From: Roseibium denhamense
GTDB taxonomy: Bacteria > Pseudomonadota > Alphaproteobacteria > Rhizobiales > Stappiaceae
DNA: 64,000 bases
Direction: 5' to 3'
NCBI RefSeq assembly: GCF_009711415.1
Contig: NZ_SMLZ01000109.1
Location: forward strand, 62,001-126,000
In this document: positions 1 through 64,000 of the stretch, one piece after another
Layout: the number at the start of each line of letters is the position of its first letter
Position numbering within the stretch: the stretch's first letter is position 1
Program-made: the position numbers and the translations under genes
The notes under the pieces: generated by a model
Databases searched by the model: none
Told to the model about the DNA's origin: nothing
The model's input: the letters and a program-made list of their open reading frames with translations, nothing else

Positions 1-620
1 CCCAAAAATCCCGCCACCCAAATCACAACAATGGCCGCAAGCCATGGGTTCGCAGTGCCCAGCAGCGCGATCATCGCAATGACATAGGCCACAAGCAATC
101 CAGCTGCCATAACAGCATCAAGAACCAGATCGGTGACCGCTTGCGCGGTCTGTAGCTGCCTTTGAACAATCCGGCCTGCAAAATCATCTTCAAAAAAACG
201 CATGGAATGCCCAAGCGTCCGGCGATGAAGCCGCCAGGCTATTTGCGGATAAAGCCCCGGCCCGACCGAGAGCAGCTGAATGGCACTCCCTCCAAGCTGG
301 GCAATCGGCTTTGCCAGAACCACAAACCCGGCCAAAAACAAGAGAAACGGCCATCCGTCGGCAAGAACCGCAGGTGGCCCGGCGAGCGTCGCCCGGTCCA
401 CAAGTTCTCCAATAAAATAAGCGAAGGCCGCGTCGACGATGCCAAAAGCCAGCGAAAACGCCACAAGCAGGATCACCGGGCGGCGTGCGCCCGCAAGAGC
501 CCAGCGCAGAAACGGCCATAGATTCTGGGGCGGGTCCGTGTCCTCAATATCTTGAAGCGGGTCAACCAGTGCCTCAACACGCTGGATTTTAAAAGAGGAT
601 CGCAGCTGCTTGATCGGCAT
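1..620 (-). CDS. ABC exporter, fused permease/ATPase (5' part only)
   Basis: The reading frame opens at an ATG whose complement is at 618-620 and runs off the left edge, so only about 206 N-terminal residues are visible. They contain the phrase RVEALVDPLQDIEDTDPPQNLW, split here by the family pattern of a short cytosolic lead-in, followed by several hydrophobic stretches (VILLVAFSLAFGIVDAAF, the FLLFLAGFVVLAK region, and later VMAAGLLVAYVIAMIALL). The arginine-rich loop LHRRTLGHSMRFFEDDFAGR is typical of the transmembrane domain of type IV ABC exporters. The ATPase domain would lie outside the window. Substrate unknown; lipid or multidrug export is the usual family role. The start is supported by homology-like spacing rather than a strong ribosome site. 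Confidence 0.75.
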   Translation of the reverse strand, partial: MPIKQLRSSFKIQRVEALVDPLQDIEDTDPPQNLWPFLRWALAGARRPVILLVAFSLAFGIVDAAFAYFIGELVDRATLAGPPAVLADGWPFLLFLAGFVVLAKPIAQLGGSAIQLLSVGPGLYPQIAWRLHRRTLGHSMRFFEDDFAGRIVQRQLQTAQAVTDLVLDAVMAAGLLVAYVIAMIALLGTANPWLAAIVVIWVAGFL

Positions 621-869
621 CAAAAACTCTTCGTTGGGGGCGGTGAGACCGTCACGTTCCGCATAGCACGGGCCAAGCTTTTGACATTGCGTTAACTGCT
701 GCGATTTTCGCCAATGGCAAATGGTAGCCCGCAAGCGTCCTGTGAGCAGTTTGAAAGGCAGAGCGGGCGGTTATTCATAAGCGACCTTGCCATGAAAACG
801 TTCACGTTGCGTTGCCGGGCCGACAGACGGCACCGCATTCATGCGAAAAAATGCCACCGGAAAAGACAA

Positions 870-900
870 ACCGGCAGAAGCGCAGGATGCCTCTGCCGGT
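870..900 (-). terminator. Hairpin terminator after the 970-1305 gene
   Basis: A perfect 9-bp inverted repeat (accggcaga at 870-878, tctgccggt at 892-900) lies 70 bp beyond the stop of the minus-strand gene. On that strand it is followed by a T-rich stretch (TTTGTCTTTT), as expected of an intrinsic terminator. Confidence 0.6.
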
Positions 901-969
901 CATTTTCTGAGTTCAAAACTCCCTCAGCCCCAGGCGCAGCATCGATTATGATCGCACAAGGACCAAGGT

Positions 970-1305
970 CTACACAGCCTCGGGTGCCCGCTCCACACGT
1001 GGCGCGGACACCTGAAACCGGTGGGCCGCTTTTTCAAAGGCAAGGTCCACGGCGTCGAAGGACTTGTGAAGCTCGGCTTTGACAGCCGCCCGATCAATGT
1101 CCTTGCCGCTCTCAACGTCGGCCTTGGCCCTGTTGTAGATCTTTGTCACGCCGTCGATCTGCTTTTGCAGCTCGACCACTGTTTCCCGAGCCGCGGTGCT
1201 CGATAGTGAAGACAGTTCATCCAGCGCGCGGCGCCACTCCTTGAACTGCTGTTCTCTTTTGCTCCAGTTGAAGGCGGCATCCTCCCGGCTTGGGTTGTCG
1301 TTCAT
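970..1305 (-). CDS. Small hypothetical coiled-coil protein
   Basis: A 111-residue, highly charged protein with no hydrophobic segment and no signal peptide, so probably cytosolic. Long helical stretches with heptad-like spacing (LQKQIDGVTKIYNRAKADVE, then AAVKAELHKSFDAVDLAFEK) suggest a helical hairpin or coiled coil. I chose the ATG at 1303-1305 (MNDNPSRED) over a TTG four codons upstream because it is the stronger start codon; neither has an obvious ribosome site. It is followed by a terminator-like hairpin, which supports a real transcript. I do not recognise the family and assign no function. Confidence 0.6.
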   Translation of the reverse strand: MNDNPSREDAAFNWSKREQQFKEWRRALDELSSLSSTAARETVVELQKQIDGVTKIYNRAKADVESGKDIDRAAVKAELHKSFDAVDLAFEKAAHRFQVSAPRVERAPEAV

Positions 1306-1447
1306 CGGCGAAATCAATCACTCATCGTACCAAATCGCCGCCAGTGCCACAACGATGAGCTATTTCACAACGGCTGTGCACCGGCGCGCGGGAAGGCACC
1401 CGCCAGCTATAAGCCCGTCGCCGACACAAGGGCGCCAAAACAGACGC

Positions 1448-2497
1448 CTAAACGCGTTCGCCGTCTTCACCAAAGAAATGGGTGCGGTCCGGCGCAAAGG
1501 CCAGGCTCACCGCCTCGCCTTCCTCATGCAATGCGTCGCCCACGGTGCGGACATTGATTTTGCCAAGGGCCCCGCAGTCAACAATCGAAAAGCTGTCGGC
1601 CCCCAGATATTCGACAAAGTCGACAACGCCGTCGCATTGACCTTCGCCGGGCGCTCCAAAGGTAATGTGCTCCGGGCGGATCCCGACTTCAACGGGCCGG
1701 CCCGTTCCCCTATAGACACCCTTGCGGCCGCCCTCCAGAACATAGTGACCATCGTCATGATGGCAGGCCATAAGGTTCATTTTCGGACTGCCGATGAATT
1801 GCGCGACAAAGCGGTTTGCCGGGCGCTCATAGAGTTCGCGCGGTGTGCCCACCTGCGCAATGCGGCCAAATTCCAGAACCACAATCCTGTCGGCCAGGGT
1901 CATGGCTTCGACCTGGTCATGGGTGACATAGATCATCGTGGTCTTGAGCTGCTCATGCAGCTTGGCGATTTCGTAGCGCATCTCAACGCGCAAGGCCGCA
2001 TCAAGGTTGGACAGCGGTTCATCGAACAGGAATGCCGTGGGATTTCGGACGATCGAACGTCCGATGGCAACGCGCTGCCGTTGACCGCCCGACAGGTCCT
2101 TGGGCCTGCGGTCCAGATAGGTGTCCAGTTTCAGGATCTCTGCGGCCGCATCCACCTTTTCGGCAATTTCGGTTTTCGGAGCGCCGGCGGTCTTCAAGCC
2201 GAAGCCCATATTATCGCGCACAGACATATGCGGATAGAGCGCATAAGACTGGAACACCATGGACAATCCGCGCTTTGCAGGCGGATCCGCTGTCTGGTTG
2301 GTGCCATCAATGAAGAGATCACCTCTGGAAATGTCTTCCAGCCCACCGATCATCCGCAGCAATGTCGACTTGCCGCAGCCCGACGGACCGACAAAGACGA
2401 TAAATTCGCCCTTTTCGATAGACAGGTCGACACCCTTGATGACCTGGATGGCACCGTACCACTTCTCGATGCCCTCAAGCGTGATTGCCCCCATCAT
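1448..2497 (-). CDS. aglK: Carbohydrate ABC importer ATPase (AglK/MalK type)
   Basis: A 349-residue MalK-family ATPase that powers the importer encoded by the upstream genes. Visible motifs are Walker A (GPSGCGKST), the Q loop (VFQSYALYPHM), the ABC signature (LSGGQRQRVAIGR), Walker B (AFLFDEPLSNLDAALR) and the H-loop (YVTHDQVEAM). A C-terminal TOBE/regulatory region includes the family phrase VGIRPEHI. Its ATG (2495-2497) overlaps the stop of the GH63 gene by 4 bp (ATGA), indicating translational coupling; longer upstream starts would run into that gene. Last gene of the lacI-agl operon. The aglK name rests on operon context; substrate specificity is not proved by the ATPase. Confidence 0.9.
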   Translation of the reverse strand: MMGAITLEGIEKWYGAIQVIKGVDLSIEKGEFIVFVGPSGCGKSTLLRMIGGLEDISRGDLFIDGTNQTADPPAKRGLSMVFQSYALYPHMSVRDNMGFGLKTAGAPKTEIAEKVDAAAEILKLDTYLDRRPKDLSGGQRQRVAIGRSIVRNPTAFLFDEPLSNLDAALRVEMRYEIAKLHEQLKTTMIYVTHDQVEAMTLADRIVVLEFGRIAQVGTPRELYERPANRFVAQFIGSPKMNLMACHHDDGHYVLEGGRKGVYRGTGRPVEVGIRPEHITFGAPGEGQCDGVVDFVEYLGADSFSIVDCGALGKINVRTVGDALHEEGEAVSLAFAPDRTHFFGEDGERV

Positions 2498-3747
2498 GCC
2501 GCTCCCAGGTCTTTGGACGCCCAGCCTAGCCAGACGGCGGCCGTCCAAGTGAACGACTGCCCTCCAGCCGGGGAGCCATCCGTTGGATCAAAGTATTCTG
2601 CAAATCCATGCTGGCGGATCACCTCGCGTGTCACCGCCCGTAAGCGCGGGGCGAGCGGGTGCTGTTGCTCTTCCAGGCCCAGACCGATCAGGAAATTCAT
2701 GAAGGCCCAGGTCGGACCGCGCCAATAGCGTTTGCTGTCAAATTTCTCGCCGGTCGGATCGTAGCTTGCAACGCCGAACTTCACCCGTTCAAGGGACCGT
2801 TCCAGATGAGCAGCCTGATCCGGGCTATCCAGACCAGCAAGCCAGCACAGGTAAGACGCATTGGAAATGCAGCCGGTCCAAAGGCCGGTTTTTGCATCCC
2901 GGCTGTCGTAGCTTTTCAGCTCCGGGTTCCACAACGTCGCAGCGCCTTTTTCAAGAAGCGCAATCTCCTCAGCCATACCGGCCGTCTGCAGTCCCAACTC
3001 TTCACCAACAGCCAGCAAATCCCGATGCGCTCTCAAAAGCAGGAAGGTCATGGTTGGATCGGCGATGCGGAATGGATTTTCCTCAAGGAGCTTTGCCTGA
3101 TCCCACTTCAGCCGGTTCCCCATCTGCACGAGCCAGATATAGCGGTCGTAATCGTGCTTTGTCGGCCGCATTGAGCCGTCGACGTGAGACGTGTCGCGCC
3201 GCTCATACTCGCCAACCCCGACAGGATCGATCCGCTCCATAACCCCGTCCCAGTCCGGCGCGTTGTCCCGGCCGGCCTCCCACGGATGGGTGACGCAGAC
3301 AGCCCCCTGGTCAAGACGCCATTTCAGGAACCACGTATGCCAGGCGCGCAACTTGGGCCACAGGGTTTTGAGGCGCGGCGTGCCCGCGCTCCGGTCCTTG
3401 TTCCAGATCAACCGCGCCATCGTGGCGGCAACCGGCGGCTGGGTGATGCCCGACGAGGGGATCGGTCCGGTGCCACCCCAGACATCAGGTCCCGGGAAGT
3501 ATCCGGCGTCAGCCTTATGAAACAGGATATGGGGAACCATGCCGTCCGCCCACTGGCCTGAAAACAGTGTTTCCAGCTCCTGCCATGCACGGCCGATGTC
3601 AAATTCGGCGAACCCCATGGCGGTGATGGCACTGTCCCAGTTCCACTGATAGGGATAAAGGCCCGCTGTGGGGATCGTGTATCCGCCCCGGTCATTCTGG
3701 ATGAGGATGTTCCGCGCTTCTTCCGAGCGGCTTACTTGTGTCAACAT
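2494..3747 (-). CDS. GH63-like glycoside hydrolase
   Basis: A 417-residue protein without a signal peptide, so it would act in the cytoplasm on the imported sugar. The sequence has hallmarks of the GH63 mannosylglycerate/glucosylglycerate hydrolase-like branch: NDRGGYTIPTAGLYPYQW, WNWDSAITAMGF, GMVPHILFH, YFPGPDVWGG, SSGITQPPVAAT and YWRGPTWAFMNFL, the layout of an (alpha/alpha)6 barrel. It sits between aglG (4-bp gap, ribosome site AAAGGAT) and aglK, in the slot occupied by a GH13 alpha-glucosidase in known rhizobial agl operons. Inferred role: cleavage of an alpha-glucoside or of a glycosylglycerate compatible solute. Catalytic residues were not assigned from sequence alone. Other (alpha/alpha)6 families are possible. 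Confidence 0.75.
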   Translation of the reverse strand: MLTQVSRSEEARNILIQNDRGGYTIPTAGLYPYQWNWDSAITAMGFAEFDIGRAWQELETLFSGQWADGMVPHILFHKADAGYFPGPDVWGGTGPIPSSGITQPPVAATMARLIWNKDRSAGTPRLKTLWPKLRAWHTWFLKWRLDQGAVCVTHPWEAGRDNAPDWDGVMERIDPVGVGEYERRDTSHVDGSMRPTKHDYDRYIWLVQMGNRLKWDQAKLLEENPFRIADPTMTFLLLRAHRDLLAVGEELGLQTAGMAEEIALLEKGAATLWNPELKSYDSRDAKTGLWTGCISNASYLCWLAGLDSPDQAAHLERSLERVKFGVASYDPTGEKFDSKRYWRGPTWAFMNFLIGLGLEEQQHPLAPRLRAVTREVIRQHGFAEYFDPTDGSPAGGQSFTWTAAVWLGWASKDLGAA

Positions 3748-3751
3748 GAGA

Positions 3752-4954
3752 TTATCCTTTGACAGAGCCCGCTGTCAGGCCCTTGGTCATGAAGCGTTCA
3801 AGTCCCAGGAAAAGCGCCATGATCGGTACGGTCGCAATGACCGCACCTGCCATCAGATGCTGTCTGGGAATTTCAGAGGAGTTGAGGCTGGCGATCCCGC
3901 GCGTCAGCGTGAATTTCGACGGATCGTCCAAAAGCATGAACGCCAGCAGGAATTCGTTCCAGGCGATCATGAAAACGTAGAGTGAGACCGAGGCAAGCGC
4001 CGGCAGGGCCAGGGGCAGGGTTATCTTCCAAATGACGGCCAGCCGGGACAGGCCGTCCATCAGGCCGGCTTCCTCGATTTCTGCAGGCAATCCCCTGAAA
4101 TAGCCTTGCAGCATGTAGAGCGCGACGGGGATGGTCGTTACCGGGTAGATGAGAACGATGCCGAACAGGGAGTTCCGTAATCCGGTCATGGAAAAGGCGA
4201 TGTAGATCGGCAACGCCAGGACGATCATCGGCACCATGTAGATCAGCAGAATGGATCTGGAGAATGCCGCCCGCCCACGGAACCTCAGCCGCGCCACGGC
4301 GTAGGCACCAGGCACGCTGAAGGCCAGGGTGATGAAAACAGTCATCACCGATATGCCGAACGAGTTGATCAGATAGGTGCCGAAATTAAAGTCCTGGAAG
4401 AGCTCCTGATAAGATCTGAGCAGTCCGAAGCCTTTGGAAAAATCGAGCGTGAAATCCAGCGGATTTTGCAAGAGCTCCGATTGGTTCTTCAGGCTGGTCA
4501 TGACCATGACGTAGAACGGAATGAGCACGATGGCCGTGAAGAAGATGTAACCGAAACCAGTCAGGAAACGGATGACGGCCTCTTCAAACTCATGCCGGGA
4601 CAGTGCCCCCGGATGCGCGCCTTTGAGGATCAAGGCAAGTCCCAGCATCGAGAACGCCGCGACCGAGCTATGGCCCACTAAGGCCGACAAGACCGAGATG
4701 TCACCGGTTGCCATCGGCCCGGCGCCGGCAAACCCCGCTGCAGCCAGGGCAAGTGCAGCGGCAATCTGAGGCAGCCGCCCAAACAGCGCAACCGCACCGG
4801 CGGCAAGACCTGACAGAAGCGACAAAAGGACAGACGGCCGGAAGGCATCGCCGGTGGCAAAACTCATCGCAACGGCAACGGTTGCAGATATGGTCAGGAC
4901 CCAAAGCGCCCCGAGAAGCGGACCGGTGAGATAGCCGTTTTGCAGAAGTCTCAT
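3752..4954 (-). CDS. aglG: Sugar ABC importer permease (AglG type) with extended N-terminus
   Basis: Inner-membrane permease of 400 residues. The C-terminal 270 residues are a normal MalG-type permease, ending with the EAA-loop phrase PAEIEEAGLMDGLSRLAV and the segment ALASVSLYVFMIAWNEFLLAF. The first about 130 residues are unusual: three or four extra hydrophobic stretches (LLGALWVLTISATVAVAM, LLSLLSGLAAGAVALFG, the alanine-rich IAAALALAAAGFAGAG, VAAFSMLGLALILKG) before the standard first helix. The ATG at 4952-4954 overlaps the aglF stop (ATGA), which fixes the start; the longer frame would lie inside aglF. Partners are the AglF-like permease, the AglK-like ATPase and the AglE-like binding protein. 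Confidence 0.85.
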   Translation of the reverse strand: MRLLQNGYLTGPLLGALWVLTISATVAVAMSFATGDAFRPSVLLSLLSGLAAGAVALFGRLPQIAAALALAAAGFAGAGPMATGDISVLSALVGHSSVAAFSMLGLALILKGAHPGALSRHEFEEAVIRFLTGFGYIFFTAIVLIPFYVMVMTSLKNQSELLQNPLDFTLDFSKGFGLLRSYQELFQDFNFGTYLINSFGISVMTVFITLAFSVPGAYAVARLRFRGRAAFSRSILLIYMVPMIVLALPIYIAFSMTGLRNSLFGIVLIYPVTTIPVALYMLQGYFRGLPAEIEEAGLMDGLSRLAVIWKITLPLALPALASVSLYVFMIAWNEFLLAFMLLDDPSKFTLTRGIASLNSSEIPRQHLMAGAVIATVPIMALFLGLERFMTKGLTAGSVKG

Positions 4955-6186
4955 AGCCCCTCCTCCCGGCTGATGAATTTGAAGAAGAAGAACGAGAAGG
5001 CGAGCAGGCAAAAGAAGATGACCACTGCCACCGCGGCCCCTGCGCCGATGTTGGATATCGCAAAGGCCTGCTCATAGACATTCACTGTCAGCGTGCGGGT
5101 CCCGGCATTACCGCCGGTCAGAAGGAAGATGTCGTCGAACTTGTTGAACGTCCAAATGAACCGCAGCAAGAACAGCACGGACAGAATGCCCAAAAGCATC
5201 GGAAGGCTGAGGTACCAGAACTTCTGGAACGGGCTGGCCCCGTCCATATCGGCCGCCTCATACATGTCAGTATCGATGGATTGCATCCGCGCCAGGATGA
5301 AGAGGAAAGACAAGGGGAAGTACCGCCAGATCTCAAACACTGTGACCATGATGAGGGCGAGGGGCCGTTCCCCGAAGAAATTGATGGCCTCGTTCGTTAC
5401 GCCCATCTGCACCAGCAGGGCGTTGGCACTGCCGGAAAACGGATCAAAGAGGATCAGCCACGAAAACGCCACCGCAATGACTGGGGCCACATAAGGGAAC
5501 AGATATAAGCCTCTTAGGATCCCCTGCCCCCGGAACGATTTGTTGAGGAGCAGGGCCGCAAAAAGGCCGACCACAATGGCGCCGATGGTCCCGAAAACCG
5601 TGTAGAAGATTGTGACACCAAGAACTTCCCAGAACTCTTCGCCGTCGAAGATCCGCGCGAAATTATCGGTGGTGAAGGTAAGGTTGGTCAGAACGCTGTC
5701 AGCCGTCCCTGTAACCACTGGTTCGCTGGCCTCGACGCGTTCTTCTGCCAGTTCCTCGTCAGCCGCCTGCACCGGAAGGCGCAACCGGGTTCTGAAACCG
5801 CCTTCAATGGTCCCGAATTCGCATCTCAGTAAGGCGCCCTGAAGATCGCATGCTTCCGGAAGGTCTCCGATGATCTCGACATCATCCGGGATGGTGTCCG
5901 TCAGCACCACATCGGCAACGATCTGGTCCTGGCTCGAGTTGCGCAGGCGGTACTCGATCCGCAGATCATCATCGCTGCCACGCAGCGACTCGCGCGCGAT
6001 GGGTTGCGGCGGGCGCAGGTCCGCAAGACCTATTGGCTTCACACTGATCCAGAAGATTGCAAGCAGCGGCAAAACAACGACCAGTGCGACACTTATGATT
6101 GTCGGCGCAAGCAGTCCCCATGCGAGCCGGGCTTCCCGCTTGGCAAGCGGAGTGGTTCCGCTTGGCGGTAGAGATGAAACAGACAT
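4951..6186 (-). CDS. aglF: Sugar ABC importer permease (AglF type) with DUF11-like insert
   Basis: Inner-membrane MalF-type permease of 411 residues. After the first helix (residues about 22-48) there is a large non-membrane insertion (about 50-175), followed by the core helices and the EAA loop (DMYEAADMDGASPFQKFWYL). Within the insert, residues about 75-140 read like a DUF11/Ig-like beta-sandwich: LRIEYRLRNSSQD, VVLTDTIPDDVEI, then C113, C122 with EFGTIEGG and RTRLRLPV. By topology this would be periplasmic, analogous in place to the P2 loop of E. coli MalF. A perfect hairpin lies in the 55-bp gap after aglE. The gene is coupled to aglG by a 4-bp overlap. Confidence 0.87.
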   Translation of the reverse strand: MSVSSLPPSGTTPLAKREARLAWGLLAPTIISVALVVVLPLLAIFWISVKPIGLADLRPPQPIARESLRGSDDDLRIEYRLRNSSQDQIVADVVLTDTIPDDVEIIGDLPEACDLQGALLRCEFGTIEGGFRTRLRLPVQAADEELAEERVEASEPVVTGTADSVLTNLTFTTDNFARIFDGEEFWEVLGVTIFYTVFGTIGAIVVGLFAALLLNKSFRGQGILRGLYLFPYVAPVIAVAFSWLILFDPFSGSANALLVQMGVTNEAINFFGERPLALIMVTVFEIWRYFPLSFLFILARMQSIDTDMYEAADMDGASPFQKFWYLSLPMLLGILSVLFLLRFIWTFNKFDDIFLLTGGNAGTRTLTVNVYEQAFAISNIGAGAAVAVVIFFCLLAFSFFFFKFISREEGL

Positions 6187-6203
6187 TTGTCATCCAAGAT
6201 GTA

Positions 6204-6229
6204 GCTGCTCCGGCGCGTGCCGGAGCAGC
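6204..6229 (-). promoter_or_regulatory. Intercistronic hairpin between aglE and aglF
   Basis: A perfect 11-bp GC-rich inverted repeat with a GCGT loop (gctgctccggc at 6204-6214, gccggagcagc at 6219-6229) lies just after the binding-protein stop codon and before the permease start. There is no T-run, so it is more likely an mRNA-stabilising or partial attenuation element that raises binding-protein output over permease, as known for maltose-type operons (the analogy is inference). Confidence 0.65.
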
Positions 6230-6241
6230 GAACGGCAGGGA

Positions 6242-7588
6242 TTACTGGACTTTGGCCAGTTCGTCGTTGATCGCAGAAACGGCGGCCGGTCCATCGACTT
6301 CATCATCAATGAATTGACGGACCACGCGGTTGATCGCCTGGCTGTTGATGATTTTGGAGGCCAGGCTCAGCTGGCCCTCGGCAACACCCCAGCGTTGCGC
6401 GACATCCAGCCCACCGACGATTTCATCGATCATTTCCTGAGCATACAGATCGCCAAGCGGTGCCTTGCGATCCACACCGACAGGCAGTTGGGACCATGCT
6501 TCGGTAAAGGCCGCCGGATTGTCCGCATTGCCGCGCCGAACCGGGAATTTGCCTTCCGGCGCAATCGAAAGGGTCTGGGTGTAACCCTCATCCATGGAGT
6601 ATTTCACGAACTCCATGGCCGCATCCGTATCAGCGTCGGACGTGATGCCGAAGTAACGGATATCGCCCCAGGCCGCGCCGTCGGGGTTGGACGGACCTGA
6701 GAAATTGGTCACGATCCCGGTCTTGGACGCCAGCTCGCTTGATGTCGGATCATCATTGATGGTTGGCGGCGCGCTGTCGCGAAGGCCGGCAAGCTCATCC
6801 AGGATGAAGGGCGACCATATGATCATGGCAGCATCACCGGCAAAATAGAGCTCGCGCGACTGCTTCCAGTAGAGATCACCAGGAGGGGAGGCCTTTGCGA
6901 GTTTTTTGTAGAACTCAAGCACCTCGATGGTCTTCGCCTCCTCGAGCGGCGCAAACCCGCCATCGTTCACAGGTGACACACCGTTCGCCAGGAACACATG
7001 TTCCAGCACCTGGCTCATGAAGTTCTCATCAACCTTGGTGGCAGCTACAAAACCGAACATTTCCGGCGGGTTGTGCAGTTTCTCAAGCGCTGCCTCAACG
7101 GCTTCATAGGAGGTTGGTGCGGCCAAACCGTTCTCGTCAAAAAGATCTTTGCGGTAGACAACCATCTGGGTCCAGCCATCAACCGGGACTGAAGCGTAAT
7201 CGCCCTCAAAGATCGCCATTTGGAGCGCGCCTTGCGCAAACGTATCCTTGCCAAGCTCTTCGACCACCTCGGTCGCTGCTTCCGTATCCAGAATGCCTGC
7301 CTCCGCCCACGGCAATGCGTATTGGAGCGTGTGATAGATCACGTCCGGGAGGTCACCCGCTGCAAAAGCAGCCGTTGCGCGGGTGCCCAGATCTGACTCA
7401 CTGACCGGAATGACCTCAACGGACGTGCCGGTCTGCTGTTCAAAATCTGCGGCCATTTCCTGTTGTTTTGCCAGGCGCTCGGGCTGTTCCTCGGTCGTCC
7501 AGAACCGGATCGTATCGGCTTGAACGGCTGCCACACTCATCGGCAGCACCAATGCAGTCGTTGCCAGCAATCTGCTGAAATAGGTCAT
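6242..7588 (-). CDS. aglE: Periplasmic sugar-binding protein (AglE type)
   Basis: A 448-residue extracellular solute-binding protein, family 1 (MalE-like). It starts with a classic Sec signal peptide (TYFSRLLATTALVLPMSVAA) with cleavage expected after VQA. The mature part begins DTIRFWTTEEQPERLAKQ and contains the family phrases DVIYHTLQYALPWAEAG, DGWTQMVVYRKDLFDENGL and AMIIWSPFILDEL. The chosen ATG (7586-7588) comes 1 bp after the lacI stop and is preceded by GGAGG; an earlier in-frame codon would overlap lacI and spoil the signal peptide. It delivers the solute to AglF/AglG. The ligand cannot be read from sequence; operon context suggests an alpha-glucoside or glycosylglycerate. Confidence 0.9.
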   Translation of the reverse strand: MTYFSRLLATTALVLPMSVAAVQADTIRFWTTEEQPERLAKQQEMAADFEQQTGTSVEVIPVSESDLGTRATAAFAAGDLPDVIYHTLQYALPWAEAGILDTEAATEVVEELGKDTFAQGALQMAIFEGDYASVPVDGWTQMVVYRKDLFDENGLAAPTSYEAVEAALEKLHNPPEMFGFVAATKVDENFMSQVLEHVFLANGVSPVNDGGFAPLEEAKTIEVLEFYKKLAKASPPGDLYWKQSRELYFAGDAAMIIWSPFILDELAGLRDSAPPTINDDPTSSELASKTGIVTNFSGPSNPDGAAWGDIRYFGITSDADTDAAMEFVKYSMDEGYTQTLSIAPEGKFPVRRGNADNPAAFTEAWSQLPVGVDRKAPLGDLYAQEMIDEIVGGLDVAQRWGVAEGQLSLASKIINSQAINRVVRQFIDDEVDGPAAVSAINDELAKVQ

Positions 7589-7589
7589 G

Positions 7590-8705
7590 TCATTCCTCCA
7601 CTTGATGGTTCGCAATTGAGATTATGTCTGCGAGTTCAGCCGGTGTTTTCCTCACCGGTCCATGTGAGCCGCGCGCAACAAAGCTTGCAGGCGATAATTC
7701 GCGCAGGCTTTCGGGAGCCGCGCCATTGATCCGTTTGATCAGAAGATGGGTCAGCCGTTCTCCAGCATCGGCAACATTTGCGGAAAATGTTGTGAGCGGC
7801 GGCGTCTGATACTCGCCCTCTTCAATACCGTCATAGGAGATGATTGAGAGATCCGACCCGACCTTGAGGCCGAACCGGTCTGCCGCCAGATAGGCCCCGA
7901 TGGCCGCCCGGTCGACCGTACAAACAAGCGCCGTCGGCGGACATCTCTGCGACAACAGCTGTTCTGCGGTCGCAGCCCCTTGGCGGCGGTTAAGCGCGGC
8001 TGCCGAAACCAGATCCGGATCGTAGGCCAAGCCGCAGGCCTTCAGGCCAGCCTTGTATCCTTCCAGCTTCAAACGCGCGTGGGTGTATTTCATTTCGCCC
8101 GGTATGAAGCCGATCCGCCGATGCCCGAGGTCGTAAAGGCACTTTACAGCGTCCTCAGCCGCGGCTTCACTGGTAATGTCAAACCACGCACAGCCATCCG
8201 GCTTGCCGGTCCGCCCATACAGGACAAAGGGAATGTCGGTCTCCCGCAAGAACTCTATTCTGGGATCCTGCCATAGGGTCCTGGGGAGGATGAAGCCGTC
8301 TGCCTTGTGTTCCTGTGCAAGATTGCTCAGCAGCCGCAACGTGTCCTCGTCGCTTGTGGCCGTCGATACCGTCACCGTCCAGCCGGCCGCTGACGCTGCC
8401 TGCGAAATTCCGGCCAGGAAGTCTGCAAGGAACGGCCGGTGCCGGTCATGCTCATTTAGCTGCAGCACGAGCCCGATGGCCCGCAAACGCCCGGTCCGGA
8501 TCGCCTGGGCATTCGCCAGCGGACGATACCCGAGGGTCCGCGCAGCCTCGCGGACGCGCAGACGCGTGGAATCCGAGATATCCGGATAATCATTCAACGC
8601 CCGGCTGACTGTGCTCTTGGTCATGCCAAGTTCACTGGCAACGTCGTTTATGGTCACGCGTTGCCGGCGCAGCGCCGAACGCACTTTGTGTGCGCGTGTT
8701 TCCAC
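7590..8705 (-). CDS. aglR: LacI-family transcriptional regulator
   Basis: A 371-residue repressor with an N-terminal LacI helix-turn-helix at about residues 17-65 (VTINDVASELGMTKSTVSRAL, then DISDSTRLRVREAARTLGYR). A periplasmic-binding-fold effector domain follows (RAIGLVLQLNE, DGFILPRT, ALVCTVDRAAIGAYLAADRFG, SIISYDG). The start is a GTG (complement 8703-8705) preceded by GGGAGGA at good spacing. It is the first gene of the agl operon, so it is probably autoregulated through the palindrome 36 bp upstream. The likely inducer is the imported sugar or its product. The aglR name is by context only. Confidence 0.9.
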   Translation of the reverse strand: METRAHKVRSALRRQRVTINDVASELGMTKSTVSRALNDYPDISDSTRLRVREAARTLGYRPLANAQAIRTGRLRAIGLVLQLNEHDRHRPFLADFLAGISQAASAAGWTVTVSTATSDEDTLRLLSNLAQEHKADGFILPRTLWQDPRIEFLRETDIPFVLYGRTGKPDGCAWFDITSEAAAEDAVKCLYDLGHRRIGFIPGEMKYTHARLKLEGYKAGLKACGLAYDPDLVSAAALNRRQGAATAEQLLSQRCPPTALVCTVDRAAIGAYLAADRFGLKVGSDLSIISYDGIEEGEYQTPPLTTFSANVADAGERLTHLLIKRINGAAPESLRELSPASFVARGSHGPVRKTPAELADIISIANHQVEE

Positions 8706-8740
8706 GGCTGCATTCCTCCCGTTTCAGAACATTGAAAGTT

Positions 8741-8756
8741 CCGAAACCGGTTTCGG
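8741..8756. promoter_or_regulatory. Predicted LacI-family operator
   Basis: Perfect 16-bp palindrome CCGAAACCGGTTTCGG with the central CG step and AAACCGGTTT core typical of LacI/GalR-family operators. It lies 36 bp upstream of the lacI GTG, where binding would block the promoter of the whole lacI-aglEFG-GH63-aglK operon. I found no second copy near the operon. Confidence 0.75.
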
Positions 8757-9071
8757 CAAGTAGAAATAGACCTTTTTTTTGAAATTCCGCTGATTCGCAT
8801 GCCTCGCCGAAGCAAGCGCCGCAGATATCGATTTTAATGAATACGGCACTGCCGCACATGCCCTGCTGGGGCAGGGAAATCCCACTTTACGTTGGAGCAT
8901 AAAGTCGCTGTGCCGTTTGACGAAGAGCGCGGCGACCCCACCGGATACCATCCCCCGGGTTGCAGCGACACCCGTGTTTGCGCCAGACACGCAGCCAGTT
9001 CCGCATTGCGAACTGGCTCTGTTTTCAGAAACGTTGCTCCGGCTGTAAAACGTCCGTCATTTGCTGGAAGA
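8757..9071. other. Intergenic gap without recognised gene
   Basis: About 315 bp between the agl operator and the hairpin downstream of the CBS gene. Short open frames cross it on both strands but have no ribosome site or recognisable product. Promoter elements for the leftward agl operon should lie at its left end; nothing else is apparent. Confidence 0.5.
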
Positions 9072-9097
9072 GGCACGGCCGTTTGACCGGCCATGCC
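9072..9097 (-). terminator. Possible terminator after the CBS-domain gene
   Basis: Inverted repeat ggcacggccg (9072-9081) and cggccatgcc (9088-9097). In the minus-strand RNA all ten positions pair, with one G-U. It lies 14 bp beyond the stop of the CBS gene. The following TCTTCC is only weakly T-rich, so termination is uncertain. Confidence 0.45.
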
Positions 9098-9110
9098 TGA
9101 AAATCGGGTC

Positions 9111-9632
9111 TTAGCCGACGATCAGCTGCTTGAGCTGAAGGGATTCGTATTCAAGCTCACTCAGGCGATAGTTCACCACATCGCCAATGGTCACGATCCC
9201 AACGACAGCATCCTCTTCCACCACCGGCATGTGGCGGAACCGGCCTTCGGTCATTTTGCGCAGAACCGAGATCAACGCATCGTCCGGCGCACATACTTCG
9301 ACACGGCGCGTCATAATGTCTTCAACGTTTTGAGACAGCGTCTTGCCCGGCGTTTCAGCGAGGCGCCGGACAATATCGCGCTCGGACAAGATGCCCTGCA
9401 GTTTTCCAGCAGCATCCTTAACCACAAGCGCCCCAATGCGTTTGTCGCGGAGCAGTTCGGCCGCCTCAAGCAAGGTGTTTTGCGGACGGACAGAAAAGAC
9501 ATCCTTGCCTTTTCCCGCCAAAAGCCGGCTCACCGTCGCCGTTTCTGTCCCCGTATTCGTGGTAGACGTCTGGCTCCGGGTCTTTTTCTGCATCTTGTCT
9601 TTGCGGCTGGGGGCCTGATAAGAGCTTGGCAT
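9111..9632 (-). CDS. CBS-domain pair protein
   Basis: A 173-residue soluble protein made of a short lysine-rich, low-complexity N-terminus (about 45 residues) and two consecutive CBS motifs (Bateman module): KDVFSVRPQNTLLEAAELL, KRIGALVVKDAAGKLQGIL with SERDIVRRLAE, then IMTRRVEVCAPDDALISVL, RHMPVVEEDAVVGIVTIGDV. Such stand-alone modules bind adenosine nucleotides and usually act as energy-state or redox regulators of partner proteins; the partner is not evident here. Start chosen at the ATG 9630-9632 because AAGGAG stands about 10 nt upstream; the open frame continues upstream without conserved character. Confidence 0.85.
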   Translation of the reverse strand: MPSSYQAPSRKDKMQKKTRSQTSTTNTGTETATVSRLLAGKGKDVFSVRPQNTLLEAAELLRDKRIGALVVKDAAGKLQGILSERDIVRRLAETPGKTLSQNVEDIMTRRVEVCAPDDALISVLRKMTEGRFRHMPVVEEDAVVGIVTIGDVVNYRLSELEYESLQLKQLIVG

Positions 9633-9820
9633 TGTTTTTGGGCTCCTTGCTGTCGGTCCAACGATTGCGGCGGTCTCCAGCTTAGCCCAATTCATGCCAA
9701 AGCAAATCGTGAAAATGCTGAGCCGGACATCGCGTTTTGAAATCAGGGATTTCACCGCAATGCCCCATACACTCCGGGTCAGGCACTTCCCGTTTCGATA
9801 AATTTGAGGAACGTTCGAAA

Positions 9821-10006
9821 TTGCAGGACTTCGCACTCACACCCACGGTGGCAACGGCCCTCTTCGTGCTCGCCTGTCTGGCCGGATATCAATACCGCCG
9901 GACCTGGGTCAAGGAAGGGCCGCGATGGCAGCTTTGGGTGTTTGGGACTGTGGCAGGATTATCGCTGGCGATTGTCGGTTTCGTACCGGTCACAATGTCT
10001 GGCTAG
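9821..10006 (+). CDS. Small membrane protein
   Basis: A predicted 61-residue protein with two hydrophobic segments (TVATALFVLACLAGYQY and WVFGTVAGLSLAIVGFVPV) separated by a positively charged, tryptophan-containing loop (RRTWVKEGPRWQL). The TTG at 9821 is preceded by GAGGA at 9806-9810; an upstream ATG at 9737 would add a polar, unlikely N-terminus. It stands tail-to-tail with nqrM. I do not recognise a family. Coding character rests on the coherent membrane topology. Confidence 0.5.
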   Translation: MQDFALTPTVATALFVLACLAGYQYRRTWVKEGPRWQLWVFGTVAGLSLAIVGFVPVTMSG

Positions 10007-10055
10007 CGGCAAGGGCGCACGGATGAGCAAGCCTCTGACCGGCTAGCCGAGCCGT

Positions 10056-10286
10056 TCAGCTCTCCATCTCGGCAAGCATCTTCCGCGCTCTCGGGCACGC
10101 AAGACGCTCGCGCAGCGGGCTGTCCGGGTCGATTTCCTTGTTGCACACAAGGCAATGATCCGCGTCAGCGATCGCATTGAGACCGCCGCAGCTGCCTTTG
10201 ATTGTACGGCCGGACACAATCACACCGATCGACATGCCAATGACGGCGATCAGAAGCAATGAAAAAGCCAGCACAAAAGTCAGCAC
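10056..10286 (-). CDS. nqrM: NqrM, Na+-NQR maturation protein
   Basis: A 76-residue protein with one N-terminal membrane helix (residues 1-24) and four cysteines at 33, 45, 48 and 64 in the arrangement KGSCGGLNA, HCLVCNKE, RLACPR, which is the DUF539/NqrM pattern. NqrM is known to be required for assembly of Na+-NQR, probably by delivering iron for the membrane-embedded iron site between NqrD and NqrE. It follows apbE by 21 bp in the same direction, so apbE-nqrM forms a maturation operon divergent from nqrA-F. Confidence 0.92.
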   Translation of the reverse strand: MLTFVLAFSLLLIAVIGMSIGVIVSGRTIKGSCGGLNAIADADHCLVCNKEIDPDSPLRERLACPRARKMLAEMES

Positions 10287-10307
10287 GACAGAAATCCGGT
10301 TTGTTGA

Positions 10308-11342
10308 TCAGGCCTGCAACGCTTCAAAGCGGTCGCTTGACGTAGTCACAAACCCTTTATTTAGGTCATTTGAGTTGCGGTCAATGAACATTGCCGCGAG
10401 ATCGAGCTTGTTGGCGATCTCCAAGCCGCGCCCGGTGCCAAGAACAAGCATGGCTGTCGCCCACGCATCTGCGAGCATGGTGTTATCGGCAAGCACCGTG
10501 ACCGACGCGGTGCGGTGCGTAATCGGATGGCCGGTATGCGCATCAATAATGTGCGAATAGCGTTTGCCGTCCCGCTCATAGTAGTTGCGGTAGTCGCCGG
10601 ATGTGGCCATGCCCATGTTCGAGACACTGGCGACTTTGTAGGCCTGGCGGGTCATGGCGCTCGGCGTTTCAATACCGATCTGCCATTTCATGCTGTCCGC
10701 GTTCCGGCCGGAGACATAGATGTCGCCACCGATTTCCACCATGAAATCAGACAGCCCGAACGAACGGGCCACTTCCGCCATCTGGTCCACACCATAACCC
10801 TTGCCGATCGACGGCAGGTGGATCTGTGTGTCCTGATGCGGTTTGCGAATGCGGTTGCCATCGAGTTGCAGCGCTCCGGTCTTGCCGGCAGACGCGAGCG
10901 CGGCATTGAGGACGTGTTGATCTGGCGCCTCGCGGGACCCCGTGTTCTGTGCCCCGAAACCCCAGGCTTCAATAACCGGGCCAAGCGTGATGTCGAATTG
11001 GCCATCGCTGTCGCGGTTGACCTGTTGAGAGGCACGAACAACCTCGGCAAGCCCCTTTGAGACCGATACCGGATCGGTAGTCGTTGCCGCGTTGAAACGC
11101 GAAACCTCGGAAGACCGATCCCAATTGGACATCTGCGCGTTCACATCAAGAAGCGTTTTTTCAACCGCTGCCTTCAAGGCAGCTGTATCAACACGCCGGT
11201 CATGATCGACACCCGTGACCGTGTACGTCGTTCCCATCGTCGATCCGGAAAAGTCCACCAGCTCCGAACCGCCTTTGCAGGCAGCAAGGGACAGCGACAT
11301 CAAGATGAAACTCCGTCGGGAAAATACGATGTTCGATGGCAC
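10308..11342 (-). CDS. apbE: FAD:protein FMN transferase ApbE
   Basis: A 344-residue enzyme that covalently attaches FMN to threonine residues, here expected to flavinylate NqrB and NqrC. The N-terminus has a twin-arginine-like RRSF followed by a hydrophobic stretch and the lipobox-like LAAC, suggesting an exported lipoprotein. Family motifs are GSTMGTTYTV, PSIGKGYGVDQMAE, DFMVEIGGDIYVSG and YSHIIDAHTGHPI (metal and FAD site). The start is GTG (complement 11340-11342) with CGGAGT upstream. It lies divergent from the nqr operon, next to nqrM. Confidence 0.93.
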   Translation of the reverse strand: MPSNIVFSRRSFILMSLSLAACKGGSELVDFSGSTMGTTYTVTGVDHDRRVDTAALKAAVEKTLLDVNAQMSNWDRSSEVSRFNAATTTDPVSVSKGLAEVVRASQQVNRDSDGQFDITLGPVIEAWGFGAQNTGSREAPDQHVLNAALASAGKTGALQLDGNRIRKPHQDTQIHLPSIGKGYGVDQMAEVARSFGLSDFMVEIGGDIYVSGRNADSMKWQIGIETPSAMTRQAYKVASVSNMGMATSGDYRNYYERDGKRYSHIIDAHTGHPITHRTASVTVLADNTMLADAWATAMLVLGTGRGLEIANKLDLAAMFIDRNSNDLNKGFVTTSSDRFEALQA

Positions 11343-11514
11343 GGTAACTGACTCCGATAGATCATGTGCGACATTGGTCGCGTGTCACGTGGCGCTTTTC
11401 TTTGGTTTTCAGAACCGATTCAACAAAAAAATGGACCGCTAGGGCAAAAAAGAACTTTTTCAACTCGTCAAAACATAGCATATGGCGGCCTATCGAATTC
11501 TGGAGGCCAGATGC
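11343..11514. promoter_or_regulatory. Divergent promoter region apbE / nqrA
   Basis: 172 bp separating the two divergent nqr-related transcription units; it must hold both promoters. It is AT-richer than the flanking genes, with runs such as caacaaaaaaatgg and aaaaaagaactttttc. No clear -35/-10 pair or operator could be singled out. Confidence 0.4.
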
Positions 11515-12858
11515 GTGCAAAGCTTTAAACTCAAAAAAGGTCTAGATCTACCGGTGGCGGGTGTCCCCGTTCAGGAGATCAGCGAAGGGCGGCCGGTCAA
11601 GACCGCTGCGGTGATCGCCGCGGACTACATTGGGTTGAAGCCGCGCCTCGTCGTTGAAGAAGGCGACGCCGTCGGTATTGGCTCACCTCTGTTCTTCCAC
11701 AAGGACACGCCGGATGTGATGGTCACATCGCCGGTGACCGGGCGCATTAAGGCCATTAATCGTGGAGCCCGCCGTGTCTTGATCAGTGTCGAAATTGAAA
11801 TCGACGGCACGGCTTCCGAACCCGTCGACTTTTCAAATACCGGCGACCGCAACGAAGCAAACGGGCTAGTTGAACGTCTCTGCGCCTCCGGCCTTTGGAC
11901 ATCCTTCCGCACACGCCCATACTCAAAGGTTCCGGACCCGGAGGCCCGCCCAGCGGCATTGTACGTCACGGCGATGGACACGGAACCGCTGACCGCCGAG
12001 CCGCAGGTCGTCATTGCTGAAAACAGCTCTGCTTTCGAAAAAGGGCTGGACGCCATCAAGGGCTTGAGCAAAGGCCCAACCTATCTTTGCTGCGAGACAG
12101 GAGCCGACATTCCAGGTCTGGAAATGGACGGTATTGAAGTTGCAGGCTTCTCGGGTCCCCATCCGGCAGGTCTGGCCGGAACACACATTCACTTCCTGAA
12201 TGTTCCGACAGCAGAGAAGACGGTCTGGACCATCGGGTACCAGGATGTGATTGCCATTGGCCGGCTGCTGGAAACCGGGACGTGCGATCCTTCCCGAGTG
12301 ATTGCGCTGTCCGGACCTAGGTGCACCAATCCACGGCTTGTCCGGACAATTGCCGGCGCGTCGATGGAAGAGCTTTGCGAAGGCGAAATCGATGGAGACG
12401 AACCGGTCCGCCTGATCTCCGGCTCAATCCTGAGCGGCCGCATGGGAGAAGGTCCCAGTGCCTATCTCGGCCGTTATGCGCGGCAGATTACGGTGATCGA
12501 GGAGGATCACAAACAAATCCCGATGGGCTGGATCCGTCCAATGCCATCGAAGTTTGCCCTGCAGCCTGTTCTAGGCTCCGCCTTTTCCAAAAAGCTGTAC
12601 GCTTTGACCTCGAACCTCAATGGCGGGCGCCGCGCAATGGTACCGATTGGAACATTTGAACAGCTGATGCCGCAAGACTTCCTTCCCACGCAGCTTTTGC
12701 GCGCTCTCTTAGTGATGGATACTGACGAAGCCCAGGCCCTGGGGGCCCTAGAACTGGACGAGGAAGACCTGGGTCTGGTTGGTTTTGCTTGTCCTGCAAA
12801 ATATGAATATGGCATAGCCCTTCGCGACTGCCTCACCAAAATCGAAAAGGAGGGCTAG
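11515..12858 (+). CDS. nqrA: Na+-NQR subunit A
   Basis: 447-residue cytoplasmic-side subunit of the Na+-translocating NADH:quinone reductase, near the usual family length. The GTG at 11515 (VQSFKLKKGLDLPVAG) is preferred over the ATG at 11482 because TGGAGG stands 8 nt before it and because family members begin with the KIKKGLDLP-like phrase. Later signature phrases include FFHKDTPDVMVTSPVTG, RPYSKVPDPE, GTHIHFLNVP and the C-terminal LDEEDLGLVGFACPAKYEYG. NqrA lacks cofactors and contacts NqrB near the quinone site. First gene of a six-gene operon with 3-bp spacing to nqrB. Confidence 0.95.
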   Translation: MQSFKLKKGLDLPVAGVPVQEISEGRPVKTAAVIAADYIGLKPRLVVEEGDAVGIGSPLFFHKDTPDVMVTSPVTGRIKAINRGARRVLISVEIEIDGTASEPVDFSNTGDRNEANGLVERLCASGLWTSFRTRPYSKVPDPEARPAALYVTAMDTEPLTAEPQVVIAENSSAFEKGLDAIKGLSKGPTYLCCETGADIPGLEMDGIEVAGFSGPHPAGLAGTHIHFLNVPTAEKTVWTIGYQDVIAIGRLLETGTCDPSRVIALSGPRCTNPRLVRTIAGASMEELCEGEIDGDEPVRLISGSILSGRMGEGPSAYLGRYARQITVIEEDHKQIPMGWIRPMPSKFALQPVLGSAFSKKLYALTSNLNGGRRAMVPIGTFEQLMPQDFLPTQLLRALLVMDTDEAQALGALELDEEDLGLVGFACPAKYEYGIALRDCLTKIEKEG

Positions 12859-12861
12859 GCC

Positions 12862-14061
12862 TTGGGTCTTCGCAACTTCTTTGACCGTATTGAGCCCAAT
12901 TTTGTCAAAGGCGGCAGATACGAGAAACTCTTCCCCATCTACGAAATGGTGGAGAGTTTCCTCTACACGCCCAAAACGGTGACAACGGTCGCCCCGCACG
13001 CGCGGTCCTACATCGACATGAAGCGGATCATGACCTACGTGGTCATTGCAACGATCCCCTGCATTCTCGTCGGGCTTTACAATGTTGGCTTCCAGACCAA
13101 CTCGGCCATTGCCACCTACGGGGCTTCCGGATGGCGGGCCTGGATCATAGAGGCCCTCGGCATCGGCTTTAATCCGGCCAATCCACTGGCCAATATCCTC
13201 CATGGTCTTCTTTATTTTCTGCCCATCTACGTGACCACTCTAGTCGTCGGCGGCATCTGTGAAGTTGTGTTTGCAACCATCCGCGGCCACGAAGTCAACG
13301 AGGGTTTTCTTGTCACTTCCATGCTTTATGCGCTGATCCTGCCGCCATCCGCGCCCTTGTGGCAAGTTGGCCTTGGTATCGCGTTCGGGGTGGTCATCGG
13401 CAAGGAAGTCTTCGGTGGCACAGGCAAGAACTTCCTGAACCCCGCCCTGACCGGCCGCGCCTTCCTCTACTTTGCATATCCCGCGCAAATGTCCGGCGAC
13501 ACAATCTGGACACCCGTTGACGGGTTTTCCGGCGCGACCGCCCTGTCCGTCACCGCATCTGACAGCTACACGCAACTGGCCGAATACGGCGTGACCTGGA
13601 TGGATTCGTTCCTGGGTGTCATGCAGGGAAGCATTGGCGAAACTTCCGCCCTTGCCTGTTTCATCGGCCTGGCATTCCTCTTGATCACCAAAATCGCAAA
13701 CTGGCGGCTGATCGTGGGCTGTCTTGCGGGGATGATCGGCTTTTCGACCCTGCTCAATCTGATTGGATCAGACACCAATCCAATGTTCGCCATGCCGTGG
13801 TACTGGCACCTTGTGATTGGCGGATACGCCTTCGGTCTTGCCTTCATGGTGACGGAGCCAGTCTCCGCGTCCCACACCAATCTTGGCCGGTACATCTATG
13901 GTGCCTTGATCGGTGTCATGGTCGTGATGATCCGCGTGATCAATCCTGCCTTCCCTGAGGGCATGATGCTGGCGATCCTGTTCGGCAACGTGTTCGCGCC
14001 GTTGATCGACTATTTCGTCGTACAGGCAAACATCAAACGCAGGGCGAAACGGAATGCCTGA
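12862..14061 (+). CDS. nqrB: Na+-NQR subunit B
   Basis: 399-residue membrane subunit with about ten hydrophobic helices, carrying riboflavin and covalent FMN and forming the Na+ path. The FMN attachment motif is visible as FSGATALSVT (threonine of the SGAT motif, the ApbE target). It starts with TTG at 12862, 3 bp after the nqrA stop, preceded by AAGGAGGG within the end of nqrA. Other conserved phrases are FLVTSMLYALILPPSAPLW, VVIGKEVFGGTGKNFLNPAL and GRAFLYFAYP. The 3' end overlaps nqrC by 8 bp. Confidence 0.95.
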   Translation: MGLRNFFDRIEPNFVKGGRYEKLFPIYEMVESFLYTPKTVTTVAPHARSYIDMKRIMTYVVIATIPCILVGLYNVGFQTNSAIATYGASGWRAWIIEALGIGFNPANPLANILHGLLYFLPIYVTTLVVGGICEVVFATIRGHEVNEGFLVTSMLYALILPPSAPLWQVGLGIAFGVVIGKEVFGGTGKNFLNPALTGRAFLYFAYPAQMSGDTIWTPVDGFSGATALSVTASDSYTQLAEYGVTWMDSFLGVMQGSIGETSALACFIGLAFLLITKIANWRLIVGCLAGMIGFSTLLNLIGSDTNPMFAMPWYWHLVIGGYAFGLAFMVTEPVSASHTNLGRYIYGALIGVMVVMIRVINPAFPEGMMLAILFGNVFAPLIDYFVVQANIKRRAKRNA

Positions 14062-14878
14062 AGACACCCCTCAAAAAGCAAATGAAGCCAAAAAGGGTTT
14101 CGTGCGGCGTTTTCTAGACCTTCCGCCCGACTCCGTTCCGAAAACCGTTTTTGTCGCCGTCAGCCTGTGTCTGGTCGCCTCGATGATCGTATCTGCCGCG
14201 GCCGTGTCCCTGCGGCCGTTGCAGGAGGTCAACAGGCTAAAGGACAAACAGGTCAACATCTTGCAGGTCGCAGGCCGTTACGAACCGGGCATTGACGTGA
14301 CCGAGGCATTCGCAACGTTCGAGCCGCATGTCCTGGAGCTTGCAACAGGCGAGTTCACCGATCAGTTCGATCCGGCGACCTTTGACGATCTTGCAGCGGC
14401 AAGCGACCCCGCAACATCAATCGCTCTTGAAGACGATCCGGCCTCCATCGGCCGCCAATCGAAATTCGTGACGGTTTATCTGCTCCGCAAGGACGACGGC
14501 AGCCTCGACAAGGTGATCCTGCCGCTTCACGGCTATGGCCTGTGGTCCACACTTTACGGCTTCATCTCGCTGGAAGCGAACGGCAACGATATTTACGGGC
14601 TTCAGTTCTATCAGCACGCGGAAACGCCGGGGCTGGGCGCGGAAGTCGACAACCCGCGCTGGAAAGCCCTGTGGCAAGGCAAGAAGCTCCGCGATGACAG
14701 CGGCGAATTGCTCATTACAGTTGCGAAAACAGCCCCGCCCCAAGGGCCTGAGTATCATATCGATGCTCTGGCCGGTGCCACTTTGACCTCCGTCGGCGTG
14801 GACAATCTGGTCCGGTTCTGGATGGGGGAAGCCGGTTACGCTCCGTTCCTTGAGAACCTGCAAGCAGGAGAGATCTGA
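14054..14878 (+). CDS. nqrC: Na+-NQR subunit C
   Basis: 274-residue subunit with one N-terminal membrane anchor ([21 protein letters not shown]) and a periplasmic FMN-binding domain. The covalent FMN threonine lies in the C-terminal motif [15 protein letters not shown] (S/AGAT type). Conserved [17 protein letters not shown] and [11 protein letters not shown] are visible. The ATG overlaps the end of nqrB by 8 bp and the stop overlaps the nqrD start (TGATG). Confidence 0.95.
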
Positions 14879-15531
14879 TGGCGCAGACCAAACGGAAAAT
14901 GCTGGTCGATCCATTGGTCGACAACAACCCGATCACACTCCAGGTGCTTGGCATCTGCTCGGCTCTTGCGGTGACCTCGTCGCTGCAAGTCGCGTTCGTG
15001 ATGTCGATTGCGGTCACTCTGGTGACAGGCTTTTCATCGATGTTCATCTCGATGCTGCGCAACCATATTCCGGGTTCGATCCGGATTATTGTGCAGATGG
15101 TGATCATCGCATCGCTTGTGATCATCGTCGATCAGCTGTTGAAGGCCTATGCCTTCGAGATCTCCAAGACACTTTCGGTCTTTGTCGGATTGATCATCAC
15201 CAACTGTATCGTCATGGGCCGTGCGGAAGCGTTCGCAATGAAGAACCCGCCCCTCGCCTCTTTCATCGACGGTGTTGGAAACGGTCTCGGCTACGGCCTG
15301 ATCCTGATGCTTGTCGGCTTCATCCGCGAACTGTTCGGCGCCGGCAGCTTGTTCGGCCTGACTATCTTCGAAACGGTGAACAACGGCGGCTGGTACATCC
15401 CGAACGGCATGCTTTTGCTGCCGCCTTCGGCGTTCTTCATCATCGGTCTTTTGATCTGGGCATTCCGCACCTGGAAGCCTGAGCAAGTTGAAGATGCCGA
15501 GTACAAGATCCAGGCCGTGGAGTCCCACTGA
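14878..15531 (+). CDS. nqrD: Na+-NQR subunit D
   Basis: 217-residue integral membrane subunit with six hydrophobic helices. Two cysteines known to coordinate the intramembrane iron-sulfur centre shared with NqrE are present, in [10 protein letters not shown] and [14 protein letters not shown]. The start overlaps the nqrC stop (TGATG) and the stop overlaps the nqrE start the same way, indicating tight translational coupling. Confidence 0.95.
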
Positions 15532-16139
15532 TGGAACACCTACTCTCTCTCGCCGTCAAAGCGATCTTCGTTGAAAACCTTGCCTTGTCCTTCTTCCTGG
15601 GCATGTGCACGTTCATCGCGGTTTCCAAGAAGATCTCAACCGCCATCGGCCTTGGCATCTCTGTGATGATCGTGCAGGCCATCACCGTGCCGGCCAACAA
15701 CATCATCCTGAACTACCTGCTTGCGCCGGGAGCCCTCTCCTGGGCAGGCTTTAGCGATGTCGACCTGACATTTCTCGGATTGATCTCCTATATCGGCGTG
15801 ATCGCGGCACTGGTTCAGATTCTTGAGATGGTGCTCGATAAGTATTTTCCGCCGCTCTACAATGCTCTCGGCGTCTTCCTGCCGCTCATTACAGTGAACT
15901 GCGCCATCCTCGGCGGGTCGCTTTTCATGGTGGAGCGGGATTACGACTTCACCGAATCCGTGACCTACGGCCTGTCGTCAGGCTTTGGCTGGGCCCTTGC
16001 GATCGCAGCTATGGCTGGTGTCCGCGAGAAGCTGAAATACTCCGACATTCCTGAAGGTCTTCAAGGCCTTGGCATTACCTTTATCTCTGCTGGACTGATG
16101 GCACTCGCCTTCATGTCCTTCAGCGGCGTCAAACTGTAA
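15531..16139 (+). CDS. nqrE: Na+-NQR subunit E
   Basis: 202-residue membrane subunit homologous to NqrD and packed against it in inverted orientation in the known complex. The two cluster cysteines are in [14 protein letters not shown] and [14 protein letters not shown]. The C-terminal phrase [22 protein letters not shown] is characteristic. A 12-bp gap containing gggagag separates it from nqrF. Confidence 0.95.
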
Positions 16140-16151
16140 CGGGAGAGCCCT

Positions 16152-17375
16152 GTGGCCACATTCGGACTAGGCATACTGCTCTTTACCCTGATTGTTCTTG
16201 CGCTCGTCACGATCATTCTGGCCGCCCGGTCGAAACTCGTGTCGGTAGGCAACGTCAATATCAGCATCAACGGCGAAAAAACCATCTCGGTGCCGGCTGG
16301 CGGCAAACTCCTGCAAACCCTTGGCGAACAGAAACTGTTTGTTCCGTCCGCTTGCGGCGGCGGCGGCACCTGTGCCCAATGCCGGGTGAAAATTCACTCA
16401 GGCGGCGGCTCCATTCTGCCGACGGAAGAAAGCCATATCACCAAACGTGAAGCGGCGTGCGGCGACCGGCTGTCCTGTCAAGTTGCTGTCAAGCAGGACA
16501 TGGAGATTGAGGTTCCCGAGGAAGTCTTTGGCGTCAAGAAATGGGAATGCACCGTCCGGTCGAATGACAACGTTGCAACCTTCATCAAGAACCTCGTTCT
16601 TGAATTGCCGGAAGGCGAAGACGTCAATTTCCGGGCTGGCGGCTATATCCAGATCGAGGCACCGGCGCACACGCTGTCCTACAAGGACTTTGACATCAGC
16701 GAAGAATATCACGAGGACTGGGACAGGTTTAACCTGTGGCAATACGAGTCCAACGTGCCGGAGGCAATCGAGCGCGCCTACTCGATGGCGAACTACCCGG
16801 ACGAAAAAGGCTTGATCATGCTGAACGTGCGTGTCGCCTCTCCGCCTCCAGGCTCCGCGGGCATTCCTCCCGGACAGATGTCCTCCTACATCTTCAACCT
16901 GAAGCCCGGGGACAAGGTGACAATCTCCGGTCCGTTCGGCGAATTCTTTGCCCGTGACACCCAAAAAGAGATGGTCTTTATCGGCGGTGGTGCCGGTATG
17001 GCTCCGATGCGCTCGCACATCTTCGACCAGCTCAAGCGTCTGAAGAACAAGGATCGCAAGATCACGTTCTGGTACGGCGCCCGGTCCAAGAAAGAAATGT
17101 TCTTTGTTGAGGACTTCGACCAGCTCGCCGAAGAGTTCGACAATTTCGAATGGCATGTCGCACTGTCAGATGCACAGCCGGACGACAACTGGAGCGGCTA
17201 CACCGGCTTCATTCACAACGTGCTCTACAACGAGTACCTGAAAGACCATCCCGCGCCGGAAGACTGTGAATTTTATATGTGCGGTCCCCCGATCATGAAC
17301 TCCTCTGTCATCAACATGCTTCTGGAATTGGGCGTCGACCGGGAAGACATCATGCTTGACGACTTTGGCGGTTAA
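16152..17375 (+). CDS. nqrF: Na+-NQR subunit F (NADH dehydrogenase subunit)
   Basis: 407-residue subunit that oxidises NADH. Domains in order: an N-terminal membrane helix (residues about 3-27), a plant-type 2Fe-2S ferredoxin domain with cysteines in [14 protein letters not shown] and LSCQVAVK, an FAD domain ([13 protein letters not shown]-type region, here YSMANYPDE) and an NADH-binding domain ([39 protein letters not shown]). The start is a GTG at 16152 preceded by gggagag. Last gene of nqrABCDEF, followed by a strong terminator. Confidence 0.96.
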
Positions 17376-17406
17376 TCCCGCCTGCATAAAAGCTGAACCG
17401 AAAAAC

Positions 17407-17439
17407 AAAAAAGACCGGCGCAGACTGACGGTCTTTTTT
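17407..17439 (+). terminator. Intrinsic terminator after nqrF
   Basis: Perfect 11-bp stem (aaaaaagaccg at 17407-17417, cggtctttttt at 17429-17439) ending in a run of six T, 31 bp beyond the nqrF stop. The A-run on the other arm means it could also work leftward. Confidence 0.9.
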
Positions 17440-17627
17440 GAAGGACAATCACCATCCGGAAATCCGTATTCTTCTATATGAATCGCAAACTCCGACCTTG
17501 AGCTATTGGACTCCAAACAGCACTGATTACTGATATAGTGTGAGCAAACTTGCCATATTCTGTCTTGGCGACGACTCCATTTGCGTTGCTTTTCGTTGGA
17601 CGATGTGGCTGAGAGCTGAGGAATTCC

Positions 17628-18359
17628 ATGTGGGCAAGGCTCCAACATTTAGTCTTCACTTTGTGTGTATTGGGTTGGCTTGGGCCCTCGTCGCAAGCTC
17701 AGGAGACCCTTAAGTTTTCTATGGCTGACAACGCTGCGCCGATTGGGTTGGCTGTTCGGATAGTTGAGGCCGCGTATGACCAAATGGGCATTTCGATCAA
17801 GAAACTGCCTATGGCGCGGTCGCGTAATATTCTTCCAACATCAATTGCAGAAGTTGATGGCATTATTGCCGGGCCGAAACTGTTTGAAACCGAATTCCCA
17901 GCTCTCCGGCGTATAGATGTACCGATCATGCAGATCGACATCAGAATATTTTCCTGTAGCCTTGAATTCCTCGCCAGCGAATCAATGACGCAAAAACGTT
18001 GGGGCCAATTAAATGGAGCACGCGTTTTATCAAGACATACTGCCGGATATGAAAACGTGTGGCTGGGAGATTCTTTCCAGGAGCTCTTTGATATGCTCAA
18101 GCTGGATCGCCTAGATGCTGTAGTCGGTCCTCAAATTGCCTTGGAGCGTTATTCCAAACGCGCAGATCGTGGGTGTATTGAAGCTGTCGGCGGCTCTTTG
18201 GAGCAGGTTGATTTTTTTCACTACCTTCATTCAAAAAACGGCCATTTGGTACCAAGCGTAACGCGCGTTTTGCGGGACATGCTGGAAACCGGGCAAATCG
18301 AGGATGTTACAGATACTTTTTTTAGGGCTGAATTTCAGGAAAGGCCGTCATCCGGATAG
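17628..18359 (+). CDS. Orphan periplasmic solute-binding-like protein
   Basis: 243 residues with a Sec signal peptide (LVFTLCVLGWLGPSSQA, cleavage before QETLKF). The mature protein looks like a family-3 (SBP_bac_3/PBPb) binding fold: TLKFSMADNAAPIGLAVRIVEAAYDQMGI, then a paired half with DRLDAVVGPQIALERY and the C-terminal helix SVTRVLRDMLETGQI. No transporter genes flank it, so it may be a sensor-associated, vestigial or scavenging binding protein. GAGGA lies 6 nt before the ATG. Base composition is more AT-rich than the neighbouring nqr and algD genes, a possible sign of recent acquisition. Confidence 0.7.
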   Translation: MWARLQHLVFTLCVLGWLGPSSQAQETLKFSMADNAAPIGLAVRIVEAAYDQMGISIKKLPMARSRNILPTSIAEVDGIIAGPKLFETEFPALRRIDVPIMQIDIRIFSCSLEFLASESMTQKRWGQLNGARVLSRHTAGYENVWLGDSFQELFDMLKLDRLDAVVGPQIALERYSKRADRGCIEAVGGSLEQVDFFHYLHSKNGHLVPSVTRVLRDMLETGQIEDVTDTFFRAEFQERPSSG

Positions 18360-18638
18360 CTAGTGAGTTCACCATTAATGAACTCTGAAAGTCATCGTTG
18401 GTTCCAGTATTAGACCCATGAAACCTTCAATAAACGGTGATTGCATTGGTGTTGTTTGTCTTGAGTATGAGTAGGGCCACGCTGCTTCGCGTGTGGTTTT
18501 TCGAAAACCCTATTTCCCATGACCTAACCACGAAGCTTTGACGCTTAAGCGACCCACCATCTGCAGATCTGAAGGTGTCCGCCCCCTCCCATCTCTTAAG
18601 ATGGGGCCACGGGAGGGAGCGGACGGGAGTGGATGGTC
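18360..18638. other. Intergenic gap with structured DNA
   Basis: 279 bp between two convergent genes. An open frame covers it on the minus strand (80 codons) but it has no ribosome site and coincides with the inverted repeats, so I treat it as non-coding. A small hairpin (cacgc...gcgtg) followed by tggttttt lies near 18479-18500 and could terminate the plus-strand gene. Confidence 0.5.
18577..18624. repeat. Large imperfect hairpin
   Basis: Outer arms gtccgccccctccc (18577-18590) and gggagggagcggac (18611-18624) pair at 13 of 14 positions. An inner stem cccatct/agatggg (18588-18605) with loop CTTA competes with or extends it. There is no T-run, so it is not a simple terminator. It resembles the palindromic intergenic repeats of alphaproteobacteria, but only one copy is in this window. 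Confidence 0.6.
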
Positions 18639-20048
18639 CTACCAGCCGATCCCCGCATAGCGGGAGCATGCCGGCGGTTCAGCGTGCAGGCGGACCAAAT
18701 CCACCACTGCCGCGTCTTCCTTTTTGGATCTCATCACACTCCGAATAGCCGGACCGTTTTGCGAAACGATGATTGCATCAGCGTCCGCGATGGCCTCTTC
18801 CGGGGTCTGTTTCAGGAAGTCGGGCAAGGCATCGACAACAGCTTTGAGATGCGGTGAAGCGTGCTGCATATATTCAAACTGCTGTGCGATATGGGGACCA
18901 GGCACGATGGCCGGGTCGTAAGCGGTGACCTCCACGCCTTCGGCGCGCAGGGCCGCAATCAGTTCCAGAACCGGGCTTTCCCGCAGGTCGTCCGTGCCCG
19001 GCTTGAACGCAACACCGAGGATGGCGGCTTTCTTGGCACCGGTCTTGCGGACCATTTCGATGGCCTCTTCGACTTGCTGGTCGTTGGTCGGGATCAGCGA
19101 GTCGATGAGCGGAACACTGACATTCAGTTGTTCTGCAAGATGCGAAACGGCGCGCACTTCCTTGGGCAGGCAAGAGCCGCCAAAGGCAAAGCCAGGCTTC
19201 AGGTAGTAGGGCGAGAGGTTCAGCTTCGTGTCCTGAACAAAGATGTCCATGACCTTATGGCTGTCGATCCCCATCGGCTTGCAAAGGCGACCAACTTCGT
19301 TGGCAAAGCTCACCTTCGTGGCGTGCCAGACATTGTCGACGTATTTCACCAGTTCGGCGACATCAACAGAGGTGACGATCGGGTTGTCATCAACCGGTGC
19401 ATAAATCTTTTTCAAGATGTTCGCGGTGCGCTCATCCGTTACACCGATCACCGTTTTGGGCGGTGCGTGAAAATCGGAAACAGCCGTGCCTTCCCGCAAG
19501 AACTCGGGATTGAAACACACGCCGAAATCCTCGCCGGCACGCTTGCCGGACACTTCCTCGATGATCGGGGTCATGATCTCGAGTGTCGTTCCCGGAGGAA
19601 CGGAGCAGCGCAGAACGACGACGTGGAAGGCGTCCTTGGCCGCAATCGCAGCACCGATAGACCGGGCAACCGCTTTGATTGCACGCGTGTCGCAGCCGCC
19701 ATCTTCGCTGGTCGGAGTACCAACGGAGACAAACGTCACGTCTGACTCCAAGACTGCCCGTGAGACATCGGTGGTGGCGGTCAGCAGCTCGTCATTGACA
19801 CCTGCGGTCAGTAAGTCACCGAGTTGGTCTTCAACGATTGGGCTCTGACCCCAGGAGATGGAATCGACTTTCTTCGCATCAATGTCGGCGCCGATGACCT
19901 TGTGGCCAAGCGAGCTCAGACAGGCGAGGGAAACGGCTCCAACATATCCCAGGCCGATAACACTGATGGTGTCCTTGGTTTCAATTACACGCCAATCAAA
20001 TCCATTGAGTCTTTGAACGGCTTCGAATTTTCCTACATGCATTTTCAT
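18639..20048 (-). CDS. algD: GDP-mannose 6-dehydrogenase (AlgD-like)
   Basis: 469-residue UDP-glucose/GDP-mannose dehydrogenase family enzyme that would oxidise GDP-mannose to GDP-mannuronate, the alginate precursor. Motifs: Rossmann ISVIGLGYVGAVSLACLSSLGH, TFVSVGTP, VVLRCSVPPGTT, NPEFLREGTAVSDF, NVWHATKVSFANEVG, the catalytic-cysteine phrase FAFGGSCLPKEVRA and FKPGTDDLRESP. FAFGGSCLPK, the KLNLSPYYLKPG stretch and a C-terminal ...GIGW match AlgD better than UDP-glucose dehydrogenase. About 24 extra residues precede the Rossmann fold. I chose the ATG at 20048 (GGGAG upstream); the longer frame from 20081 would begin almost at the predicted sigma54 promoter. Strictly, the substrate is inferred. 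Confidence 0.85.
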   Translation of the reverse strand: MKMHVGKFEAVQRLNGFDWRVIETKDTISVIGLGYVGAVSLACLSSLGHKVIGADIDAKKVDSISWGQSPIVEDQLGDLLTAGVNDELLTATTDVSRAVLESDVTFVSVGTPTSEDGGCDTRAIKAVARSIGAAIAAKDAFHVVVLRCSVPPGTTLEIMTPIIEEVSGKRAGEDFGVCFNPEFLREGTAVSDFHAPPKTVIGVTDERTANILKKIYAPVDDNPIVTSVDVAELVKYVDNVWHATKVSFANEVGRLCKPMGIDSHKVMDIFVQDTKLNLSPYYLKPGFAFGGSCLPKEVRAVSHLAEQLNVSVPLIDSLIPTNDQQVEEAIEMVRKTGAKKAAILGVAFKPGTDDLRESPVLELIAALRAEGVEVTAYDPAIVPGPHIAQQFEYMQHASPHLKAVVDALPDFLKQTPEEAIADADAIIVSQNGPAIRSVMRSKKEDAAVVDLVRLHAEPPACSRYAGIGW

Positions 20049-20085
20049 ATCACTGCTCCCAGTGTGATGGTCCTGGGGCAACAGT

Positions 20086-20102
20086 TACAAGCGCCGTGCC
20101 AA
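20086..20102 (-). promoter_or_regulatory. Predicted sigma54 promoter of algD
   Basis: Minus-strand TTGGCACGGCGCTTGTA matches the -24/-12 consensus TTGGCACG-N4-TTGCA except for T instead of C at -12. GG and GT are 10 bp apart as required. Predicted start of transcription is near 20075, giving a 27-nt leader before the ATG at 20048. Confidence 0.6.
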
Positions 20103-20494
20103 ACCGGATTGGCACATTAAAGGCAAATAAAAACAGTGATTTACAAAATTCTCACCACTTTCTCTTGTTTGCTGGCCTTTTGATTTTGAAAACAAAAATT
20201 CAAATTCGAACAAAAAAATTTCGGGATTTCGGAAACATGCAAGTTTGCGATCAACCCCGCGCATTTATCAAATGAAAAGCCGATGAAACGCGGCCTATAT
20301 AATAAAGCCTGACAGCCGGATTTGAGGACATCCCAAATAGCGCAACACAATCAGATCGGATTTCGCGAATTCAGAAAGAAAGCTTCCGGAAATCAGAAAT
20401 GATAACGGGCAAAATCGGCAACAAAAGCGCGACCGCAACGGATAGGCATATGTTTTAATTAAGAAAAATTGCCCACGGGACACAGCCACTGCAC
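20103..20494. other. AT-rich divergent control region algD / HAD gene
   Basis: About 390 bp, clearly AT-richer than the flanking genes and without a credible gene. It separates two predicted, divergent sigma54 promoters, so it is where activator sites would be expected. A loose inverted repeat (tgcaagtttgcg, near 20237) is the only candidate I saw. Confidence 0.45.
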
Positions 20495-20511
20495 TTGGCA
20501 AGCCAGTTGCA
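20495..20511 (+). promoter_or_regulatory. Predicted sigma54 promoter of the HAD-NUDIX pair
   Basis: TTGGCAAGCCAGTTGCA has TTGGCA and TTGCA with the GG and GC dinucleotides exactly 10 bp apart. Predicted transcription start is near 20522, with a 31-nt leader carrying the ribosome site aaaggagagg before the ATG at 20553. Confidence 0.65.
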
Positions 20512-20552
20512 CCCCGTCTCTCCAAACCAAATCTCACAAAGGAGAGGCTGTC

Positions 20553-21395
20553 ATGTTTCCAAAAGCGGTATTTGCCCCCATCGGACAAGTCACTGGCCCA
20601 ATCGGTTGGAAAAGCCCGGCGCCGATCAATGATGTTTACGTATTCGATCTCGACACGCTTGTGCCGAGCCCAAAGGGCCGGATGGATGTCGAGTTTGCCC
20701 GTTACCTAACTGCGTTTGCGAACAAGCGGCCCTGCTACATTCTCTCCAACACGAGCATCACGGACATAATGGCCCGGGTGCCTTCCTCCCTACGGGCCGC
20801 CTGTGCCGGACTTTACGCAGCCGGAGGCACAGAACTCTGGGTCCGTGACGAGCTGGTGCTCCAGCATGAGCATGACTTTTCCGACGACCTTTATGAGTTC
20901 ATGGTGAAAGTCATACAGACCAGCGCTTACCCGGAAAAACGCGCACCGATGCTTGAAAACGGGTCAGCAACCCTGCGCCTTTGCATTGCCGGATACCAGT
21001 CGACACTTCGGGAAATCGGTGAATATGCGGCCTGGGAAGGCGAACATGATGAACTGTCAACGATCATCCATGAATTCAACGCAAGGTTCCCTGACTACTG
21101 TATTCACAGAGATACGGCAACAAGCCTTCTCATTGTTCCGAAAACCTTCTCTTCGGATCTTGTCATGCGCCACCTCCTGAAGCGGCACAAAAATGCAAGG
21201 CTTGTCGGTTACATGACACCTGCAGCATCAAGCTCTTATGCCGCAGCGCTGTCTGAAGCGTTTGGGTCAAAGGACGTGCTCTCGATCATTGCGGGGCCGT
21301 CCGATGTCAGCCAGCTCCTAAGCTACGAGTTCCGCCGTCTTTTGCAGCAAGAACAAAACTCTGCCGCGCCGGCCTTGGAAAAAGTTGAGGCATGA
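20553..21395 (+). CDS. HAD-family phosphatase, phosphomannomutase-like
   Basis: 280-residue cytosolic protein. Residues 30-37 (VFDLDTLVP) are a HAD motif I with the two aspartates D32 and D34, one residue shorter than the usual DxDGT. CYILSNTS supplies motif II-like Ser/Thr, and the C-terminal AFGSKDVLSIIAG is a weak motif IV. A cap-like central part (ENGSATLRLCIAGYQST, REIGEYAAWE) recalls the layout of eukaryotic-type phosphomannomutase and HAD-IIB sugar phosphatases. Divergent from algD and downstream of its own sigma54 promoter, it may help supply mannose-1-phosphate. That role is inference; a generic sugar phosphatase is equally possible. Confidence 0.6.
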   Translation: MFPKAVFAPIGQVTGPIGWKSPAPINDVYVFDLDTLVPSPKGRMDVEFARYLTAFANKRPCYILSNTSITDIMARVPSSLRAACAGLYAAGGTELWVRDELVLQHEHDFSDDLYEFMVKVIQTSAYPEKRAPMLENGSATLRLCIAGYQSTLREIGEYAAWEGEHDELSTIIHEFNARFPDYCIHRDTATSLLIVPKTFSSDLVMRHLLKRHKNARLVGYMTPAASSSYAAALSEAFGSKDVLSIIAGPSDVSQLLSYEFRRLLQQEQNSAAPALEKVEA

Positions 21396-21396
21396 A

Positions 21397-21978
21397 ATGG
21401 AGCTAGCAAAACAACAAGAGCCAAACACCAACTGGAGCCTGCTAAGCAGCGAAAAGGTGTTTGAGGCCGGAGATCGTCTGAAAGTCCTTCGACAAACAGT
21501 CGAGTTACCTGATCTCACACGTGTCGAGGACTACTATCAGATTGACCTACCGACCTACGCGACCATCTACGCGGTAACCGACCAGGACGAAGTGCTGCTG
21601 CTGGAGCAATACAAACATGGTGTTGGCCAGGTCTGCCTGACACTTCCGGGCGGACAGATCGACCCGGGTGAAAATCCGGAATTCGCGGCCCGCAGGGAGC
21701 TGCTTGAAGAAACCGGTTATGGCGGTGGACGTTGGCTTGCCGGACCGTCACTGGTTCTTCACGGCAATCAACGCGTTGCACTTGGCCACATATTCGTCGC
21801 CCGCCATGTCATCAAACTCAACGACCCCTCACCCGGTGACCTTGAAGATATGCAGGTCAAGTTGCAGTCACGGAAAGACGTTCAACGCAGTCTCATAGAT
21901 GGCAAGCTGCCGATCACGTCGCATGCAGCAGCTGTAGGCATAGCGGAAACCATGATCCGGGCTGGCAGTTCATCCTGA
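21397..21978 (+). CDS. NUDIX hydrolase
   Basis: 193 residues with a complete NUDIX box: G-QIDP-GE, NPEFAAR, RELLEETG (Gx5Ex7REUxEExGU). The surrounding LLLEQYKHGVGQVCLTLPGG resembles ADP-ribose/GDP-mannose pyrophosphatase-type NUDIX enzymes. The ATG is 1 bp beyond the HAD stop with GAGG upstream, so the two are co-transcribed. Given algD across the divergent promoter, hydrolysis of a GDP-sugar such as GDP-mannose is an attractive but unproven substrate. Confidence 0.85.
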   Translation: MELAKQQEPNTNWSLLSSEKVFEAGDRLKVLRQTVELPDLTRVEDYYQIDLPTYATIYAVTDQDEVLLLEQYKHGVGQVCLTLPGGQIDPGENPEFAARRELLEETGYGGGRWLAGPSLVLHGNQRVALGHIFVARHVIKLNDPSPGDLEDMQVKLQSRKDVQRSLIDGKLPITSHAAAVGIAETMIRAGSSS

Positions 21979-22005
21979 GCTGTGAGTGCATAATCATGGA
22001 AAAAT

Positions 22006-23502
22006 TCAGGAATTCACGGCGACGCCATCGTCATCGGGAGCACCGGTCAGGTCATCTCCACCGGTCTCGTTTTCCTGCGCCGCCCAGATCTCTTTCTTGC
22101 GATAAAGGGTGGAGGGGCTGACCTGAAGCACACGTGCGGTTTTCGGAAGACTGCCGCCACAAGCGTCAATCGTTGCCTCGATTATGCTGCGCTCAAGCGT
22201 TTCGAAGGGTTGACCGAGAGACAGCGTAATTTGCGGCCAGACATCACCCGTGGCGCTGACAATTGATGCGGGCGGACTAGCCGCCTGCGGCACACTGAGC
22301 GGGACGGCTGGCGCTGGTCGGGGAGCTGAGGGTTGACGTCCCTGAAGCGTTGCCAGCATGTCCACCTCGACAATCGGGCCTTCGTTCAGCACCACCAAGT
22401 TGCGGATTGTGTTTTGCATTTCACGGACATTGCCCGGCCAGGGATGGCGCATCAAAACCTCTTCTGCCTCAACAGAAAAGCCTTCGAATGTTTTCCCTTC
22501 TTCGCCAGCAAACTTGATGAGAAAATGCCGGGCCAGCTCAAGGACGTCCGCCCCGCGGGCTCTGAGTGGCGGCAGCCCGATGGGTAGAACGTGAAGACGG
22601 TAATAGAGGTCTTCGCGAAACCGGCCGGCTTCCACTTCTTCTTGCGGGTCCCGGTTGGTGGCGCAGACGATGCGCACATCAACCTTGGTGAGCTTGTCAC
22701 TGCCGACCTTCTGAACCGTTCCGCTTTGCAGGAAGCGCAGAAGTTTGGCTTGCAGACTCAATTCCAGCTCGCAGATCTCGTCAAGGAAGAGAGTGCCGCC
22801 ATCAGCACGCGCCGCAGCTCCATCGCGATCACCCGTTGCTCCGGTAAAGGCGCCTTTCACATGGCCGAAAATTTCAGATTCAATAAGGTCTTTCGGAATG
22901 GCCGCACAATTGAGCGGCACAAAAGGTTTTTTAGCGCGGGGGCTGGATTTGTGGATGGCTTCTGCGCAGACCTCCTTGCCGGTACCGCTTTCACCTGTGA
23001 TGAAGACAGACGCATTCGACCGGGCGACGCTTTCGATCATTTTATAGACAGCGGTCATAGGCAGGGACGAACCGACAAAGCCGTGATTGGCCTTTCCGCC
23101 GGAAGGTTTTCTAACCTCTGCAACGACTTCCGTAAGGGTTTCACGCTCCAGCGCGTTCCGGGTTGTCGTAACAAGCCGCTCTTCAGCCACCGGCTTGACG
23201 ATGAAGTCGTAGGCGCCCGCCTGCATGGCGTCGACTGCGGTCTTGATCGATCCTGAACTGGTCACGACAACAACGGTGACCGGCAGCTGTTCTTCCCGCA
23301 CAGTTGCGAGGACTTCAAGGCCGTTCATATCCGGCAATTGCAGGTCCAATAGGACAACGCTGATCCCGCCCTTGCGGATCTTGGCGAGCGCTGCCTGCCC
23401 GGTCTCCACATGGGTGGTTTCAATTCCCGCACGGGACAGATGATGCTCATAAACAGTTGCAAGCGACAACGTGTCTTCGACAATCAGAACTTTCAAAGCC
23501 AT
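22006..23502 (-). CDS. Sigma54-dependent response regulator (NtrC/LuxO type)
   Basis: 498 residues: receiver domain (1-120, phosphoacceptor in VVLLDLQLPD, KP lysine in YDFIVKPV), AAA+ activator domain (about 140-380: Walker A GESGTGKEVC, the sigma54 contact loop GAFTGAT, Walker B GGTLFLDEI, the arginine-finger region ATNRDPQEEVEAGRFREDLYYRL) and a Fis-type helix-turn-helix near the C-terminus (SLPKTARVLQVSPSTLYRKK). It needs RpoN-type promoters. It lies 23 bp downstream of the hybrid kinase and in the same direction as the alg genes. Probable target promoters carrying -24/-12 elements are inside this window. Confidence 0.93.
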   Translation of the reverse strand: MALKVLIVEDTLSLATVYEHHLSRAGIETTHVETGQAALAKIRKGGISVVLLDLQLPDMNGLEVLATVREEQLPVTVVVVTSSGSIKTAVDAMQAGAYDFIVKPVAEERLVTTTRNALERETLTEVVAEVRKPSGGKANHGFVGSSLPMTAVYKMIESVARSNASVFITGESGTGKEVCAEAIHKSSPRAKKPFVPLNCAAIPKDLIESEIFGHVKGAFTGATGDRDGAAARADGGTLFLDEICELELSLQAKLLRFLQSGTVQKVGSDKLTKVDVRIVCATNRDPQEEVEAGRFREDLYYRLHVLPIGLPPLRARGADVLELARHFLIKFAGEEGKTFEGFSVEAEEVLMRHPWPGNVREMQNTIRNLVVLNEGPIVEVDMLATLQGRQPSAPRPAPAVPLSVPQAASPPASIVSATGDVWPQITLSLGQPFETLERSIIEATIDACGGSLPKTARVLQVSPSTLYRKKEIWAAQENETGGDDLTGAPDDDGVAVNS

Positions 23503-23525
23503 TCCCTCAAAGTCTTGCGGAGCTT

Positions 23526-26500
23526 TTATGGATCGGGTGCCAAGCCTATTTCCATCTCGTCCGCCAAAGCTTTCACATCTGCTAACGTATCGTCACTTAT
23601 TGAAATCAGTTCGTCCACCCGTGTCAGGGCAGATGCGGTTTTTTCCTCACGGACCAAAGTGTTGATTTCTGCCGCAATCGTCGTCAGGCGTGTTGCGCCA
23701 AATGTCCCGGCAACGCTTTTCAAGGCATGTGTTGCGCGTTCCAGCTGAGTAAAGTCATGCGTTTGCGCCGCCAGACGGGCCGCTTCGCGTTTTTCCCGGG
23801 TATCTGCTTTGAACTGGTTGAGAAGTTTTTCCTGCAACGCCGGCGGCATGTCCGCCAGAAGCACTCTGGCCTCCGACAGTTCCTGATGCGTGGCAGGTGT
23901 TATTGCATGATCAAACGCGCTGGCATGCCTGCGGACATTGCGGGCAATACAGGCGAGAAGGTCCTGCTTCTCAACCGGCTTGGACAGGAAATCCGCCATT
24001 CCAGCCGCAAGAAACCGTTCCCTATCTCCACGCAAGGCATAGGCTGTTAGGGCGATGACCGGCGTATTTGTATTCCGGTGTCCGTTCTGGATATGCCTGG
24101 TCGCCTCGAGCCCATCCATTTCCGGCATAGAGATGTCCATCAAGATACAGTCATAATCGCGGTTTTGGGCAGCGATGACCGCTTCCTTGCCATTGTTGGC
24201 GATATCAATGTCGCATCCGGCCCGCTGAAGGGCATGAGACACTACAATCTGGTTGGTTGCATTGTCCTCCGCCACGAGCACTGTCAATCCATCCGGAATA
24301 TGTTCCTCCAGCATGGCTACTTCCGGCTCCGGCAATTCTGCCTGCTCATCGGCCAGTTCAAGCGGAACACAGAAATGGAACGTGCTGCCGGCCCCAGGCA
24401 AGCTCTCCACCAGGATTTCACCGCCCATCAGGTCCGAGATACGCTTGCTGATGGCCAGACCGAGCCCAGTGCCGCCCTGTTTTTTAGTGTAGCTGCTGTC
24501 GATCGTGACAAAGTCACCGAACAAGCTTTCGTGCCTGTCCTTGGGTATTCCGATACCGGTATCTTGGACAGAAAAGCGGAAGACCGGACGAACCGGGTCA
24601 TCCTTGTCGACGGAGACCGTTATACGAATAGACCCCAATTCCGTGAACTTGACCGCATTGGACACAAGATTGAGCAGCACTTGCCGCAACCGCCCTGCGT
24701 CACTTGTCACAACTTGAGGAACATCAGCCGGATAAATCAACTCCATGCCGATCCCTTTTTCCTGAGCAATCGGCATGAACAGATCGACAATGCTTCTGAC
24801 CACCGTCTTGAGGCGGAAGGGCGCAGTTTCAAGCTCGGTACGTCCGGCCTCCAGTTTTGAGAAATCGAGAATGTCATTGATCAACTCAAGAAGTGACCGG
24901 CCGGAGTCGCGCGCAGTTTTGACATAGGACTTCTGGTCGGGATCAAGATCCGTATCACGCAGCAGGCTGAGGATCCCGAGCACACCATTCATAGGTGTAC
25001 GGATCTCATGGCTCATCATCGCCAGGAATTTGGCCTTCGCTTCATTGGCAGCCTCAGCTTTTTCCTTGGCGTCCCGCAGAGCCTCTTCAGCAGCCTTTCG
25101 CTCGGTAATATCGCGGACATAGCCGAGAAACAGCGGCCCGCGTTCACCCTTGGTATGGCGGATCGCGAGTTCCACGATAATCTGATGGCCCTCCTTGTGC
25201 AGGCCTTCAATTTCGATCCGTTTTCCAAGAACGGGCCCTTCGCCCGTCTTCAGAAACTTTTCCAGTCCGGCATCATGCATGGCCCGGTATTTTTCGGGGA
25301 TGATGTAGTCCGACATCTTTTCCCCAACGATTTCGGCAGCTTTCCAGCCGAACACCTCTTCCGCGGACGGGCTGTAATCCAGAACAGTGCCGTTCCCATC
25401 CATAACGATGACGCCGTCAAAGGATGCGGAGACCACATTGCGCAGCAGGCTTTGGCTACGAACCAGTTCCTGCTCCCGCTTTTTCAATTCGGTAATATCG
25501 ACTCGAAAGCCGACCAAGCCGCCTTCACTTGTGCGGGACTCGATCACCCTGAGCCAGCGGCCGTCATCCAGGTGCTGTTCCATAGGCGCGCCCGGATGCC
25601 GGTGGTTCTGCATCCTGAGCTCCACCCAGTCCTCCAAGGCTTCTCCAGAGACTTGGTATTGCCCCCGCTGTGCCCCGTCCCTGATAATCTCCTCAAATGT
25701 CTTGCCGACCTCGATGAGATCCGCGCTGCGGCGGTAAAATTCCTTGTATTTGCTGTTGCACATGACCAGGCGGTCATCCGCGTCATAAAGCACAAACCCA
25801 TCGGGCAAGGATTCGATCGCATCGACGAGCCGCGTTTCTGCCTGCAGCAGCTTGGCGGCGGCGGCTTTTTGCTCGGTCAGGTCCCGCAAAATGGCCGTAT
25901 AGGTCACCCGGCCGTCCACCACGGTTTTGGACAAGGACAGCTCCACCGGATAGCGGCTGCCATCGAAGCGCCGCCCGGTTACTTCAAATCTTGCCTTGTC
26001 GTCATCGAGCTCCGGCGATGGACCGGCGCAACACTCGAATGGCAATACATTCGCATCGTCTTCAGGCAGGATGTCGCAAATCCGTTTGCCGGACAAATCA
26101 TCGAACGAGGCCACCCCAAACATTCGCAGGGCCGACGGATTGGCGCTCAAAAGATCCCCGCCGGGAGACAGGGTCACCACACCATCCAGCATGGTTTCAA
26201 GGACCGCATTGACCTGCGCCTCACCGGTTTCGGCGCGCGTGATCGCGGCTTGCAAAGCCGCGTTCTTCTCCCGTTCTGCGTCTGCAAGGTCATGAACCCG
26301 TGTGAGTGCTCTCTGGCGCTGAGAAGACAGCACAAGTGTCAAGGCGACAGCGGCAAGGAAGGCAACCCCGAGAAGCACGATCAAACTGTCTATCGAAGTG
26401 ACACCGCCGCCATAGAGCGCGCTTGCCGGCAGTATGACTTCCTGAATGCCCCGGATGTCCCCGACTTCCCAATCGGTCTTGGGAGACTCCGGGTGGGAGT

Positions 26501-27026
26501 TGTGACATGCAACGCAGCTGTCCTCCATCCGAACGGCCCGCGCACTGCGGAAGACGTTTCCGTCGGCTCTCGCTTCAAGCCGCTGATAGGGTTGGTCGGG
26601 AGCTTCGCTAAGAGCCGCCAGCGCTTCACGTTCGAAGCTGTCAAGTTCACGGTCCTGACGCCATGGCCACGGATGATTGGACAACATCCTGATCCGGCTT
26701 GATGCCCCAAGCGCAGCCAGTTCCTCCTCAAGCCCAAGGGTCATGGACACAGGTGCCGGGATCGTCAGGTCTTTGCCATGATAGTCATGGCTGACCGACA
26801 TGTCGTCTGACAGATAGACCTTGTCGATCACTTCGCGCGAGTAGAACGACCGGGTCGCGGTCAACAGCTCGTTTTGCGCTTGTGCAGCGGCCGAGAGGTC
26901 GGCGGTTCTGGCCTTCTGGCCGAAATCGACCGCGATGACGTAGGCAGAGATGGCGGACGCGCAAATGAAAACCAGGACGAGCCAGAACGTTGCATCCTGA
27001 ATCATGCTTACGATCCGTTGCCGCAT
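23526..27026 (-). CDS. Hybrid histidine kinase with haem-motif (DUF3365) sensor
   Basis: 1166 residues. Membrane helix 1 (about 13-33); a periplasmic DUF3365-type domain with a c-type haem motif CVACH at 171-175 (SCVACHNSHPES); helix 2 (SIDSLIVLLGVAFLAAVALTLV); three PAS domains; HisKA ([16 protein letters not shown]); HATPase (NAVKFTELG, DTGIGIP, GGTGLGLAISK); receiver (CILMDISMPEMDG); and a C-terminal HPt (THALKSVAGTFGA). The architecture suggests a redox or gas-responsive phosphorelay feeding the sigma54 regulator next door. The ATG at 27026 gives the cleanest N-terminus; a longer frame reaches 27098. Confidence 0.92.
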   Translation of the reverse strand: MRQRIVSMIQDATFWLVLVFICASAISAYVIAVDFGQKARTADLSAAAQAQNELLTATRSFYSREVIDKVYLSDDMSVSHDYHGKDLTIPAPVSMTLGLEEELAALGASSRIRMLSNHPWPWRQDRELDSFEREALAALSEAPDQPYQRLEARADGNVFRSARAVRMEDSCVACHNSHPESPKTDWEVGDIRGIQEVILPASALYGGGVTSIDSLIVLLGVAFLAAVALTLVLSSQRQRALTRVHDLADAEREKNAALQAAITRAETGEAQVNAVLETMLDGVVTLSPGGDLLSANPSALRMFGVASFDDLSGKRICDILPEDDANVLPFECCAGPSPELDDDKARFEVTGRRFDGSRYPVELSLSKTVVDGRVTYTAILRDLTEQKAAAAKLLQAETRLVDAIESLPDGFVLYDADDRLVMCNSKYKEFYRRSADLIEVGKTFEEIIRDGAQRGQYQVSGEALEDWVELRMQNHRHPGAPMEQHLDDGRWLRVIESRTSEGGLVGFRVDITELKKREQELVRSQSLLRNVVSASFDGVIVMDGNGTVLDYSPSAEEVFGWKAAEIVGEKMSDYIIPEKYRAMHDAGLEKFLKTGEGPVLGKRIEIEGLHKEGHQIIVELAIRHTKGERGPLFLGYVRDITERKAAEEALRDAKEKAEAANEAKAKFLAMMSHEIRTPMNGVLGILSLLRDTDLDPDQKSYVKTARDSGRSLLELINDILDFSKLEAGRTELETAPFRLKTVVRSIVDLFMPIAQEKGIGMELIYPADVPQVVTSDAGRLRQVLLNLVSNAVKFTELGSIRITVSVDKDDPVRPVFRFSVQDTGIGIPKDRHESLFGDFVTIDSSYTKKQGGTGLGLAISKRISDLMGGEILVESLPGAGSTFHFCVPLELADEQAELPEPEVAMLEEHIPDGLTVLVAEDNATNQIVVSHALQRAGCDIDIANNGKEAVIAAQNRDYDCILMDISMPEMDGLEATRHIQNGHRNTNTPVIALTAYALRGDRERFLAAGMADFLSKPVEKQDLLACIARNVRRHASAFDHAITPATHQELSEARVLLADMPPALQEKLLNQFKADTREKREAARLAAQTHDFTQLERATHALKSVAGTFGATRLTTIAAEINTLVREEKTASALTRVDELISISDDTLADVKALADEMEIGLAPDP

Positions 27027-27135
27027 TGTTCTGTCTCCGGTCTGTGTGTCCTGCGAATTCGAAAGACTCTTGCAGTCTTCACGTTTTAGTCTGGTCATTG
27101 GATGTAAAATTTCGCTTTAAGGAAACAACGGCAAC

Positions 27136-29064
27136 TCAAGGTTTTGACGCGATTGGCAGCGCGGCAGGCCTGAACTCGAAGAACGGATTGCCGTTAAAGA
27201 AAGCCTGCCAGCTGTCGTATTTGTAGGTTTTGTGAAGTGCGCAGACGTCTGTGCATCCGTGAATGCTGAGTATCAGCTGGAAATCCGCGTCCGGATCAAA
27301 GAGGTTTGCATAGGCAAAGACCGTGTCGGCCGACTGCACGCCGGGGACTGGGCCGGAAAACCGTTTCTTGAAGGCCTCAGACGGCACGGATGACCACCCG
27401 CCTGCGGGGAACCAGCGGGGACCGGCCGGTCCTGCACCATCCAGATCACGCGGAGTTGCGGCCCCAAAAGTGAGCAGGAAGTCTTCCCGGCTTTTGAGCG
27501 CGGCAATATGGTCGCCGGTCATCAGATCAGGGAATTCGGCGGCGCTCAGCAGCGATATCCCTGCGTGCCCAGTGTCTTCGAAACGCTCGCCGGCACGTTT
27601 TGACGGGGAGCCATCACGGTCTTCAAAAGCCGCCTTTGGCCAATAGCGGAACAGGGCACCATTCTCATCGGCGCTCCATTCGTCATAAAAGCCTTTCACG
27701 ACGGATCTACCGCGCGCGCTCAAGGCAGGATCGGACAAGTCTTTGAGCAACGCGGCCATGGAAACTTGCCAGTTCCAGGGAGCAATGCTTCCCTTGAACC
27801 TGAAGTCGATATCCTTGTTGATCCGGTAGAGCCCGACGGTTGGATCGAAATCCGGCTCGTATTCATTGGCGAGACAGGCCTGTGTTCCGGCAATTCTGTT
27901 AGCAAGCTCAACCGGGCAGCCTCCACCGAGGGCCTTGCAAGCCTTTGCAAGGCTGTTGGCAATCATCGCCTGATTGATCATCAGGGTCATCCGATCGTTG
28001 TTGTTCGTCGCGTAGATCGTTGAACTCCAACCGCAAGAAGGGTTCTGATTGCTCGTACGGCCGTTGACGCCATCTTGAGCTGCAAGGGTGAGACGCATCG
28101 ACTTGCGGGCAAGAGCAGCAAACACGGAATCTCCGGTCTTCTCAAAAAGGCTAGCGAGGGCGCGAAGCCGATAGCTTTGGTTCCAGCTCTGCAGTCCTTC
28201 CGCATCCGACGAGCAGGCGCGCACCTCACCGGTCTGCGCGGCGAGGAGGCCGTTGACCGCATAGTAGAAATTGATGCCGGAAGGAGACCCGGATACTGTC
28301 AGAACGGCTTCGCCGTCAGGACGGTCTGCGCGCGGAAGCGTCATGAAGTCCGCGGTCTCGCTTGTCATGACAGGCGATTCAATGGACCCTGTCGTAAGGT
28401 CTATCCTGTAGATCCCGGCGGTATCCGTGTCTGCACATTCCATGCGGGCCCAGAGCACATCGCCTCGAACCAACACGCGTTCGGGCACGCAGCCCGCAAA
28501 ATCGAGAAGAACCTCGGGCTCTTTGGAAACAAGGCCGCCTGCCCCGCGTTTATGGCGGATAAGCCGCGCCGGTTCGCCTGGCCGGGTGACCAACAGAAGA
28601 GCTTGGGTCTCGGTAAAGCGCAACAGTTTCGCGAGTGTGCCGCGCTTGAATGTGAGCCGGACCACGCTTTCCTGAAGCAGTTCGGTCTGCTTGTCGCCGG
28701 TTTTCCAGGTGCGCATGTGGACCAATGATCCATCGCGGGCGAGACGAATGGTGCCAAGGCGGGCTCCCTCCTGGGCAGGGCCACCGAGATCCCGGATCAT
28801 GCCATCCACCGAGACGGTCGGTTTGTCATCGCCCGAATTCTTCGCGACAACAAGAAGGTTGGACCCGGCCTTCGATACGGTTTCAAGGCACTGGCCGGTC
28901 ACGCCCTTGCGGGTGACATCTCCGCTCTTCAGGTCGACTTCGAGGCCTTGGGCGGGCAGAACCAGAAGGGCGTTTTGAACCGCACCTTCCGGTGCGGCCC
29001 AAGTTGTCGGTGTTCCGGCACAAAGGGCCGTTGAGAAGGCAAGTGTCAGAAAGAGCGAGCGCAT
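27136..29064 (-). CDS. Periplasmic protein of unknown function in the alg operon
   Basis: 642 residues with a Sec signal peptide (LFLTLAFSTALCAGTPTTWA). The N-terminal half (about 25-290) is beta-rich, with repeated short strands and many DG/GD turns. The C-terminal half (about 290-600) is helical, with tryptophan and glycine-rich loops (SCGWSSTIYATNNNDRMTL, FKGSIAPWNWQVSMAALL, RFEDTGHAGISLLSA), reminiscent of (alpha/alpha) toroid lyases and epimerases. I do not recognise the family, and neither the PL5 motif of AlgL nor the beta-helix of AlgG is seen. It follows algI by 13 bp, so a role in trimming, epimerising or escorting the polymer is plausible but inferred. Confidence 0.7.
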   Translation of the reverse strand: MRSLFLTLAFSTALCAGTPTTWAAPEGAVQNALLVLPAQGLEVDLKSGDVTRKGVTGQCLETVSKAGSNLLVVAKNSGDDKPTVSVDGMIRDLGGPAQEGARLGTIRLARDGSLVHMRTWKTGDKQTELLQESVVRLTFKRGTLAKLLRFTETQALLLVTRPGEPARLIRHKRGAGGLVSKEPEVLLDFAGCVPERVLVRGDVLWARMECADTDTAGIYRIDLTTGSIESPVMTSETADFMTLPRADRPDGEAVLTVSGSPSGINFYYAVNGLLAAQTGEVRACSSDAEGLQSWNQSYRLRALASLFEKTGDSVFAALARKSMRLTLAAQDGVNGRTSNQNPSCGWSSTIYATNNNDRMTLMINQAMIANSLAKACKALGGGCPVELANRIAGTQACLANEYEPDFDPTVGLYRINKDIDFRFKGSIAPWNWQVSMAALLKDLSDPALSARGRSVVKGFYDEWSADENGALFRYWPKAAFEDRDGSPSKRAGERFEDTGHAGISLLSAAEFPDLMTGDHIAALKSREDFLLTFGAATPRDLDGAGPAGPRWFPAGGWSSVPSEAFKKRFSGPVPGVQSADTVFAYANLFDPDADFQLILSIHGCTDVCALHKTYKYDSWQAFFNGNPFFEFRPAALPIASKP

Positions 29065-29077
29065 CAGCTGTCTCCGG

Positions 29078-30586
29078 TCAGAAGTTGAAGTAGATGAACT
29101 CGGTCATTTCTGCGAGCCGATAGGTCTGGATCAGCGCCAGTCCGAACAGGACCGAGACACCGAGGGCCCAGCCTGTGGTCGGCTGCCAGCGCACCGGCAA
29201 GAACCCTTCCGAACGGCGCTGAGCAACCAGCTTCTTCAAGCCAAGCACCGGGTTGTACTTCTCAGTGAACTCGATGGCGTTCGGCAGGAGGAAGACGATA
29301 GCGGCAAGAGCAACCATCATGGCCCAAACCTGCAGGGTGCCGCTCAACGCGCTTTCCCAGAGCTTCGGCTCATAGACGGTCGAGAAGCCGGTCATGCCGT
29401 GGATGATGTTGCTGGCACCGTTAAAGCTCTCTGCGCGGAAGAACACCCAGGCAACGACGACGGCAAGGAGCGTGATGCCACGGCTCAGGAGGTTTCCGAC
29501 CGGGCGCGGCAGTATGTTGGGCACATAGCCATTCTTGGACAGGGCATCCCAGCCATGATTGATCGCAAGATATGCGCCGTGCAGACCGCCCCAGAAGACG
29601 AAGGTCCAGCTCGCCCCGTGCCACAGACCGCCAAGAAGCATGGTGATCATGAGGTTGGCATAGCGGCGGATCGGACCACTGCGGTTGCCCCCCAGCGGGA
29701 TGTAGAGATAGTCCCTAAGGAAGTGCGACAGGGTAATGTGCCAGCGGCGCCAGAAGTCGGAGATGCTGGTTGCCTTGTAGGGCGAGTTGAAGTTAACAGG
29801 CAGACGGATGCCGAACAGCCGGGCCAGGCCGAGCGCCATGTCGCAGTAGCCGGAGAAGTCGAAGTAGAGCTGGAAGGTGTAGGCAAGCGCGCCGATCCAG
29901 GCAGCTTCCAGCGGAACACCATTTGTGGTCTCGGCAAGGGAAAAGACCTGGTTGGCATAGGGTGCGATGCCGTCCGCCAGCACGATTTTCTTGAAGAGGC
30001 CGATGGCAAATAGTGTGCTGCCAACCGCAAGGTTCAGGACGAGCTTGTTGCGGAACACCGGCAGCTTGAACTGCGGAATGGTTTCCTTCTGCATCACAAT
30101 CGGACCAGCGATCAGCTGCGGGAAGAACACCACGAACAGCATGTAACGGCCGAAGTCACACTGGATGATGTCACCCTTGTAGGTGTCGATCAGGAACGAG
30201 ATCTGCTGGAAGGTGAAGAACGAGATCGCCAGAGGCAGGACCAGGTTGAGCATCGGGATATCCGCGCCGGCAATCAGATTCGCGTTACCGATAAAGAAGT
30301 CGGCATATTTGAACACCGCAATCAGAGCGAGATTGAAGACGATGCCCGTGATCAGGATGAACTTGTCGCGGACCTGCCGGAGCACCCGGTGAAAACCGTA
30401 GTTGATCACGACAGAACCCAGGAGAAGGGGCAGATAGACCGGGGTCCACCAGGCGTAGAACACCAGCGAGGCAATGGTGAGCCACCAGATAATGCCGTTT
30501 TCCCAGCCCCAGTGACGGAGCACGAGGTAACCGATGAGGACCGGCGGCAGGAACAGGTAGATGAATTCCAGGGAACTGAAAACCAT
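29078..30586 (-). CDS. algI: MBOAT O-acetyltransferase (AlgI-like)
   Basis: 502-residue polytopic membrane protein with about eleven hydrophobic segments. It carries the MBOAT signature with the conserved histidine: MITMLLGGLWHGASWTFVFWGGLHG, preceded by NFNSPYKATSISDFWRRWHITLSHFLRDYLYIPLGG, which is highly typical of AlgI/DltB-like transferases. AlgI passes acetyl groups across the inner membrane to a periplasmic SGNH enzyme; such a partner (32021-33289) is in the same operon. Start ATG 3 bp after the algK-like stop. Confidence 0.92.
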   Translation of the reverse strand: MVFSSLEFIYLFLPPVLIGYLVLRHWGWENGIIWWLTIASLVFYAWWTPVYLPLLLGSVVINYGFHRVLRQVRDKFILITGIVFNLALIAVFKYADFFIGNANLIAGADIPMLNLVLPLAISFFTFQQISFLIDTYKGDIIQCDFGRYMLFVVFFPQLIAGPIVMQKETIPQFKLPVFRNKLVLNLAVGSTLFAIGLFKKIVLADGIAPYANQVFSLAETTNGVPLEAAWIGALAYTFQLYFDFSGYCDMALGLARLFGIRLPVNFNSPYKATSISDFWRRWHITLSHFLRDYLYIPLGGNRSGPIRRYANLMITMLLGGLWHGASWTFVFWGGLHGAYLAINHGWDALSKNGYVPNILPRPVGNLLSRGITLLAVVVAWVFFRAESFNGASNIIHGMTGFSTVYEPKLWESALSGTLQVWAMMVALAAIVFLLPNAIEFTEKYNPVLGLKKLVAQRRSEGFLPVRWQPTTGWALGVSVLFGLALIQTYRLAEMTEFIYFNF

Positions 30587-30589
30587 AAC

Positions 30590-31816
30590 TCAGCCCTCCT
30601 TGTTGCTGATGTCTTGCGGAGTGGTCCGCAGGAGAATGGTGAGATTTGCTTCGTCGGTTTTCTGAAGCTCTTCGAGCAAAGTGGCGCTGCCCTGGTGGCC
30701 ACGGTCGGCACCTTTCCGGGCAAGTTCGAACGCCTTGGTCCGGTCCTGCTCGACAAGCTTGCCCTTTGCGTAAAGACGGCCAAGCTCTTCCATGGCACCC
30801 GGGTGGCCGGCAGACACTCCGCGCTCCAGCAGCTCGACAGCCGCTTCGGCATCGAGGCCGTGTTTTTCCTTCAGATGCAGACGGGCAAGGCCGGTGAGAG
30901 CACCGCCATGTTCCGCTTTTGCAGCAAGTCGAAGCCATTTCAGCGCTTCCTGAACGGTGTTCTTATCGTCGGAGGTTGCCAGCATCATCAGCGCGAGATC
31001 ATGCATGGCTCCGGCGTCGCCGAGGTCGGCAGAGCGCAGGAACCAGTCGCGGGCAAGCGCCCGGTCCGCTGTCATGAATTCTCCGTCCCGGTAGAGCCGG
31101 CCCAGCGTCTTGGCTGAGCTTGCCGATCCATCGCGGGCTTTCTTTTCAAGACCGGCGATTGCGCGCTCGGCCCAGAACAGAGCTTGTTCCGGGTTGGGCG
31201 TAGAGCCATAGCGGCCGTTCAAAAGGATCCGGGCGTAGTTGATGGTGGACGACGGGTACCCGGCAATCGCAGCTTTCTCGTAATGATGAAAGGCGAGGGT
31301 CAGATCCCGCTCTGTGCCGATGCCACGCTCATAGTGTTTTGCGAGTTGAACGTGCGCTTTCGGGTAATCCCAGCCAAGAGACTTGTGGAACCACTGCAGA
31401 GCGATTTCTGCACACCGTTCGCCGGACGAACGCTGGAACAGCCGTCCCAGCTCATAAGCCGTCTCGCCGCGATAAACGAAGGAGTAGCGCACGGCTTCCA
31501 TGAAGACCAGGCGTGCCTGGTCGAGGTCCGCGTCAACGCCCCAGCCGTTCTTGTAGGCCCGGCCCAGGTGGTAAAGAGCAACCGGATGACCATCGCTGGC
31601 AAGCTGGGTCAGGAGATCGGCGGCAGCTTCCCAACGGCCGACTTTCTGAAGGCCGCGCGCCTGTTTGATCATTTCCTCGATAGTAGGATCGATCCGCTCG
31701 GCCTTTGCTGCCGGGCGAACTGCATCGCCAGAGAGCGCTACAGCGCCGGCCCCACCGATGATCGCGGCGACAAAGGCTGCTTTTAGAATGTTTCGGTTCA
31801 ATGGTTTGCGGGTCAT
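30590..31816 (-). CDS. algK: Sel1-repeat protein (AlgK-like scaffold)
   Basis: 408 residues: an N-terminal hydrophobic segment (ILKAAFVAAIIGGAGAVAL) and then a chain of Sel1/TPR-like repeats (LYHLGRAYKNGWG, AYELGRLFQRSSG, AHVQLAKHYERGIG, SAKTLGRLYRDGEF, AMHDLALMML, ALTGLARLHLKEKHG, AMEELGRLYAKGKL). In Pseudomonas, AlgK is an outer-membrane lipoprotein of this fold that connects the synthase to the AlgE pore. Here no lipobox cysteine is visible, so the protein is either signal-anchored or soluble in the periplasm. It overlaps the small upstream gene by 4 bp. The algK label is by fold and position. Confidence 0.75.
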   Translation of the reverse strand: MTRKPLNRNILKAAFVAAIIGGAGAVALSGDAVRPAAKAERIDPTIEEMIKQARGLQKVGRWEAAADLLTQLASDGHPVALYHLGRAYKNGWGVDADLDQARLVFMEAVRYSFVYRGETAYELGRLFQRSSGERCAEIALQWFHKSLGWDYPKAHVQLAKHYERGIGTERDLTLAFHHYEKAAIAGYPSSTINYARILLNGRYGSTPNPEQALFWAERAIAGLEKKARDGSASSAKTLGRLYRDGEFMTADRALARDWFLRSADLGDAGAMHDLALMMLATSDDKNTVQEALKWLRLAAKAEHGGALTGLARLHLKEKHGLDAEAAVELLERGVSAGHPGAMEELGRLYAKGKLVEQDRTKAFELARKGADRGHQGSATLLEELQKTDEANLTILLRTTPQDISNKEG

Positions 31817-32028
31817 TTGGGCAACTCCATTTCAAAGCTCGGCTGATCCCCTTCGGCCGACATTTGCCGGGCCATGGGCTCAGCATGATCAAACAGCCAA
31901 TCGATGCGGTTTGGTTCCACAGCAGTGGTTCCCGGCATCTCGGTGAAGCTTGAGGCGGCAATGGCGCCAATCACAAAACCGGTTACGCAAATCAGGGCTT
32001 CTTCCAGGGTCTTGTTCGACTTAGCCAT
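31813..32028 (-). CDS. Small single-pass membrane protein in the alg operon
   Basis: 71 residues: a short cytosolic lead (MAKSNKTLEEA), one membrane helix (LICVTGFVIGAIAASSFTEM) and a polar, acidic C-terminal tail presumably in the periplasm. The start overlaps the SGNH gene by 8 bp and the stop overlaps the algK-like gene by 4 bp, so it is translationally wired into the operon and very likely real. No family recognised; position suggests a small bridging or regulatory subunit. Confidence 0.75.
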   Translation of the reverse strand: MAKSNKTLEEALICVTGFVIGAIAASSFTEMPGTTAVEPNRIDWLFDHAEPMARQMSAEGDQPSFEMELPK

Positions 32029-33289
32029 CGATTTGCCTCCAGATTCTGCAGGATGTGCCTTCTATCAGCTGAAGGGTGCCTTCGTTGTGGGTTTGGGTGA
32101 TGTCGTCCGGACGCACCGGGCAAGCGAGATCAGCCCGGCGGTCCATCGCCGTTTTGACGCCTGCCTTATCGCTATCGATCACTTGCAGCAGTTCGCCGAC
32201 GATCTTGCGGGCCGGGTTGGACCCGAAGTGATAGGCGTCTGTGAAATTTTTCAGATCCCGGGTAAAACCCGTGTCGAAATCCATGTCCACGACCGGCGCA
32301 AGATTTGAAAGCCGACCTCGGAATTTGTGGTTTGCGGCAGCAAGTCCGAAGTCATTGATGCGCTGCTGCATCTCGGAGATTGTCGGCGGAATGAAGAAGA
32401 TGAGTTCGACATCGTGTTCGTCGCACCAGGCGGCAATCTCTTCGACCATCGCCCACAGGTCTTCTGATTGTTTGAACCGCCGCCAGTCAGCTGCACCATT
32501 GGTGCCAACCTGCTTGGCGAACAGGGACGGGAGATCCCGGTCAATTGCGATGTCCGGCCAGTAGCGCGCCCAGTGGCCCAGACCGAGCCCCCGACCGTGG
32601 TAAACAGCCGGCAAGATCAATGTGCCATTCGGTGTCTGCAAGATGCACTCGTCGCATAAGGCAGGGTCTAACAGCGCGTCGACGGAAAGAGTTTCAAGAC
32701 CGCTGAGTTCACCGGCCTTTGCTTGCGAAATTGGGGACAGCGAAAGTTTCTCGGCGGCCTCGAAGACTTTCGGGTAGCGGTCCTGCAAAAGCGCCCAACC
32801 GGTCTTGGCCACAAACCAGTTCGTGTAGTAGCCGAACGGATCGTTTGCGAGTGAGATCGCCTCCGGCACGCGGTTCATGCCACCCTTGAACCGGGCATCC
32901 ATGGACCGAAGCGGCAAGCTGACGATCAACGTTTCCAGGTCTGCGTTTTCCTTCAGATACTGGAAGGTGTCGTAGATCTCAAAAACGGTCGCCCCGCCAT
33001 AGGCGAAATTGTAGACATCATTGCGTCCGAGTTCCTGCCAGTATTTGTCTTGAAGCGCGCGCGCACGGCTGTCGCCCAGAACAACCGTCGGTGCCTTGAT
33101 CCGCGGATACTCGATCATCTTGTAAAGCGGATAGTGCGCCTTGACGCTGATTTCCGTTTTGTCGAGCCCAAGATCGATGAACTGGTTGTGGTTGTAGGCG
33201 TCAACGACACCGTTGAACGCAACCGGAGCCAGTGCGAGGCAAGCGGTCAGGGTCAATGCAGCAGTGTAGAGTTTCGGTGTCAGCTTCAT
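32021..33289 (-). CDS. algJ: Periplasmic SGNH acetyltransferase-like protein (AlgJ/AlgX-like)
   Basis: 422 residues with an N-terminal signal sequence or anchor (KLYTAALTLTACLALAPVAFNGVV). The block I motif GDSRA (Ser at residue 74) and a C-terminal block with Asp and His in TDAYHFGSNPAR form the SGNH triad. GGATVFEIYDT and IFFIPPTISEMQQR (here LIFFIPPT) also fit AlgJ/AlgX/DHHW-like O-acetyltransferases. It would transfer acetyl groups delivered by AlgI to the polysaccharide in the periplasm. One SGNH protein here replaces the separate AlgJ and AlgX of Pseudomonas. The ATG at 33289 gives a clean signal peptide; a frame upstream to 33343 exists. Confidence 0.82.
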   Translation of the reverse strand: MKLTPKLYTAALTLTACLALAPVAFNGVVDAYNHNQFIDLGLDKTEISVKAHYPLYKMIEYPRIKAPTVVLGDSRARALQDKYWQELGRNDVYNFAYGGATVFEIYDTFQYLKENADLETLIVSLPLRSMDARFKGGMNRVPEAISLANDPFGYYTNWFVAKTGWALLQDRYPKVFEAAEKLSLSPISQAKAGELSGLETLSVDALLDPALCDECILQTPNGTLILPAVYHGRGLGLGHWARYWPDIAIDRDLPSLFAKQVGTNGAADWRRFKQSEDLWAMVEEIAAWCDEHDVELIFFIPPTISEMQQRINDFGLAAANHKFRGRLSNLAPVVDMDFDTGFTRDLKNFTDAYHFGSNPARKIVGELLQVIDSDKAGVKTAMDRRADLACPVRPDDITQTHNEGTLQLIEGTSCRIWRQIDG

Positions 33290-33762
33290 AGCTGTGGCCC
33301 TCGTTTGATCCAATTGGCTGGATCCTTTCAAGAGCTGGGCCAACTCAGCTTTCGAATTATTATCCCAATTAATTCAAATAGTTGTGATTTTTTTGCATTT
33401 TTGGAAACTGGTAGGACTTAGCAATTGCGTAAGAGCAGTTTTGCAAATTGAAAAGGTCTCTGAGTGTGTTGGAGTCCTGGGTGTCGAACACCCTGTAAGT
33501 GTCACGCCGGACGGAGCGGAGCGAAGTTCCGGGGCCCACTCGCAGTTCTGGATGCCAAAGCCGGAGTTCCCTACCAGTCAATCGGCATCCGCCAGTTATT
33601 GCGCGTCAGGCTCTGCAAATGAGTTGCCGCGGGTCTAACCTCGTTCGCCCGGGGTAACCGCAGTGCCGGGCACAGTTTCTCCAACCTTATTTCTTTCCTT
33701 GGAGAACGGAACATTTCCCGTCCCCCCGAAAACAGTTGCAGTGTCCCGTCACAGTCAGCCAA
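33290..33762. other. Gap inside the alg gene run
   Basis: 473 bp between the alg8 stop and the SGNH gene with no credible gene. It contains an 8-bp inverted repeat ttctccaa/ttggagaa (33677-33684 and 33699-33706), possibly limiting read-through, and a -24/-12 match at 33613-33626. The gap suggests that the run is two transcription units. Confidence 0.5.
33611..33628 (-). promoter_or_regulatory. Weak sigma54 promoter candidate before the algJ-like gene
   Basis: Minus strand CGGCAACTCATTTGCA: GG at 33626-33625 and GC at 33614-33613 are 10 bp apart, with GGCA and TTGCA matching consensus. The upstream T is missing and the leader to the ATG would be over 300 nt, so this is weaker than the algD and alg44 candidates. 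Confidence 0.35.
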
Positions 33763-35355
33763 TCAGGCCGGCAAGCCGAGAATGTGGGCGATCATGAGAC
33801 CACTCGGCGGTTCGATGAGACCCGCCATCAGGCAGACACCGACAAACAGCATCGTCACATAAAGAAGGGTGAGATAACTCGCCATGAGGTTCTGCAGGGT
33901 GGCGAGCAGCCCGTCGCCTTCACCTGCGCGCTGGTCACCGCGGTTGGACCAGCGTTGTTTTGACAGGCGGAAGATGCAGTAGACCTTCACCGACGCATTG
34001 ATCAACTGGTTGAAGTAGAGAATGAACGGATAGCTGAGGTCCACTTTGCGGGCGTACCGATAGAGAAACAGCGACAGCAGCATCCGGGTTATGCAGATGA
34101 AGACCACATATCCGAAGATGTAGTAGGGGTCATAGAGAAACGTCGTGCAGACCGCGAGCACCGGGCTTACCAGCATGGTCCACATGGAAACGCGCTGGTC
34201 CAAAAGGCACCACCAGATAAAGAACGGCATCCGGCCCGGCCCCAATGCAAGGGCGCGAGAGCCATTGCGCAGCATGTTGCCAGACCAGCGGCGGAAGTTT
34301 TGAACCATCCGGTCCATGCCGGAGCCTTCAATGACTTCAACCGTGTAGCCCATGGCGTCGGGCACATAGAGCATGCGGCAGCCGGATTGGAGCATGTAGT
34401 ACCAGGTGCTTTTGTCGTCGCCCGACAGGAAACGGAACTTCCCCCACAGCCAATGCTCGAGATGATCTGCCTCGAGAAGACGAATGAACTTGAGCTTTGT
34501 CAGGTGGTTCGCCCGGAAAACGGACATCCGTCCCGTCAGGGTCAGAACCCGGCCGGAGAGCGAGTGGGATTGCATGGCTAGCCGGCGCTGCGCAAAGCGC
34601 ATGGTCAGCCAGTTGGCAATCCAGCGCGGGCCGATGCAAAGCACTTCTTCATCCGTCGTGCAGGCTTGCAGGTCCGGGTAAAGCTTGAAGAGCGGCAGGC
34701 ATGCACCAACAGCATTTTTGGCCAGAATAAAGTCACCATCCATGAAAATGATGAGGTCGTCGTCTTCTACGTCACCCCGGCTCATCGCACGCAAAACAAG
34801 GCCAATCGCCAAACGCTTGCCGGGCTGGTTCTGCCGGACGACATGAAGGGTCACGTCAAGATCGGACCACTCCCGGGCCAGAAGATTGGAGATGAGGTCT
34901 TCGTCATACCGGTCGCCAGAACCGAGCCAGATCGTGCCCGGCACACCGGCGTCCCGGATTTCGCGGCAGATCGACCGGATCACCTTTTCCGTGATGTCCC
35001 GGTGTTCCTTGTAGGTCGTCATCATGAAGTGGAGGTGGCGGGGACGCCAGCCGTCCTCCCACACCTTCTTCCCGGCGTCCCGCATGGACGGGTAGACAAA
35101 CTTGCCATAGATCCAGGCCCGCACGGCGTGAGTGAACCACCAGCCATAGCGCCAGACGCCGAGGATCCCGATCACAAAGGTGATTTGTTTCGTCGCCGGG
35201 CTGAAGAAGACGTTCTCAAAGGTGGTCACCCCGACAAAGCAGAGGCCGAAGTAAAGGCTGATCTGGAACAACGCAAATGGGGTCCATTTGGCCAACCCCC
35301 TCGGTTGATGCGTGATTTCATCGACGTTGAAATCCTGCTGCAGGGACCGGCTCAT
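33763..35355 (-). CDS. alg8: Mannuronan synthase catalytic subunit (Alg8-like)
   Basis: 530-residue inner-membrane GT2 polymerase that would join mannuronate from GDP-mannuronate. Matches to Alg8 are extensive: IGILGVWRYGWWFTHA, FMDGDFIL (DxD), MRFAQRRLAMQS, SGRVLTLTGRMSVFRA, KFRFLSGDDKSTWY, FRRWSGNMLRNGSRAL (RRW of the QxxRW region), LLDQRVSMWT and ILYFNQLINASVKVY. Hydrophobic helices lie at the N-terminus (about 25-70) and in the C-terminal third. The ATG overlaps the alg44 stop by 4 bp (ATGA), so catalytic and c-di-GMP-binding subunits are co-translated. Cellulose-synthase-type GT2 enzymes are the alternative, but the motif wording is that of Alg8. Confidence 0.9.
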   Translation of the reverse strand: MSRSLQQDFNVDEITHQPRGLAKWTPFALFQISLYFGLCFVGVTTFENVFFSPATKQITFVIGILGVWRYGWWFTHAVRAWIYGKFVYPSMRDAGKKVWEDGWRPRHLHFMMTTYKEHRDITEKVIRSICREIRDAGVPGTIWLGSGDRYDEDLISNLLAREWSDLDVTLHVVRQNQPGKRLAIGLVLRAMSRGDVEDDDLIIFMDGDFILAKNAVGACLPLFKLYPDLQACTTDEEVLCIGPRWIANWLTMRFAQRRLAMQSHSLSGRVLTLTGRMSVFRANHLTKLKFIRLLEADHLEHWLWGKFRFLSGDDKSTWYYMLQSGCRMLYVPDAMGYTVEVIEGSGMDRMVQNFRRWSGNMLRNGSRALALGPGRMPFFIWWCLLDQRVSMWTMLVSPVLAVCTTFLYDPYYIFGYVVFICITRMLLSLFLYRYARKVDLSYPFILYFNQLINASVKVYCIFRLSKQRWSNRGDQRAGEGDGLLATLQNLMASYLTLLYVTMLFVGVCLMAGLIEPPSGLMIAHILGLPA

Positions 35356-36950
35356 GTCGCGTCTCCGAGGTAACCTGAGATCAGCCGCAAGACCTTGTTT
35401 GCGCGGTACCGCTCAAAGTAGACGGTGACCGGTGTTCCGGATTGAGGAAGGGTGCCCCCCTTTGAGATCAGATCGACCTTTGCAGAACGCGCATCCGGTG
35501 CGCGGAACCGGTGCATTTGTGTGGTCTCATCAATGAACCCGTCTGTGCGGCTGATCATGTCTACTGTTGCTTCGATCCAGCGGTCTTCGGCCGGCACATA
35601 AATTCGGGCCGGGCTGCCTTTGCGGACCTGAGTGATTTCTTCCTGGGTCAGGAACGCTGTGATAACCCGGTGGTCGCTTTCCTCCAGAACCACAAGCGGG
35701 GCGCCGGCTTTAAGCGTTTGACCATCGGCTGCAATCACATCCACAACAGCGGCATTGGAGCCAAGCGTCACCGGCATCATGTCCGGTTGAACGCGCAGCT
35801 CTTCCAACAGCTTGGTGCGGAAGTCGACTTCCTGCTGCCAGCGCGCCACTTCGGCAATGCGTTCGGACTTCAATCCGCTGAACTTGTCGCCGTTCAAGAT
35901 GCCAAAGTTTCCGCCTTCAGAGCCCAATTTTTCCAACTCGGCAACGTGAATGATGTGTTTTTCAAGCGCGCTCTTGGCCGTGGCCAACTCAAGCTGTGCC
36001 GTGGCGAGCACATCCCGTTTCAAGTAGCCTTGTGCGAACAGATCCTTGTAGCGGTTCAACCGGTCCTGGGCCGTTTCAACGGCAAGCTCTAGTGTGACGG
36101 TTTCTGCGCGGGCCTGGCGCAGATCATTGGCAGCGACAAGGCTGTAGCCTGTTTCGCGGTCGGCTTCGACTTGCAGATAAAGCTTGTGCTCGGAGAGCTC
36201 CACCTGCGCCTGCATAAGCGCGGTTTCGGCTTTGCGGATTTCCGAAATCAGCGCGTCGTTCTCGATAAAGGCGATCGGAACTCCAGAAGCTGCAACATCA
36301 CCGGTGCGCAGGCTCAGACCGGTGAGACGTCCGGTCGCCGGTGCCGTGACCTCATAACGTTCGGCACTGACGACTGCGGTCGAAATTTCCAGGCGGAAGA
36401 GCGTTGCGAAAATGTAAATCCCGACATACCCGAAGACGGCAATGCCAAGGGCGAAATAGAAGAGCGACATGACGATCTGCTTGATCGGCCAGCGGCGGAC
36501 GGGGATTCCCTGTGCCGGGTTTGGGTCCGGTTTGGTAGGCACCGGTGTGACCGGTGTATCGATGCGAACAATCGTGTCGGTGACGTCTGTCATCTTGCCG
36601 CGGACGAGATCCTCGACAAAGTGTTGCATCAACGCCGTTTCCCGCTCTCCAAGGTCTACGAAGCGGAAAGCGACCTCTTTGGTGTCTTCACTCGAACGGA
36701 CGACTTCAGCGCTGGCCTTCAAGGTGATGTTGAAGCCCTGGAACGGCAGGGTGCACAAGAGAGGGTGGTCCGATCCGACCTCAGGAAGCGGCGCAGAAAG
36801 GCCGGAGATCCGGCAACCGCCGAGCCCCCAATCCGCAGCGTCAAAAGTCTGATCACCAAGGGTGACGCGCATCGGCGCTGTTACCCTGTAGTGCAGCCTT
36901 TGGCTGGGCCTTTCATGAATGATGTCCACTTTTGCAACCTTTGATGTCAT
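35352..36950 (-). CDS. alg44: c-di-GMP-binding polymerase/export subunit (Alg44-like)
   Basis: 532 residues: an N-terminal PilZ domain (1-120) with the R18-LHY-R22 pair and D40-W-G-L-G-G, then one membrane helix (IVMSLFYFALGIAVFGYVGIYIF) and a periplasmic HlyD-like part with two lipoyl-type half-motifs (YEVTAPATGRLTGLSLRTGDVAASG; AADGQTLKAGAPLVVL) around a long coiled coil. This is the Alg44 architecture. The PilZ D/NxSxxG serine is glycine here. ATG 36950 matches the length of Alg44 proteins but lacks a ribosome site; a GTG at 36929 has AAAGG upstream and fits the predicted transcription start better. Frames continue to 37025. Confidence 0.88.
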   Translation of the reverse strand: MTSKVAKVDIIHERPSQRLHYRVTAPMRVTLGDQTFDAADWGLGGCRISGLSAPLPEVGSDHPLLCTLPFQGFNITLKASAEVVRSSEDTKEVAFRFVDLGERETALMQHFVEDLVRGKMTDVTDTIVRIDTPVTPVPTKPDPNPAQGIPVRRWPIKQIVMSLFYFALGIAVFGYVGIYIFATLFRLEISTAVVSAERYEVTAPATGRLTGLSLRTGDVAASGVPIAFIENDALISEIRKAETALMQAQVELSEHKLYLQVEADRETGYSLVAANDLRQARAETVTLELAVETAQDRLNRYKDLFAQGYLKRDVLATAQLELATAKSALEKHIIHVAELEKLGSEGGNFGILNGDKFSGLKSERIAEVARWQQEVDFRTKLLEELRVQPDMMPVTLGSNAAVVDVIAADGQTLKAGAPLVVLEESDHRVITAFLTQEEITQVRKGSPARIYVPAEDRWIEATVDMISRTDGFIDETTQMHRFRAPDARSAKVDLISKGGTLPQSGTPVTVYFERYRANKVLRLISGYLGDAT

Positions 36951-36965
36951 CGGCACCAATGTGTT

Positions 36966-36982
36966 CGCAAGGACGATGCCAA
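36966..36982 (-). promoter_or_regulatory. Predicted sigma54 promoter of alg44-alg8
   Basis: Minus strand TTGGCATCGTCCTTGCG: TTGGCA and TTGC with GG (36980-36979) and GC (36968-36967) exactly 10 bp apart. Predicted transcription start is near 36955, which leaves 5 nt before the ATG at 36950 or 26 nt before the alternative GTG at 36929. Confidence 0.6.
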
Positions 36983-37087
36983 CCGGGATTGTCCGGGCCG
37001 AGACCTGCAAATGAGATCCGCACAAACGATAGGCAATTGAAAAATATAGAAAATTTCAAAGGCTAGACTCAGCATCCTGGTCACTCT

Positions 37088-37100
37088 TTGCAAATTGCAA
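37088..37100. promoter_or_regulatory. Predicted activator site upstream of alg44
   Basis: TTGCAAATTGCAA fits TTGCA-WWW-TGCAA, the published LuxO-type site, with six-base arms if the flanking T and A are counted. It is nested in a second inverted repeat, tcctgg (37075-37080) and ccagga (37104-37109). It lies about 140 bp upstream of the predicted transcription start, the usual position for an NtrC-type activator. Confidence 0.45.
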
Positions 37101-37172
37101 ACCCCAGGAGGACTGTGTGGACTGGGGCCAGTTTCTCATTATGCAAAGGGCAGAGCTGAAGAACGGGGAAGG

Positions 37173-37230
37173 AAAATGCCGGGCCGAACGCTTCGGTCGC
37201 TTTGAGCGAAAGTCGTCGGCCCGGCATTTT
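37173..37230 (-). terminator. Terminator after the RTX gene
   Basis: Perfect 15-bp stem (aaaatgccgggccga at 37173-37187, tcggcccggcatttt at 37216-37230) with T/A runs at both ends, 6 bp after the RTX stop. It isolates the RTX gene from alg44, so alg44 must have its own promoter. Confidence 0.9.
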
Positions 37231-37236
37231 TGATCG

Positions 37237-39132
37237 TTAGAAGAGGAAGCAACCGTTATCGAACAACGAATTCACGGTTTGACCTCCGGCATTTTCCAGG
37301 ACGCAGACATCCTGATAACTGCCATTGCCGTTCCAATCGACAGAAAGCGAAAGATCACCGTTGGTTTCGGACCCCTCGATCAATTGTAGAAACGTTTGAG
37401 CGTCATTGCTGCCCGCAAGATGGCTGAAATCCAGAAGATCCAAATCCACGTCGAAATCAGTGATCGTATCGGTACCGCTGAGATCGTACGTGCGATAGAC
37501 AAACGTGTCGGTACCGCTGCCACCTGATAAAATGTCGGAACCTTGCAGTCCGCGGATCTGATCATTGCCGGCCCCACCATCTATGATGTTGTCGCCTTTC
37601 GACCCTTTCAGGATGTCGTTGCCGCCCCCTGACTGAATATTGTCGATGAACTTCAGGGTGTCGGTTCCGATTTCCAGACCATGCGCCCGCTTGTTATGCA
37701 AGGAAATAGACAAGTCGACCTCAAAGGCGGAGTAATCGACCGTGTCATTGCCGCGTCCACCATGCATCATGTCATTTCCGGCATCGCCATAAAATGTATC
37801 GTCGTCATGACCGCCATAGAGCTGGTCGTCTTGATTTCCCCCGTAGAGATGGTCGTTCCCGGCACCGCCTTTCAGGACATCTTCGCCATATCCCCCGGTC
37901 AGGACATCATCTCCAGATCCACCGATAAGCACATCATCACCGTGCCCACCATCAAGCGCATCATCACCTGTACCGCCGTTGAGCGTATCGTTTCCACTTT
38001 CACCAAACAGCGCATCGCTGCCGTTGTTCCCGTTCAAGTTGTCATCCTGCTGTCCGCCATAAAGGGTGTCGTTTCCGGAATTGCCGTACAGATCGTCGGA
38101 GCCCGAACCACCATAAAGGTCGTCGTCACCGCTCCCGCCATGCAGGTCGTCATGGCCGTTCTCCCCATAAAGCCGGTCGTTTCCGGAACGGCCATGGAGT
38201 TCATCCGCGCCATCGCCGCCCATCAGCAGGTCATTGTCGGTGCGGACAATTGGCGGCAGATCGTTACCCGTCCCTGGATCAGGGTCAGTGCCAGCGTCAT
38301 CCTGCGTGAAATGCGCGTTCAACAGCAGAGCATTTGCAACGCCGATATCAACAGTGAAGACGCTGTCGTCAAAGTCACGGTCACCGCCGTTGAACAGATC
38401 TTCAAACCCGAGTGTGAGCGTACCGGCATCTGTTTTCAAAACGCCGGTTGTATGCAGGATCCCATCAGGATTTAGACCAACCGTCTCGCCGTAAGCCGCC
38501 GTATGATAGGGGTTGTACTTGATAAGCGTCTGTGTGCCATCCGGCGCGATATGATAGAGCCGTGGAGCCTCACTCCCGACGGTCGCGGATGAACCATCGG
38601 CGTTCAGGAACTTCAAGCTTCCGTTTTCCAGATCCAGACCGGAATACCCACCGTTCAGGCTGTAACCGTTAGACACGATGAAAAAGGCAATCTTGTCTCC
38701 GGACTGTACGTCCAGATATTCGCGGGACTGGCCCTGGATCAAGTCGCCACCGCTGTGTTTCAACGAGGCATTCGGCCAAATGAACTGAACGTCCGTGATG
38801 GTGCCGTCTTCAGCCACTTTGTAATAGCCGAAAGTGTTGCGATACCCTGCAGTCTCGCCTTCAAAAATGACCGAGACCGGATAGTCGTTGGCAACTTCGA
38901 CCGACGTTACATGCACCAGATTGGGGCCGCCGGAACCGTAAAGAATGTCGTCGCCGTTGTTTCCGTAGAGCGTATCATCGCCGGTGCCGCCCCAGACCTC
39001 GTCATTGCCGTTGTGGCCTTTCAAAAGGTCATCGCCGAAGCGGCCGGACATAACATCGGAATGCTTTGTCCCATTCAAAGTATCGTCTTCATTGGTCCCA
39101 ATCATGGGACGTGTTGCGGGCAAACTCGCCAT
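37237..39132 (-). CDS. RTX-repeat secreted protein with DUF4114-like domain
   Basis: 631 residues without a Sec signal peptide. A short RTX block at residues about 13-70 (GTNEDDTLNG, DVMSGRFGDDLL, NGDDILYGSGG) precedes a globular domain (about 75-260) with FGYYKVAEDGTI, GDKIAFFIVSNGYS and FEDLFNGGDRDFDDSVF, the pattern of DUF4114. A long array of GGxGxDxLx nonapeptides follows (about 290-500), then a C-terminal segment (DTFVYRTYDLSGTDTITDFD) typical of type I secretion substrates. It should bind Ca2+ and be surface-bound or secreted. It lacks the catalytic module of AlgE-type epimerases. Next to polysaccharide genes, a matrix or adhesin role is plausible. AAGGAG precedes the ATG. Confidence 0.88.
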   Translation of the reverse strand: MASLPATRPMIGTNEDDTLNGTKHSDVMSGRFGDDLLKGHNGNDEVWGGTGDDTLYGNNGDDILYGSGGPNLVHVTSVEVANDYPVSVIFEGETAGYRNTFGYYKVAEDGTITDVQFIWPNASLKHSGGDLIQGQSREYLDVQSGDKIAFFIVSNGYSLNGGYSGLDLENGSLKFLNADGSSATVGSEAPRLYHIAPDGTQTLIKYNPYHTAAYGETVGLNPDGILHTTGVLKTDAGTLTLGFEDLFNGGDRDFDDSVFTVDIGVANALLLNAHFTQDDAGTDPDPGTGNDLPPIVRTDNDLLMGGDGADELHGRSGNDRLYGENGHDDLHGGSGDDDLYGGSGSDDLYGNSGNDTLYGGQQDDNLNGNNGSDALFGESGNDTLNGGTGDDALDGGHGDDVLIGGSGDDVLTGGYGEDVLKGGAGNDHLYGGNQDDQLYGGHDDDTFYGDAGNDMMHGGRGNDTVDYSAFEVDLSISLHNKRAHGLEIGTDTLKFIDNIQSGGGNDILKGSKGDNIIDGGAGNDQIRGLQGSDILSGGSGTDTFVYRTYDLSGTDTITDFDVDLDLLDFSHLAGSNDAQTFLQLIEGSETNGDLSLSVDWNGNGSYQDVCVLENAGGQTVNSLFDNGCFLF

Positions 39133-39180
39133 GTGATTACTCCTTCGCTTACGCGCATGCGCGCGATCAGGCAGGAGAAG

Positions 39181-39198
39181 TGCAAAGAGAAGACCAAA
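39181..39198 (-). promoter_or_regulatory. Sigma54 promoter candidate of the RTX gene
   Basis: Minus strand TTTGGTCTTCTCTTTGCA: GG (39195-39194) and GC (39183-39182) are 10 bp apart and TTTGCA is perfect, but the -24 box reads TTGGTC rather than TTGGCA. Predicted start near 39170, 38 nt before the ATG. Confidence 0.4.
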
Positions 39199-39417
39199 TG
39201 GCCGGAGAAGCCGGCACTTTGGCGACTAGAACACTGATTTTTCTGTAGTTTCAGGGACGAATACCCGGACCAGGCGTTACCAATTCAGGAGGCGTACTTC
39301 GGCAAATGCAAAACCAAAATTGCGTTTTCGAAACGGCGGCAGCCATCGGGCGTCCGTGTAGCTGGCATGACGGAGCGGCTCTGAAAAACCTGACAGGCAC
39401 AAAGCATGCCGCCGTAA

Positions 39418-40605
39418 CTAAGAGGACGTCAAGCCGCCCTGCTCTTGGGCCCACACAAAAACCTCGTCCGCCGGCATTGGTTTGGCAATGAAATAGCCCT
39501 GGACAACATCAACACCGAGTTTCGCGACAAGGTCCCATTCGGTCTCGGTTTCAACGCCTTCCGCAACCGTCGACAGACCCAGTCTTTTTGCAAGGGAAAC
39601 GCTCGATTCCAGCATTGCCCGCGCCTCTTCGTCCTGCGGAGCCCCGGCAACAAACGCCCGGTCGATCTTCAGTTCTGTGAAAGGGATCCGTTTCAACTGC
39701 TGCATGGACGAGGCCCCGGTGCCGTAATCGTCGATGGCAAGCCCAAGGCCTTTCATGCGCAAGCGTGTCAGGATCTCGAGTGGCGCGGCAATGTCATCCA
39801 TGATCCGGCTCTCGGTCACTTCAATTGTGACGTACCCCGGATCAGCCTGCTCCTTCGCAATTGCCTGGCTTACCAGATCGAACACTTCGTAGCGGGTCAG
39901 GGAGTCAACCGAGAAGTTCACCGCAACCGAGATCTCCAGCCCTTTGCGCCACCAATCCGCCAGAACCGCAATGGATTTTTCAAAGACTTGCCGGGTCATT
40001 TCATCGATAAGACCGTTATCTTCAATAACCGGGACAAAGGCGATGGGAGGGATCAGGCGGCCATCCGCTCCCCGCCAGCGGGCCAGAGCCTCCACGCCGA
40101 CAATCCTGCGATCGGCGACAGAAACCTTGGGCTGGAAAAAAACATCGATGCAGCCGCTTTTTAGGCCATCTTGGATGTCCTTCAGGCTCAGGACATCAAT
40201 CGGACCACGTTTTGCGGCCTCCTGCTGCGCCGCATAAGTGTCCAGCAACGCCTTGAGCGGATCGGGCTTGATCGGTTTCTGTAGGGATCCAAGCACGTTC
40301 AAACGGTGCGCCTCAGCCAGTTGCGCGGCGGTCTGCAGGATCCGCTTTTCCTCGCCGCTGACCAAAACAATCCCGCAGGCGGCATTACGTTCTGCGAGAT
40401 GGCGGAGGAATTCCAGCCCGTCCATTCCCGGCATGTTGAGGTCGCAGATGATAATGTCCGGCCCGTGCGCTTCCACGGCCTCAAGTCCCCTGGCCCCGTC
40501 TTCGGCCGCCAAGACCGTGTCGTAGCCAATCTTCGTGAGGATCTTTGTTGTCAACTTGGTGATGAACGGATCATCGTCGACGATCAATATCTTCGCCATG
40601 CCCAT
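39418..40605 (-). CDS. Response regulator with EAL c-di-GMP phosphodiesterase domain
   Basis: 395 residues: an N-terminal receiver (KILIVDDDPF, acceptor in IIICDLNMPGMDG, lysine in LQKPIKP) and a C-terminal EAL domain (about 150-395). Active-site motifs are intact: VEALARW, the VNFSVDSL asparagine, EVTES, IDDYGTG, ELKIDR, AEGVET and QGYF, so it probably hydrolyses c-di-GMP. It starts 19 bp after the hybrid kinase gene, its likely phosphodonor. ATG at 40605 chosen; a second ATG lies two codons on. Confidence 0.92.
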   Translation of the reverse strand: MGMAKILIVDDDPFITKLTTKILTKIGYDTVLAAEDGARGLEAVEAHGPDIIICDLNMPGMDGLEFLRHLAERNAACGIVLVSGEEKRILQTAAQLAEAHRLNVLGSLQKPIKPDPLKALLDTYAAQQEAAKRGPIDVLSLKDIQDGLKSGCIDVFFQPKVSVADRRIVGVEALARWRGADGRLIPPIAFVPVIEDNGLIDEMTRQVFEKSIAVLADWWRKGLEISVAVNFSVDSLTRYEVFDLVSQAIAKEQADPGYVTIEVTESRIMDDIAAPLEILTRLRMKGLGLAIDDYGTGASSMQQLKRIPFTELKIDRAFVAGAPQDEEARAMLESSVSLAKRLGLSTVAEGVETETEWDLVAKLGVDVVQGYFIAKPMPADEVFVWAQEQGGLTSS

Positions 40606-40624
40606 CTTGGCGGTGCTCTCCTGT

Positions 40625-43105
40625 TCAAAGACCCTCGATATATATTGCGATCCGGTCCATGATTGGCCGTAACTTTGCACAGTCTGCGTTAATAATCGTC
40701 CAATCTTGTGATTTTCCGGCCTGTTCCAGCGTGTAACTCACCGCGGCAAGATCGGACGCCCCGACCGAACGCGAAGACGACTTTAGTTTGTGACCGGCTG
40801 CAGCAACCGCATCTGCATCCCCGCTCGCAACCGCTGCTTCGATTTCGGCAATTCCCAACCAGGCCGGTTCGATGAAATCGGCGAGTATCTCTTTGATCGT
40901 CTCCGGATCATCACCAAAGATATCTTGCAATGCCGACAGGTCGATTGGCGGGTCCCCACCTTGCTGGCCGGAAGTACCGGCTGATTCCGTTCCGGTCTGT
41001 TGCGAAACACGCCCTTTGGCTCCCGACAAGGACGCTTTCGTGGCGCGGGCATTGGGGAGCCACCGCTCCAGCAGAGCCTTCAGTTTTGCCATCTCCAGCG
41101 GTTTGGGCAGAAAATCATCCATACCGGCATCAAGACAACGATCCGCCTCCCCCTGAAGGGCATTTGCCGTAATCGCAATGACCGGAAGCCTGTTCGCGCT
41201 GGTCGTCTCGTCCCGCCGTAGGGATCTGGTCATTTCCAAACCATCCAGTTTCGGCATGTGCACATCGGACAGCGCGACGGCGTAGCGGCCAGACCGGAGG
41301 GCGGCCAAGCCTGCTTCACCATCTTCGACAATTTCGCATTGATACCCCAACAGCCTCAATTGACGCTGAATGACATCCTGATTGGTCTTGTTGTCCTCGA
41401 TCACCAGGATGAGCTCGTTATTGGCAATTGCTGTTTTCAGATCAGGTGCGTCTACCGCACCCATACCAATGGATGGCCCTTTCCCCTGAAGGCTTGGAGA
41501 GGCCCTTCCAAGGGCTACACAAAGACTGTTTAGAAAACTTCGGCGGGTCAGCGGTGTTGACGGCATAAAGACGGTATCTGGCAACGCCAATGCATCGGCA
41601 TCATCAGTGTTTTTGTGTTCACGCACAAACCGGGTCGCATTCAGACCTGGGTGATCCCGGAACTTGTTCTGAATCCTTGTTGTTGCCGCTTCGTCACCCA
41701 ATGCGCCCAGAAGGACGATGTCATAAGGCTCACCGCCTTTTCCGGCGGACTGAGCCGACGAAAACACATCCTCTACATCTTTATGGAAGGTTGCATGAAT
41801 ACCGGCATGATCGAGCCATGCCTGAATGGTTTTCTGCCGTGTGCCATCTTCCTGAAAATGCGCCAGAAGGCGTATGCCCTCAAAATCGTAACTTGGATTG
41901 GCAGCGCCTTCGTCTGAAACTGCATGTGAGATCGTTACGGCAAAAGTGCTGCCCTGACCGGGCTCGCTGGCAACATCAATTTGGCCGCCCATCATGTCGA
42001 CCAGACGGCGCACAATCGTAAGTCCAAGCCCCGTTCCTCCAAACCGCCGCGTGGTGGAAATGTCTGCCTGCTGAAACGGCTGGAAAAGGTTGGCTATCTG
42101 CTCCGGCGTCAAACCGATCCCCTGATCGCTCACACGATACCGGATTGTCGCCTGATCCTCTGCGAGGCCCGCCAGTTCTGCTGTGAGGGTTACTTCTCCC
42201 GCTTCCGTGAATTTGACTGCATTTCCCAGCAAATTAAAAAGGATTTGCCGCAGCCGCACCTGATCCCCTTTGACAAAAGGCGGAATCTGCGGGTCGCAGT
42301 AACAGATCAGATCGAGGCCCTTGTTGCCCGCATTTGGGCCCATCGTTTCACCGACCCCATCCACGATGTCCGGCACGGATATCGGGATCATCTCCAAATC
42401 CATCTTGCCCGCTTCAATCTTTGAAAAATCGAGAATGTCATTGATGATTGTAAGGAGCGAGAAGGCCGAGTCCCGGATCGTGGAGGTCATTTGCCGCTGG
42501 TTGTCATCCAGATCCGTGTGCGTCAGCAGGTCTATCATCCCGACAACCCCATTCATTGGCGTACGGATTTCGTGGCTCATAGCCGCCAGAAACATGTCCT
42601 TGGCGCGCGTTGCGCTTTCAGCCTTTTCCCTGAGATCTTCCGCGCGCTTTCGGTTCGCCTCCGCTTTTTCCATCATATCAAGCGTCGCCTGACGCGCTTC
42701 CTTGAGCTCTTCCATCTGTTGCAGCAACTGTTGGCGAGCCTGGACCCGTTCGGTGATGTCGGAATAGGTGCTGACGAAACCGCCGCCGGGAATCGGACCG
42801 CCCTTGACTTCCATGTAACTGCCGTCGGGACGGGAGCGTTCGAAGGAATGCTCTTCGAAGCAGCGGACTTTCTTCATAAGTCCATCGACTATGTCGTCGA
42901 CATCACCTGAACCGAACTCACCTTGTTCGGCATCGAACCGGATAAGCGCCTCAACGCTCTGCCCCCGAAATACAAGTGCATCCGGATAGTGGCGCATTTC
43001 CCGGAAGCGCGTGTTCCAGGCAAGTAGCTCCAGGTTTTCATCAAAAACGGCGACACCCTGGATCATGCTGGAGAGTACGCTTTCGAGCAGTCCATCCCTG
43101 TCCAT
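40625..43105 (-). CDS. Cytosolic hybrid histidine kinase (PAS-HK-REC-HPt)
   Basis: 826 residues with no membrane helix. N-terminal PAS-7-like domain ([25 protein letters not shown]), a coiled-coil linker (about 115-180), HisKA ([16 protein letters not shown]), HATPase ([33 protein letters not shown]), a degenerate receiver lacking the acceptor aspartate ([11 protein letters not shown]...[10 protein letters not shown]), a complete receiver ([25 protein letters not shown]) and a C-terminal HPt ([13 protein letters not shown]). The following gene is a REC-EAL protein, so this kinase probably tunes c-di-GMP levels. Start ATG at 43105, right before [11 protein letters not shown]; the frame extends to 43174. 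Confidence 0.92.
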
Positions 43106-43369
43106 GTTCGCGCCTCGTCCTTGTGAGCGGGTCTGATGTGCCCAATGGTACCAAAGACGCCGGGCGACCGCCAAAGGTGATCCGTCCTATCCTCGCATCA
43201 TTCCATGATGCATTCACGCAAGGAGGTTGTCTTCACCAGCAGTGACGACTAGTAGTTCTTTCAACCAACCTTTCTGAAGGCCAGCCCAACCGCAGCTTCC
43301 AGTCATCACCCTCGTCAGTGTCCAGCAGGTCGCCAGAGACGGTGCCCTTCCCAATTGAGCAGGATTGCC

Positions 43370-44887
43370 ATGACATTCATGCCGCACGGAAAACACTTCA
43401 TTGCCGGACAATGGACGTCCAGCGACGGAACCTTTCAGTCAGACCCTGCACAAGGCGCGCCGCATACCTTTTGCGCCGGCACTGTGGCCCAGGTCGATTT
43501 GGCCTGCCAAGCAGCGGAAGAGGCTTTCTGGAGTTTCGGGTATGCGTCCCGCGAAACCCGTGCCGCGTTCCTGAACGCGATTGCCGATGAAATCGAAGCC
43601 CGTGCGGATGCGATTACGGAAATCGGAATGGCCGAAACAGGTTTGCCGAAAGCAAGGCTGCAAGGGGAACGCGGAAGAACGGTGGGCCAGCTGCGCCTCT
43701 TTGCCACTCATATCCTGGACGGGGCCTATCTCGACAAACGGCACGACGGCGCCCTGCCGGACCGCCAGCCGCTTCCGCGCCCGGATTTAAAGATGGTTCA
43801 GCGCCCGATTGGCCCGGTGGCCGTGTTCGGTGCATCGAACTTCCCCTTGGCTTTCTCCACGGCGGGCGGAGACACGGCATCCGCGCTTGCGGCAGGCTGT
43901 CCGGTGGTCGTGCGCGGTCATCCGGCGCATCCGGGCACGGGTGAGATTGTTGCCGAAGCCATATCGGCTGCCCTGAAATCCTGCGCTCTTCATCCGGGAG
44001 TTTTTTCCTTCATTCAAGGACCAGGGCACGAAATCGGGCAGGCACTTGTCCAGCATCCACTGATCACAGCCGTTGGGTTTACCGGTTCTCTTCGCGGCGG
44101 CAGAGCACTTTTCGACCTGTGTGCTCAACGGCCAGTACCGATCCCGTTTTTCGGCGAGCTTGGCTCGATCAATCCCGTGTTCTTGCTACCGGCTGCGCTT
44201 CACAACAGAAGCGATGAGATCGCCAGAGGCTGGGCGGCCTCGCTGACCATGGGCGCCGGCCAATTCTGCACGAACCCTGGTCTTGTTCTCGTCCTGGAAG
44301 GCGCTGAGGCCGACACGTTTGTCGAGACAGCACGTCAAGCCTTGGAGACGACCGAGAGTCAAACGATGCTTGCAGACGGAATTGCGGATGCATTCCAATC
44401 AGGTGCCCACCGGATCGCAGCTGTGCCAGACATCCGGAAACTGGTTGGAGCGGCCTGCGAGAACCGTGCTGCCGCGCCCTATTTGTTCGAAACATCCGGG
44501 GACACATGGCTGGCAAACAAAGAGCTTTGGCATGAAGTATTCGGCCCGCTGGGAATTGTCGTCAGGGTCAAGAACACAGCCCAGCTCCTTGAAATTGCGA
44601 GACACCTGGAAGGGCAGCTTACCTGTACCCTTCAGATGGAAGCCGACGATACTGACCTTGCGAAAATGCTGATGCCGGTTCTGGAACGTAAAGCGGGCCG
44701 GGTTCTCGCCAACGGGTTTCCGACAGGTGTTGAGGTCGCTGACGCCATGGTCCATGGGGGCCCCTACCCGGCGTCCACGAACTTCGGAGCGACATCCGTG
44801 GGAACACTCGCCATCCGGCGGTTTTTGAGGCCGGTCAGCTATCAAAATCTTTCGGCTGATCTTCTCCCAACGGACTGGGCAGACTGA
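43370..44887 (+). CDS. Aldehyde dehydrogenase, ketoglutaric-semialdehyde type
   Basis: 505 residues of the aldehyde dehydrogenase superfamily. GASNFPLAFSTAGGDTASALAAGCPVVVRGHPAHPGT is the cofactor-binding region peculiar to the 2,5-dioxovalerate (alpha-ketoglutaric semialdehyde) dehydrogenase group. The general base is in FFGELGSINPVF and the catalytic cysteine in GAGQFCTNPG. It would give 2-oxoglutarate in sugar-acid, pentose or hydroxyproline breakdown. It stands alone, divergent from the hybrid kinase. ATG 43370 has AGGA upstream; a TTG at 43355 is an alternative. Confidence 0.85.
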   Translation: MTFMPHGKHFIAGQWTSSDGTFQSDPAQGAPHTFCAGTVAQVDLACQAAEEAFWSFGYASRETRAAFLNAIADEIEARADAITEIGMAETGLPKARLQGERGRTVGQLRLFATHILDGAYLDKRHDGALPDRQPLPRPDLKMVQRPIGPVAVFGASNFPLAFSTAGGDTASALAAGCPVVVRGHPAHPGTGEIVAEAISAALKSCALHPGVFSFIQGPGHEIGQALVQHPLITAVGFTGSLRGGRALFDLCAQRPVPIPFFGELGSINPVFLLPAALHNRSDEIARGWAASLTMGAGQFCTNPGLVLVLEGAEADTFVETARQALETTESQTMLADGIADAFQSGAHRIAAVPDIRKLVGAACENRAAAPYLFETSGDTWLANKELWHEVFGPLGIVVRVKNTAQLLEIARHLEGQLTCTLQMEADDTDLAKMLMPVLERKAGRVLANGFPTGVEVADAMVHGGPYPASTNFGATSVGTLAIRRFLRPVSYQNLSADLLPTDWAD

Positions 44888-44938
44888 CAAATTTCGGCCC
44901 GGCCTACGAAATTGACGTTATCCTGGAAACACCTTCCT

Positions 44939-44973
44939 GAGAGGCGGTTTGGGCAATGATCCCCCCGCCTCTC
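44939..44973 (+). terminator. Possible terminator after the aldehyde dehydrogenase
   Basis: Perfect 9-bp arms gagaggcgg (44939-44947) and ccgcctctc (44965-44973), 51 bp beyond the stop. No T-run follows, so its strength is uncertain. Confidence 0.4.
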
Positions 44974-45252
44974 ATTCCAATAGCGGATGCAGGAGCATAT
45001 TTGTGCCCTCACAGTTTCTTCTCAAGCATTCCTGCAATTTAAAGTAAGTGGAAAAATATGCATTTCTCAAAGTTGTAATTTTCAAAAAACTGCAAACAGC
45101 ACTCTAGTAAAATTTGACAGAATCTGCTTCCGATAAAATTGTATCATGCACGGAAACTCGCACGGCGTGTAGGAACGGCTCTTAGAGCGAACGGCATAGA
45201 GACTGAAATCAGGAGAAGAATCTGTGAACCTCCGCTCCGGAGCCTCCGAGTG
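44974..45252. other. AT-rich leader of the kinase gene
   Basis: About 280 bp, unusually AT-rich around 45030-45130 and then GC-rich. The open frame of the kinase extends back to 45139, but that segment (MYHARKLARRVGT...) looks like translated leader. No clear promoter elements were singled out. Confidence 0.4.
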
Positions 45253-48200
45253 ATGGACACTCAGAACCGGGCTCAGATCGGTCCTTATCTCATTGAGACC
45301 CTGCTTGGCAAAGGCAGCATGGGACTGATCTACGCTGGCCGACATGTAGAGACCGGAACAACTGCTGCCATCAAAACGGTGTCGACCATAGAGGCCGCAA
45401 AGCTTGGGCAGATACGTAAGGAAATCCGTTCGCTTGCACGGCTTCACCACCCCGGTGTTGTCCAGATTCTCGAACACGGTATTGACGGCGGCAAACCGTG
45501 GTATGCCATGGAATTGCTGCAAGGAACGACCTTGGACAGTCTCGTCCGCCAAAAACGGCCGGAACACTCATCAACTCAACTCGCTAGCGCCACACCAGTC
45601 TCTGTTTCAGGCGATGACGACGCGACCCTGATTTCAGACTTGCGCCCCCTTGCAGAACGACACGTTTTGAGGGGCTCGACACCGGCTGCCGAAAAATATC
45701 AGTCTTCCCAGCACGATGACGACAAAGGTCTGAATGACCTGCTCGCGCTCGGCAGCCGGATCTGCCGCACCCTTGCCTATGTGCACGGTGAGGGCATCAT
45801 TCACCGTGACCTGAAACCGGGCAACATTTTCATCAAAAACGGCGTTGATCCGATCCTCGTGGATTTCGGTCTCGGGAGCCAGATGAATGATGAAAGCGGC
45901 AGGGAAGTTGTTGAGAGCGCGCTCGGGATCAGCGGCTCGCCGAACTATATGGCGCCGGAGCAAATTCGCGGTGAAGCGCTTGATGCCCGGTGCGACCTAT
46001 ACGCCTTCGGCTGCATCCTCTATCGGCTCGTAACCGGAAAGACCCCGTTTTCCGGCTCCCGCGCCCAAGTTTTAAGGGGGCACTTAGAAAGAGATCCGGT
46101 CCGCCCATCGGATCTTGCCAGCGACGTACCGGCGGAGCTGGATGAGCTGATCCTGTCGCTTATGGCAAAGTCGAGAGACAGTAGAATAGGCTATGCAGAA
46201 AATGTGGCTTTGGCGCTTGAGGAAATGGGCGGCCTTCCAAATTCCCAGGATTTCGCCGTCAATCAACCGAGCCCTTATCTCTACAAAGCGTCGTTTGTCG
46301 CCTCCGGCAAAGTGATAGAGCGTTGTTCCAAACACATCGAGACCGCTTGCAAAGGCAAGGGACAGTTCATCGTTCTGAGCGGCGAAAGCGGTTCGGGAAA
46401 AACCCGCCACGCCATGGAATTGGCGAGGCGCGCCAAGCGCTCCGATATGCGGATTATCAACGGACAATGCCATTCTGGACTGTTTGACGGCGGCCAGATG
46501 AAGGTCCAGGCGCATCGTCCGCTTCACCCTTTTCAACCCTTGTTTGATGCATTTGCAGATCTTTGCAGCGAACAGCCGGGTTTCCTGAAGACGTCGGTCG
46601 AGGAGCGGGATGCCGCTGTCTTGGCCGAATACTCGGAGAGCATTGCATCCCTACCGGACGTGGCCGGGCTGACTGCCCCGCCCCAAATCGGCGAAGACGA
46701 TGCAAGGAGGCGGCTTTATCGCGCGGTTGCAAAGCTCATCACGGCCTGCGGGGGGGCCCAACCTCTTTTCTTGCTGATTGACGATATCCAGTGGGCGGAC
46801 GAACTTTCCCTCGGCATGTTGTCTTATCTGGCAGACGGACATCTTGCGGATATGAAGGGTCTGGTAGTCGGCACCGTGCGCTCGGAGGAACAATCCGCAC
46901 CTGTAAAAACTCTGCTCTCACTTCCTGAGATCGAAGAAATTTCACTGGCGCGGATGGGATCCGAAGAAGTGACGGCCATGACCGGCGGCATGCTGGCCAT
47001 CAATCCGGTTCCGGCAGCATTTGCTCGGTTCCTTCTGGAGCGCAGCAACGGAAACCCTTTCTTTATCGCCGAATACCTTAGAAGTGCCGTGCAGGAGAAG
47101 GTCCTTGTCAGGAACCTGAGGGGCGAATGGTTGTTCTCGGGCAGTGGCATGTCGGATGAACGCCAATACGAGGCCCTGGACCTCCCGCAATCCCTGCGCG
47201 CGCTGATCGAGTTACGGTTGAACCGGACTGCACCGGTTGCTCGCAGCGCTCTTGATTGCGCAGCTCTGATCGGCCGGGACTTTGATCCCGACCTGATCTC
47301 AAGGATCGAGCAAGTCGATGGACCGACCATGCTGTCGATCATTGACGAGCTCGTCAGCCAGCAGGTTCTTGAACACTCGGCAACCGGCGGCCTGCGGTTC
47401 CTGCATGACAAGATCCGTGAGATTGCAGAGGCATCACTTCCCGCCGCGCGCCTGCGGGAACGGCATTTGCAGATCGCGCAAGCATTGGAAGGAGTGACAG
47501 AAGCGGACCGCATGCCCCCCGACAATCCCGGCCAGCTTGGACACCATTGGTCTGCGGCGGGCATTCCTGAGAAGGCGGTTCCCTATCTTGGGCAGGCGGG
47601 TGCACAGGCCAAAAAAGCCCATGCCATTGAGGAAGCCATCCAGTTTTATGAAACGGCTGACACTGAGATCGGCAAGGCAAGACAATCAGCTGACCCGGAA
47701 CCCGGAAGCTGGGCGAAGGAAACTGTCGAGGTCAACGAGGCGCTCGGCGAGCTGCTTCTCCTCAAACGCCTGCACAATCGCTCGCGTCAGCGCTTTGAAA
47801 CCGCCCTTCAATCGGCAACCGATAATCCCCTTTCCCAATGCCGTCTCTTGCGAAAAGTAGCCAAGGCCTGGGAGGGAGAGCACAACCACGACGAAGCGCT
47901 TGCAGCTTATTCAGGGGCGGAAGCCGAATTGGCGAGAGTAAGCAATAATCTGAAAGCTTGGCAGAACGAGCAGATCGAAATAAGGCTGGGCCGCCTTTGG
48001 ATCTACTATTGGTCGGCACAAACGGAAGCAATCGAAGCGGAACTTGCCGGAACGCGCCAGCTTATTGAACGCCATGGCACCGCCGACCACAGGTATGGGT
48101 TTTACTTCTCGCAGATCCTTAACTCCTTGCGCAAAGGCCGCTATCGCGTCGGTGTTGATCTGCTTCAACTTGGCGAAGCACTGCTAGCAGCTGCGCTTGA

Positions 48201-48813
48201 CCGCAAGAGCGAAGCGGAAATCGCATTCGCCCACTTCGAACTCGGTTTCTTGAGGCTTTTTGCAGGACGTTTGGAAGAAGCAAAGCCAGAATTCCTGACC
48301 GCAATTTCCCTCTATCAAGAAATTGGTGATGCTGGCGGAGAGACCCGCTCTCTCTGCTACTACGTCATTCTTCTGCGCCGGCTGCAGCAAATCGAGGCGA
48401 CAAGAAACGCCGCCCAGGATCTTCTTCGTCAGGCGAGCGATGGCGAGATGATTGATTATATCGGCATCGCGCATGCATCTCTGGCATGGACCGACATGAA
48501 GCACGGCGACGTCAAGCATGCAGAGCTGGAATTGGCACGAGCGTTCGAGGTTTGGAACAGCCTTTCCTATGTGTATTCCATGCAATGGACGGCTGCCCTC
48601 GTCAGCCTGCAGATCGCCTATGAGAACAAGCAGTACGACAAGCTATCTCAGATGGCCAAGACCCTTATTGACCCAATCCAACTGCACCTGCCGGACGCGA
48701 TTGATGGCCCTATGCGCCAGATCGTTCAAGCCGCTGAAAGAGACGATACGGCCCTTATGATGAGCAGCGCAAAGCGCGCATTGGATCAATCAGTTTCGGC
48801 CGGATTTCTTTGA
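45253..48813 (+). CDS. Ser/Thr protein kinase - AAA ATPase - TPR protein
   Basis: 1186 residues. Kinase domain (10-330): glycine loop LGKGSMG (18-24), lysine K41 in AAIKT, HRDLKPGN (184-191), DFGLG (204-208), PNYMAPEQ. It is interrupted after the hinge by about 55 polar residues (100-155). Next an AAA_16-like ATPase (Walker A SGESGSGKT near 380; Walker B LFLLIDDIQWAD) and a long helical TPR region to the C-terminus. This is the plan of bacterial kinase/MalT-like signalling proteins, but no HTH or cyclase domain is visible. ATG 45253 starts the conserved part; no strong ribosome site. It may phosphorylate partners in response to ligand binding by the TPRs; substrate unknown. Confidence 0.87.
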   Translation: MDTQNRAQIGPYLIETLLGKGSMGLIYAGRHVETGTTAAIKTVSTIEAAKLGQIRKEIRSLARLHHPGVVQILEHGIDGGKPWYAMELLQGTTLDSLVRQKRPEHSSTQLASATPVSVSGDDDATLISDLRPLAERHVLRGSTPAAEKYQSSQHDDDKGLNDLLALGSRICRTLAYVHGEGIIHRDLKPGNIFIKNGVDPILVDFGLGSQMNDESGREVVESALGISGSPNYMAPEQIRGEALDARCDLYAFGCILYRLVTGKTPFSGSRAQVLRGHLERDPVRPSDLASDVPAELDELILSLMAKSRDSRIGYAENVALALEEMGGLPNSQDFAVNQPSPYLYKASFVASGKVIERCSKHIETACKGKGQFIVLSGESGSGKTRHAMELARRAKRSDMRIINGQCHSGLFDGGQMKVQAHRPLHPFQPLFDAFADLCSEQPGFLKTSVEERDAAVLAEYSESIASLPDVAGLTAPPQIGEDDARRRLYRAVAKLITACGGAQPLFLLIDDIQWADELSLGMLSYLADGHLADMKGLVVGTVRSEEQSAPVKTLLSLPEIEEISLARMGSEEVTAMTGGMLAINPVPAAFARFLLERSNGNPFFIAEYLRSAVQEKVLVRNLRGEWLFSGSGMSDERQYEALDLPQSLRALIELRLNRTAPVARSALDCAALIGRDFDPDLISRIEQVDGPTMLSIIDELVSQQVLEHSATGGLRFLHDKIREIAEASLPAARLRERHLQIAQALEGVTEADRMPPDNPGQLGHHWSAAGIPEKAVPYLGQAGAQAKKAHAIEEAIQFYETADTEIGKARQSADPEPGSWAKETVEVNEALGELLLLKRLHNRSRQRFETALQSATDNPLSQCRLLRKVAKAWEGEHNHDEALAAYSGAEAELARVSNNLKAWQNEQIEIRLGRLWIYYWSAQTEAIEAELAGTRQLIERHGTADHRYGFYFSQILNSLRKGRYRVGVDLLQLGEALLAAALDRKSEAEIAFAHFELGFLRLFAGRLEEAKPEFLTAISLYQEIGDAGGETRSLCYYVILLRRLQQIEATRNAAQDLLRQASDGEMIDYIGIAHASLAWTDMKHGDVKHAELELARAFEVWNSLSYVYSMQWTAALVSLQIAYENKQYDKLSQMAKTLIDPIQLHLPDAIDGPMRQIVQAAERDDTALMMSSAKRALDQSVSAGFL

Positions 48814-48854
48814 GTTCAAACAATTGCCATCTGGAACGTGAATTGGAGACGAAG

Positions 48855-49748
48855 ATGATTTTGGTGGTTGGTGCAACAGGCATTCTCGGGTCTGCGATCT
48901 GTTTTGCGCTTCTGGAGTCGGGAAAGACCGTTCGCGCGCTGGTCCGGGCCGACCGCGATCCAGCCGAAGTGGACCGCCTCCGCTCAGCTGGAGCTGAAAT
49001 CGCGATTGGCGATTTGACAGACAAGTCCTCCCTGCAAGCTGCGTCTCGCGGGATAGAAGCTGTCATCTCAACCGCGACGTCAGTGTCCATGCGACGCGAA
49101 ACGGACAATTTCGAAACTGTCGACCGGCAAGGGCATCTTGATCTGATTGATGTAGCCAAAGAGGCCGGTACGGATCATTTTGTGTTTATGTCTTTCCCTC
49201 CATTTCCCGGCGAGTTTCCGCTTCAAACCGCGAAAAGAGCGATTGAGGAGAAACTCAAAGGCGGGGCGCTCCCAAACTACACAATTATTCAGGCGCCCCA
49301 CTTCCGGGAAGGGTGGTTGACCGCACCGCTTGGCATCAATCCGGAAACAGGCGCCATGCGAACCTGCGGCGGAGGTAAGGCTCCGATCTCATGGATTGCG
49401 CTGGATGATGTGCGCGATGCTGTTTGCGCCAGCCTCGATGCACCGGCCGCACGGAACAAGGTCCTGCAAATCGGCGGCGACGCAGCCCTCAGCCAGTCTG
49501 ACGTCATCTCAAGATGCGAAGCGATGACCGGCAGATCAATTGAGGTGGAAGACACGCCACATGCGCAACTGGTTGAAATGGCGAATGGAGACGATCCTCT
49601 TATGCGCACATTTGGAGGTCTGATGCTGGTCTGCGCTGATAAAGGATGCGAAATCGATAATTCTGAGGCGTCAAAGGTATTGGCGTACACGCCCCGGCCA
49701 CTTGACGACTTCTTGACGGATTTGTCTTCGTCCCTGCCCAAAGCCTAG
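48855..49748 (+). CDS. NmrA-like NAD(P)-binding protein
   Basis: 297 residues with an N-terminal Rossmann motif (ILVVGATGILGSAICFALLESGKTVRALVR) and atypical-SDR/NmrA features: GDLTDKSSLQAASRGIEAVISTA, HFVFMSFPPFPGEFPLQTAKRAIEEKL, YTIIQAPHFREGW and WIALDDVRDAV. The usual YxxxK is not clear, so it may be an NAD(P) sensor or a quinone-reductase-like enzyme. It begins 41 bp after the kinase gene with GGAGACG upstream of the ATG, so the two are probably co-transcribed. It converges with tfuA. Confidence 0.82.
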   Translation: MILVVGATGILGSAICFALLESGKTVRALVRADRDPAEVDRLRSAGAEIAIGDLTDKSSLQAASRGIEAVISTATSVSMRRETDNFETVDRQGHLDLIDVAKEAGTDHFVFMSFPPFPGEFPLQTAKRAIEEKLKGGALPNYTIIQAPHFREGWLTAPLGINPETGAMRTCGGGKAPISWIALDDVRDAVCASLDAPAARNKVLQIGGDAALSQSDVISRCEAMTGRSIEVEDTPHAQLVEMANGDDPLMRTFGGLMLVCADKGCEIDNSEASKVLAYTPRPLDDFLTDLSSSLPKA

Positions 49749-49845
49749 CGTGCCAACGGATAGGGTTTTCACCCTGTGGCGGGGGAGGAACATGCTATTC
49801 GATATAGACCTGCAGCCAAAACCCGATATTGCCGGACAGCGGTTA

Positions 49846-51180
49846 TCAAACCGAGTCCGAACTGTCGCCACGAAAGAGGAACTCGCGGGCCAGGGCTTGA
49901 AGAAAAGCCTGTTTGCTTTTGAAACCAAGCGCTTGAATATGGGCATCAATGTGCCGGGGAACAGGCTTTTGAAGACAGGTTTTAAAGTACCAGGCGACCA
50001 ACTCTGTTTCGCATAGCCCAGTGGCTTCCACGTCACTGGGTTCTTTACCGTTGAGCCTCAGCCATTCGGCTTTTTCCTCCGCCCGACGGCTTAGGCGCCC
50101 GTATTGACCTTTGGCTCTCAGTGCGTCAGGCACATATGTCCGGATTTCGTTATCCCGTTGTGATTTCGCGGTCTCGAAAACAACCTGTCGCTTCATAAAG
50201 CTTGTTAGCTCAGGCACGGTGATTTGTTGATTTGCCATCCACTCTTCGATCTCGGCCCCTTCTACCAAATCACGGCTTAGAAAGAAGCGGTTGAGAACAG
50301 CATCAAATACCGCTCCATCGTCTTCCATCTGCAGCCTTGATGCTTCGCGGGCGGCCAAAGCTCTACCGGCAGCCTCGCCAAGTGTTTGGGCATGGAGATC
50401 CGGATCAAGACGGAGTTCTTCCATGAGACCTTCGCAACGGCCTTCGGAGGCAGGCCTTCCAGCCTGACGGATCAGCCGCTCCCAGGTATCGGTATGCTCA
50501 AACTTATAACTAACCGTCATGGGATGAAGAGCATTTTTCATGAGAGCTGAGATTTGGGCCAGCATCTCGCACGCATCGTCATGCTTCACATCCGCTCGGC
50601 CACCCGGTAACCAGCCGAAAAAGTCGGACAACATTTGGACAGGAACATCGCATGCAACGCCGTCAGCAACATTTTTGTAGCTGCGCTTGGAGAAATGAAG
50701 CGTCTTGGCATGGTCAAGCATCAGCTTATGGGCCGTCGTGTCGATTACCTTTGCCGCCTCGGCGAGACCAAGCGTTGCCCGAATGTTGACCATTGCTTCC
50801 GACAAGCACGGATAGCCGACCTCTGCCGGCCCGTGCACAACAGCGACCTCATCATCGTCTTCAAGGCTGCCGCTATAGAAATCGCAGAAAACCCGGCCGA
50901 CGCCTTTCATGCCGAAATCCGCAAGTTCTGCAGCCCTCAGCGCGCCCATGCTGGCAGCACCGAACACATGCACGCCCTGGCTCATGGCCCAGAGTATCTC
51001 CTTGTGCCAAACCGCTGGAACCTGCTCGAAATAACCATCAACGATGCCGATGATGCGAAAACCGTTCTGGACGGCACGATAGACGTCTCCCTGGGAAACC
51101 GGCGGCAGTACTTGAACATCGGCAAGTGACCTTGCTGTACCGGGCTCCAAGGTTGGTCCGAGAAAAACGGCAGCGGTCAA
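49846..51180 (-). CDS. tfuA: TfuA-like protein, YcaO partner
   Basis: 444 residues, soluble. The N-terminal about 220 residues carry the TfuA core: AAVFLGPTLEPG, VLPPVSQGDVYRAV, IIGIVDGYFEQVPAVWHKEILWAM, HVFGAASMGALRAAEL and MKGVGRVFCDFYSG. The C-terminal half is helical and charged, without a recognised domain. TfuA proteins are known partners of YcaO in peptide backbone thioamidation (trifolitoxin, thioviridamide-like compounds, methyl-coenzyme M reductase). The start is a TTG (complement 51178-51180) overlapping the ycaO stop by 4 bp, so the two are co-translated. Confidence 0.9.
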   Translation of the reverse strand: MTAAVFLGPTLEPGTARSLADVQVLPPVSQGDVYRAVQNGFRIIGIVDGYFEQVPAVWHKEILWAMSQGVHVFGAASMGALRAAELADFGMKGVGRVFCDFYSGSLEDDDEVAVVHGPAEVGYPCLSEAMVNIRATLGLAEAAKVIDTTAHKLMLDHAKTLHFSKRSYKNVADGVACDVPVQMLSDFFGWLPGGRADVKHDDACEMLAQISALMKNALHPMTVSYKFEHTDTWERLIRQAGRPASEGRCEGLMEELRLDPDLHAQTLGEAAGRALAAREASRLQMEDDGAVFDAVLNRFFLSRDLVEGAEIEEWMANQQITVPELTSFMKRQVVFETAKSQRDNEIRTYVPDALRAKGQYGRLSRRAEEKAEWLRLNGKEPSDVEATGLCETELVAWYFKTCLQKPVPRHIDAHIQALGFKSKQAFLQALAREFLFRGDSSDSV

Positions 51181-52493
51181 GACTGCGGCCCCCTTCGGTA
51201 GGCTGCCCTGCGGGCAAGACTCCGCTTTCCAACGCAGTAACCAGGCGCATCATGCAGGCCTTCAAGGCCGGGCACGATTACCCGCACAACTTCAATTCCA
51301 GGAACCCGTCCCCCAAGATCGACAGCCACGACCTGCGATAGTCCAACGCGGCCGAGCTTCTGAAGCAGACAAGACACATCTTCCTCAAACGTCGAATGCG
51401 CGAAAGAGGGCGCTGAGGAAAACGTTCGCATCGATTTCGAAACACCGCTTTCGATCTGATCCCGATGTTTTCCGACCCGGTCCGGATTTCGGGCCGCTTC
51501 AAAGAAGTCACGGTGCGCATCATCACGCGCCCCGGCGATAAAGGTCAGTCTGGTTTGAGCTGCCTCGGTAAGAGCCCGCAACAAGGCGACGTCGCGTGTC
51601 AGATGGCATCCGCTTCCGTGGCTGCAATAAAATTGCCCGAGATGGTTCGGGTCGCGATCCGCAATCGTGCAGGAAAAGACCGGCAGGCCGATATCCGTGC
51701 TAATGTCCCAGACGCCTATCGCCTGATTGGCAGCCGACAGGAGGTCGATAGCAAACCGGCAGTCAGGATCGTCCACCGTTGCCAGATCCAGACGGCATTC
51801 AGAACTTTCCGGTCCGCCGGTTTCAGCCCACAAAGTCAAGGCGTCCCGCTCAATAAGTTCGCAGATGCCGTGACTGACCGCCTCGAGCCAATGATTACCA
51901 CTAGCGAGCCCATTTGAGCTCATTTGGAAATTCCCGCTGGTTGGCGGCAACGGATATGAGAAATTGGTGTGAACCGTTTCAAACGGCACCCACGTTGAGC
52001 GCCCGCTGTTCAATTCAGTCCCTTGGCACCAAAGAATTGGACGGAAAGGGTCGAAAATCCCGCCGACCATTCGCGGCAGACCTGCTACATCGATCACACT
52101 GCCGTCCTCCGACAGCTCCGCAAAGTGAGCGTGTCTCAAGGGAAGAGTGACATGTTCTGCGTGATAGCCCTCAATGGCCTCCATGATCCCCGATACACGT
52201 GCTGAATCGAGATTGAGGCCCTTGCCCTGCGATACAGAAAGAGAGCGGGCGTTTGGTCTATAGACTGCTACGACCGGCAACCCGATCGTATCGAGGCCGG
52301 TCACATTCGCAACGCGCGTGATACCAAATGTCTTGAGATGGGGCTTTAGGCGCTGCAGGGTCACGGCCGGCGAAACAAGGCGGTGTGTCCCGTGCACATG
52401 TTCTTTCGGCGTTGTATCAGAATGCTTCGAAGGTAGGACATCGCTACCCTCGAAGTTCATTCCCGGTCGAGCATCAGCAGATGTGCGGATCAT
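51177..52493 (-). CDS. ycaO: YcaO-domain peptide-modifying enzyme
   Basis: 438 residues. The YcaO ATP-binding motifs are intact: SQGKGLNLDSARVSGIMEAIE (residues 88-108), SNGLASGN (193-200) with EAVSHGICELIERDA (to about 218), and GSGCHLTRDVALLRALTEAAQTRL. YcaO enzymes use ATP to activate backbone amides, forming azolines, thioamides or amidines. The C-terminus (RRGPQS) lacks the proline-rich PxPxP tail of azoline-forming enzymes, and the neighbour is TfuA, so thioamidation is the better guess (inference). The ATG overlaps the stop of the upstream 94-residue peptide gene by 4 bp. Confidence 0.93.
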   Translation of the reverse strand: MIRTSADARPGMNFEGSDVLPSKHSDTTPKEHVHGTHRLVSPAVTLQRLKPHLKTFGITRVANVTGLDTIGLPVVAVYRPNARSLSVSQGKGLNLDSARVSGIMEAIEGYHAEHVTLPLRHAHFAELSEDGSVIDVAGLPRMVGGIFDPFRPILWCQGTELNSGRSTWVPFETVHTNFSYPLPPTSGNFQMSSNGLASGNHWLEAVSHGICELIERDALTLWAETGGPESSECRLDLATVDDPDCRFAIDLLSAANQAIGVWDISTDIGLPVFSCTIADRDPNHLGQFYCSHGSGCHLTRDVALLRALTEAAQTRLTFIAGARDDAHRDFFEAARNPDRVGKHRDQIESGVSKSMRTFSSAPSFAHSTFEEDVSCLLQKLGRVGLSQVVAVDLGGRVPGIEVVRVIVPGLEGLHDAPGYCVGKRSLARRAAYRRGPQS

Positions 52494-52774
52494 CCGCCAT
52501 CAGGTCCACCCTTGAGAACATCAAGATTGAGCAAGAAGCATGTTGCCCCAAAAATGCCGGGAACAGGCGTTTCCTCTGCTCCTCCAGCTGGAACAGTTGG
52601 AATACTCGCGGCCGCCGCGCCATTCTTCACAAGATGTTCAACGCGCTTGTTCGAATCAACCAAGTGCTTTTCTTGATTCATCCAAACATCTTTAGGAATA
52701 TGATAATATTGCCCATCACGAACGACTAGCAAGTCCTGCCTATAGTCCCAGGAAGTCTCATTTTCACCAGACAT
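52490..52774 (-). CDS. Candidate RiPP precursor peptide for YcaO-TfuA
   Basis: 94 residues, no family recognised. N-terminal part (1-50) is charged and leader-like (SWDYRQDLLVVRDGQYYHIP, KDVWMNQEKHLVDSNKRVEHLVKN). An Ala/Pro-rich linker follows (51-72, GAAAASIPTVPAGGAEETP), then a short hydrophobic C-terminus with the only cysteine, C79 (VPGIFGATCFLLNLDVL, residues 71-87), ending KGGPDGG. That layout, with the ATGA overlap to ycaO, is what a ribosomally made, post-translationally modified precursor would look like. The ATG at 52774 follows TGGGGTGG; a longer frame to 52840 runs through the predicted promoter. Alternatively it is an accessory subunit of YcaO. Confidence 0.65.
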   Translation of the reverse strand: MSGENETSWDYRQDLLVVRDGQYYHIPKDVWMNQEKHLVDSNKRVEHLVKNGAAAASIPTVPAGGAEETPVPGIFGATCFLLNLDVLKGGPDGG

Positions 52775-52811
52775 GCACCACCCCAAATTTTGAGAAAAAG
52801 AATCGCTACTA

Positions 52812-52840
52812 AAAATATCAAAACACGGCAAAACTATCAA
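52812..52840 (-). promoter_or_regulatory. Predicted housekeeping promoter of the peptide-ycaO-tfuA operon
   Basis: Minus strand TTGATA (52840-52835) and TATTTT (52817-52812) with a 17-bp spacer, about 37 bp before the ATG at 52774, in AT-rich DNA. A reasonable sigma70-type match; its activity is unknown. Confidence 0.45.
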
Positions 52841-53119
52841 TATTTTTGGGGAAATTGATGCATCAAGACTTTCTATTAATCGCAGAAAGCATCTCCAAAC
52901 GGATCATTTTTAATTCAGTAAAAGGATCAGTTCAACATAAGTTTATAGAATTTTCGTGTAACCTAGCGGCAAGGTTGAAGCTGATCGGTCAATGACATAT
53001 AAAATTTGAAACATGTCAAATCTGCTTATCCGCCGCGACGGCGGTGCGCAACGGCCGAGTTTTTTTGGCCTTGCTGGCTTTGGGGCAATAAAGCTGGGTT
53101 AATCGTCGGGGCAACAAAC
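52841..53119. other. Divergent gap, peptide operon / GGDEF gene
   Basis: About 280 bp, AT-rich in the left two thirds and GC-rich near the GGDEF gene. It should contain the promoter of the rightward gene. The open frame of that gene runs back to 53006, but this part (many W, C and R) does not look like protein of the family. Confidence 0.4.
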
Positions 53120-54043
53120 ATGACCATTACCTATGCCGCAATTTCCGATGACGGGACAATCCAGGGCGATGCCACCCTCATTTTGGAAGACAGCGCGAAG
53201 CGGCGTCCGGCGGATGAAGACAGAAAACCGGGAATCGTGTTCATCGACGGTTTGGACACCGGCCGGTCCTTCATCTTCACAAAACCACAAACAGTGATTG
53301 GCCGCTCCAAGGACAGTGACATCAAAGTGCGTGAGCGGGACATCAGCCGCCGCCATGTCATGTTCGATGTTGCGGATGATGGTGTTCAAGTCATCGACCT
53401 CCGGTCCCGGAATGGGGTCTACGTGAATGGCATCCCCGTTGAACGCCAGTATCTTGAAAACAATGATGTCGTGCAGATCGGGTCTGACGTCTCGATCCGG
53501 TTTTCGATGCTCACCAGTGCCGAAATCGAGTTTTTGAAGGAGATGTACCGGGCTGCGGTCTACGATAGCTTGACGGATACGTATAACCGCCGCCATTTCC
53601 AGAACGTTCTGGAAAATTGCTATGATCACCGCTTCAAAAAGAAATCACGATTGGCGTTGCTGATCGTCGACATCGATCACTTCAAGAGGCTCAATGATAC
53701 ATTCGGCCATCAGATCGGCGACAGGGCCCTGTGCCATGTGGCGAGCTTGATCAAGGATGCCGTCCGCAACGGTGATACGGTTTGCCGGTATGGAGGAGAA
53801 GAATTCGCAGTCCTTCTTATGGATATCGACCTTGAAAGGGCGAAGGAAATCGCGGAACGAATTCGCATGGCCGTTGAAGAAAACCCCATGGTGACGGAAA
53901 GCTTCATCATCCCCATGACGGTTTCGGTCGGTGGTGCTGCCATCGATGAGGCGGCCACGGATCCGGAAAGACTATTCGGCCTCGCCGACAGCCGCATGTA
54001 CGGCGCAAAGCAGGCAGGCAGAAACAAAGTGTTCACAGGCTAG
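53120..54043 (+). CDS. FHA-GGDEF diguanylate cyclase
   Basis: 307 residues. FHA domain at about 45-125 (TVIGRSKDSDIKVRERDISRRHVMF and LRSRNGVYVNGIPVE), which binds phosphothreonine peptides. GGDEF domain at about 140-305 (DSLTDTYNRRHF, LLIVDIDHFKRLND, YGGEEFAVLL), with the inhibitory I-site RNGD five residues before GGEEF. It should make c-di-GMP and be product-inhibited. The FHA module suggests control by a Ser/Thr kinase; one lies 4.3 kb to the left. The ATG at 53120 is chosen because upstream sequence is not domain-like. A strong terminator follows. Confidence 0.92.
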   Translation: MTITYAAISDDGTIQGDATLILEDSAKRRPADEDRKPGIVFIDGLDTGRSFIFTKPQTVIGRSKDSDIKVRERDISRRHVMFDVADDGVQVIDLRSRNGVYVNGIPVERQYLENNDVVQIGSDVSIRFSMLTSAEIEFLKEMYRAAVYDSLTDTYNRRHFQNVLENCYDHRFKKKSRLALLIVDIDHFKRLNDTFGHQIGDRALCHVASLIKDAVRNGDTVCRYGGEEFAVLLMDIDLERAKEIAERIRMAVEENPMVTESFIIPMTVSVGGAAIDEAATDPERLFGLADSRMYGAKQAGRNKVFTG

Positions 54044-54054
54044 CGGCAAAAGAA

Positions 54055-54089
54055 AAAAGGCCGGCCCGGGGAACACGAACCGGCCTTTT
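54055..54089. terminator. Bidirectional terminator between convergent genes
   Basis: Perfect 10-bp stem aaaaggccgg (54055-54064) and ccggcctttt (54080-54089), with A and T runs on either side, between the GGDEF gene and the leftward aldehyde dehydrogenase gene. It can serve both. Confidence 0.88.
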
Positions 54090-54117
54090 GAGTTACGAAG
54101 CTGCCCGCTTTGACGAA

Positions 54118-55611
54118 TTAGGCAATCTTCGCTGCAACGCTTTTGGTCTTGCAGTAGCTTTTCAGCCCCTCAATTCCCTTTTCGCGGCCAAAGCCCGATT
54201 TCTTGTTGCCGCCGAAGGGCACTTCGATGCCACCGGCGAAGTATTCATTGATGTAAATCTGGCCTGCATCAATCTTCCGTGCCATCTGGTGCGCCTTCGC
54301 GAAATCCTTGGTGTAGATCCCGGCAACAAGACCATATTGGGAGTCGTTGGCCAGCTGCAGCGCATGCTCGGCATCTTCGGCAATCTGCACGGTCAGGACA
54401 GGGCCGAAGATCTCTTCCTGCGCCAATTCGTCTGATGCATCGACCGCATCCACAATTGTCGGCTCGAAGAACCATCCATCGCCAGTGCCAGGTACACCTG
54501 TCACATTGCCACCCGCAACTATCTTGGCCCCGCGGGCCTTCGCCCGCTCAACAAACCCGGCAATCTTGGCCAGGTGTTCGGAAGAGTTGACCGGCCCGAC
54601 ATCCGGTTTGTCCAGCCCATGCCCGAGTTTCAGGTCTTTGGTCCGCTGCACCAGCGCCTCCATGAAAGGGGCGTGGATGCTGCGCTCAATCACAAGCCGG
54701 GAACCAGCGGAGCAGATCTGACCGGCATTTTCATAAATGGCCCCCAGGACACCCGAAACCGCCTGGTCCAAGTCACAATCCGCCAGAACGACCACCGGAG
54801 ATTTACCGCCGAGCTCTAGTACAACACGGGTAATGTCGTCGGCAGCGGCCTTCATGACACGCTTTCCGGTCTCAACAGAACCTGTGAACGTGATGTGGTC
54901 GACGCCCGGGTGCTGGGTGAGGGGTGCACCGACTTCGGCGCCGGTTCCAGTCACGACATTGCAGACACCGTTGGGAAGTCCGGCATCGCTAAGAATCTTT
55001 GCAAGAAGAAGAGCTGTGAAGGGCGTTTGTTCCGCGGGCTTCGCAACAACTGTGCAACCGGCTGCCAAGGCGGGTGCAAAGCCGCGTGCGGCCGTGGAGA
55101 TCGGGAAGTTCCATGGGATGATATGCGCTGTAATCCCTACCGGCTCATGAATGGAGTATCCGACATAGTCCGGCCCAAGCGGGAAGCTGTCCCCCTGCAA
55201 CTTATCGCAAGCGCCGGCGTAGTACTCGAAAGTCCGCGCCGCGCCGCGCACATCCCCCTCCGCTTCCTGAAGAGGCTTGCCGCTGTCCAGGCTTTCAACC
55301 ACAGACAAAAGATCACTGTTTTCCAAAATCAATTTAGCGGCTTTTTGCAAGATCCGGCACCGCTCGACTGGTGCAAGGTCGCGCCAGACCGTTTCGAAAG
55401 CATACCTGGAAGAAACCACCGCCTTGTCGACGTCTCCCGCATCGCCTGCGGTAAATCTGGCGAAGGCCTTCCCCTTGCCAGGATCGAAACTCTCCATTGT
55501 CCGGTTGTGCGACGGCTCCACGAACACGCCATCGATAAAGTGCCCGCTCGGCAGGGCACTTAACGTTCCGGTTTCTTGGTATTCCTTAATCAGCTCAGCA
55601 GATTTCGACAT
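54118..55611 (-). CDS. NAD(P)-dependent aldehyde dehydrogenase
   Basis: 497 residues, the usual length. Cofactor region ITAHIIPWNFPIS and VAKPAEQTPFTAL, glycine motif FTGSVETGKRV, general base in VVLELGGKSPVVV and catalytic cysteine in NAGQICSAGSRL. The C-terminal phrase PFGGNKKSGFGREKG is typical of betaine-, gamma-aminobutyraldehyde- or hydroxymuconic-type enzymes. It is 3 bp downstream of the enolase-superfamily gene, so the two form an operon divergent from the MocR regulator. The aldehyde is not identifiable from sequence; context suggests an amine-, alcohol- or sugar-acid-derived one. Confidence 0.92.
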   Translation of the reverse strand: MSKSAELIKEYQETGTLSALPSGHFIDGVFVEPSHNRTMESFDPGKGKAFARFTAGDAGDVDKAVVSSRYAFETVWRDLAPVERCRILQKAAKLILENSDLLSVVESLDSGKPLQEAEGDVRGAARTFEYYAGACDKLQGDSFPLGPDYVGYSIHEPVGITAHIIPWNFPISTAARGFAPALAAGCTVVAKPAEQTPFTALLLAKILSDAGLPNGVCNVVTGTGAEVGAPLTQHPGVDHITFTGSVETGKRVMKAAADDITRVVLELGGKSPVVVLADCDLDQAVSGVLGAIYENAGQICSAGSRLVIERSIHAPFMEALVQRTKDLKLGHGLDKPDVGPVNSSEHLAKIAGFVERAKARGAKIVAGGNVTGVPGTGDGWFFEPTIVDAVDASDELAQEEIFGPVLTVQIAEDAEHALQLANDSQYGLVAGIYTKDFAKAHQMARKIDAGQIYINEYFAGGIEVPFGGNKKSGFGREKGIEGLKSYCKTKSVAAKIA

Positions 55612-55614
55612 GAA

Positions 55615-56721
55615 TTAGCGCTCCAGGGAACTGATTTTGTAAATGGATTTTGCGAGCCATTCCGGATTGACCTCAACACCCCAACCGGGCGCATCGGTAA
55701 CGATGGCATGTCCGTCAACAATATCGAATGGCGAGTTGACGAACAGATCGTACTGCCATGGGTAGTAGTCTTCCTGTTCGATGGAAAACTCCAGATACTT
55801 GCCGGCATTGGGGATCGCGCGGAGCAGGTGCATTGTAAAGAGGGTCACCAGGGAGAGGTTGGCGGCGTGCGGTGTGCACGGGATACCGGCTTCATGGGCC
55901 ATTTGGGCCACTTTCATCGTCCGGATCATACCGCCGAGATAGCAAATGTCCGGTTGAATGATGTCAACAACGCGCTGATCGATCATCCGCTTCCAGTCGA
56001 CCAGAGAACAGTCCTGTTCGCCGCCTGTTACATCTATTTCAAGCGCATCGGTGACCTGTTTTGTCTGGTCGTAATGCCAGTAAGGGCAGGGCTCTTCAAA
56101 GTGCGAAATACCGTTATCCTGCAGAAACTTGCCGACCTCGATCGCTTTGCCTGGTGAGTAACAGGAGTTTGCATCAACAAGCAGCGCAGTGTCTTCGGAA
56201 AAGGCCTTGCGCATGGTCGGAACAATCTCTTCGGTCCGGCCGGGCCATTCGTCCTGATCCCGGCCGCATTCAGCGCCAATCCGGAACTTGAATGCGGTAA
56301 ATCCAAAGTCATCCTGTTGTTTTTTCAGGCGGTCAGCCTCGTCCTTCGCGGTAATATCCCGCTTCATGGAAGACCCGTAAGCGCGCACTTTTCCAGGCGT
56401 TCCGCCCAAGAGTTCGCAGACCGGTTTTCCTTCCAGCTTGCCGCGCAGATCAAACAGAGCCGTATCCAGACCGCCCATCGCGCGCCGCAGGTAGGAACCT
56501 GGGAATTTGTGCTCCCGGTCCGGAATGATGTCCATGAGATGGGCGCTATTGAGCGCATCTTCTCCAAGCGCGTAAGGCGCCACTTGCCGGTGAACCACCT
56601 CGGCCGTGATGTCGGCATAGTACGGCGCGACCTGGCCCCAACCGGTAGAACCGTCTTCGCCGGTCACACGGACGAAACAGACAAACTCATTGGTGAAAGT
56701 TTCAATGGATTGGATTTTCAT
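55615..56721 (-). CDS. Enolase-superfamily dehydratase/racemase (mandelate racemase-like)
   Basis: 368 residues with the capping domain plus TIM barrel of the muconate-lactonising/mandelate racemase group. Barrel residues visible: the K-x-R variant of KxK in FKFRIGAE, metal ligands in LLVDANSCYS, HFEEPCPYW and VTGGEQDCS, a possible acid/base in DIIQPDICYLGG, and the C-terminal TPHAANLS histidine. Likely reaction: proton abstraction followed by dehydration or epimerisation of a carboxylic acid such as a sugar acid or amino-acid betaine. The exact substrate cannot be read. Co-transcribed with the aldehyde dehydrogenase. Confidence 0.85.
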   Translation of the reverse strand: MKIQSIETFTNEFVCFVRVTGEDGSTGWGQVAPYYADITAEVVHRQVAPYALGEDALNSAHLMDIIPDREHKFPGSYLRRAMGGLDTALFDLRGKLEGKPVCELLGGTPGKVRAYGSSMKRDITAKDEADRLKKQQDDFGFTAFKFRIGAECGRDQDEWPGRTEEIVPTMRKAFSEDTALLVDANSCYSPGKAIEVGKFLQDNGISHFEEPCPYWHYDQTKQVTDALEIDVTGGEQDCSLVDWKRMIDQRVVDIIQPDICYLGGMIRTMKVAQMAHEAGIPCTPHAANLSLVTLFTMHLLRAIPNAGKYLEFSIEQEDYYPWQYDLFVNSPFDIVDGHAIVTDAPGWGVEVNPEWLAKSIYKISSLER

Positions 56722-56852
56722 ATTTATTTCAGATCCTTAGCCGACGTCATTCGGCCCGCAGTTGTCCATCATTAGATGCCACCCTACTCATAATTGGACT
56801 TGAATTAAGGTCCGTTTTGCGCAAAGTCTCATACCAATTTTGGAGACACTGA

Positions 56853-58340
56853 ATGAAACGGCATGCCGGCGCCGTGCTATCGTCGATAAAAATCGACAAG
56901 GCCGCGGGGAAGAAACGCTCAATCCAGCTTTACATGGCTTTACGCGATTTGCTGCTGACGGGCGCGCTCACGCCCGGCGACCGTCTGCCGGCAACGCGAA
57001 CGCTGGCGCAAGAAATCGGTGTTTCCAGAACAACGGTCATCGACGCTGTCGACCGCTTGACGTCGGAAGGGCTGCTTGAGGCGAGGGTCGGGTCCGGGAC
57101 CTATGTCAGCGAAGCTTTGACGGCGAGGCTCGCCCCAAAACCGGCGGCGAACTCGAATGACGTTGCCCAGGTTGCCCCGCGGCTATCACATGCCTCCAAA
57201 CATGCCATCCCCGACTTCACACCACGCGCACGCCTTCCTCACAAATCCCAGGCATTTGTAACTGCCCTGCCGGCCCTTGACGCCTTCCCAATGGGACAAT
57301 GGGCAAAGCTCTCCGCCCGGCATTGGCGCAAGACGAGGGACGAAATTACCAGCTATGGCGAGGCCTTTGGGTATGCACCGCTGCGTCAGGCAATCGCCCG
57401 CCAGCTCAATGCATCGCGCGGCATAAAATGTGACCCTGGCCAGATCTTCATCACCAATGGCGCACAGCGTGCATTCTCGCTTGTTGGCGGCCTGCTCGTT
57501 AATCCGGGCGAACCGATCTGGTTCGAAAACCCCGGTGCAATCGGGGCACGCAATGCCTTTGTTGCAATTGGCGCGAACCCAGTCGCGGTCGATGTCGACG
57601 GAGAGGGATTATGTGTCGAGGACGGTTTGTCAAAGGCCCCGCATTTCCGGCTGGCGTTCGTCACCCCGTCTCATCAGCAACCTATGGGCTGCGTGATGTC
57701 GCTGCCCAGGCGGCTGGCTTTGTTGAAGGCCGCCAACGAAGCGGACGCCATGATTGTCGAGGATGATTACGATGGCGAATTCTATTACGGCGACCAGCCG
57801 CCACCGACCTTGAAAAGCATCGACACCCATGGCCGCGTCATCTATGTCGGCACGTTTTCGAAGTCTTTGTTTCCGGCGCTTCGGCTCGGGTTTGTACTTG
57901 TTCCGGACGGCCTTGTGGAGAGTTTTGCAAGGGTCTGCCAGACTTGGCTCAGCGGTGTTCCAACCGTGACCCAGGCGATTGTCGCTGAATTCATGGATGA
58001 GGGCATGTTTGCCACTCACATCCGAACCATGCGTCAGCTTTACAAGGAACGCTATGAGATCTTGATGCGGGAATCGGCCAGCTTGGCTGGCGACATCGAC
58101 ATGCAGGCAACATCGAGCGGCTTCCATACTCTCGGTCTCTTGTCCAACAGTTTGGATGAGGAAAAACTGGTTGCAAAATCGGCCGAGCACGGGATCACGA
58201 CGGTGCCCCTCTCACGCTATACATTACGCAGTCTTCCACAACGCGGGTTGGTGCTTGGATTTGGCAGCGCCGCAGCCGATGAAATCCGCAAGGGAATCCA
58301 GACGCTCAAAACGATCCTCCCCGCATGCCGCGCAAGTTAG
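56853..58340 (+). CDS. MocR-family PLP-dependent transcriptional regulator
   Basis: 495 residues: N-terminal GntR winged helix (about 20-90: LYMALRDLLLTGALTPGDRLPATRTLAQEIGVSRTTVIDAVDRL, LLEARVGSGTYV) fused to a fold-type I aminotransferase-like domain, with the PLP-binding lysine in YVGTFSKSLFPALRLGF. It probably controls the divergent aldehyde dehydrogenase/dehydratase operon and perhaps the following ABC importer, responding to an amino compound. The ATG has GGAGAC upstream. A 131-bp region separates it from the divergent operon. Confidence 0.92.
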   Translation: MKRHAGAVLSSIKIDKAAGKKRSIQLYMALRDLLLTGALTPGDRLPATRTLAQEIGVSRTTVIDAVDRLTSEGLLEARVGSGTYVSEALTARLAPKPAANSNDVAQVAPRLSHASKHAIPDFTPRARLPHKSQAFVTALPALDAFPMGQWAKLSARHWRKTRDEITSYGEAFGYAPLRQAIARQLNASRGIKCDPGQIFITNGAQRAFSLVGGLLVNPGEPIWFENPGAIGARNAFVAIGANPVAVDVDGEGLCVEDGLSKAPHFRLAFVTPSHQQPMGCVMSLPRRLALLKAANEADAMIVEDDYDGEFYYGDQPPPTLKSIDTHGRVIYVGTFSKSLFPALRLGFVLVPDGLVESFARVCQTWLSGVPTVTQAIVAEFMDEGMFATHIRTMRQLYKERYEILMRESASLAGDIDMQATSSGFHTLGLLSNSLDEEKLVAKSAEHGITTVPLSRYTLRSLPQRGLVLGFGSAAADEIRKGIQTLKTILPACRAS

Positions 58341-58451
58341 ACCGAAGCAAATTGGTCTGCTAAAATATTCGCAATGGATATATTTGACAGGCCAATTCAA
58401 TCTTACGCTTTCTGGTGGTGCGTTTACAGAAATGCATTCTAGGAGGACGTT

Positions 58452-59528
58452 ATGCATATCAAAACGACAATGGCCGGTCTTTTGGCAGCGACAATGCTGG
58501 CTGGGGTAGGCTCCGCGCAGGCGGAAACACTGCGCTTGTTGACCTGGGGCTCCTATGCGCCGGATGTACTGGTACAAAAATTCGAAGAAGAATATCCGGA
58601 CATCGACGTTGAAGTCACCTTCTCCAACAACGAGGAAATGATTGCCAAGCTGCGCGCAACCGGCGGCGCAGGGTTCGACCTTGCTCAGCCCAGCCACGAC
58701 CGTATCTACGCAGCTCAGCTGGAGTACGACATCTACAAGCCGCTTGATCTGTCCAAGATCAACACAGATGTGCTTGAAGCCAAACTGCTCGCCGGTGTGA
58801 AGGAAAACACAACAATCGACGGCGAGGTCTATGCCGTTCCACACCAGTGGGGCACATCCGGCTTGATGGCCGAAAAGACAATGGCACCGGATTTTTCGAG
58901 CTGGGCAGATCTTTGCGATCCGCAATATGCCGGCAAGACATCCATGCGTCTGAAGCGGACCATTCTGCTAGGCACCGCTTTCTCCATGGGTGAGAATCCG
59001 TTCGAAGCCTATTCGGATCTTGAGAAGTACCAGGACATTCTGGACAAGGTCGCGGACAAGCTGATCGAGTGCAAGGCCAACATCAAGGCCTACTGGAAGG
59101 GCGGCGATGACCTTTCCGCCATGATGTTGTCGGGCGAAATTGTTGCATCAGAAACCTGGGACTCCACCGCCTACAAACTATTCGACCAGAACGAAAACAT
59201 TGTTTTCATTCCGCCTAAGGAAGGCGCACTGGCCTGGATCGATACCTTTGCTCTTCCACGCAAAGCAAAGGCCGACGATGCCGCTTACAAGTGGATCAAC
59301 TTCGTTCTGCGTCCTGAAAACGTCACTCTGATGTCCGGAAGCACGGGTGCCATTGCCGCCGTTCAGGGCGGCAAGGATCTTCTCCCCGAGGACAAAAAAG
59401 CAGCGGTCAACGCCGCCTTCACAGATGCGGACATCGACAATCTCAAGTTCTTTGCCAACATTCCTCCGGGCGTTGAGGACATGGAAGGCAAGACCCTTGA
59501 GAAAATCAAGGCAGCGACAGGCGGTTAA
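58452..59528 (+). CDS. potD: Periplasmic binding protein, spermidine/putrescine (PotD) type
   Basis: 358 residues with a Sec signal peptide (TTMAGLLAATMLAGVGSAQA, cleavage before ETLRLL). The mature protein starts with the PotD-like TLRLLTWGSYAPDVLVQKFEEEYPDIDVEV and contains FDLAQPSHDRIY, VYAVPHQWGTSGLMAE and KADDAAYKWINFVL. GGAGG precedes the ATG. It would feed the Pot-type permeases downstream. The family also carries other amines and small organic solutes, so the ligand is open; neighbouring GMC oxidoreductase and aldehyde dehydrogenase point to an alcohol- or amine-containing compound. Confidence 0.88.
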   Translation: MHIKTTMAGLLAATMLAGVGSAQAETLRLLTWGSYAPDVLVQKFEEEYPDIDVEVTFSNNEEMIAKLRATGGAGFDLAQPSHDRIYAAQLEYDIYKPLDLSKINTDVLEAKLLAGVKENTTIDGEVYAVPHQWGTSGLMAEKTMAPDFSSWADLCDPQYAGKTSMRLKRTILLGTAFSMGENPFEAYSDLEKYQDILDKVADKLIECKANIKAYWKGGDDLSAMMLSGEIVASETWDSTAYKLFDQNENIVFIPPKEGALAWIDTFALPRKAKADDAAYKWINFVLRPENVTLMSGSTGAIAAVQGGKDLLPEDKKAAVNAAFTDADIDNLKFFANIPPGVEDMEGKTLEKIKAATGG

Positions 59529-59553
59529 TCCGGCCATATAACACGCTGTTAAG

Positions 59554-59581
59554 ACTGCCGGGCACCTGAGTGCCTGGCAGT
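59554..59581 (+). promoter_or_regulatory. Intercistronic hairpin after the binding-protein gene
   Basis: Twelve-bp stem actgccgggcac (59554-59565) and gtgcctggcagt (59570-59581) with one G-T pair and loop CTGA, 25 bp after the stop. No T-run. It probably protects the binding-protein message or partly limits read-through to the ATPase gene, like the hairpin at 6204-6229 in the agl operon. Confidence 0.65.
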
Positions 59582-59672
59582 TGCTGCTCTTAAGACCCAA
59601 AAAACAATAACGGGACATGCCCGCCAGGCGGCATCCGGCCCGAAAACCAAACATTCCAGTGGGCACGCGTTC

Positions 59673-60794
59673 ATGAAACATACCCCGACCTATGATCTTG
59701 AGTGTCAAGACCTCGCCAAGAACTTCGGCTCTTTCCGGGCGGTAAAAGGTGTCTCGTTCGATATTCCGAGCGGCTCCTTCTTTTCCATCCTTGGCCCGTC
59801 GGGCTGCGGCAAGACCACGCTGATGCGCATGATCGCGGGCTTCGAAGACCCCTCTGGCGGAGATATCAGGATCAAGGGCAAGTCGGTTCTCGGCACACCG
59901 CCAAACAAGCGGAACGTGAAAATGGTGTTCCAGCACCTTGCACTGTTCCCGATGATGAACGTTTACGAAAACATTGCTTATGGCTTGCGCTGCAACGGTG
60001 TCTCGAGTGCCGAGATCAAGCGCAAGGTCCATGATGTTCTGGAACGGATTGCCCTGCCGGATGTGGCCGAACGGGAAATCCATCAGTTGTCCGGCGGGCA
60101 GAAGCAACGCATTGCAATTGCGCGCTGCATGGTTCTCGATCCTGACGTTCTCCTGCTCGACGAACCTCTTGGCGCCCTAGATCTGAAGCTGCGCGAAGCG
60201 ATGAAAATCGAGCTCAAACTGCTGCAGCATCAGTTCAACACGACATTCATCTACATCACCCACGACCAGTCCGAAGCGCTGGTGATGTCCGACAATGTCG
60301 CAATCATGAATCAGGGCGAGTTCGAACAGATCGGCACACCGCAGGAACTGTACCACCACCCGAAAACGGCATTTGTCGCGGGGTTTGTCGGCGACAGCAA
60401 TCGCTGGAGCGGCACGGTCACGTCAAGCGATGGGACAGGTGGCCAGGTCGAAACCGATCAGGGCCTGCCAATGACGTTCTCCGCTGCGGGCGGCACCAAG
60501 ATCAACGAGGGATCGAAGGTCGACATTTTTGTGCGCCCCGAATTCATTCACGCCATTCGGGCAAACGGGGCAAACAAGTCCTCCGCCGATGGCGATAACC
60601 GGCTTAGCGGCGTCGTGGACAGTCTGCTCTTCAACGGCGCGAACAGCCGCGTGCTGGTCCGGGCCCAGGGCGGGGAACTGGTTGAGGCTGACGTGACCCT
60701 GACCGGCAACAACGACATCAAGCCAGGCGAAGATGTGGAGCTGGTCTGGTCCTCGCGCCAAGCCATGTGCTTTGCGCAGAACGGGGGGGCGTGA
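59673..60794 (+). CDS. potA: ABC importer ATPase, PotA type
   Basis: 373 residues. Walker A GPSGCGKTT, Q loop MVFQHLALFPMMNV, signature LSGGQKQRIAIAR, Walker B VLLLDEPLGALDLKLR and H-loop YITHDQSEALVMSD. The C-terminal TOBE region (about 280-370) includes VDIFVRPEFI and GVVDSLLFNGANSRVLVR. The stop overlaps the permease start (TGATG). Energises the PotB/PotC-like permeases. Confidence 0.93.
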   Translation: MKHTPTYDLECQDLAKNFGSFRAVKGVSFDIPSGSFFSILGPSGCGKTTLMRMIAGFEDPSGGDIRIKGKSVLGTPPNKRNVKMVFQHLALFPMMNVYENIAYGLRCNGVSSAEIKRKVHDVLERIALPDVAEREIHQLSGGQKQRIAIARCMVLDPDVLLLDEPLGALDLKLREAMKIELKLLQHQFNTTFIYITHDQSEALVMSDNVAIMNQGEFEQIGTPQELYHHPKTAFVAGFVGDSNRWSGTVTSSDGTGGQVETDQGLPMTFSAAGGTKINEGSKVDIFVRPEFIHAIRANGANKSSADGDNRLSGVVDSLLFNGANSRVLVRAQGGELVEADVTLTGNNDIKPGEDVELVWSSRQAMCFAQNGGA

Positions 60795-61660
60795 TGCAAA
60801 AAGACATCAAGCGCCTCTCGCTTATTCTGCTATTTGCCCCCTTCACGCTCTGGATCCTTCTCCTCGTCGTTCTGCCGCATATCGGCATGGTCATCTTGTC
60901 CTTGCGGGAGAAGGTAGCGCCACGGGTCTACGAATTCGGGTTTGGCAACTACCTGGAGTTCCTGCATGAACCCATCTACTGGAACACCCTGATCCGCACC
61001 GGGTCCATGTCGCTTCTTGTGACGGCCCTGGCTCTGATCATCGGATTCCCGATTGCATATTACATCGCGAAGATCGCAGGGCCGCGCGCTCGTGGTGGCT
61101 TGTTTCTTCTGTGCCTCATCCCGCTTTGGGTCAGCGACCTGATCCGGTCGTTTGGCTGGATCCTGCTGCTGCGCGAAACGGGCGTCATTTCCAGCTTTCT
61201 GGTATGGACTGGACTGATCGGAACGCCGGTGGAGTTTTTGTACAACGATGCAGCGGTGATTGTGGGCCTTGTCTACACGGTGATCCTGTTCATGATCGTT
61301 CCGCTTGTGTCGACGCTGGACGGCATGGACAATTCCATGATTGAGGCCGGGTACAATCTAGGCGGAAACGGTTTCACGGTTCTACGCCGGATCATAATCC
61401 CCTACGCCATGCCGGGCATTGTTGCCGGGTGCATCGTGACCTTCATGTTGACTGCGGGGTCCTACCTCACGCCGATCCTTCTTGGCGGCAAGAACTCCAG
61501 CTGGTTCACCGAGCAGATCTACAACCAGTTCATCACCCGGTTTAACTGGGAGGGTGGGGCCGCCTTCGGCATGTTGCTTCTGTTGTTCACATCCCTGGTG
61601 ATTTGGCTTGGCCTGAAGCTGAGCGGCCAGACACTCGCCAACACCGTGGCCAAGAGCTGA
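60794..61660 (+). CDS. potB: ABC importer permease, PotB type
   Basis: 288 residues with six hydrophobic helices and the EAA loop DNSMIEAGYNLGGNGFTVLRRIIIPYAMPGI. SDLIRSFGWILLLRETG and FMLTAGSYLTPILLGG are typical of the spermidine/putrescine permease group. The ATG at 60794 shares its A with the TGA of the ATPase gene, fixing the start; an earlier frame overlaps the ATPase. Confidence 0.92.
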   Translation: MQKDIKRLSLILLFAPFTLWILLLVVLPHIGMVILSLREKVAPRVYEFGFGNYLEFLHEPIYWNTLIRTGSMSLLVTALALIIGFPIAYYIAKIAGPRARGGLFLLCLIPLWVSDLIRSFGWILLLRETGVISSFLVWTGLIGTPVEFLYNDAAVIVGLVYTVILFMIVPLVSTLDGMDNSMIEAGYNLGGNGFTVLRRIIIPYAMPGIVAGCIVTFMLTAGSYLTPILLGGKNSSWFTEQIYNQFITRFNWEGGAAFGMLLLLFTSLVIWLGLKLSGQTLANTVAKS

Positions 61661-61671
61661 GGAGGACGACC

Positions 61672-62532
61672 ATGCTTGCACAAAACAAGACCACACCGTT
61701 CCTGCTCGGATATCGGCTTTATGTCGTCACCTTTTTCATCTTTCTGGCGGCGCCGCTCATTTCGGCTGGCGCATTTGCGTTCAATGACAGCCTGTTCCCG
61801 GCCCTGCCCTGGCAAGGATTTACCCTGGACTGGTTTTTCGGCGACACCGAACCCAAGCTCGGGATGTTCCATGACCGGCGTCTGCTCCAAGGGCTCTACT
61901 ACTCGTTCGTGATTGCGATTTTTGTGGCGGCCCTGTCGGTGTTTGTCGGCACGACCAATGCCTTCCTGTTTGTCCGCGGAGATTTTCCGGCCAAGAACTT
62001 CTTCTACATCATGATGGTTGTTCCGCTGGTTATTCCAGGCGTCATCCTCGGCATCTCGATCCTGGTGCTGGCAAGCGACACGGCCAACATGATGGAACGG
62101 CGGTTTGCCATCGAACTGGAATTCCTGCGGCCTGGCATTCTGCTTGTCGTGCTCGGGCAATTCTCCTTCATTGCGACCATCACATCCCTCGTGATCACAG
62201 CCCGTTTGAAGAAATTCGATGAGACCATGGAAGAAGCGGCTTACAATCTGGGCGCCAGCCGGGCACGGGTCTTGCGGACAATCACCCTGCCCTTCTTGCG
62301 GCCGGCCATGATTGCAGCCGGGATCGTTGCCTTCCTCGTCTCCTTCGAGAACTTCAACACCACGTTGTTCCTTGTCGGATCCGAGGCGCCTTTGACCATC
62401 ACCATGTATGATCGTATGGCGAAAGTCGGCTCGACACCGGTCTTGAACGCCGTCTCGTTCTTCCTGATGGTTGGGTCCGGATTGCTCGCCCTGATGTCTG
62501 TTCTCATCCAGCGCGACAAGACCGCACGATAG
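61672..62532 (+). CDS. potC: ABC importer permease, PotC type
   Basis: 286 residues, six helices, EAA loop MEEAAYNLGASRARVLRTITLPFLRPAMIAA, and the PotC-like FVSFENFNTTLFL (here FLVSFENFNTTLFLVG). The ATG at 61672 has GAGGAGG upstream, 11 bp after the potB stop; a longer frame would run inside potB. Followed by the GMC oxidoreductase gene after 8 bp, so transport and oxidation are co-expressed. Confidence 0.92.
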   Translation: MLAQNKTTPFLLGYRLYVVTFFIFLAAPLISAGAFAFNDSLFPALPWQGFTLDWFFGDTEPKLGMFHDRRLLQGLYYSFVIAIFVAALSVFVGTTNAFLFVRGDFPAKNFFYIMMVVPLVIPGVILGISILVLASDTANMMERRFAIELEFLRPGILLVVLGQFSFIATITSLVITARLKKFDETMEEAAYNLGASRARVLRTITLPFLRPAMIAAGIVAFLVSFENFNTTLFLVGSEAPLTITMYDRMAKVGSTPVLNAVSFFLMVGSGLLALMSVLIQRDKTAR

Positions 62533-62540
62533 GAGGCCAC

Positions 62541-64000
62541 ATGGCAGAGTTTGACTTTGTCATCGTTGGCGCCGGCTCTGCCGGCGCCGCCGTCGCGGAC
62601 CGGCTGTCGGAAAACGGCAAGTATTCCGTATGTGTGTTGGAAGCAGGCGGATCGGACCTGAATTTCTGGATCTGGGTCCCCGTCGGCTACGGCAAGGCGT
62701 TTTACAACAGGCACATCAACTGGATGTACCGCACCGAAGCCGATCCAGGCCTGAATGGCCGGGAAGGTTACTGGCCACGTGGCAAGGTGCTTGGCGGCTC
62801 AAGCTCGATCAATGCAATGGTTTATATCCGCGGACAGCATGCGGATTTTGAAGACTGGAAAGCCATGGGCAATCCAGGCTGGGGATGGGAAGATGTCCTG
62901 CCCTATTTCAAGCGCTCCGAATGCAATGATGCAGGTGCGGACGCCTTTCGCGGCGCTGACGGTCCGCTTCATGTCCATACAATGCGGCCTGACACGCATC
63001 CGCTGTGTTCCAATTTCATTAAGGGCAGTGAACAGGCCGGCTTCCGCTACAACCCGGACTTTAACGGCGCAGACCAGGAAGGCGTCGGCCACTACCAGAT
63101 CACGGCCAAGGACGGCTTCCGAATGTCGACGGCGAGGGCCTATCTCTCCCGCGCCAGGAAACGCGCCAACGTCAAGATCCTGACCAAGGCGCTGACCAAA
63201 CGGATCCTTTTGGAAGGTACCCGCGCGACTGGCGTTGTCTTTGACAAGGACGGCCGGGAACAGACGGTGACTGCGCGCCGCGAAGTCATCATGAGCGCAG
63301 GTGCCATCAACTCGCCGCAAATCCTAATGCTCTCCGGCATCGGCGATGGCGCTGAGCTTCAAGCCAAGGGCATCGAGGCGAAAATACAGCGCGCGGCCGT
63401 CGGCAAGAACATGCAGGACCATTTGGGGCTCGACTATTTGTACAAGTCCAAAGTGCCCACCTTGAACCAGCAGCTCTATCCGTGGTGGGGCAAGCTGGCA
63501 CAAGGGATCCGGTATGTTTTGACCCGGCGTGGCCCGCTGGCCATGAGCCTCAACCAGGCCGGCGGGTTTGTAAAAACCAATCCGGACTGCGACCGTCCGA
63601 ACATGCAGCTCTATTTCTCGCCTGTCAGCTATACCAAGGCCCCCAAGGGGCAGCGGCCATTGATGAACCCGGACCCTTTTCCCGGGTTTCTGTTCGGAAT
63701 GCAGCCGACACGGCCCACCAGCCGTGGCCATGTGGAGCTGAAATCGTCAGATCCTTATGAAGCTTTGGCGATTCACCCGAACTCCTTGAGCACCAACCAT
63801 GACTGCAAGGAGATGATCGAAGGCTGCCGGCTGTTGCGCCAGATCGCGGCAAGCCCTGCGATGCAGGACGTTATTGAGAGCGAGATGACGCCCGGTCCAG
63901 ATGTCCAGAGCGATGAGCAAATGCTCGATGATGTCCGCAACCGGTGTTCCACCGTGTTTCACCCGGTCAGCACGTGCAGGATGGGCAGCGATCCAGGCGA
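62541..64000 (+). CDS. GMC oxidoreductase, choline-dehydrogenase-like (3' end off window)
   Basis: 486 codons are visible and the frame is open at the right edge; relatives are about 530-560 residues. FAD-binding motif FDFVIVGAGSAGAAVADRLSE, GMC signature 1 GKVLGGSSSINAMVYIRG, signature 2 GAINSPQILMLSGIG, and the catalytic-histidine region FHPVSTCRMG close to the edge. It would oxidise an alcohol to an aldehyde with FAD. The ATG follows AGGAGG by 8 nt. Linked to the importer upstream, it probably acts on the imported compound. The substrate need not be choline. Confidence 0.92.
   Translation, partial: MAEFDFVIVGAGSAGAAVADRLSENGKYSVCVLEAGGSDLNFWIWVPVGYGKAFYNRHINWMYRTEADPGLNGREGYWPRGKVLGGSSSINAMVYIRGQHADFEDWKAMGNPGWGWEDVLPYFKRSECNDAGADAFRGADGPLHVHTMRPDTHPLCSNFIKGSEQAGFRYNPDFNGADQEGVGHYQITAKDGFRMSTARAYLSRARKRANVKILTKALTKRILLEGTRATGVVFDKDGREQTVTARREVIMSAGAINSPQILMLSGIGDGAELQAKGIEAKIQRAAVGKNMQDHLGLDYLYKSKVPTLNQQLYPWWGKLAQGIRYVLTRRGPLAMSLNQAGGFVKTNPDCDRPNMQLYFSPVSYTKAPKGQRPLMNPDPFPGFLFGMQPTRPTSRGHVELKSSDPYEALAIHPNSLSTNHDCKEMIEGCRLLRQIAASPAMQDVIESEMTPGPDVQSDEQMLDDVRNRCSTVFHPVSTCRMGSDPG

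Follow-up and report, generated by a model that had tools for sequence, protein, structure and literature searches.

Predicted divergent sigma54 promoters for algD and a PMM-like HAD-NUDIX operon within a probable alginate-like exopolysaccharide regulon of Roseibium denhamense

The alg cluster and the algD-HAD intergenic region

The window analysed here, that is, the whole stretch of DNA under study, comprises 64,000 nt of Roseibium denhamense (assembly GCF_009711415.1, contig NZ_SMLZ01000109.1, positions 62,001-126,000 of the forward strand). It carries a cluster of alg-type genes in which algD and a HAD-NUDIX gene pair diverge from a common intergenic region, with the genes of a LuxO-like response regulator and of a hybrid histidine kinase beyond the NUDIX gene (Table 1). 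The best PDB match of the algD product is GDP-mannose 6-dehydrogenase (1mfz, 398.7 bits vs 253.5 for the next match, a lead of 145 bits), and on this similarity we identify algD as a GDP-mannose dehydrogenase gene, as expected of a bacterial alginate locus. Domains are as expected for an Alg8-type GT2 synthase, a PilZ/HlyD Alg44, an MBOAT AlgI and a Sel1 AlgK, the last with 33.7 bits against the NCBIfam AlgK equivalog, far under its 700-bit cut-off. AlgE, AlgG, AlgL and AlgX had no Pfam or NCBIfam match among the cluster proteins scanned, and PDB sequence searches with algJ, alg44, alg8 and a 642-residue protein (27136-29064) returned nothing useful. By their domains and folds, the dehydrogenase, synthase, PilZ/HlyD, acetyl-transfer, Sel1-repeat and PMM-fold HAD proteins appear to share one purpose, and we would call their polymer "alginate-like" at most.

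Two members of the cluster were examined as structural models. The HAD protein (pLDDT 86.8) compares with 3f9r at VIA Z 25.4 and rmsd 2.3 over 234 aligned positions, with a profile match to PMM1 at E 1.7e-6; as modelled, it is of the phosphomannomutase (PMM) fold. Among 23 aligned sequences the first Asp of its DxD motif is invariant, and the second position is D, E, N, S or A, so that the two aspartates, which we take to be catalytic, are not both kept across the family; the window copy keeps DxD. On this pattern, the protein may be regulatory, or else an enzyme that has changed. The 642-residue protein, which has no Pfam, PDB sequence or NCBIfam match, gives a model (pLDDT 84.7) whose N-terminal part is rich in beta structure and whose C-terminal helical toroid is like that of GH105/unsaturated glucuronyl hydrolases (VIA Z 17.0 and rmsd 3.7 over 287 aligned positions vs 4xuv), and it is possibly a uronan-acting enzyme. 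We also observed, in the same cluster, a receiver-EAL protein of c-di-GMP phosphodiesterase type (39418-40680) and the PilZ-domain Alg44 (35352-36929), which suggest a second control by c-di-GMP.

Table 1. Coordinates of genes and of predicted or putative control elements in the window
Feature	Position	Strand	Remarks
algD-like nucleotide sugar dehydrogenase	18639..20048	-	PF03721/PF00984/PF03720
Predicted sigma54 -24/-12 promoter of algD	20086..20102	-	TTGGCACGGCGCTTGTA; predicted +1 at 20075
IHF-like site, algD promoter	20131..20143	-	about -68; 2 mismatches in window genome
Putative proximal UAS of algD	20176..20193		centre about -109; PWM 19.6, second best in window; position conserved
Second, weaker enhancer-like site, algD side	20219..20236		centre about -152; PWM 11.8
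Central element	20295..20306	+	CTATATAATAAA; between two enhancer blocks; conserved by alignment
Putative distal UAS of HAD promoter	20361..20378		centre about -152; PWM 17.5; alignment block conserved
Putative proximal UAS of HAD promoter	20383..20400		centre about -130; PWM 13.1; 22 bp from distal UAS
Weak IHF-like site, HAD promoter	20443..20455	+	about -79; 3 mismatches in window genome
Predicted sigma54 -24/-12 promoter of HAD-NUDIX pair	20495..20511	+	TTGGCAAGCCAGTTGCA; predicted +1 at 20522
HAD protein	20553..21395	+	eukaryotic-type alpha-phosphomannomutase fold, as modelled
NUDIX hydrolase	21397..21978	+	PF00293, E 2.4e-13
LuxO-like sigma54 enhancer-binding response regulator	22006..23502	-	PF00072 receiver, PF00158 AAA+, PF02954 Fis-type HTH
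Hybrid histidine kinase	23526..27098	-	Tll0287-like sensor, PAS domains, receiver, Hpt; CxxCH motif
Predicted sigma54-like promoter of algJ	33327..33343	-	predicted +1 at 33316; ATG 33289
Putative second UAS of algJ	33391..33408		PWM 12.7
Putative UAS of algJ	33439..33456		centre about -131; PWM 20.2, best in window
Predicted sigma54-like promoter of alg44-alg8	36966..36982	-	predicted +1 at 36955
Putative UAS of alg44	37086..37103		holds perfect LuxO consensus TTGCAWWWTGCAA at 37088-37100
Putative second UAS of alg44	37131..37148
Predicted weaker sigma54-like promoter of RTX gene	39181..39197	-	predicted +1 at 39170; ATG 39132
Putative UAS of RTX gene	39297..39314		centre about -135; PWM 12.3

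Match quality, position and conservation of the divergent pair

The initial annotation had placed two divergent -24/-12 sites between algD and the HAD gene, with strict 10-bp spacing, from which transcription would begin 27 nt (algD) and 31 nt (HAD) ahead of the chosen start codons. Both sites are present exactly where it put them, the distance from GG to GT (algD side) or GC (HAD side) is 10 bp, and the predicted +1 positions again fall 27 nt and 31 nt ahead of the ATG codons of algD (20048) and HAD (20553). It had also considered such matches rare by chance, which is not the case for the match alone and becomes so once position and conservation are included. At up to one mismatch to the consensus TGGCACGNNNNTTGCW the window holds exactly two sites, both being the described pair, vs a mean of 1.2 in dinucleotide shuffles of the window (at least two sites in 32 of 100 shuffles), and the 4.8-Mb genome holds 43 vs 48 for a reversed-pattern control. 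Apart from the pair, no site in the 4.8-Mb genome matches the degenerate pattern YTGGCAMGNNNNTTGYA exactly, a pattern fitted to both sites after the fact. The weights of our -24/-12 scoring were set by ourselves from the general consensus. The sequence match on its own is at chance level; the sites are judged to be beyond chance because of their conservation and fixed position, not because of match quality.

Among 87 genomes of the family, the HAD protein turned up in 23, which all belong to one of the seven genera; the nearest named relatives are two Labrenzia records and one Alphaproteobacteria bacterium record. The algD-HAD-NUDIX arrangement occurs in 22 of 30 loci (22 genomes, our own included; L033 and L038, on one truncated contig with the algD end missing, are excluded), and the LuxO-like activator gene follows NUDIX in 21 of these 22 within the stretch examined. 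In all 22 syntenic loci the best rightward site lies 26-34 nt before the HAD start codon (consensus.TGGC.a.....TTGCa) and the best leftward site 26-30 nt before that of algD (consensus tTGGCACGg..cTTGTt). On each strand the top site falls within 6 nt of the common start-codon distance in 22/22 loci, vs a mean of 0.7 for shuffled upstreams, with maxima of 3 and 4 of 22. The core columns are invariant at both sites, in an alignment where spacer columns are conserved at 41% and 53% and upstream columns at 48% and 55%. Based on this, both promoter sites are very probably real.

The -12 element of algD has GT and not GC in all 22 loci, reading TTGT(T/A), and that of algJ reads TTGTT, TTGAA or TTGAT; those of HAD, alg44 and RTX, unlike these two, are mostly TTGC or CTGC. 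This conserved difference may set promoter strength. HAD paralogues at seven loci elsewhere in the genus (L052, L054, L057, L058, L059, L061 and L063) adjoin a PLP-enzyme-like gene, recognised by eye, and have -24/-12-like sites near their starts, mostly without the enhancer type described below.

Further elements lie between the two cores. The scan for IHF-like sites, with the consensus WATCAANNNNTTR from the excerpted text of PMC5963220, covered 19 of the 22 loci, near-identical ones being dropped; the algD site at -68 has at most two mismatches in 17 of these 19, with z -4.4 among all offsets. On the HAD side the IHF-like site is better in relatives than in the window, at about -78 or -67 by clade, and the enhancer block begins at about -162 or -151 by clade, so that both are displaced together by one helical turn (about 11 bp). 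The enhancer matrix was learned from 74 promoter upstreams (representatives from 16 of 22 and from 14 of 19-20 loci; L048 and L050 were omitted from the first matrix for a one-base insertion) and has the consensus.tTTtC.ATTTTGCAAA. as learned. Its 11 best matches in the 64-kb window are all inside four alg-cluster intergenics, compared with two matches above 9 in each of five shuffles; as the matrix was partly trained on alg intergenics, the independent part of this result is the conserved positions.

A shared promoter module and its candidate activator

The divergent pair is probably not isolated: from the sequence comparisons, it makes up two of at least five promoters in one regulon covering the alg cluster. 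Nineteen relatives were extended past the activator gene, and the order alg44-alg8-algJ-algK-algI-hybrid kinase is kept in 19/19, with RTX present in 18/19 and the 642-residue protein detected in 18/19. The top site lies 25-29 nt before the algJ ATG in all 20 rows, the window being one of them, in one place before alg44 in 20/20, and at most 6 nt from the median distance before RTX in 18/19. For alg44 the start codon is probably the GTG at 36929 rather than the ATG at 36950, because the GTG/TTG start column is conserved. Over the five promoters, sites are in place in 22/22, 22/22, 20/20, 20/20 and 18/19 rows vs shuffled means of about 0.7, and core columns are conserved at 100% (HAD, algD, alg44), 99% (algJ) and 96% (RTX), with spacer columns down to 41-72%. 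The RTX and algJ sites deviate in the window genome (TTGGTC and TTGAA, respectively). Each promoter of the divergent pair is built of the three classic parts: first the enhancers, some 110 to 160 nt upstream of the start, then an IHF-like bend site near -68 or -78, and last the -24/-12 element. IHF-like blocks and enhancer repeats were also found at algJ, alg44 and RTX, where the module recurs. As controls we used the upstreams of alg8, algK, algI, the 642-residue protein and the kinase from the same cluster: the enhancer score reached 13 in 0 of 94 of these rows vs 52 of 56 for RTX, alg44 and algJ, and the control genes have no shared top-site position (at most 3-8 of 18-19 rows agree).

The neighbouring gene at 22006-23502 encodes a protein with GAFTGA in its translation, whose best PDB match is LuxO (5ep0, 458.7 bits), and which scores 588.4 bits against the NCBIfam LuxO equivalog, under the 800-bit cut-off. 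The LuxO enhancer consensus TTGCAW3TGCAA (excerpts of PMC11443567 and PMC10162802) is matched perfectly at alg44 and with one mismatch at 33441-33453; the other enhancers have diverged from it. Its exact form occurs at four places in the genome, and only the one at alg44 has strong enhancer and promoter matches around it. The genome also has rpoN (PF04552, 230.3 bits), the genes of both IHF alpha and IHF beta, and nine full sigma54-activator domains plus three weak partial matches. With nine full domains present, we infer binding by the local protein only from its linkage and from the similarity of the sites to those of LuxO, and we regard it as the probable activator of the alg promoters. The kinase keeps its CxxCH heme motif in 19/19 relatives.

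The reach of this activator was also considered. At 28 other sigma54-like one-mismatch sites, those of the 49 listed genome-wide for which loci were available, there was no comparable enhancer pair (the best single scores were 10.6 and 10.0), so we see no sign of the activator acting elsewhere among them, and on the same result a wider regulon beyond the alg cluster was rejected.

A search of the class for Alg8 relatives (E<=1e-60) covered 385 genomes and had matches in 22, our own included. To look past the genus we opened five genomes of other families, of six with Alg8 at 55-72% identity. In four of the five a LuxO-like activator (48-61% identical) lies within about 12 kb of alg8. In 40 kb of one of them (G304) the genus matrix scores above 14 only three times, directly before alg44, algD and algJ, and in each case a -24/-12 site follows. 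Enhancer support is thinner in the other three: G234 shows this arrangement once, at alg44, and for the -24/-12 sites of G311 and G444 the accompanying enhancer matches are weaker or unassigned. The fifth genome (G108), without an activator nearby, has no enhancers by the genus matrix.

Competing readings, a proposed mechanism and known systems

We hold it to be highly likely that algD and the PMM-like HAD-NUDIX operon are expressed from divergent sigma54 promoters, as the initial annotation had read them, within one alginate-like exopolysaccharide regulon that also takes in algJ, alg44-alg8 and RTX. The observed basis is the sites with their spacing and conservation, the shared enhancer motif, rpoN, both IHF genes and the activator gene in the cluster; the conserved, phased cores, the enhancers, the IHF-like sites, rpoN and the neighbouring activator gene all favor the original reading. 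Counting against it are the chance-level match, the three mismatches of the HAD-side IHF-like site in this genome, the deviating RTX and algJ sites, the GT at the -12 of algD, the nine candidate activator domains, the thinner enhancer support in three of the other genomes and the conserved central element. The idea that GC-rich TGGC...TTGC words just happen to precede two genes would fit the background-level match counts in both window and genome, but the invariant cores at fixed start distances in 22/22 loci with diverged spacers, together with phased enhancer and IHF-like elements, leave it a negligible probability, and chance as sole explanation was rejected on conservation despite that match quality. 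Hardly more probable is a role of the TTGGCA/TGCCAA words as operators, be it for a repressor or for some other regulator. The window does have the inverted repeats GTGCCAA-N6-TTGGCAC (20096-20115) and TGGC-AA-GCCA (20496-20505), yet in most relatives the second arms are not conserved, unlike the -24/-12 cores; such palindromes, not being conserved across relatives, were rejected as operators.

That the promoters are real sigma54 promoters served by an enhancer-binding protein other than the adjacent LuxO-like one is unlikely, with somewhat more in its favor: the genome offers the other full-length activator domains mentioned above. Against it stand the linkage of the LuxO-like gene to NUDIX in nearly all syntenic loci and to the cluster in most of the other families opened, the perfect LuxO consensus in one enhancer, and the absence of such enhancers from the one genome that has no linked activator. 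A further promoter, of sigma70 type or other, might lie at the central CTATWWATAAAG element and provide a second start for HAD or a small RNA; it would add to sigma54 control rather than replace it, and we consider it possible but doubtful. The element keeps its orientation, in most loci sits roughly 205-260 nt ahead of HAD, and resembles what we take to be an alphaproteobacterial -10 hexamer, but no conserved -35 was found in its flanks and Rfam had no match in the window or in the algD-HAD intergenic, on which ground a small RNA in the intergenic was rejected. The element could be a further promoter or a factor site.

A possible mechanism for the sigma54-controlled regulon would start with a signal sensed by the hybrid kinase, whose Tll0287-like domain with CxxCH could point to redox or gas sensing through heme. 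A phosphorelay would then run from this kinase to the LuxO-like response regulator, which in its phosphorylated form would occupy the enhancers. IHF would bend the DNA between enhancer and -24, and at each of the five promoters the AAA+ ring would open the closed complex of sigma54 and polymerase, so that the alginate-like exopolysaccharide machinery would be switched on jointly.

Alginate is a textbook AlgU-controlled polysaccharide, and the support drawn in the initial annotation from RpoN control of algD in Pseudomonas turns out to be weak: an RpoN requirement does exist in P. aeruginosa strain PAO579, but according to the excerpted text of PMC3684759 it acts upstream of AlgU, via algW and pilA, and AlgU (sigma22) is the primary sigma factor of algD. 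The two systems are alike in that the promoter drives the GDP-mannose dehydrogenase gene of alginate synthesis, and unlike in this primary role of AlgU (same excerpt). By analogy, a closer working parallel than Pseudomonas algD would be the control of the syp polysaccharide locus of Vibrio fischeri by SypG and sigma54 which, in the part of PMC10162802 at hand, combines a LuxO-like response regulator, a hybrid-kinase phosphorelay with Hpt and sigma54 promoters with a polysaccharide locus. Here too a LuxO-like activator and a hybrid kinase are encoded with polysaccharide genes, which they would control. In contrast to syp, the present locus is an alphaproteobacterial one of alginate-synthase type with alg-type domains, known from sequence alone, with a Tll0287-like CxxCH kinase, conserved IHF-like sites and an exact LuxO consensus at alg44. 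With LuxO-qrr of Vibrio it shares LuxO as the best match of its activator in both PDB and NCBIfam and a single perfect consensus site; it differs in the score below the equivalog cut-off and in having protein operons rather than small RNAs as predicted targets (excerpts of PMC11443567 and PMC10162802). For the divergent layout there is a precedent in orp1/orp2 of Desulfovibrio vulgaris, where two IHF sites separate two sigma54 promoters; the genes and the organism are unrelated to those studied here (excerpt of PMC3897727). A 2025 survey of sigma54 regulons mentions alginate once in its excerpted text, counting it among the known sigma54-linked processes, and this regulon is not described in that text (PMC12316311). 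Judged by titles and abstract openings, the papers listed by our literature search included none on an alphaproteobacterial alginate locus under sigma54 control.

In conclusion, the possibility that loci of alginate type in alphaproteobacteria have a LuxO/SypG-like sigma54 activator of their own, fed by a heme-binding hybrid kinase through which a redox or gas signal would switch at least five promoters together, appears to us evenly balanced; the wiring would be older than the genus, because in several families the activator is still found near the cluster although gene order differs. The regulon is directly testable, as the enhancers of its five promoters are defined and there is a single candidate each for activator and sensor. 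The GT at the -12 of algD and the one-turn shift of the HAD module represent natural experiments in how sigma54 promoters are tuned and how DNA loops. If marine alphaproteobacteria do control an alginate-type locus through sigma54 and a LuxO-like activator, they would have a regulatory solution separate from AlgU and parallel to that of SypG-syp in Vibrio.

Follow-up and report, generated by a model that had tools for sequence, protein, structure and literature searches.

The window, i.e. the whole 64-kb stretch of DNA that was analysed (G000:C1:62001-126000), belongs to the 4.8-Mb genome of a member of the Roseibium/Labrenzia group, and contains a run of alg-type genes together with genes for a hybrid kinase and a regulator:

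35352..36929, minus strand: alg44-like gene (PilZ and HlyD domains, 525 aa), with a GTG start at 36929
33763..35355, minus strand: alg8-like glycosyltransferase gene, overlapping alg44
32021..33289, minus strand: conserved cluster gene, with an ATG start at 33289
27136..31816, minus strand: genes for an AlgK-like Sel1 protein, an AlgI-like MBOAT acyltransferase and a protein in the AlgJ position
23526..27098, minus strand: hybrid sensor kinase gene (Tll0287-like, PAS, HisKA, receiver and HPt domains), adjoining the regulator gene
22006..23502, minus strand: gene for an activator of the LuxO/SypG family (receiver, AAA+ domain with GAFTGA, Fis-type HTH)
18639..20048, minus strand: algD-like GDP-mannose 6-dehydrogenase gene (PDB match)

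The dehydrogenase encoded at 18639..20048 matched PDB entry 1mfz (Pseudomonas AlgD) with 399 bits, while the next match, a UDP-glucose dehydrogenase, reached 253 bits; assignment to the latter type was discarded because of this difference in score. Because the enzyme is nearest to AlgD and stands with an alg-type gene run, the cluster is referred to here as alginate-type, a name which is taken from the genes. No match in Pfam or in the PDB was found for the product of 32021..33289. Alg44 is 95% identical to that of Labrenzia sp. R4_2, the closest named relative. The RTX/DUF4114 protein encoded upstream of alg44 (37237-39132) keeps its position in the relatives. Elsewhere in the window there are adjoining TfuA-like and YcaO genes (49846-52493), which form a peptide-modification pair, and, at 45139-48813, the gene of a large protein that combines kinase and AAA ATPase domains; it stands beside an NmrA-like gene and is followed by a GGDEF-FHA gene at 53006.

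The following elements were located upstream of alg44:

36966..36982, minus strand: sigma-54 -24/-12 box TTGGCATCGTCCTTGCG of alg44, kept across the Roseibium alg44 promoters
37027..37044, minus strand: IHF-like bend element, degenerate (one mismatch in the window copy), between the sites and the box
37087..37101, minus strand: candidate proximal activator site B, TTTGCAATTTGCAAA, centred about 139 bp before the predicted start
37133..37147, minus strand: candidate distal activator site A, TTTGCATAATGAGAA (TTCTCATTATGCAAA on the plus strand), 46 bp from site B

A -24/-12 box before alg44 had been proposed in the initial annotation, and TTGGCATCGTCCTTGCG is indeed present on the minus strand at 36982-36966. 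Full-length alg44 orthologues were found in 22 of the 45 genomes of the genus that were searched, and their upstream regions were aligned after removal of near-identical rows. The TGGC and TTGC of the box are invariant in all 22 Roseibium alg44 promoters. Over the core TGGCAY/TTGC, the share of the commonest letter is 0.98, with 8 of the 10 letters invariant; over the spacer it is 0.46, so that the spacer is as free as the remaining promoter region (0.47). The GG-N10-GC core with TGGCAY/TTGC, by which a sigma-54 promoter is recognized, is thus found in 22 out of 22 cases, and a box is also present before alg44 in the order-level relatives L045, L048, L050 and L051. RpoN is encoded in the genome (TIGR02395, 434 bits vs a cut-off of 277).

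The distance from the box to the HERP codons of alg44 is 65-68 bp in all the 22 genomes; with the GTG/TTG start in use (36929 here), this implies a short leader, predicted to be of 26 nt from a transcription start at about 36955. Two other start codons, ATG at 36950 and TTG at 37025, were ruled out, because the orthologues begin at the V/L/M codon preceding DIIHERP.

As for the TTGCA palindrome that had been reported at 37088-37100, TTGCAAATTGCAA is found exactly there, inside a 15-bp palindrome TTTGCAAATTGCAAA (37087-37101). From its centre to the predicted transcription start downstream there are about 139 bp, a distance which is usual for the sites of LuxO-type activators and agrees with the activator-like distance that had been claimed. 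The palindrome is of the LuxO type, as described, but it is not single: an inverted second copy lies 46 bp farther up. The arms tcctgg/ccagga, in which the palindrome had been said to be nested, occur in this strain only and are absent from all the 21 relatives, and are therefore probably due to chance.

Site A is an inverted copy of site B, both conforming to TTTGCAnWWTsgrAA, and their spacing is 43-46 bp in every genome with alg44. The TTTGCA half of site A is invariant (22/22); in site B the inverted TTTGCA half is conserved, and TTTTGCAA is invariant in the 21 relatives. The commonest-letter share is 0.87 for site A and 0.91 for site B, as compared with the 0.47 of the rest of the promoter region. 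Between the sites and the box, the motif WWTCAANNNNTTR, the IHF consensus, occupies a constant position in 11 of the 22 promoters, and an IHF-like bend element is regarded as a likely component of the alg44 promoter. Site B matches exactly (37088-37100) the LuxO operator TTGCAWWWTGCAA (PMC10162802), and site A, read as TTCTCATTATGCAAA on the plus strand, matches exactly the upstream activating sequence of SypG, TTCTCANNNTGMDWN (Ray et al. 2013 as quoted in PMC10162802).

It should be noted that, taken singly, the elements are at the level of chance. In the window, the palindrome with up to two mismatches gave 5 matches vs 2.7 expected, and the box (TGGCACN5TTGCW, up to one mismatch) also gave 5 vs 2.7; the palindrome alone, or the box alone, was therefore discarded as evidence. 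The elements exceed chance when taken together and across species. The pattern of the A/B pair occurs once in the 4.8-Mb genome and is absent from the reversed controls; among the genomes of the genus it was found in 22 of 45, and these coincide exactly with the genomes that have alg44. The only additional match is a stray second one in G044, itself a cluster-bearing genome. These data support the assignment of the region upstream of alg44 as a putative sigma-54 promoter with a paired enhancer.

The alg44 promoter sites of the 21 relatives, without those of the window, were used to build a site matrix, which was then scanned over the window. The five top places were 33440 (the best match of all), 37087, 37133, 33392 and 20178. 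The two new locations, i.e. a second promoter before the gene following alg8 and a third one before algD, both lie between genes and are accompanied by a -24/-12-like box:

33440..33454, plus strand: candidate activator site TTTGCAAATTGAAAA at the second promoter (matrix match)
33392..33406, plus strand: second copy at the second promoter, TTTGCATTTTTGGAA, 48 bp from the first (matrix match)
33327..33343, minus strand: -24/-12-like box TTGGCCCAGCTCTTGAA before the gene that follows alg8, with a predicted 27-nt leader
20178..20192, minus strand: weaker candidate activator site TTTTCAAAATCAAAA before algD (matrix match)
20086..20102, minus strand: -24/-12-like box TTGGCACGGCGCTTGTA before algD, predicted leader about 27 nt

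In the relatives, the TGG...TTG of the second-promoter box is kept, mostly 108-111 bp after the start of the site. In the algD box, TGGCAC and TTGT are invariant in 20 of the 20 aligned promoters; the activator site of algD is weak (matrix score 17.6) and has no clear partner copy. Both boxes have TTGA or TTGT at the -12 end instead of TTGC. The predicted leaders, that of algD being counted along the sequence, are of 26-27 nt at all three promoters, the predicted starts lying near 36955, 33316 and 20075. The same layout, a candidate site plus a box, recurs at three promoters of the cluster. An insertion of about 300 bp is present at 33465-33755, in the gap between alg8 and the next gene and just upstream of the activator sites of the latter; it is common to G004 and G008 and missing in the close relatives G007 and G001, and the genome contains one full copy of it and a part of about 44 bp at three other places.

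Matrix matches of at least 17 bits numbered six in the 30-kb cluster; 114 kb taken from elsewhere in the genome yielded none, and column-shuffled matrices gave an average of 0.02 matches. The pattern TTTGCAnWWTnnnAA was found at 16 places genome-wide, and a good box at 50-170 bp accompanies only those in the cluster; for the tested TTTGCA sites outside the cluster, no box scoring at least 7 was found at 50-170 bp. A genome search for further TTGCA sites had been suggested in the initial annotation; the TTGCA palindromes examined outside the cluster are without a -24/-12 box in range. Because boxes were found only by the cluster sites, the regulon seems, as far as a pattern search can show, to be confined to the cluster. 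Elsewhere in the genome, TTGCA palindromes near flagellar-looking genes (fliF- and flgD-like; C1:54010 and 54624, i.e. L008:12010 and 12624) were rejected as candidates, having no -24/-12 box in range; a CtrA-site-like TTAA-N7-TTAA motif lies near the first of them.

The regulator of the NtrC/LuxO type, which the same gene run had been said to encode at a distance of 13 kb, is found there, 13.4 kb away (22006..23502). When it was compared with all the NCBIfam models, LuxO was the best (588 bits, the next being NtrC with 382), and the first PDB matches were LuxO as well; the NCBIfam score is below the cut-off of the LuxO equivalog NF041946 (800 bits). In a tree of 54 EBPs, in which long branches nearby call for caution, the regulator falls in a 47-row clade (100/99) with Vibrio LuxO and Vibrio paralogues, inside an alphaproteobacterial subclade (100/95), while the genome encodes eight other EBPs, of which seven fall outside this LuxO/SypG clade. 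The clade is an open fork, with the Vibrio paralogues in a different branch from the regulator; the one Vibrio paralogue that was checked adjoins glycosyltransferase genes. The regulator was not filed as LuxO because of the failed equivalog test, nor as SypG because the tree does not demonstrate orthology, and is classified from its sequence as a member of the wider LuxO/SypG clade. Its recognition helix, SPSTLYRKK, has the core SPSTxYRK in common with that of Vibrio LuxO (SPSTIYRKL), the Vibrio paralogues having SPSTVYRKK; this fits the matches of the sites to TTGCAWWWTGCAA and TTCTCANNNTGMDWN.

Orthologues of the linked regulator (77-95% identity) were found in the same 22 genomes and in G001, whose contig starts within alg8 and for this reason lacks alg44 and its promoter. 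In G032 the regulator orthologue (C44:429138-430619) lies on a contig different from that of alg44 and contains two in-frame TGA codons, which reflect either decay or an assembly error. With its LuxO-like class, its helix core and its co-occurrence with the sites, the linked regulator is the likely protein to bind them, as had been anticipated. In the order-level relatives, whose Alg44 is only about 33% identical, a site and a box were found in five of the six genomes with a linked LuxO-like gene (G122, G110, G199, G129 and G136), and no site was found in G131 (L128); nor were sites found in G102 and G125, which have alg44-alg8 and no linked LuxO-like gene. In other alphaproteobacteria (L189, L192 and L194), LuxO-like genes adjoin TTTGCA palindromes with -24/-12 boxes, and polysaccharide export genes stand beside them in L189 and L192. 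In L192, three TTGCA palindromes, 22 bp apart (8812-8870), lie between two divergent -24/-12 boxes, flanked by the polysaccharide export gene and by an H-NOX gene next to the LuxO-like regulator gene; the H-NOX gene recalls the HnoX-HahK input to SypG (PMC12369376).

Taken together, these data make it very probable that a dedicated activator of the LuxO/SypG family turns on the alginate-type genes through RpoN at three promoters of the cluster; it is called dedicated because the same regulator would drive two cluster promoters in addition to that of alg44. Counting against this reading are the weak site before algD, the TTGA or TTGT ends of two of the boxes, the result for G131, the imperfect IHF-like element of the window and the presence of another EBP that shares the helix core (C82:152452). 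The latter has the helix SPSTIYRKR and ranks second in the genome by LuxO score (437 bits), and a single site may be used by two EBPs, as is the case for LuxO and SypG at qrr1 of V. fischeri (PMC10162802). That this protein (G000:C82:152452-153759), alone or jointly, rather than the linked regulator, binds the sites appears nevertheless unlikely: matches of its class (about 48-57% identity) are present in most genomes of the genus, including those without cluster and sites, whereas the linked regulator tracks the sites.

Instead of activating directly, the linked regulator could also be mainly a repressor, or could work by way of a small RNA, considering that Vibrio LuxO controls most of its targets through Qrr RNAs. 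However, the distance of the sites from the -24/-12 boxes is that of enhancers, the protein retains GAFTGA, and no Rfam family scored above threshold in the 64-kb window, so that we regard this as very improbable. It is scarcely credible that the sites are occupied by an unrelated repressor or nucleoid protein, with another sigma factor in use at alg44 and its -24/-12 match incidental. AT-rich inverted repeats are common operators, and each element singly is at chance level, but the box core is 98% conserved at a fixed distance with its spacer free, three promoters show the same arrangement, and no sites were found in the clusters that lack the EBP gene.

Starting from direct activation by the linked regulator, the sites, boxes, spacing, conservation, co-occurrence and regulator clade described above lead us to infer the following sequence of events. 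The regulator 22006-23502 would probably receive its phosphate from the HPt domain of the neighbouring hybrid kinase; its dimers would sit on the two inverted TTTGCA sites, near -139 and -185, and form an AAA+ ring. The IHF-like bend would then allow a looping contact with the RpoN polymerase at -24/-12, and transcription of alg44-alg8 would follow. The same regulator would drive the promoters of the gene after alg8 and of algD, so that the Alg8-Alg44 synthase pair, the subsequent gene set and the precursor enzyme AlgD would be produced together. Binding of c-di-GMP to the PilZ domain of Alg44 may represent a second, post-translational gate on polymerization.

No published account of LuxO-type control in alphaproteobacteria, or of alginate regulation in Roseibium, was found in the open-licence papers that were searched. 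A recognizable operator, a regulator and a predicted polysaccharide product are here linked in marine alphaproteobacteria, and the apparent control of alginate-type genes by a relative of LuxO and SypG suggests that such regulators govern polysaccharides well beyond vibrios. The operator is near enough to the LuxO/SypG form to be used for regulon prediction across genomes. It may also be asked whether vibrios derived their quorum-sensing regulator from one that controlled polysaccharides. It is conceivable, although we would put it at somewhat less than an even chance, that LuxO/SypG-type regulators, with the same operator throughout, are an old and widespread family which in Alphaproteobacteria and beyond serves basically for the sigma-54 control of exopolysaccharide clusters, and that the LuxO of quorum sensing is a specialized vibrio branch.

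In Pseudomonas, alginate is controlled by AlgU, AlgB and AlgR at algD, AlgB being a protein of the NtrC family. The system proposed here is similar in that algD and alg8/alg44-type genes would be governed, and differs in the activator subfamily and in the sites, consisting of a -24/-12 box with LuxO-type enhancers. With the LuxO/qrr system it shares the operator TTGCAWWWTGCAA, the -24/-12 box and a nearly identical recognition helix, and the qrr1 promoter of V. fischeri likewise has two LuxO sites (PMC10162802); in contrast to that system, the predicted targets are structural genes, and no Qrr was found in the window. In the syp locus of V. fischeri, the hybrid kinase SypF, which has an HPt domain, is the phosphodonor of SypG (PMC10162802). 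The present cluster differs from syp in belonging to an alphaproteobacterium and in having the synthase-dependent genes algD, alg8, alg44, algK and algI, and no syp glycosyltransferases. What it has in common with SypG/syp is a receiver-bearing sigma-54 EBP that belongs to the LuxO clade, a pair of upstream sites, the distal one (site A) fitting TTCTCANNNTGMDWN, a polysaccharide locus as the predicted target and a hybrid kinase with an HPt domain; by all signs, the regulator works like SypG.
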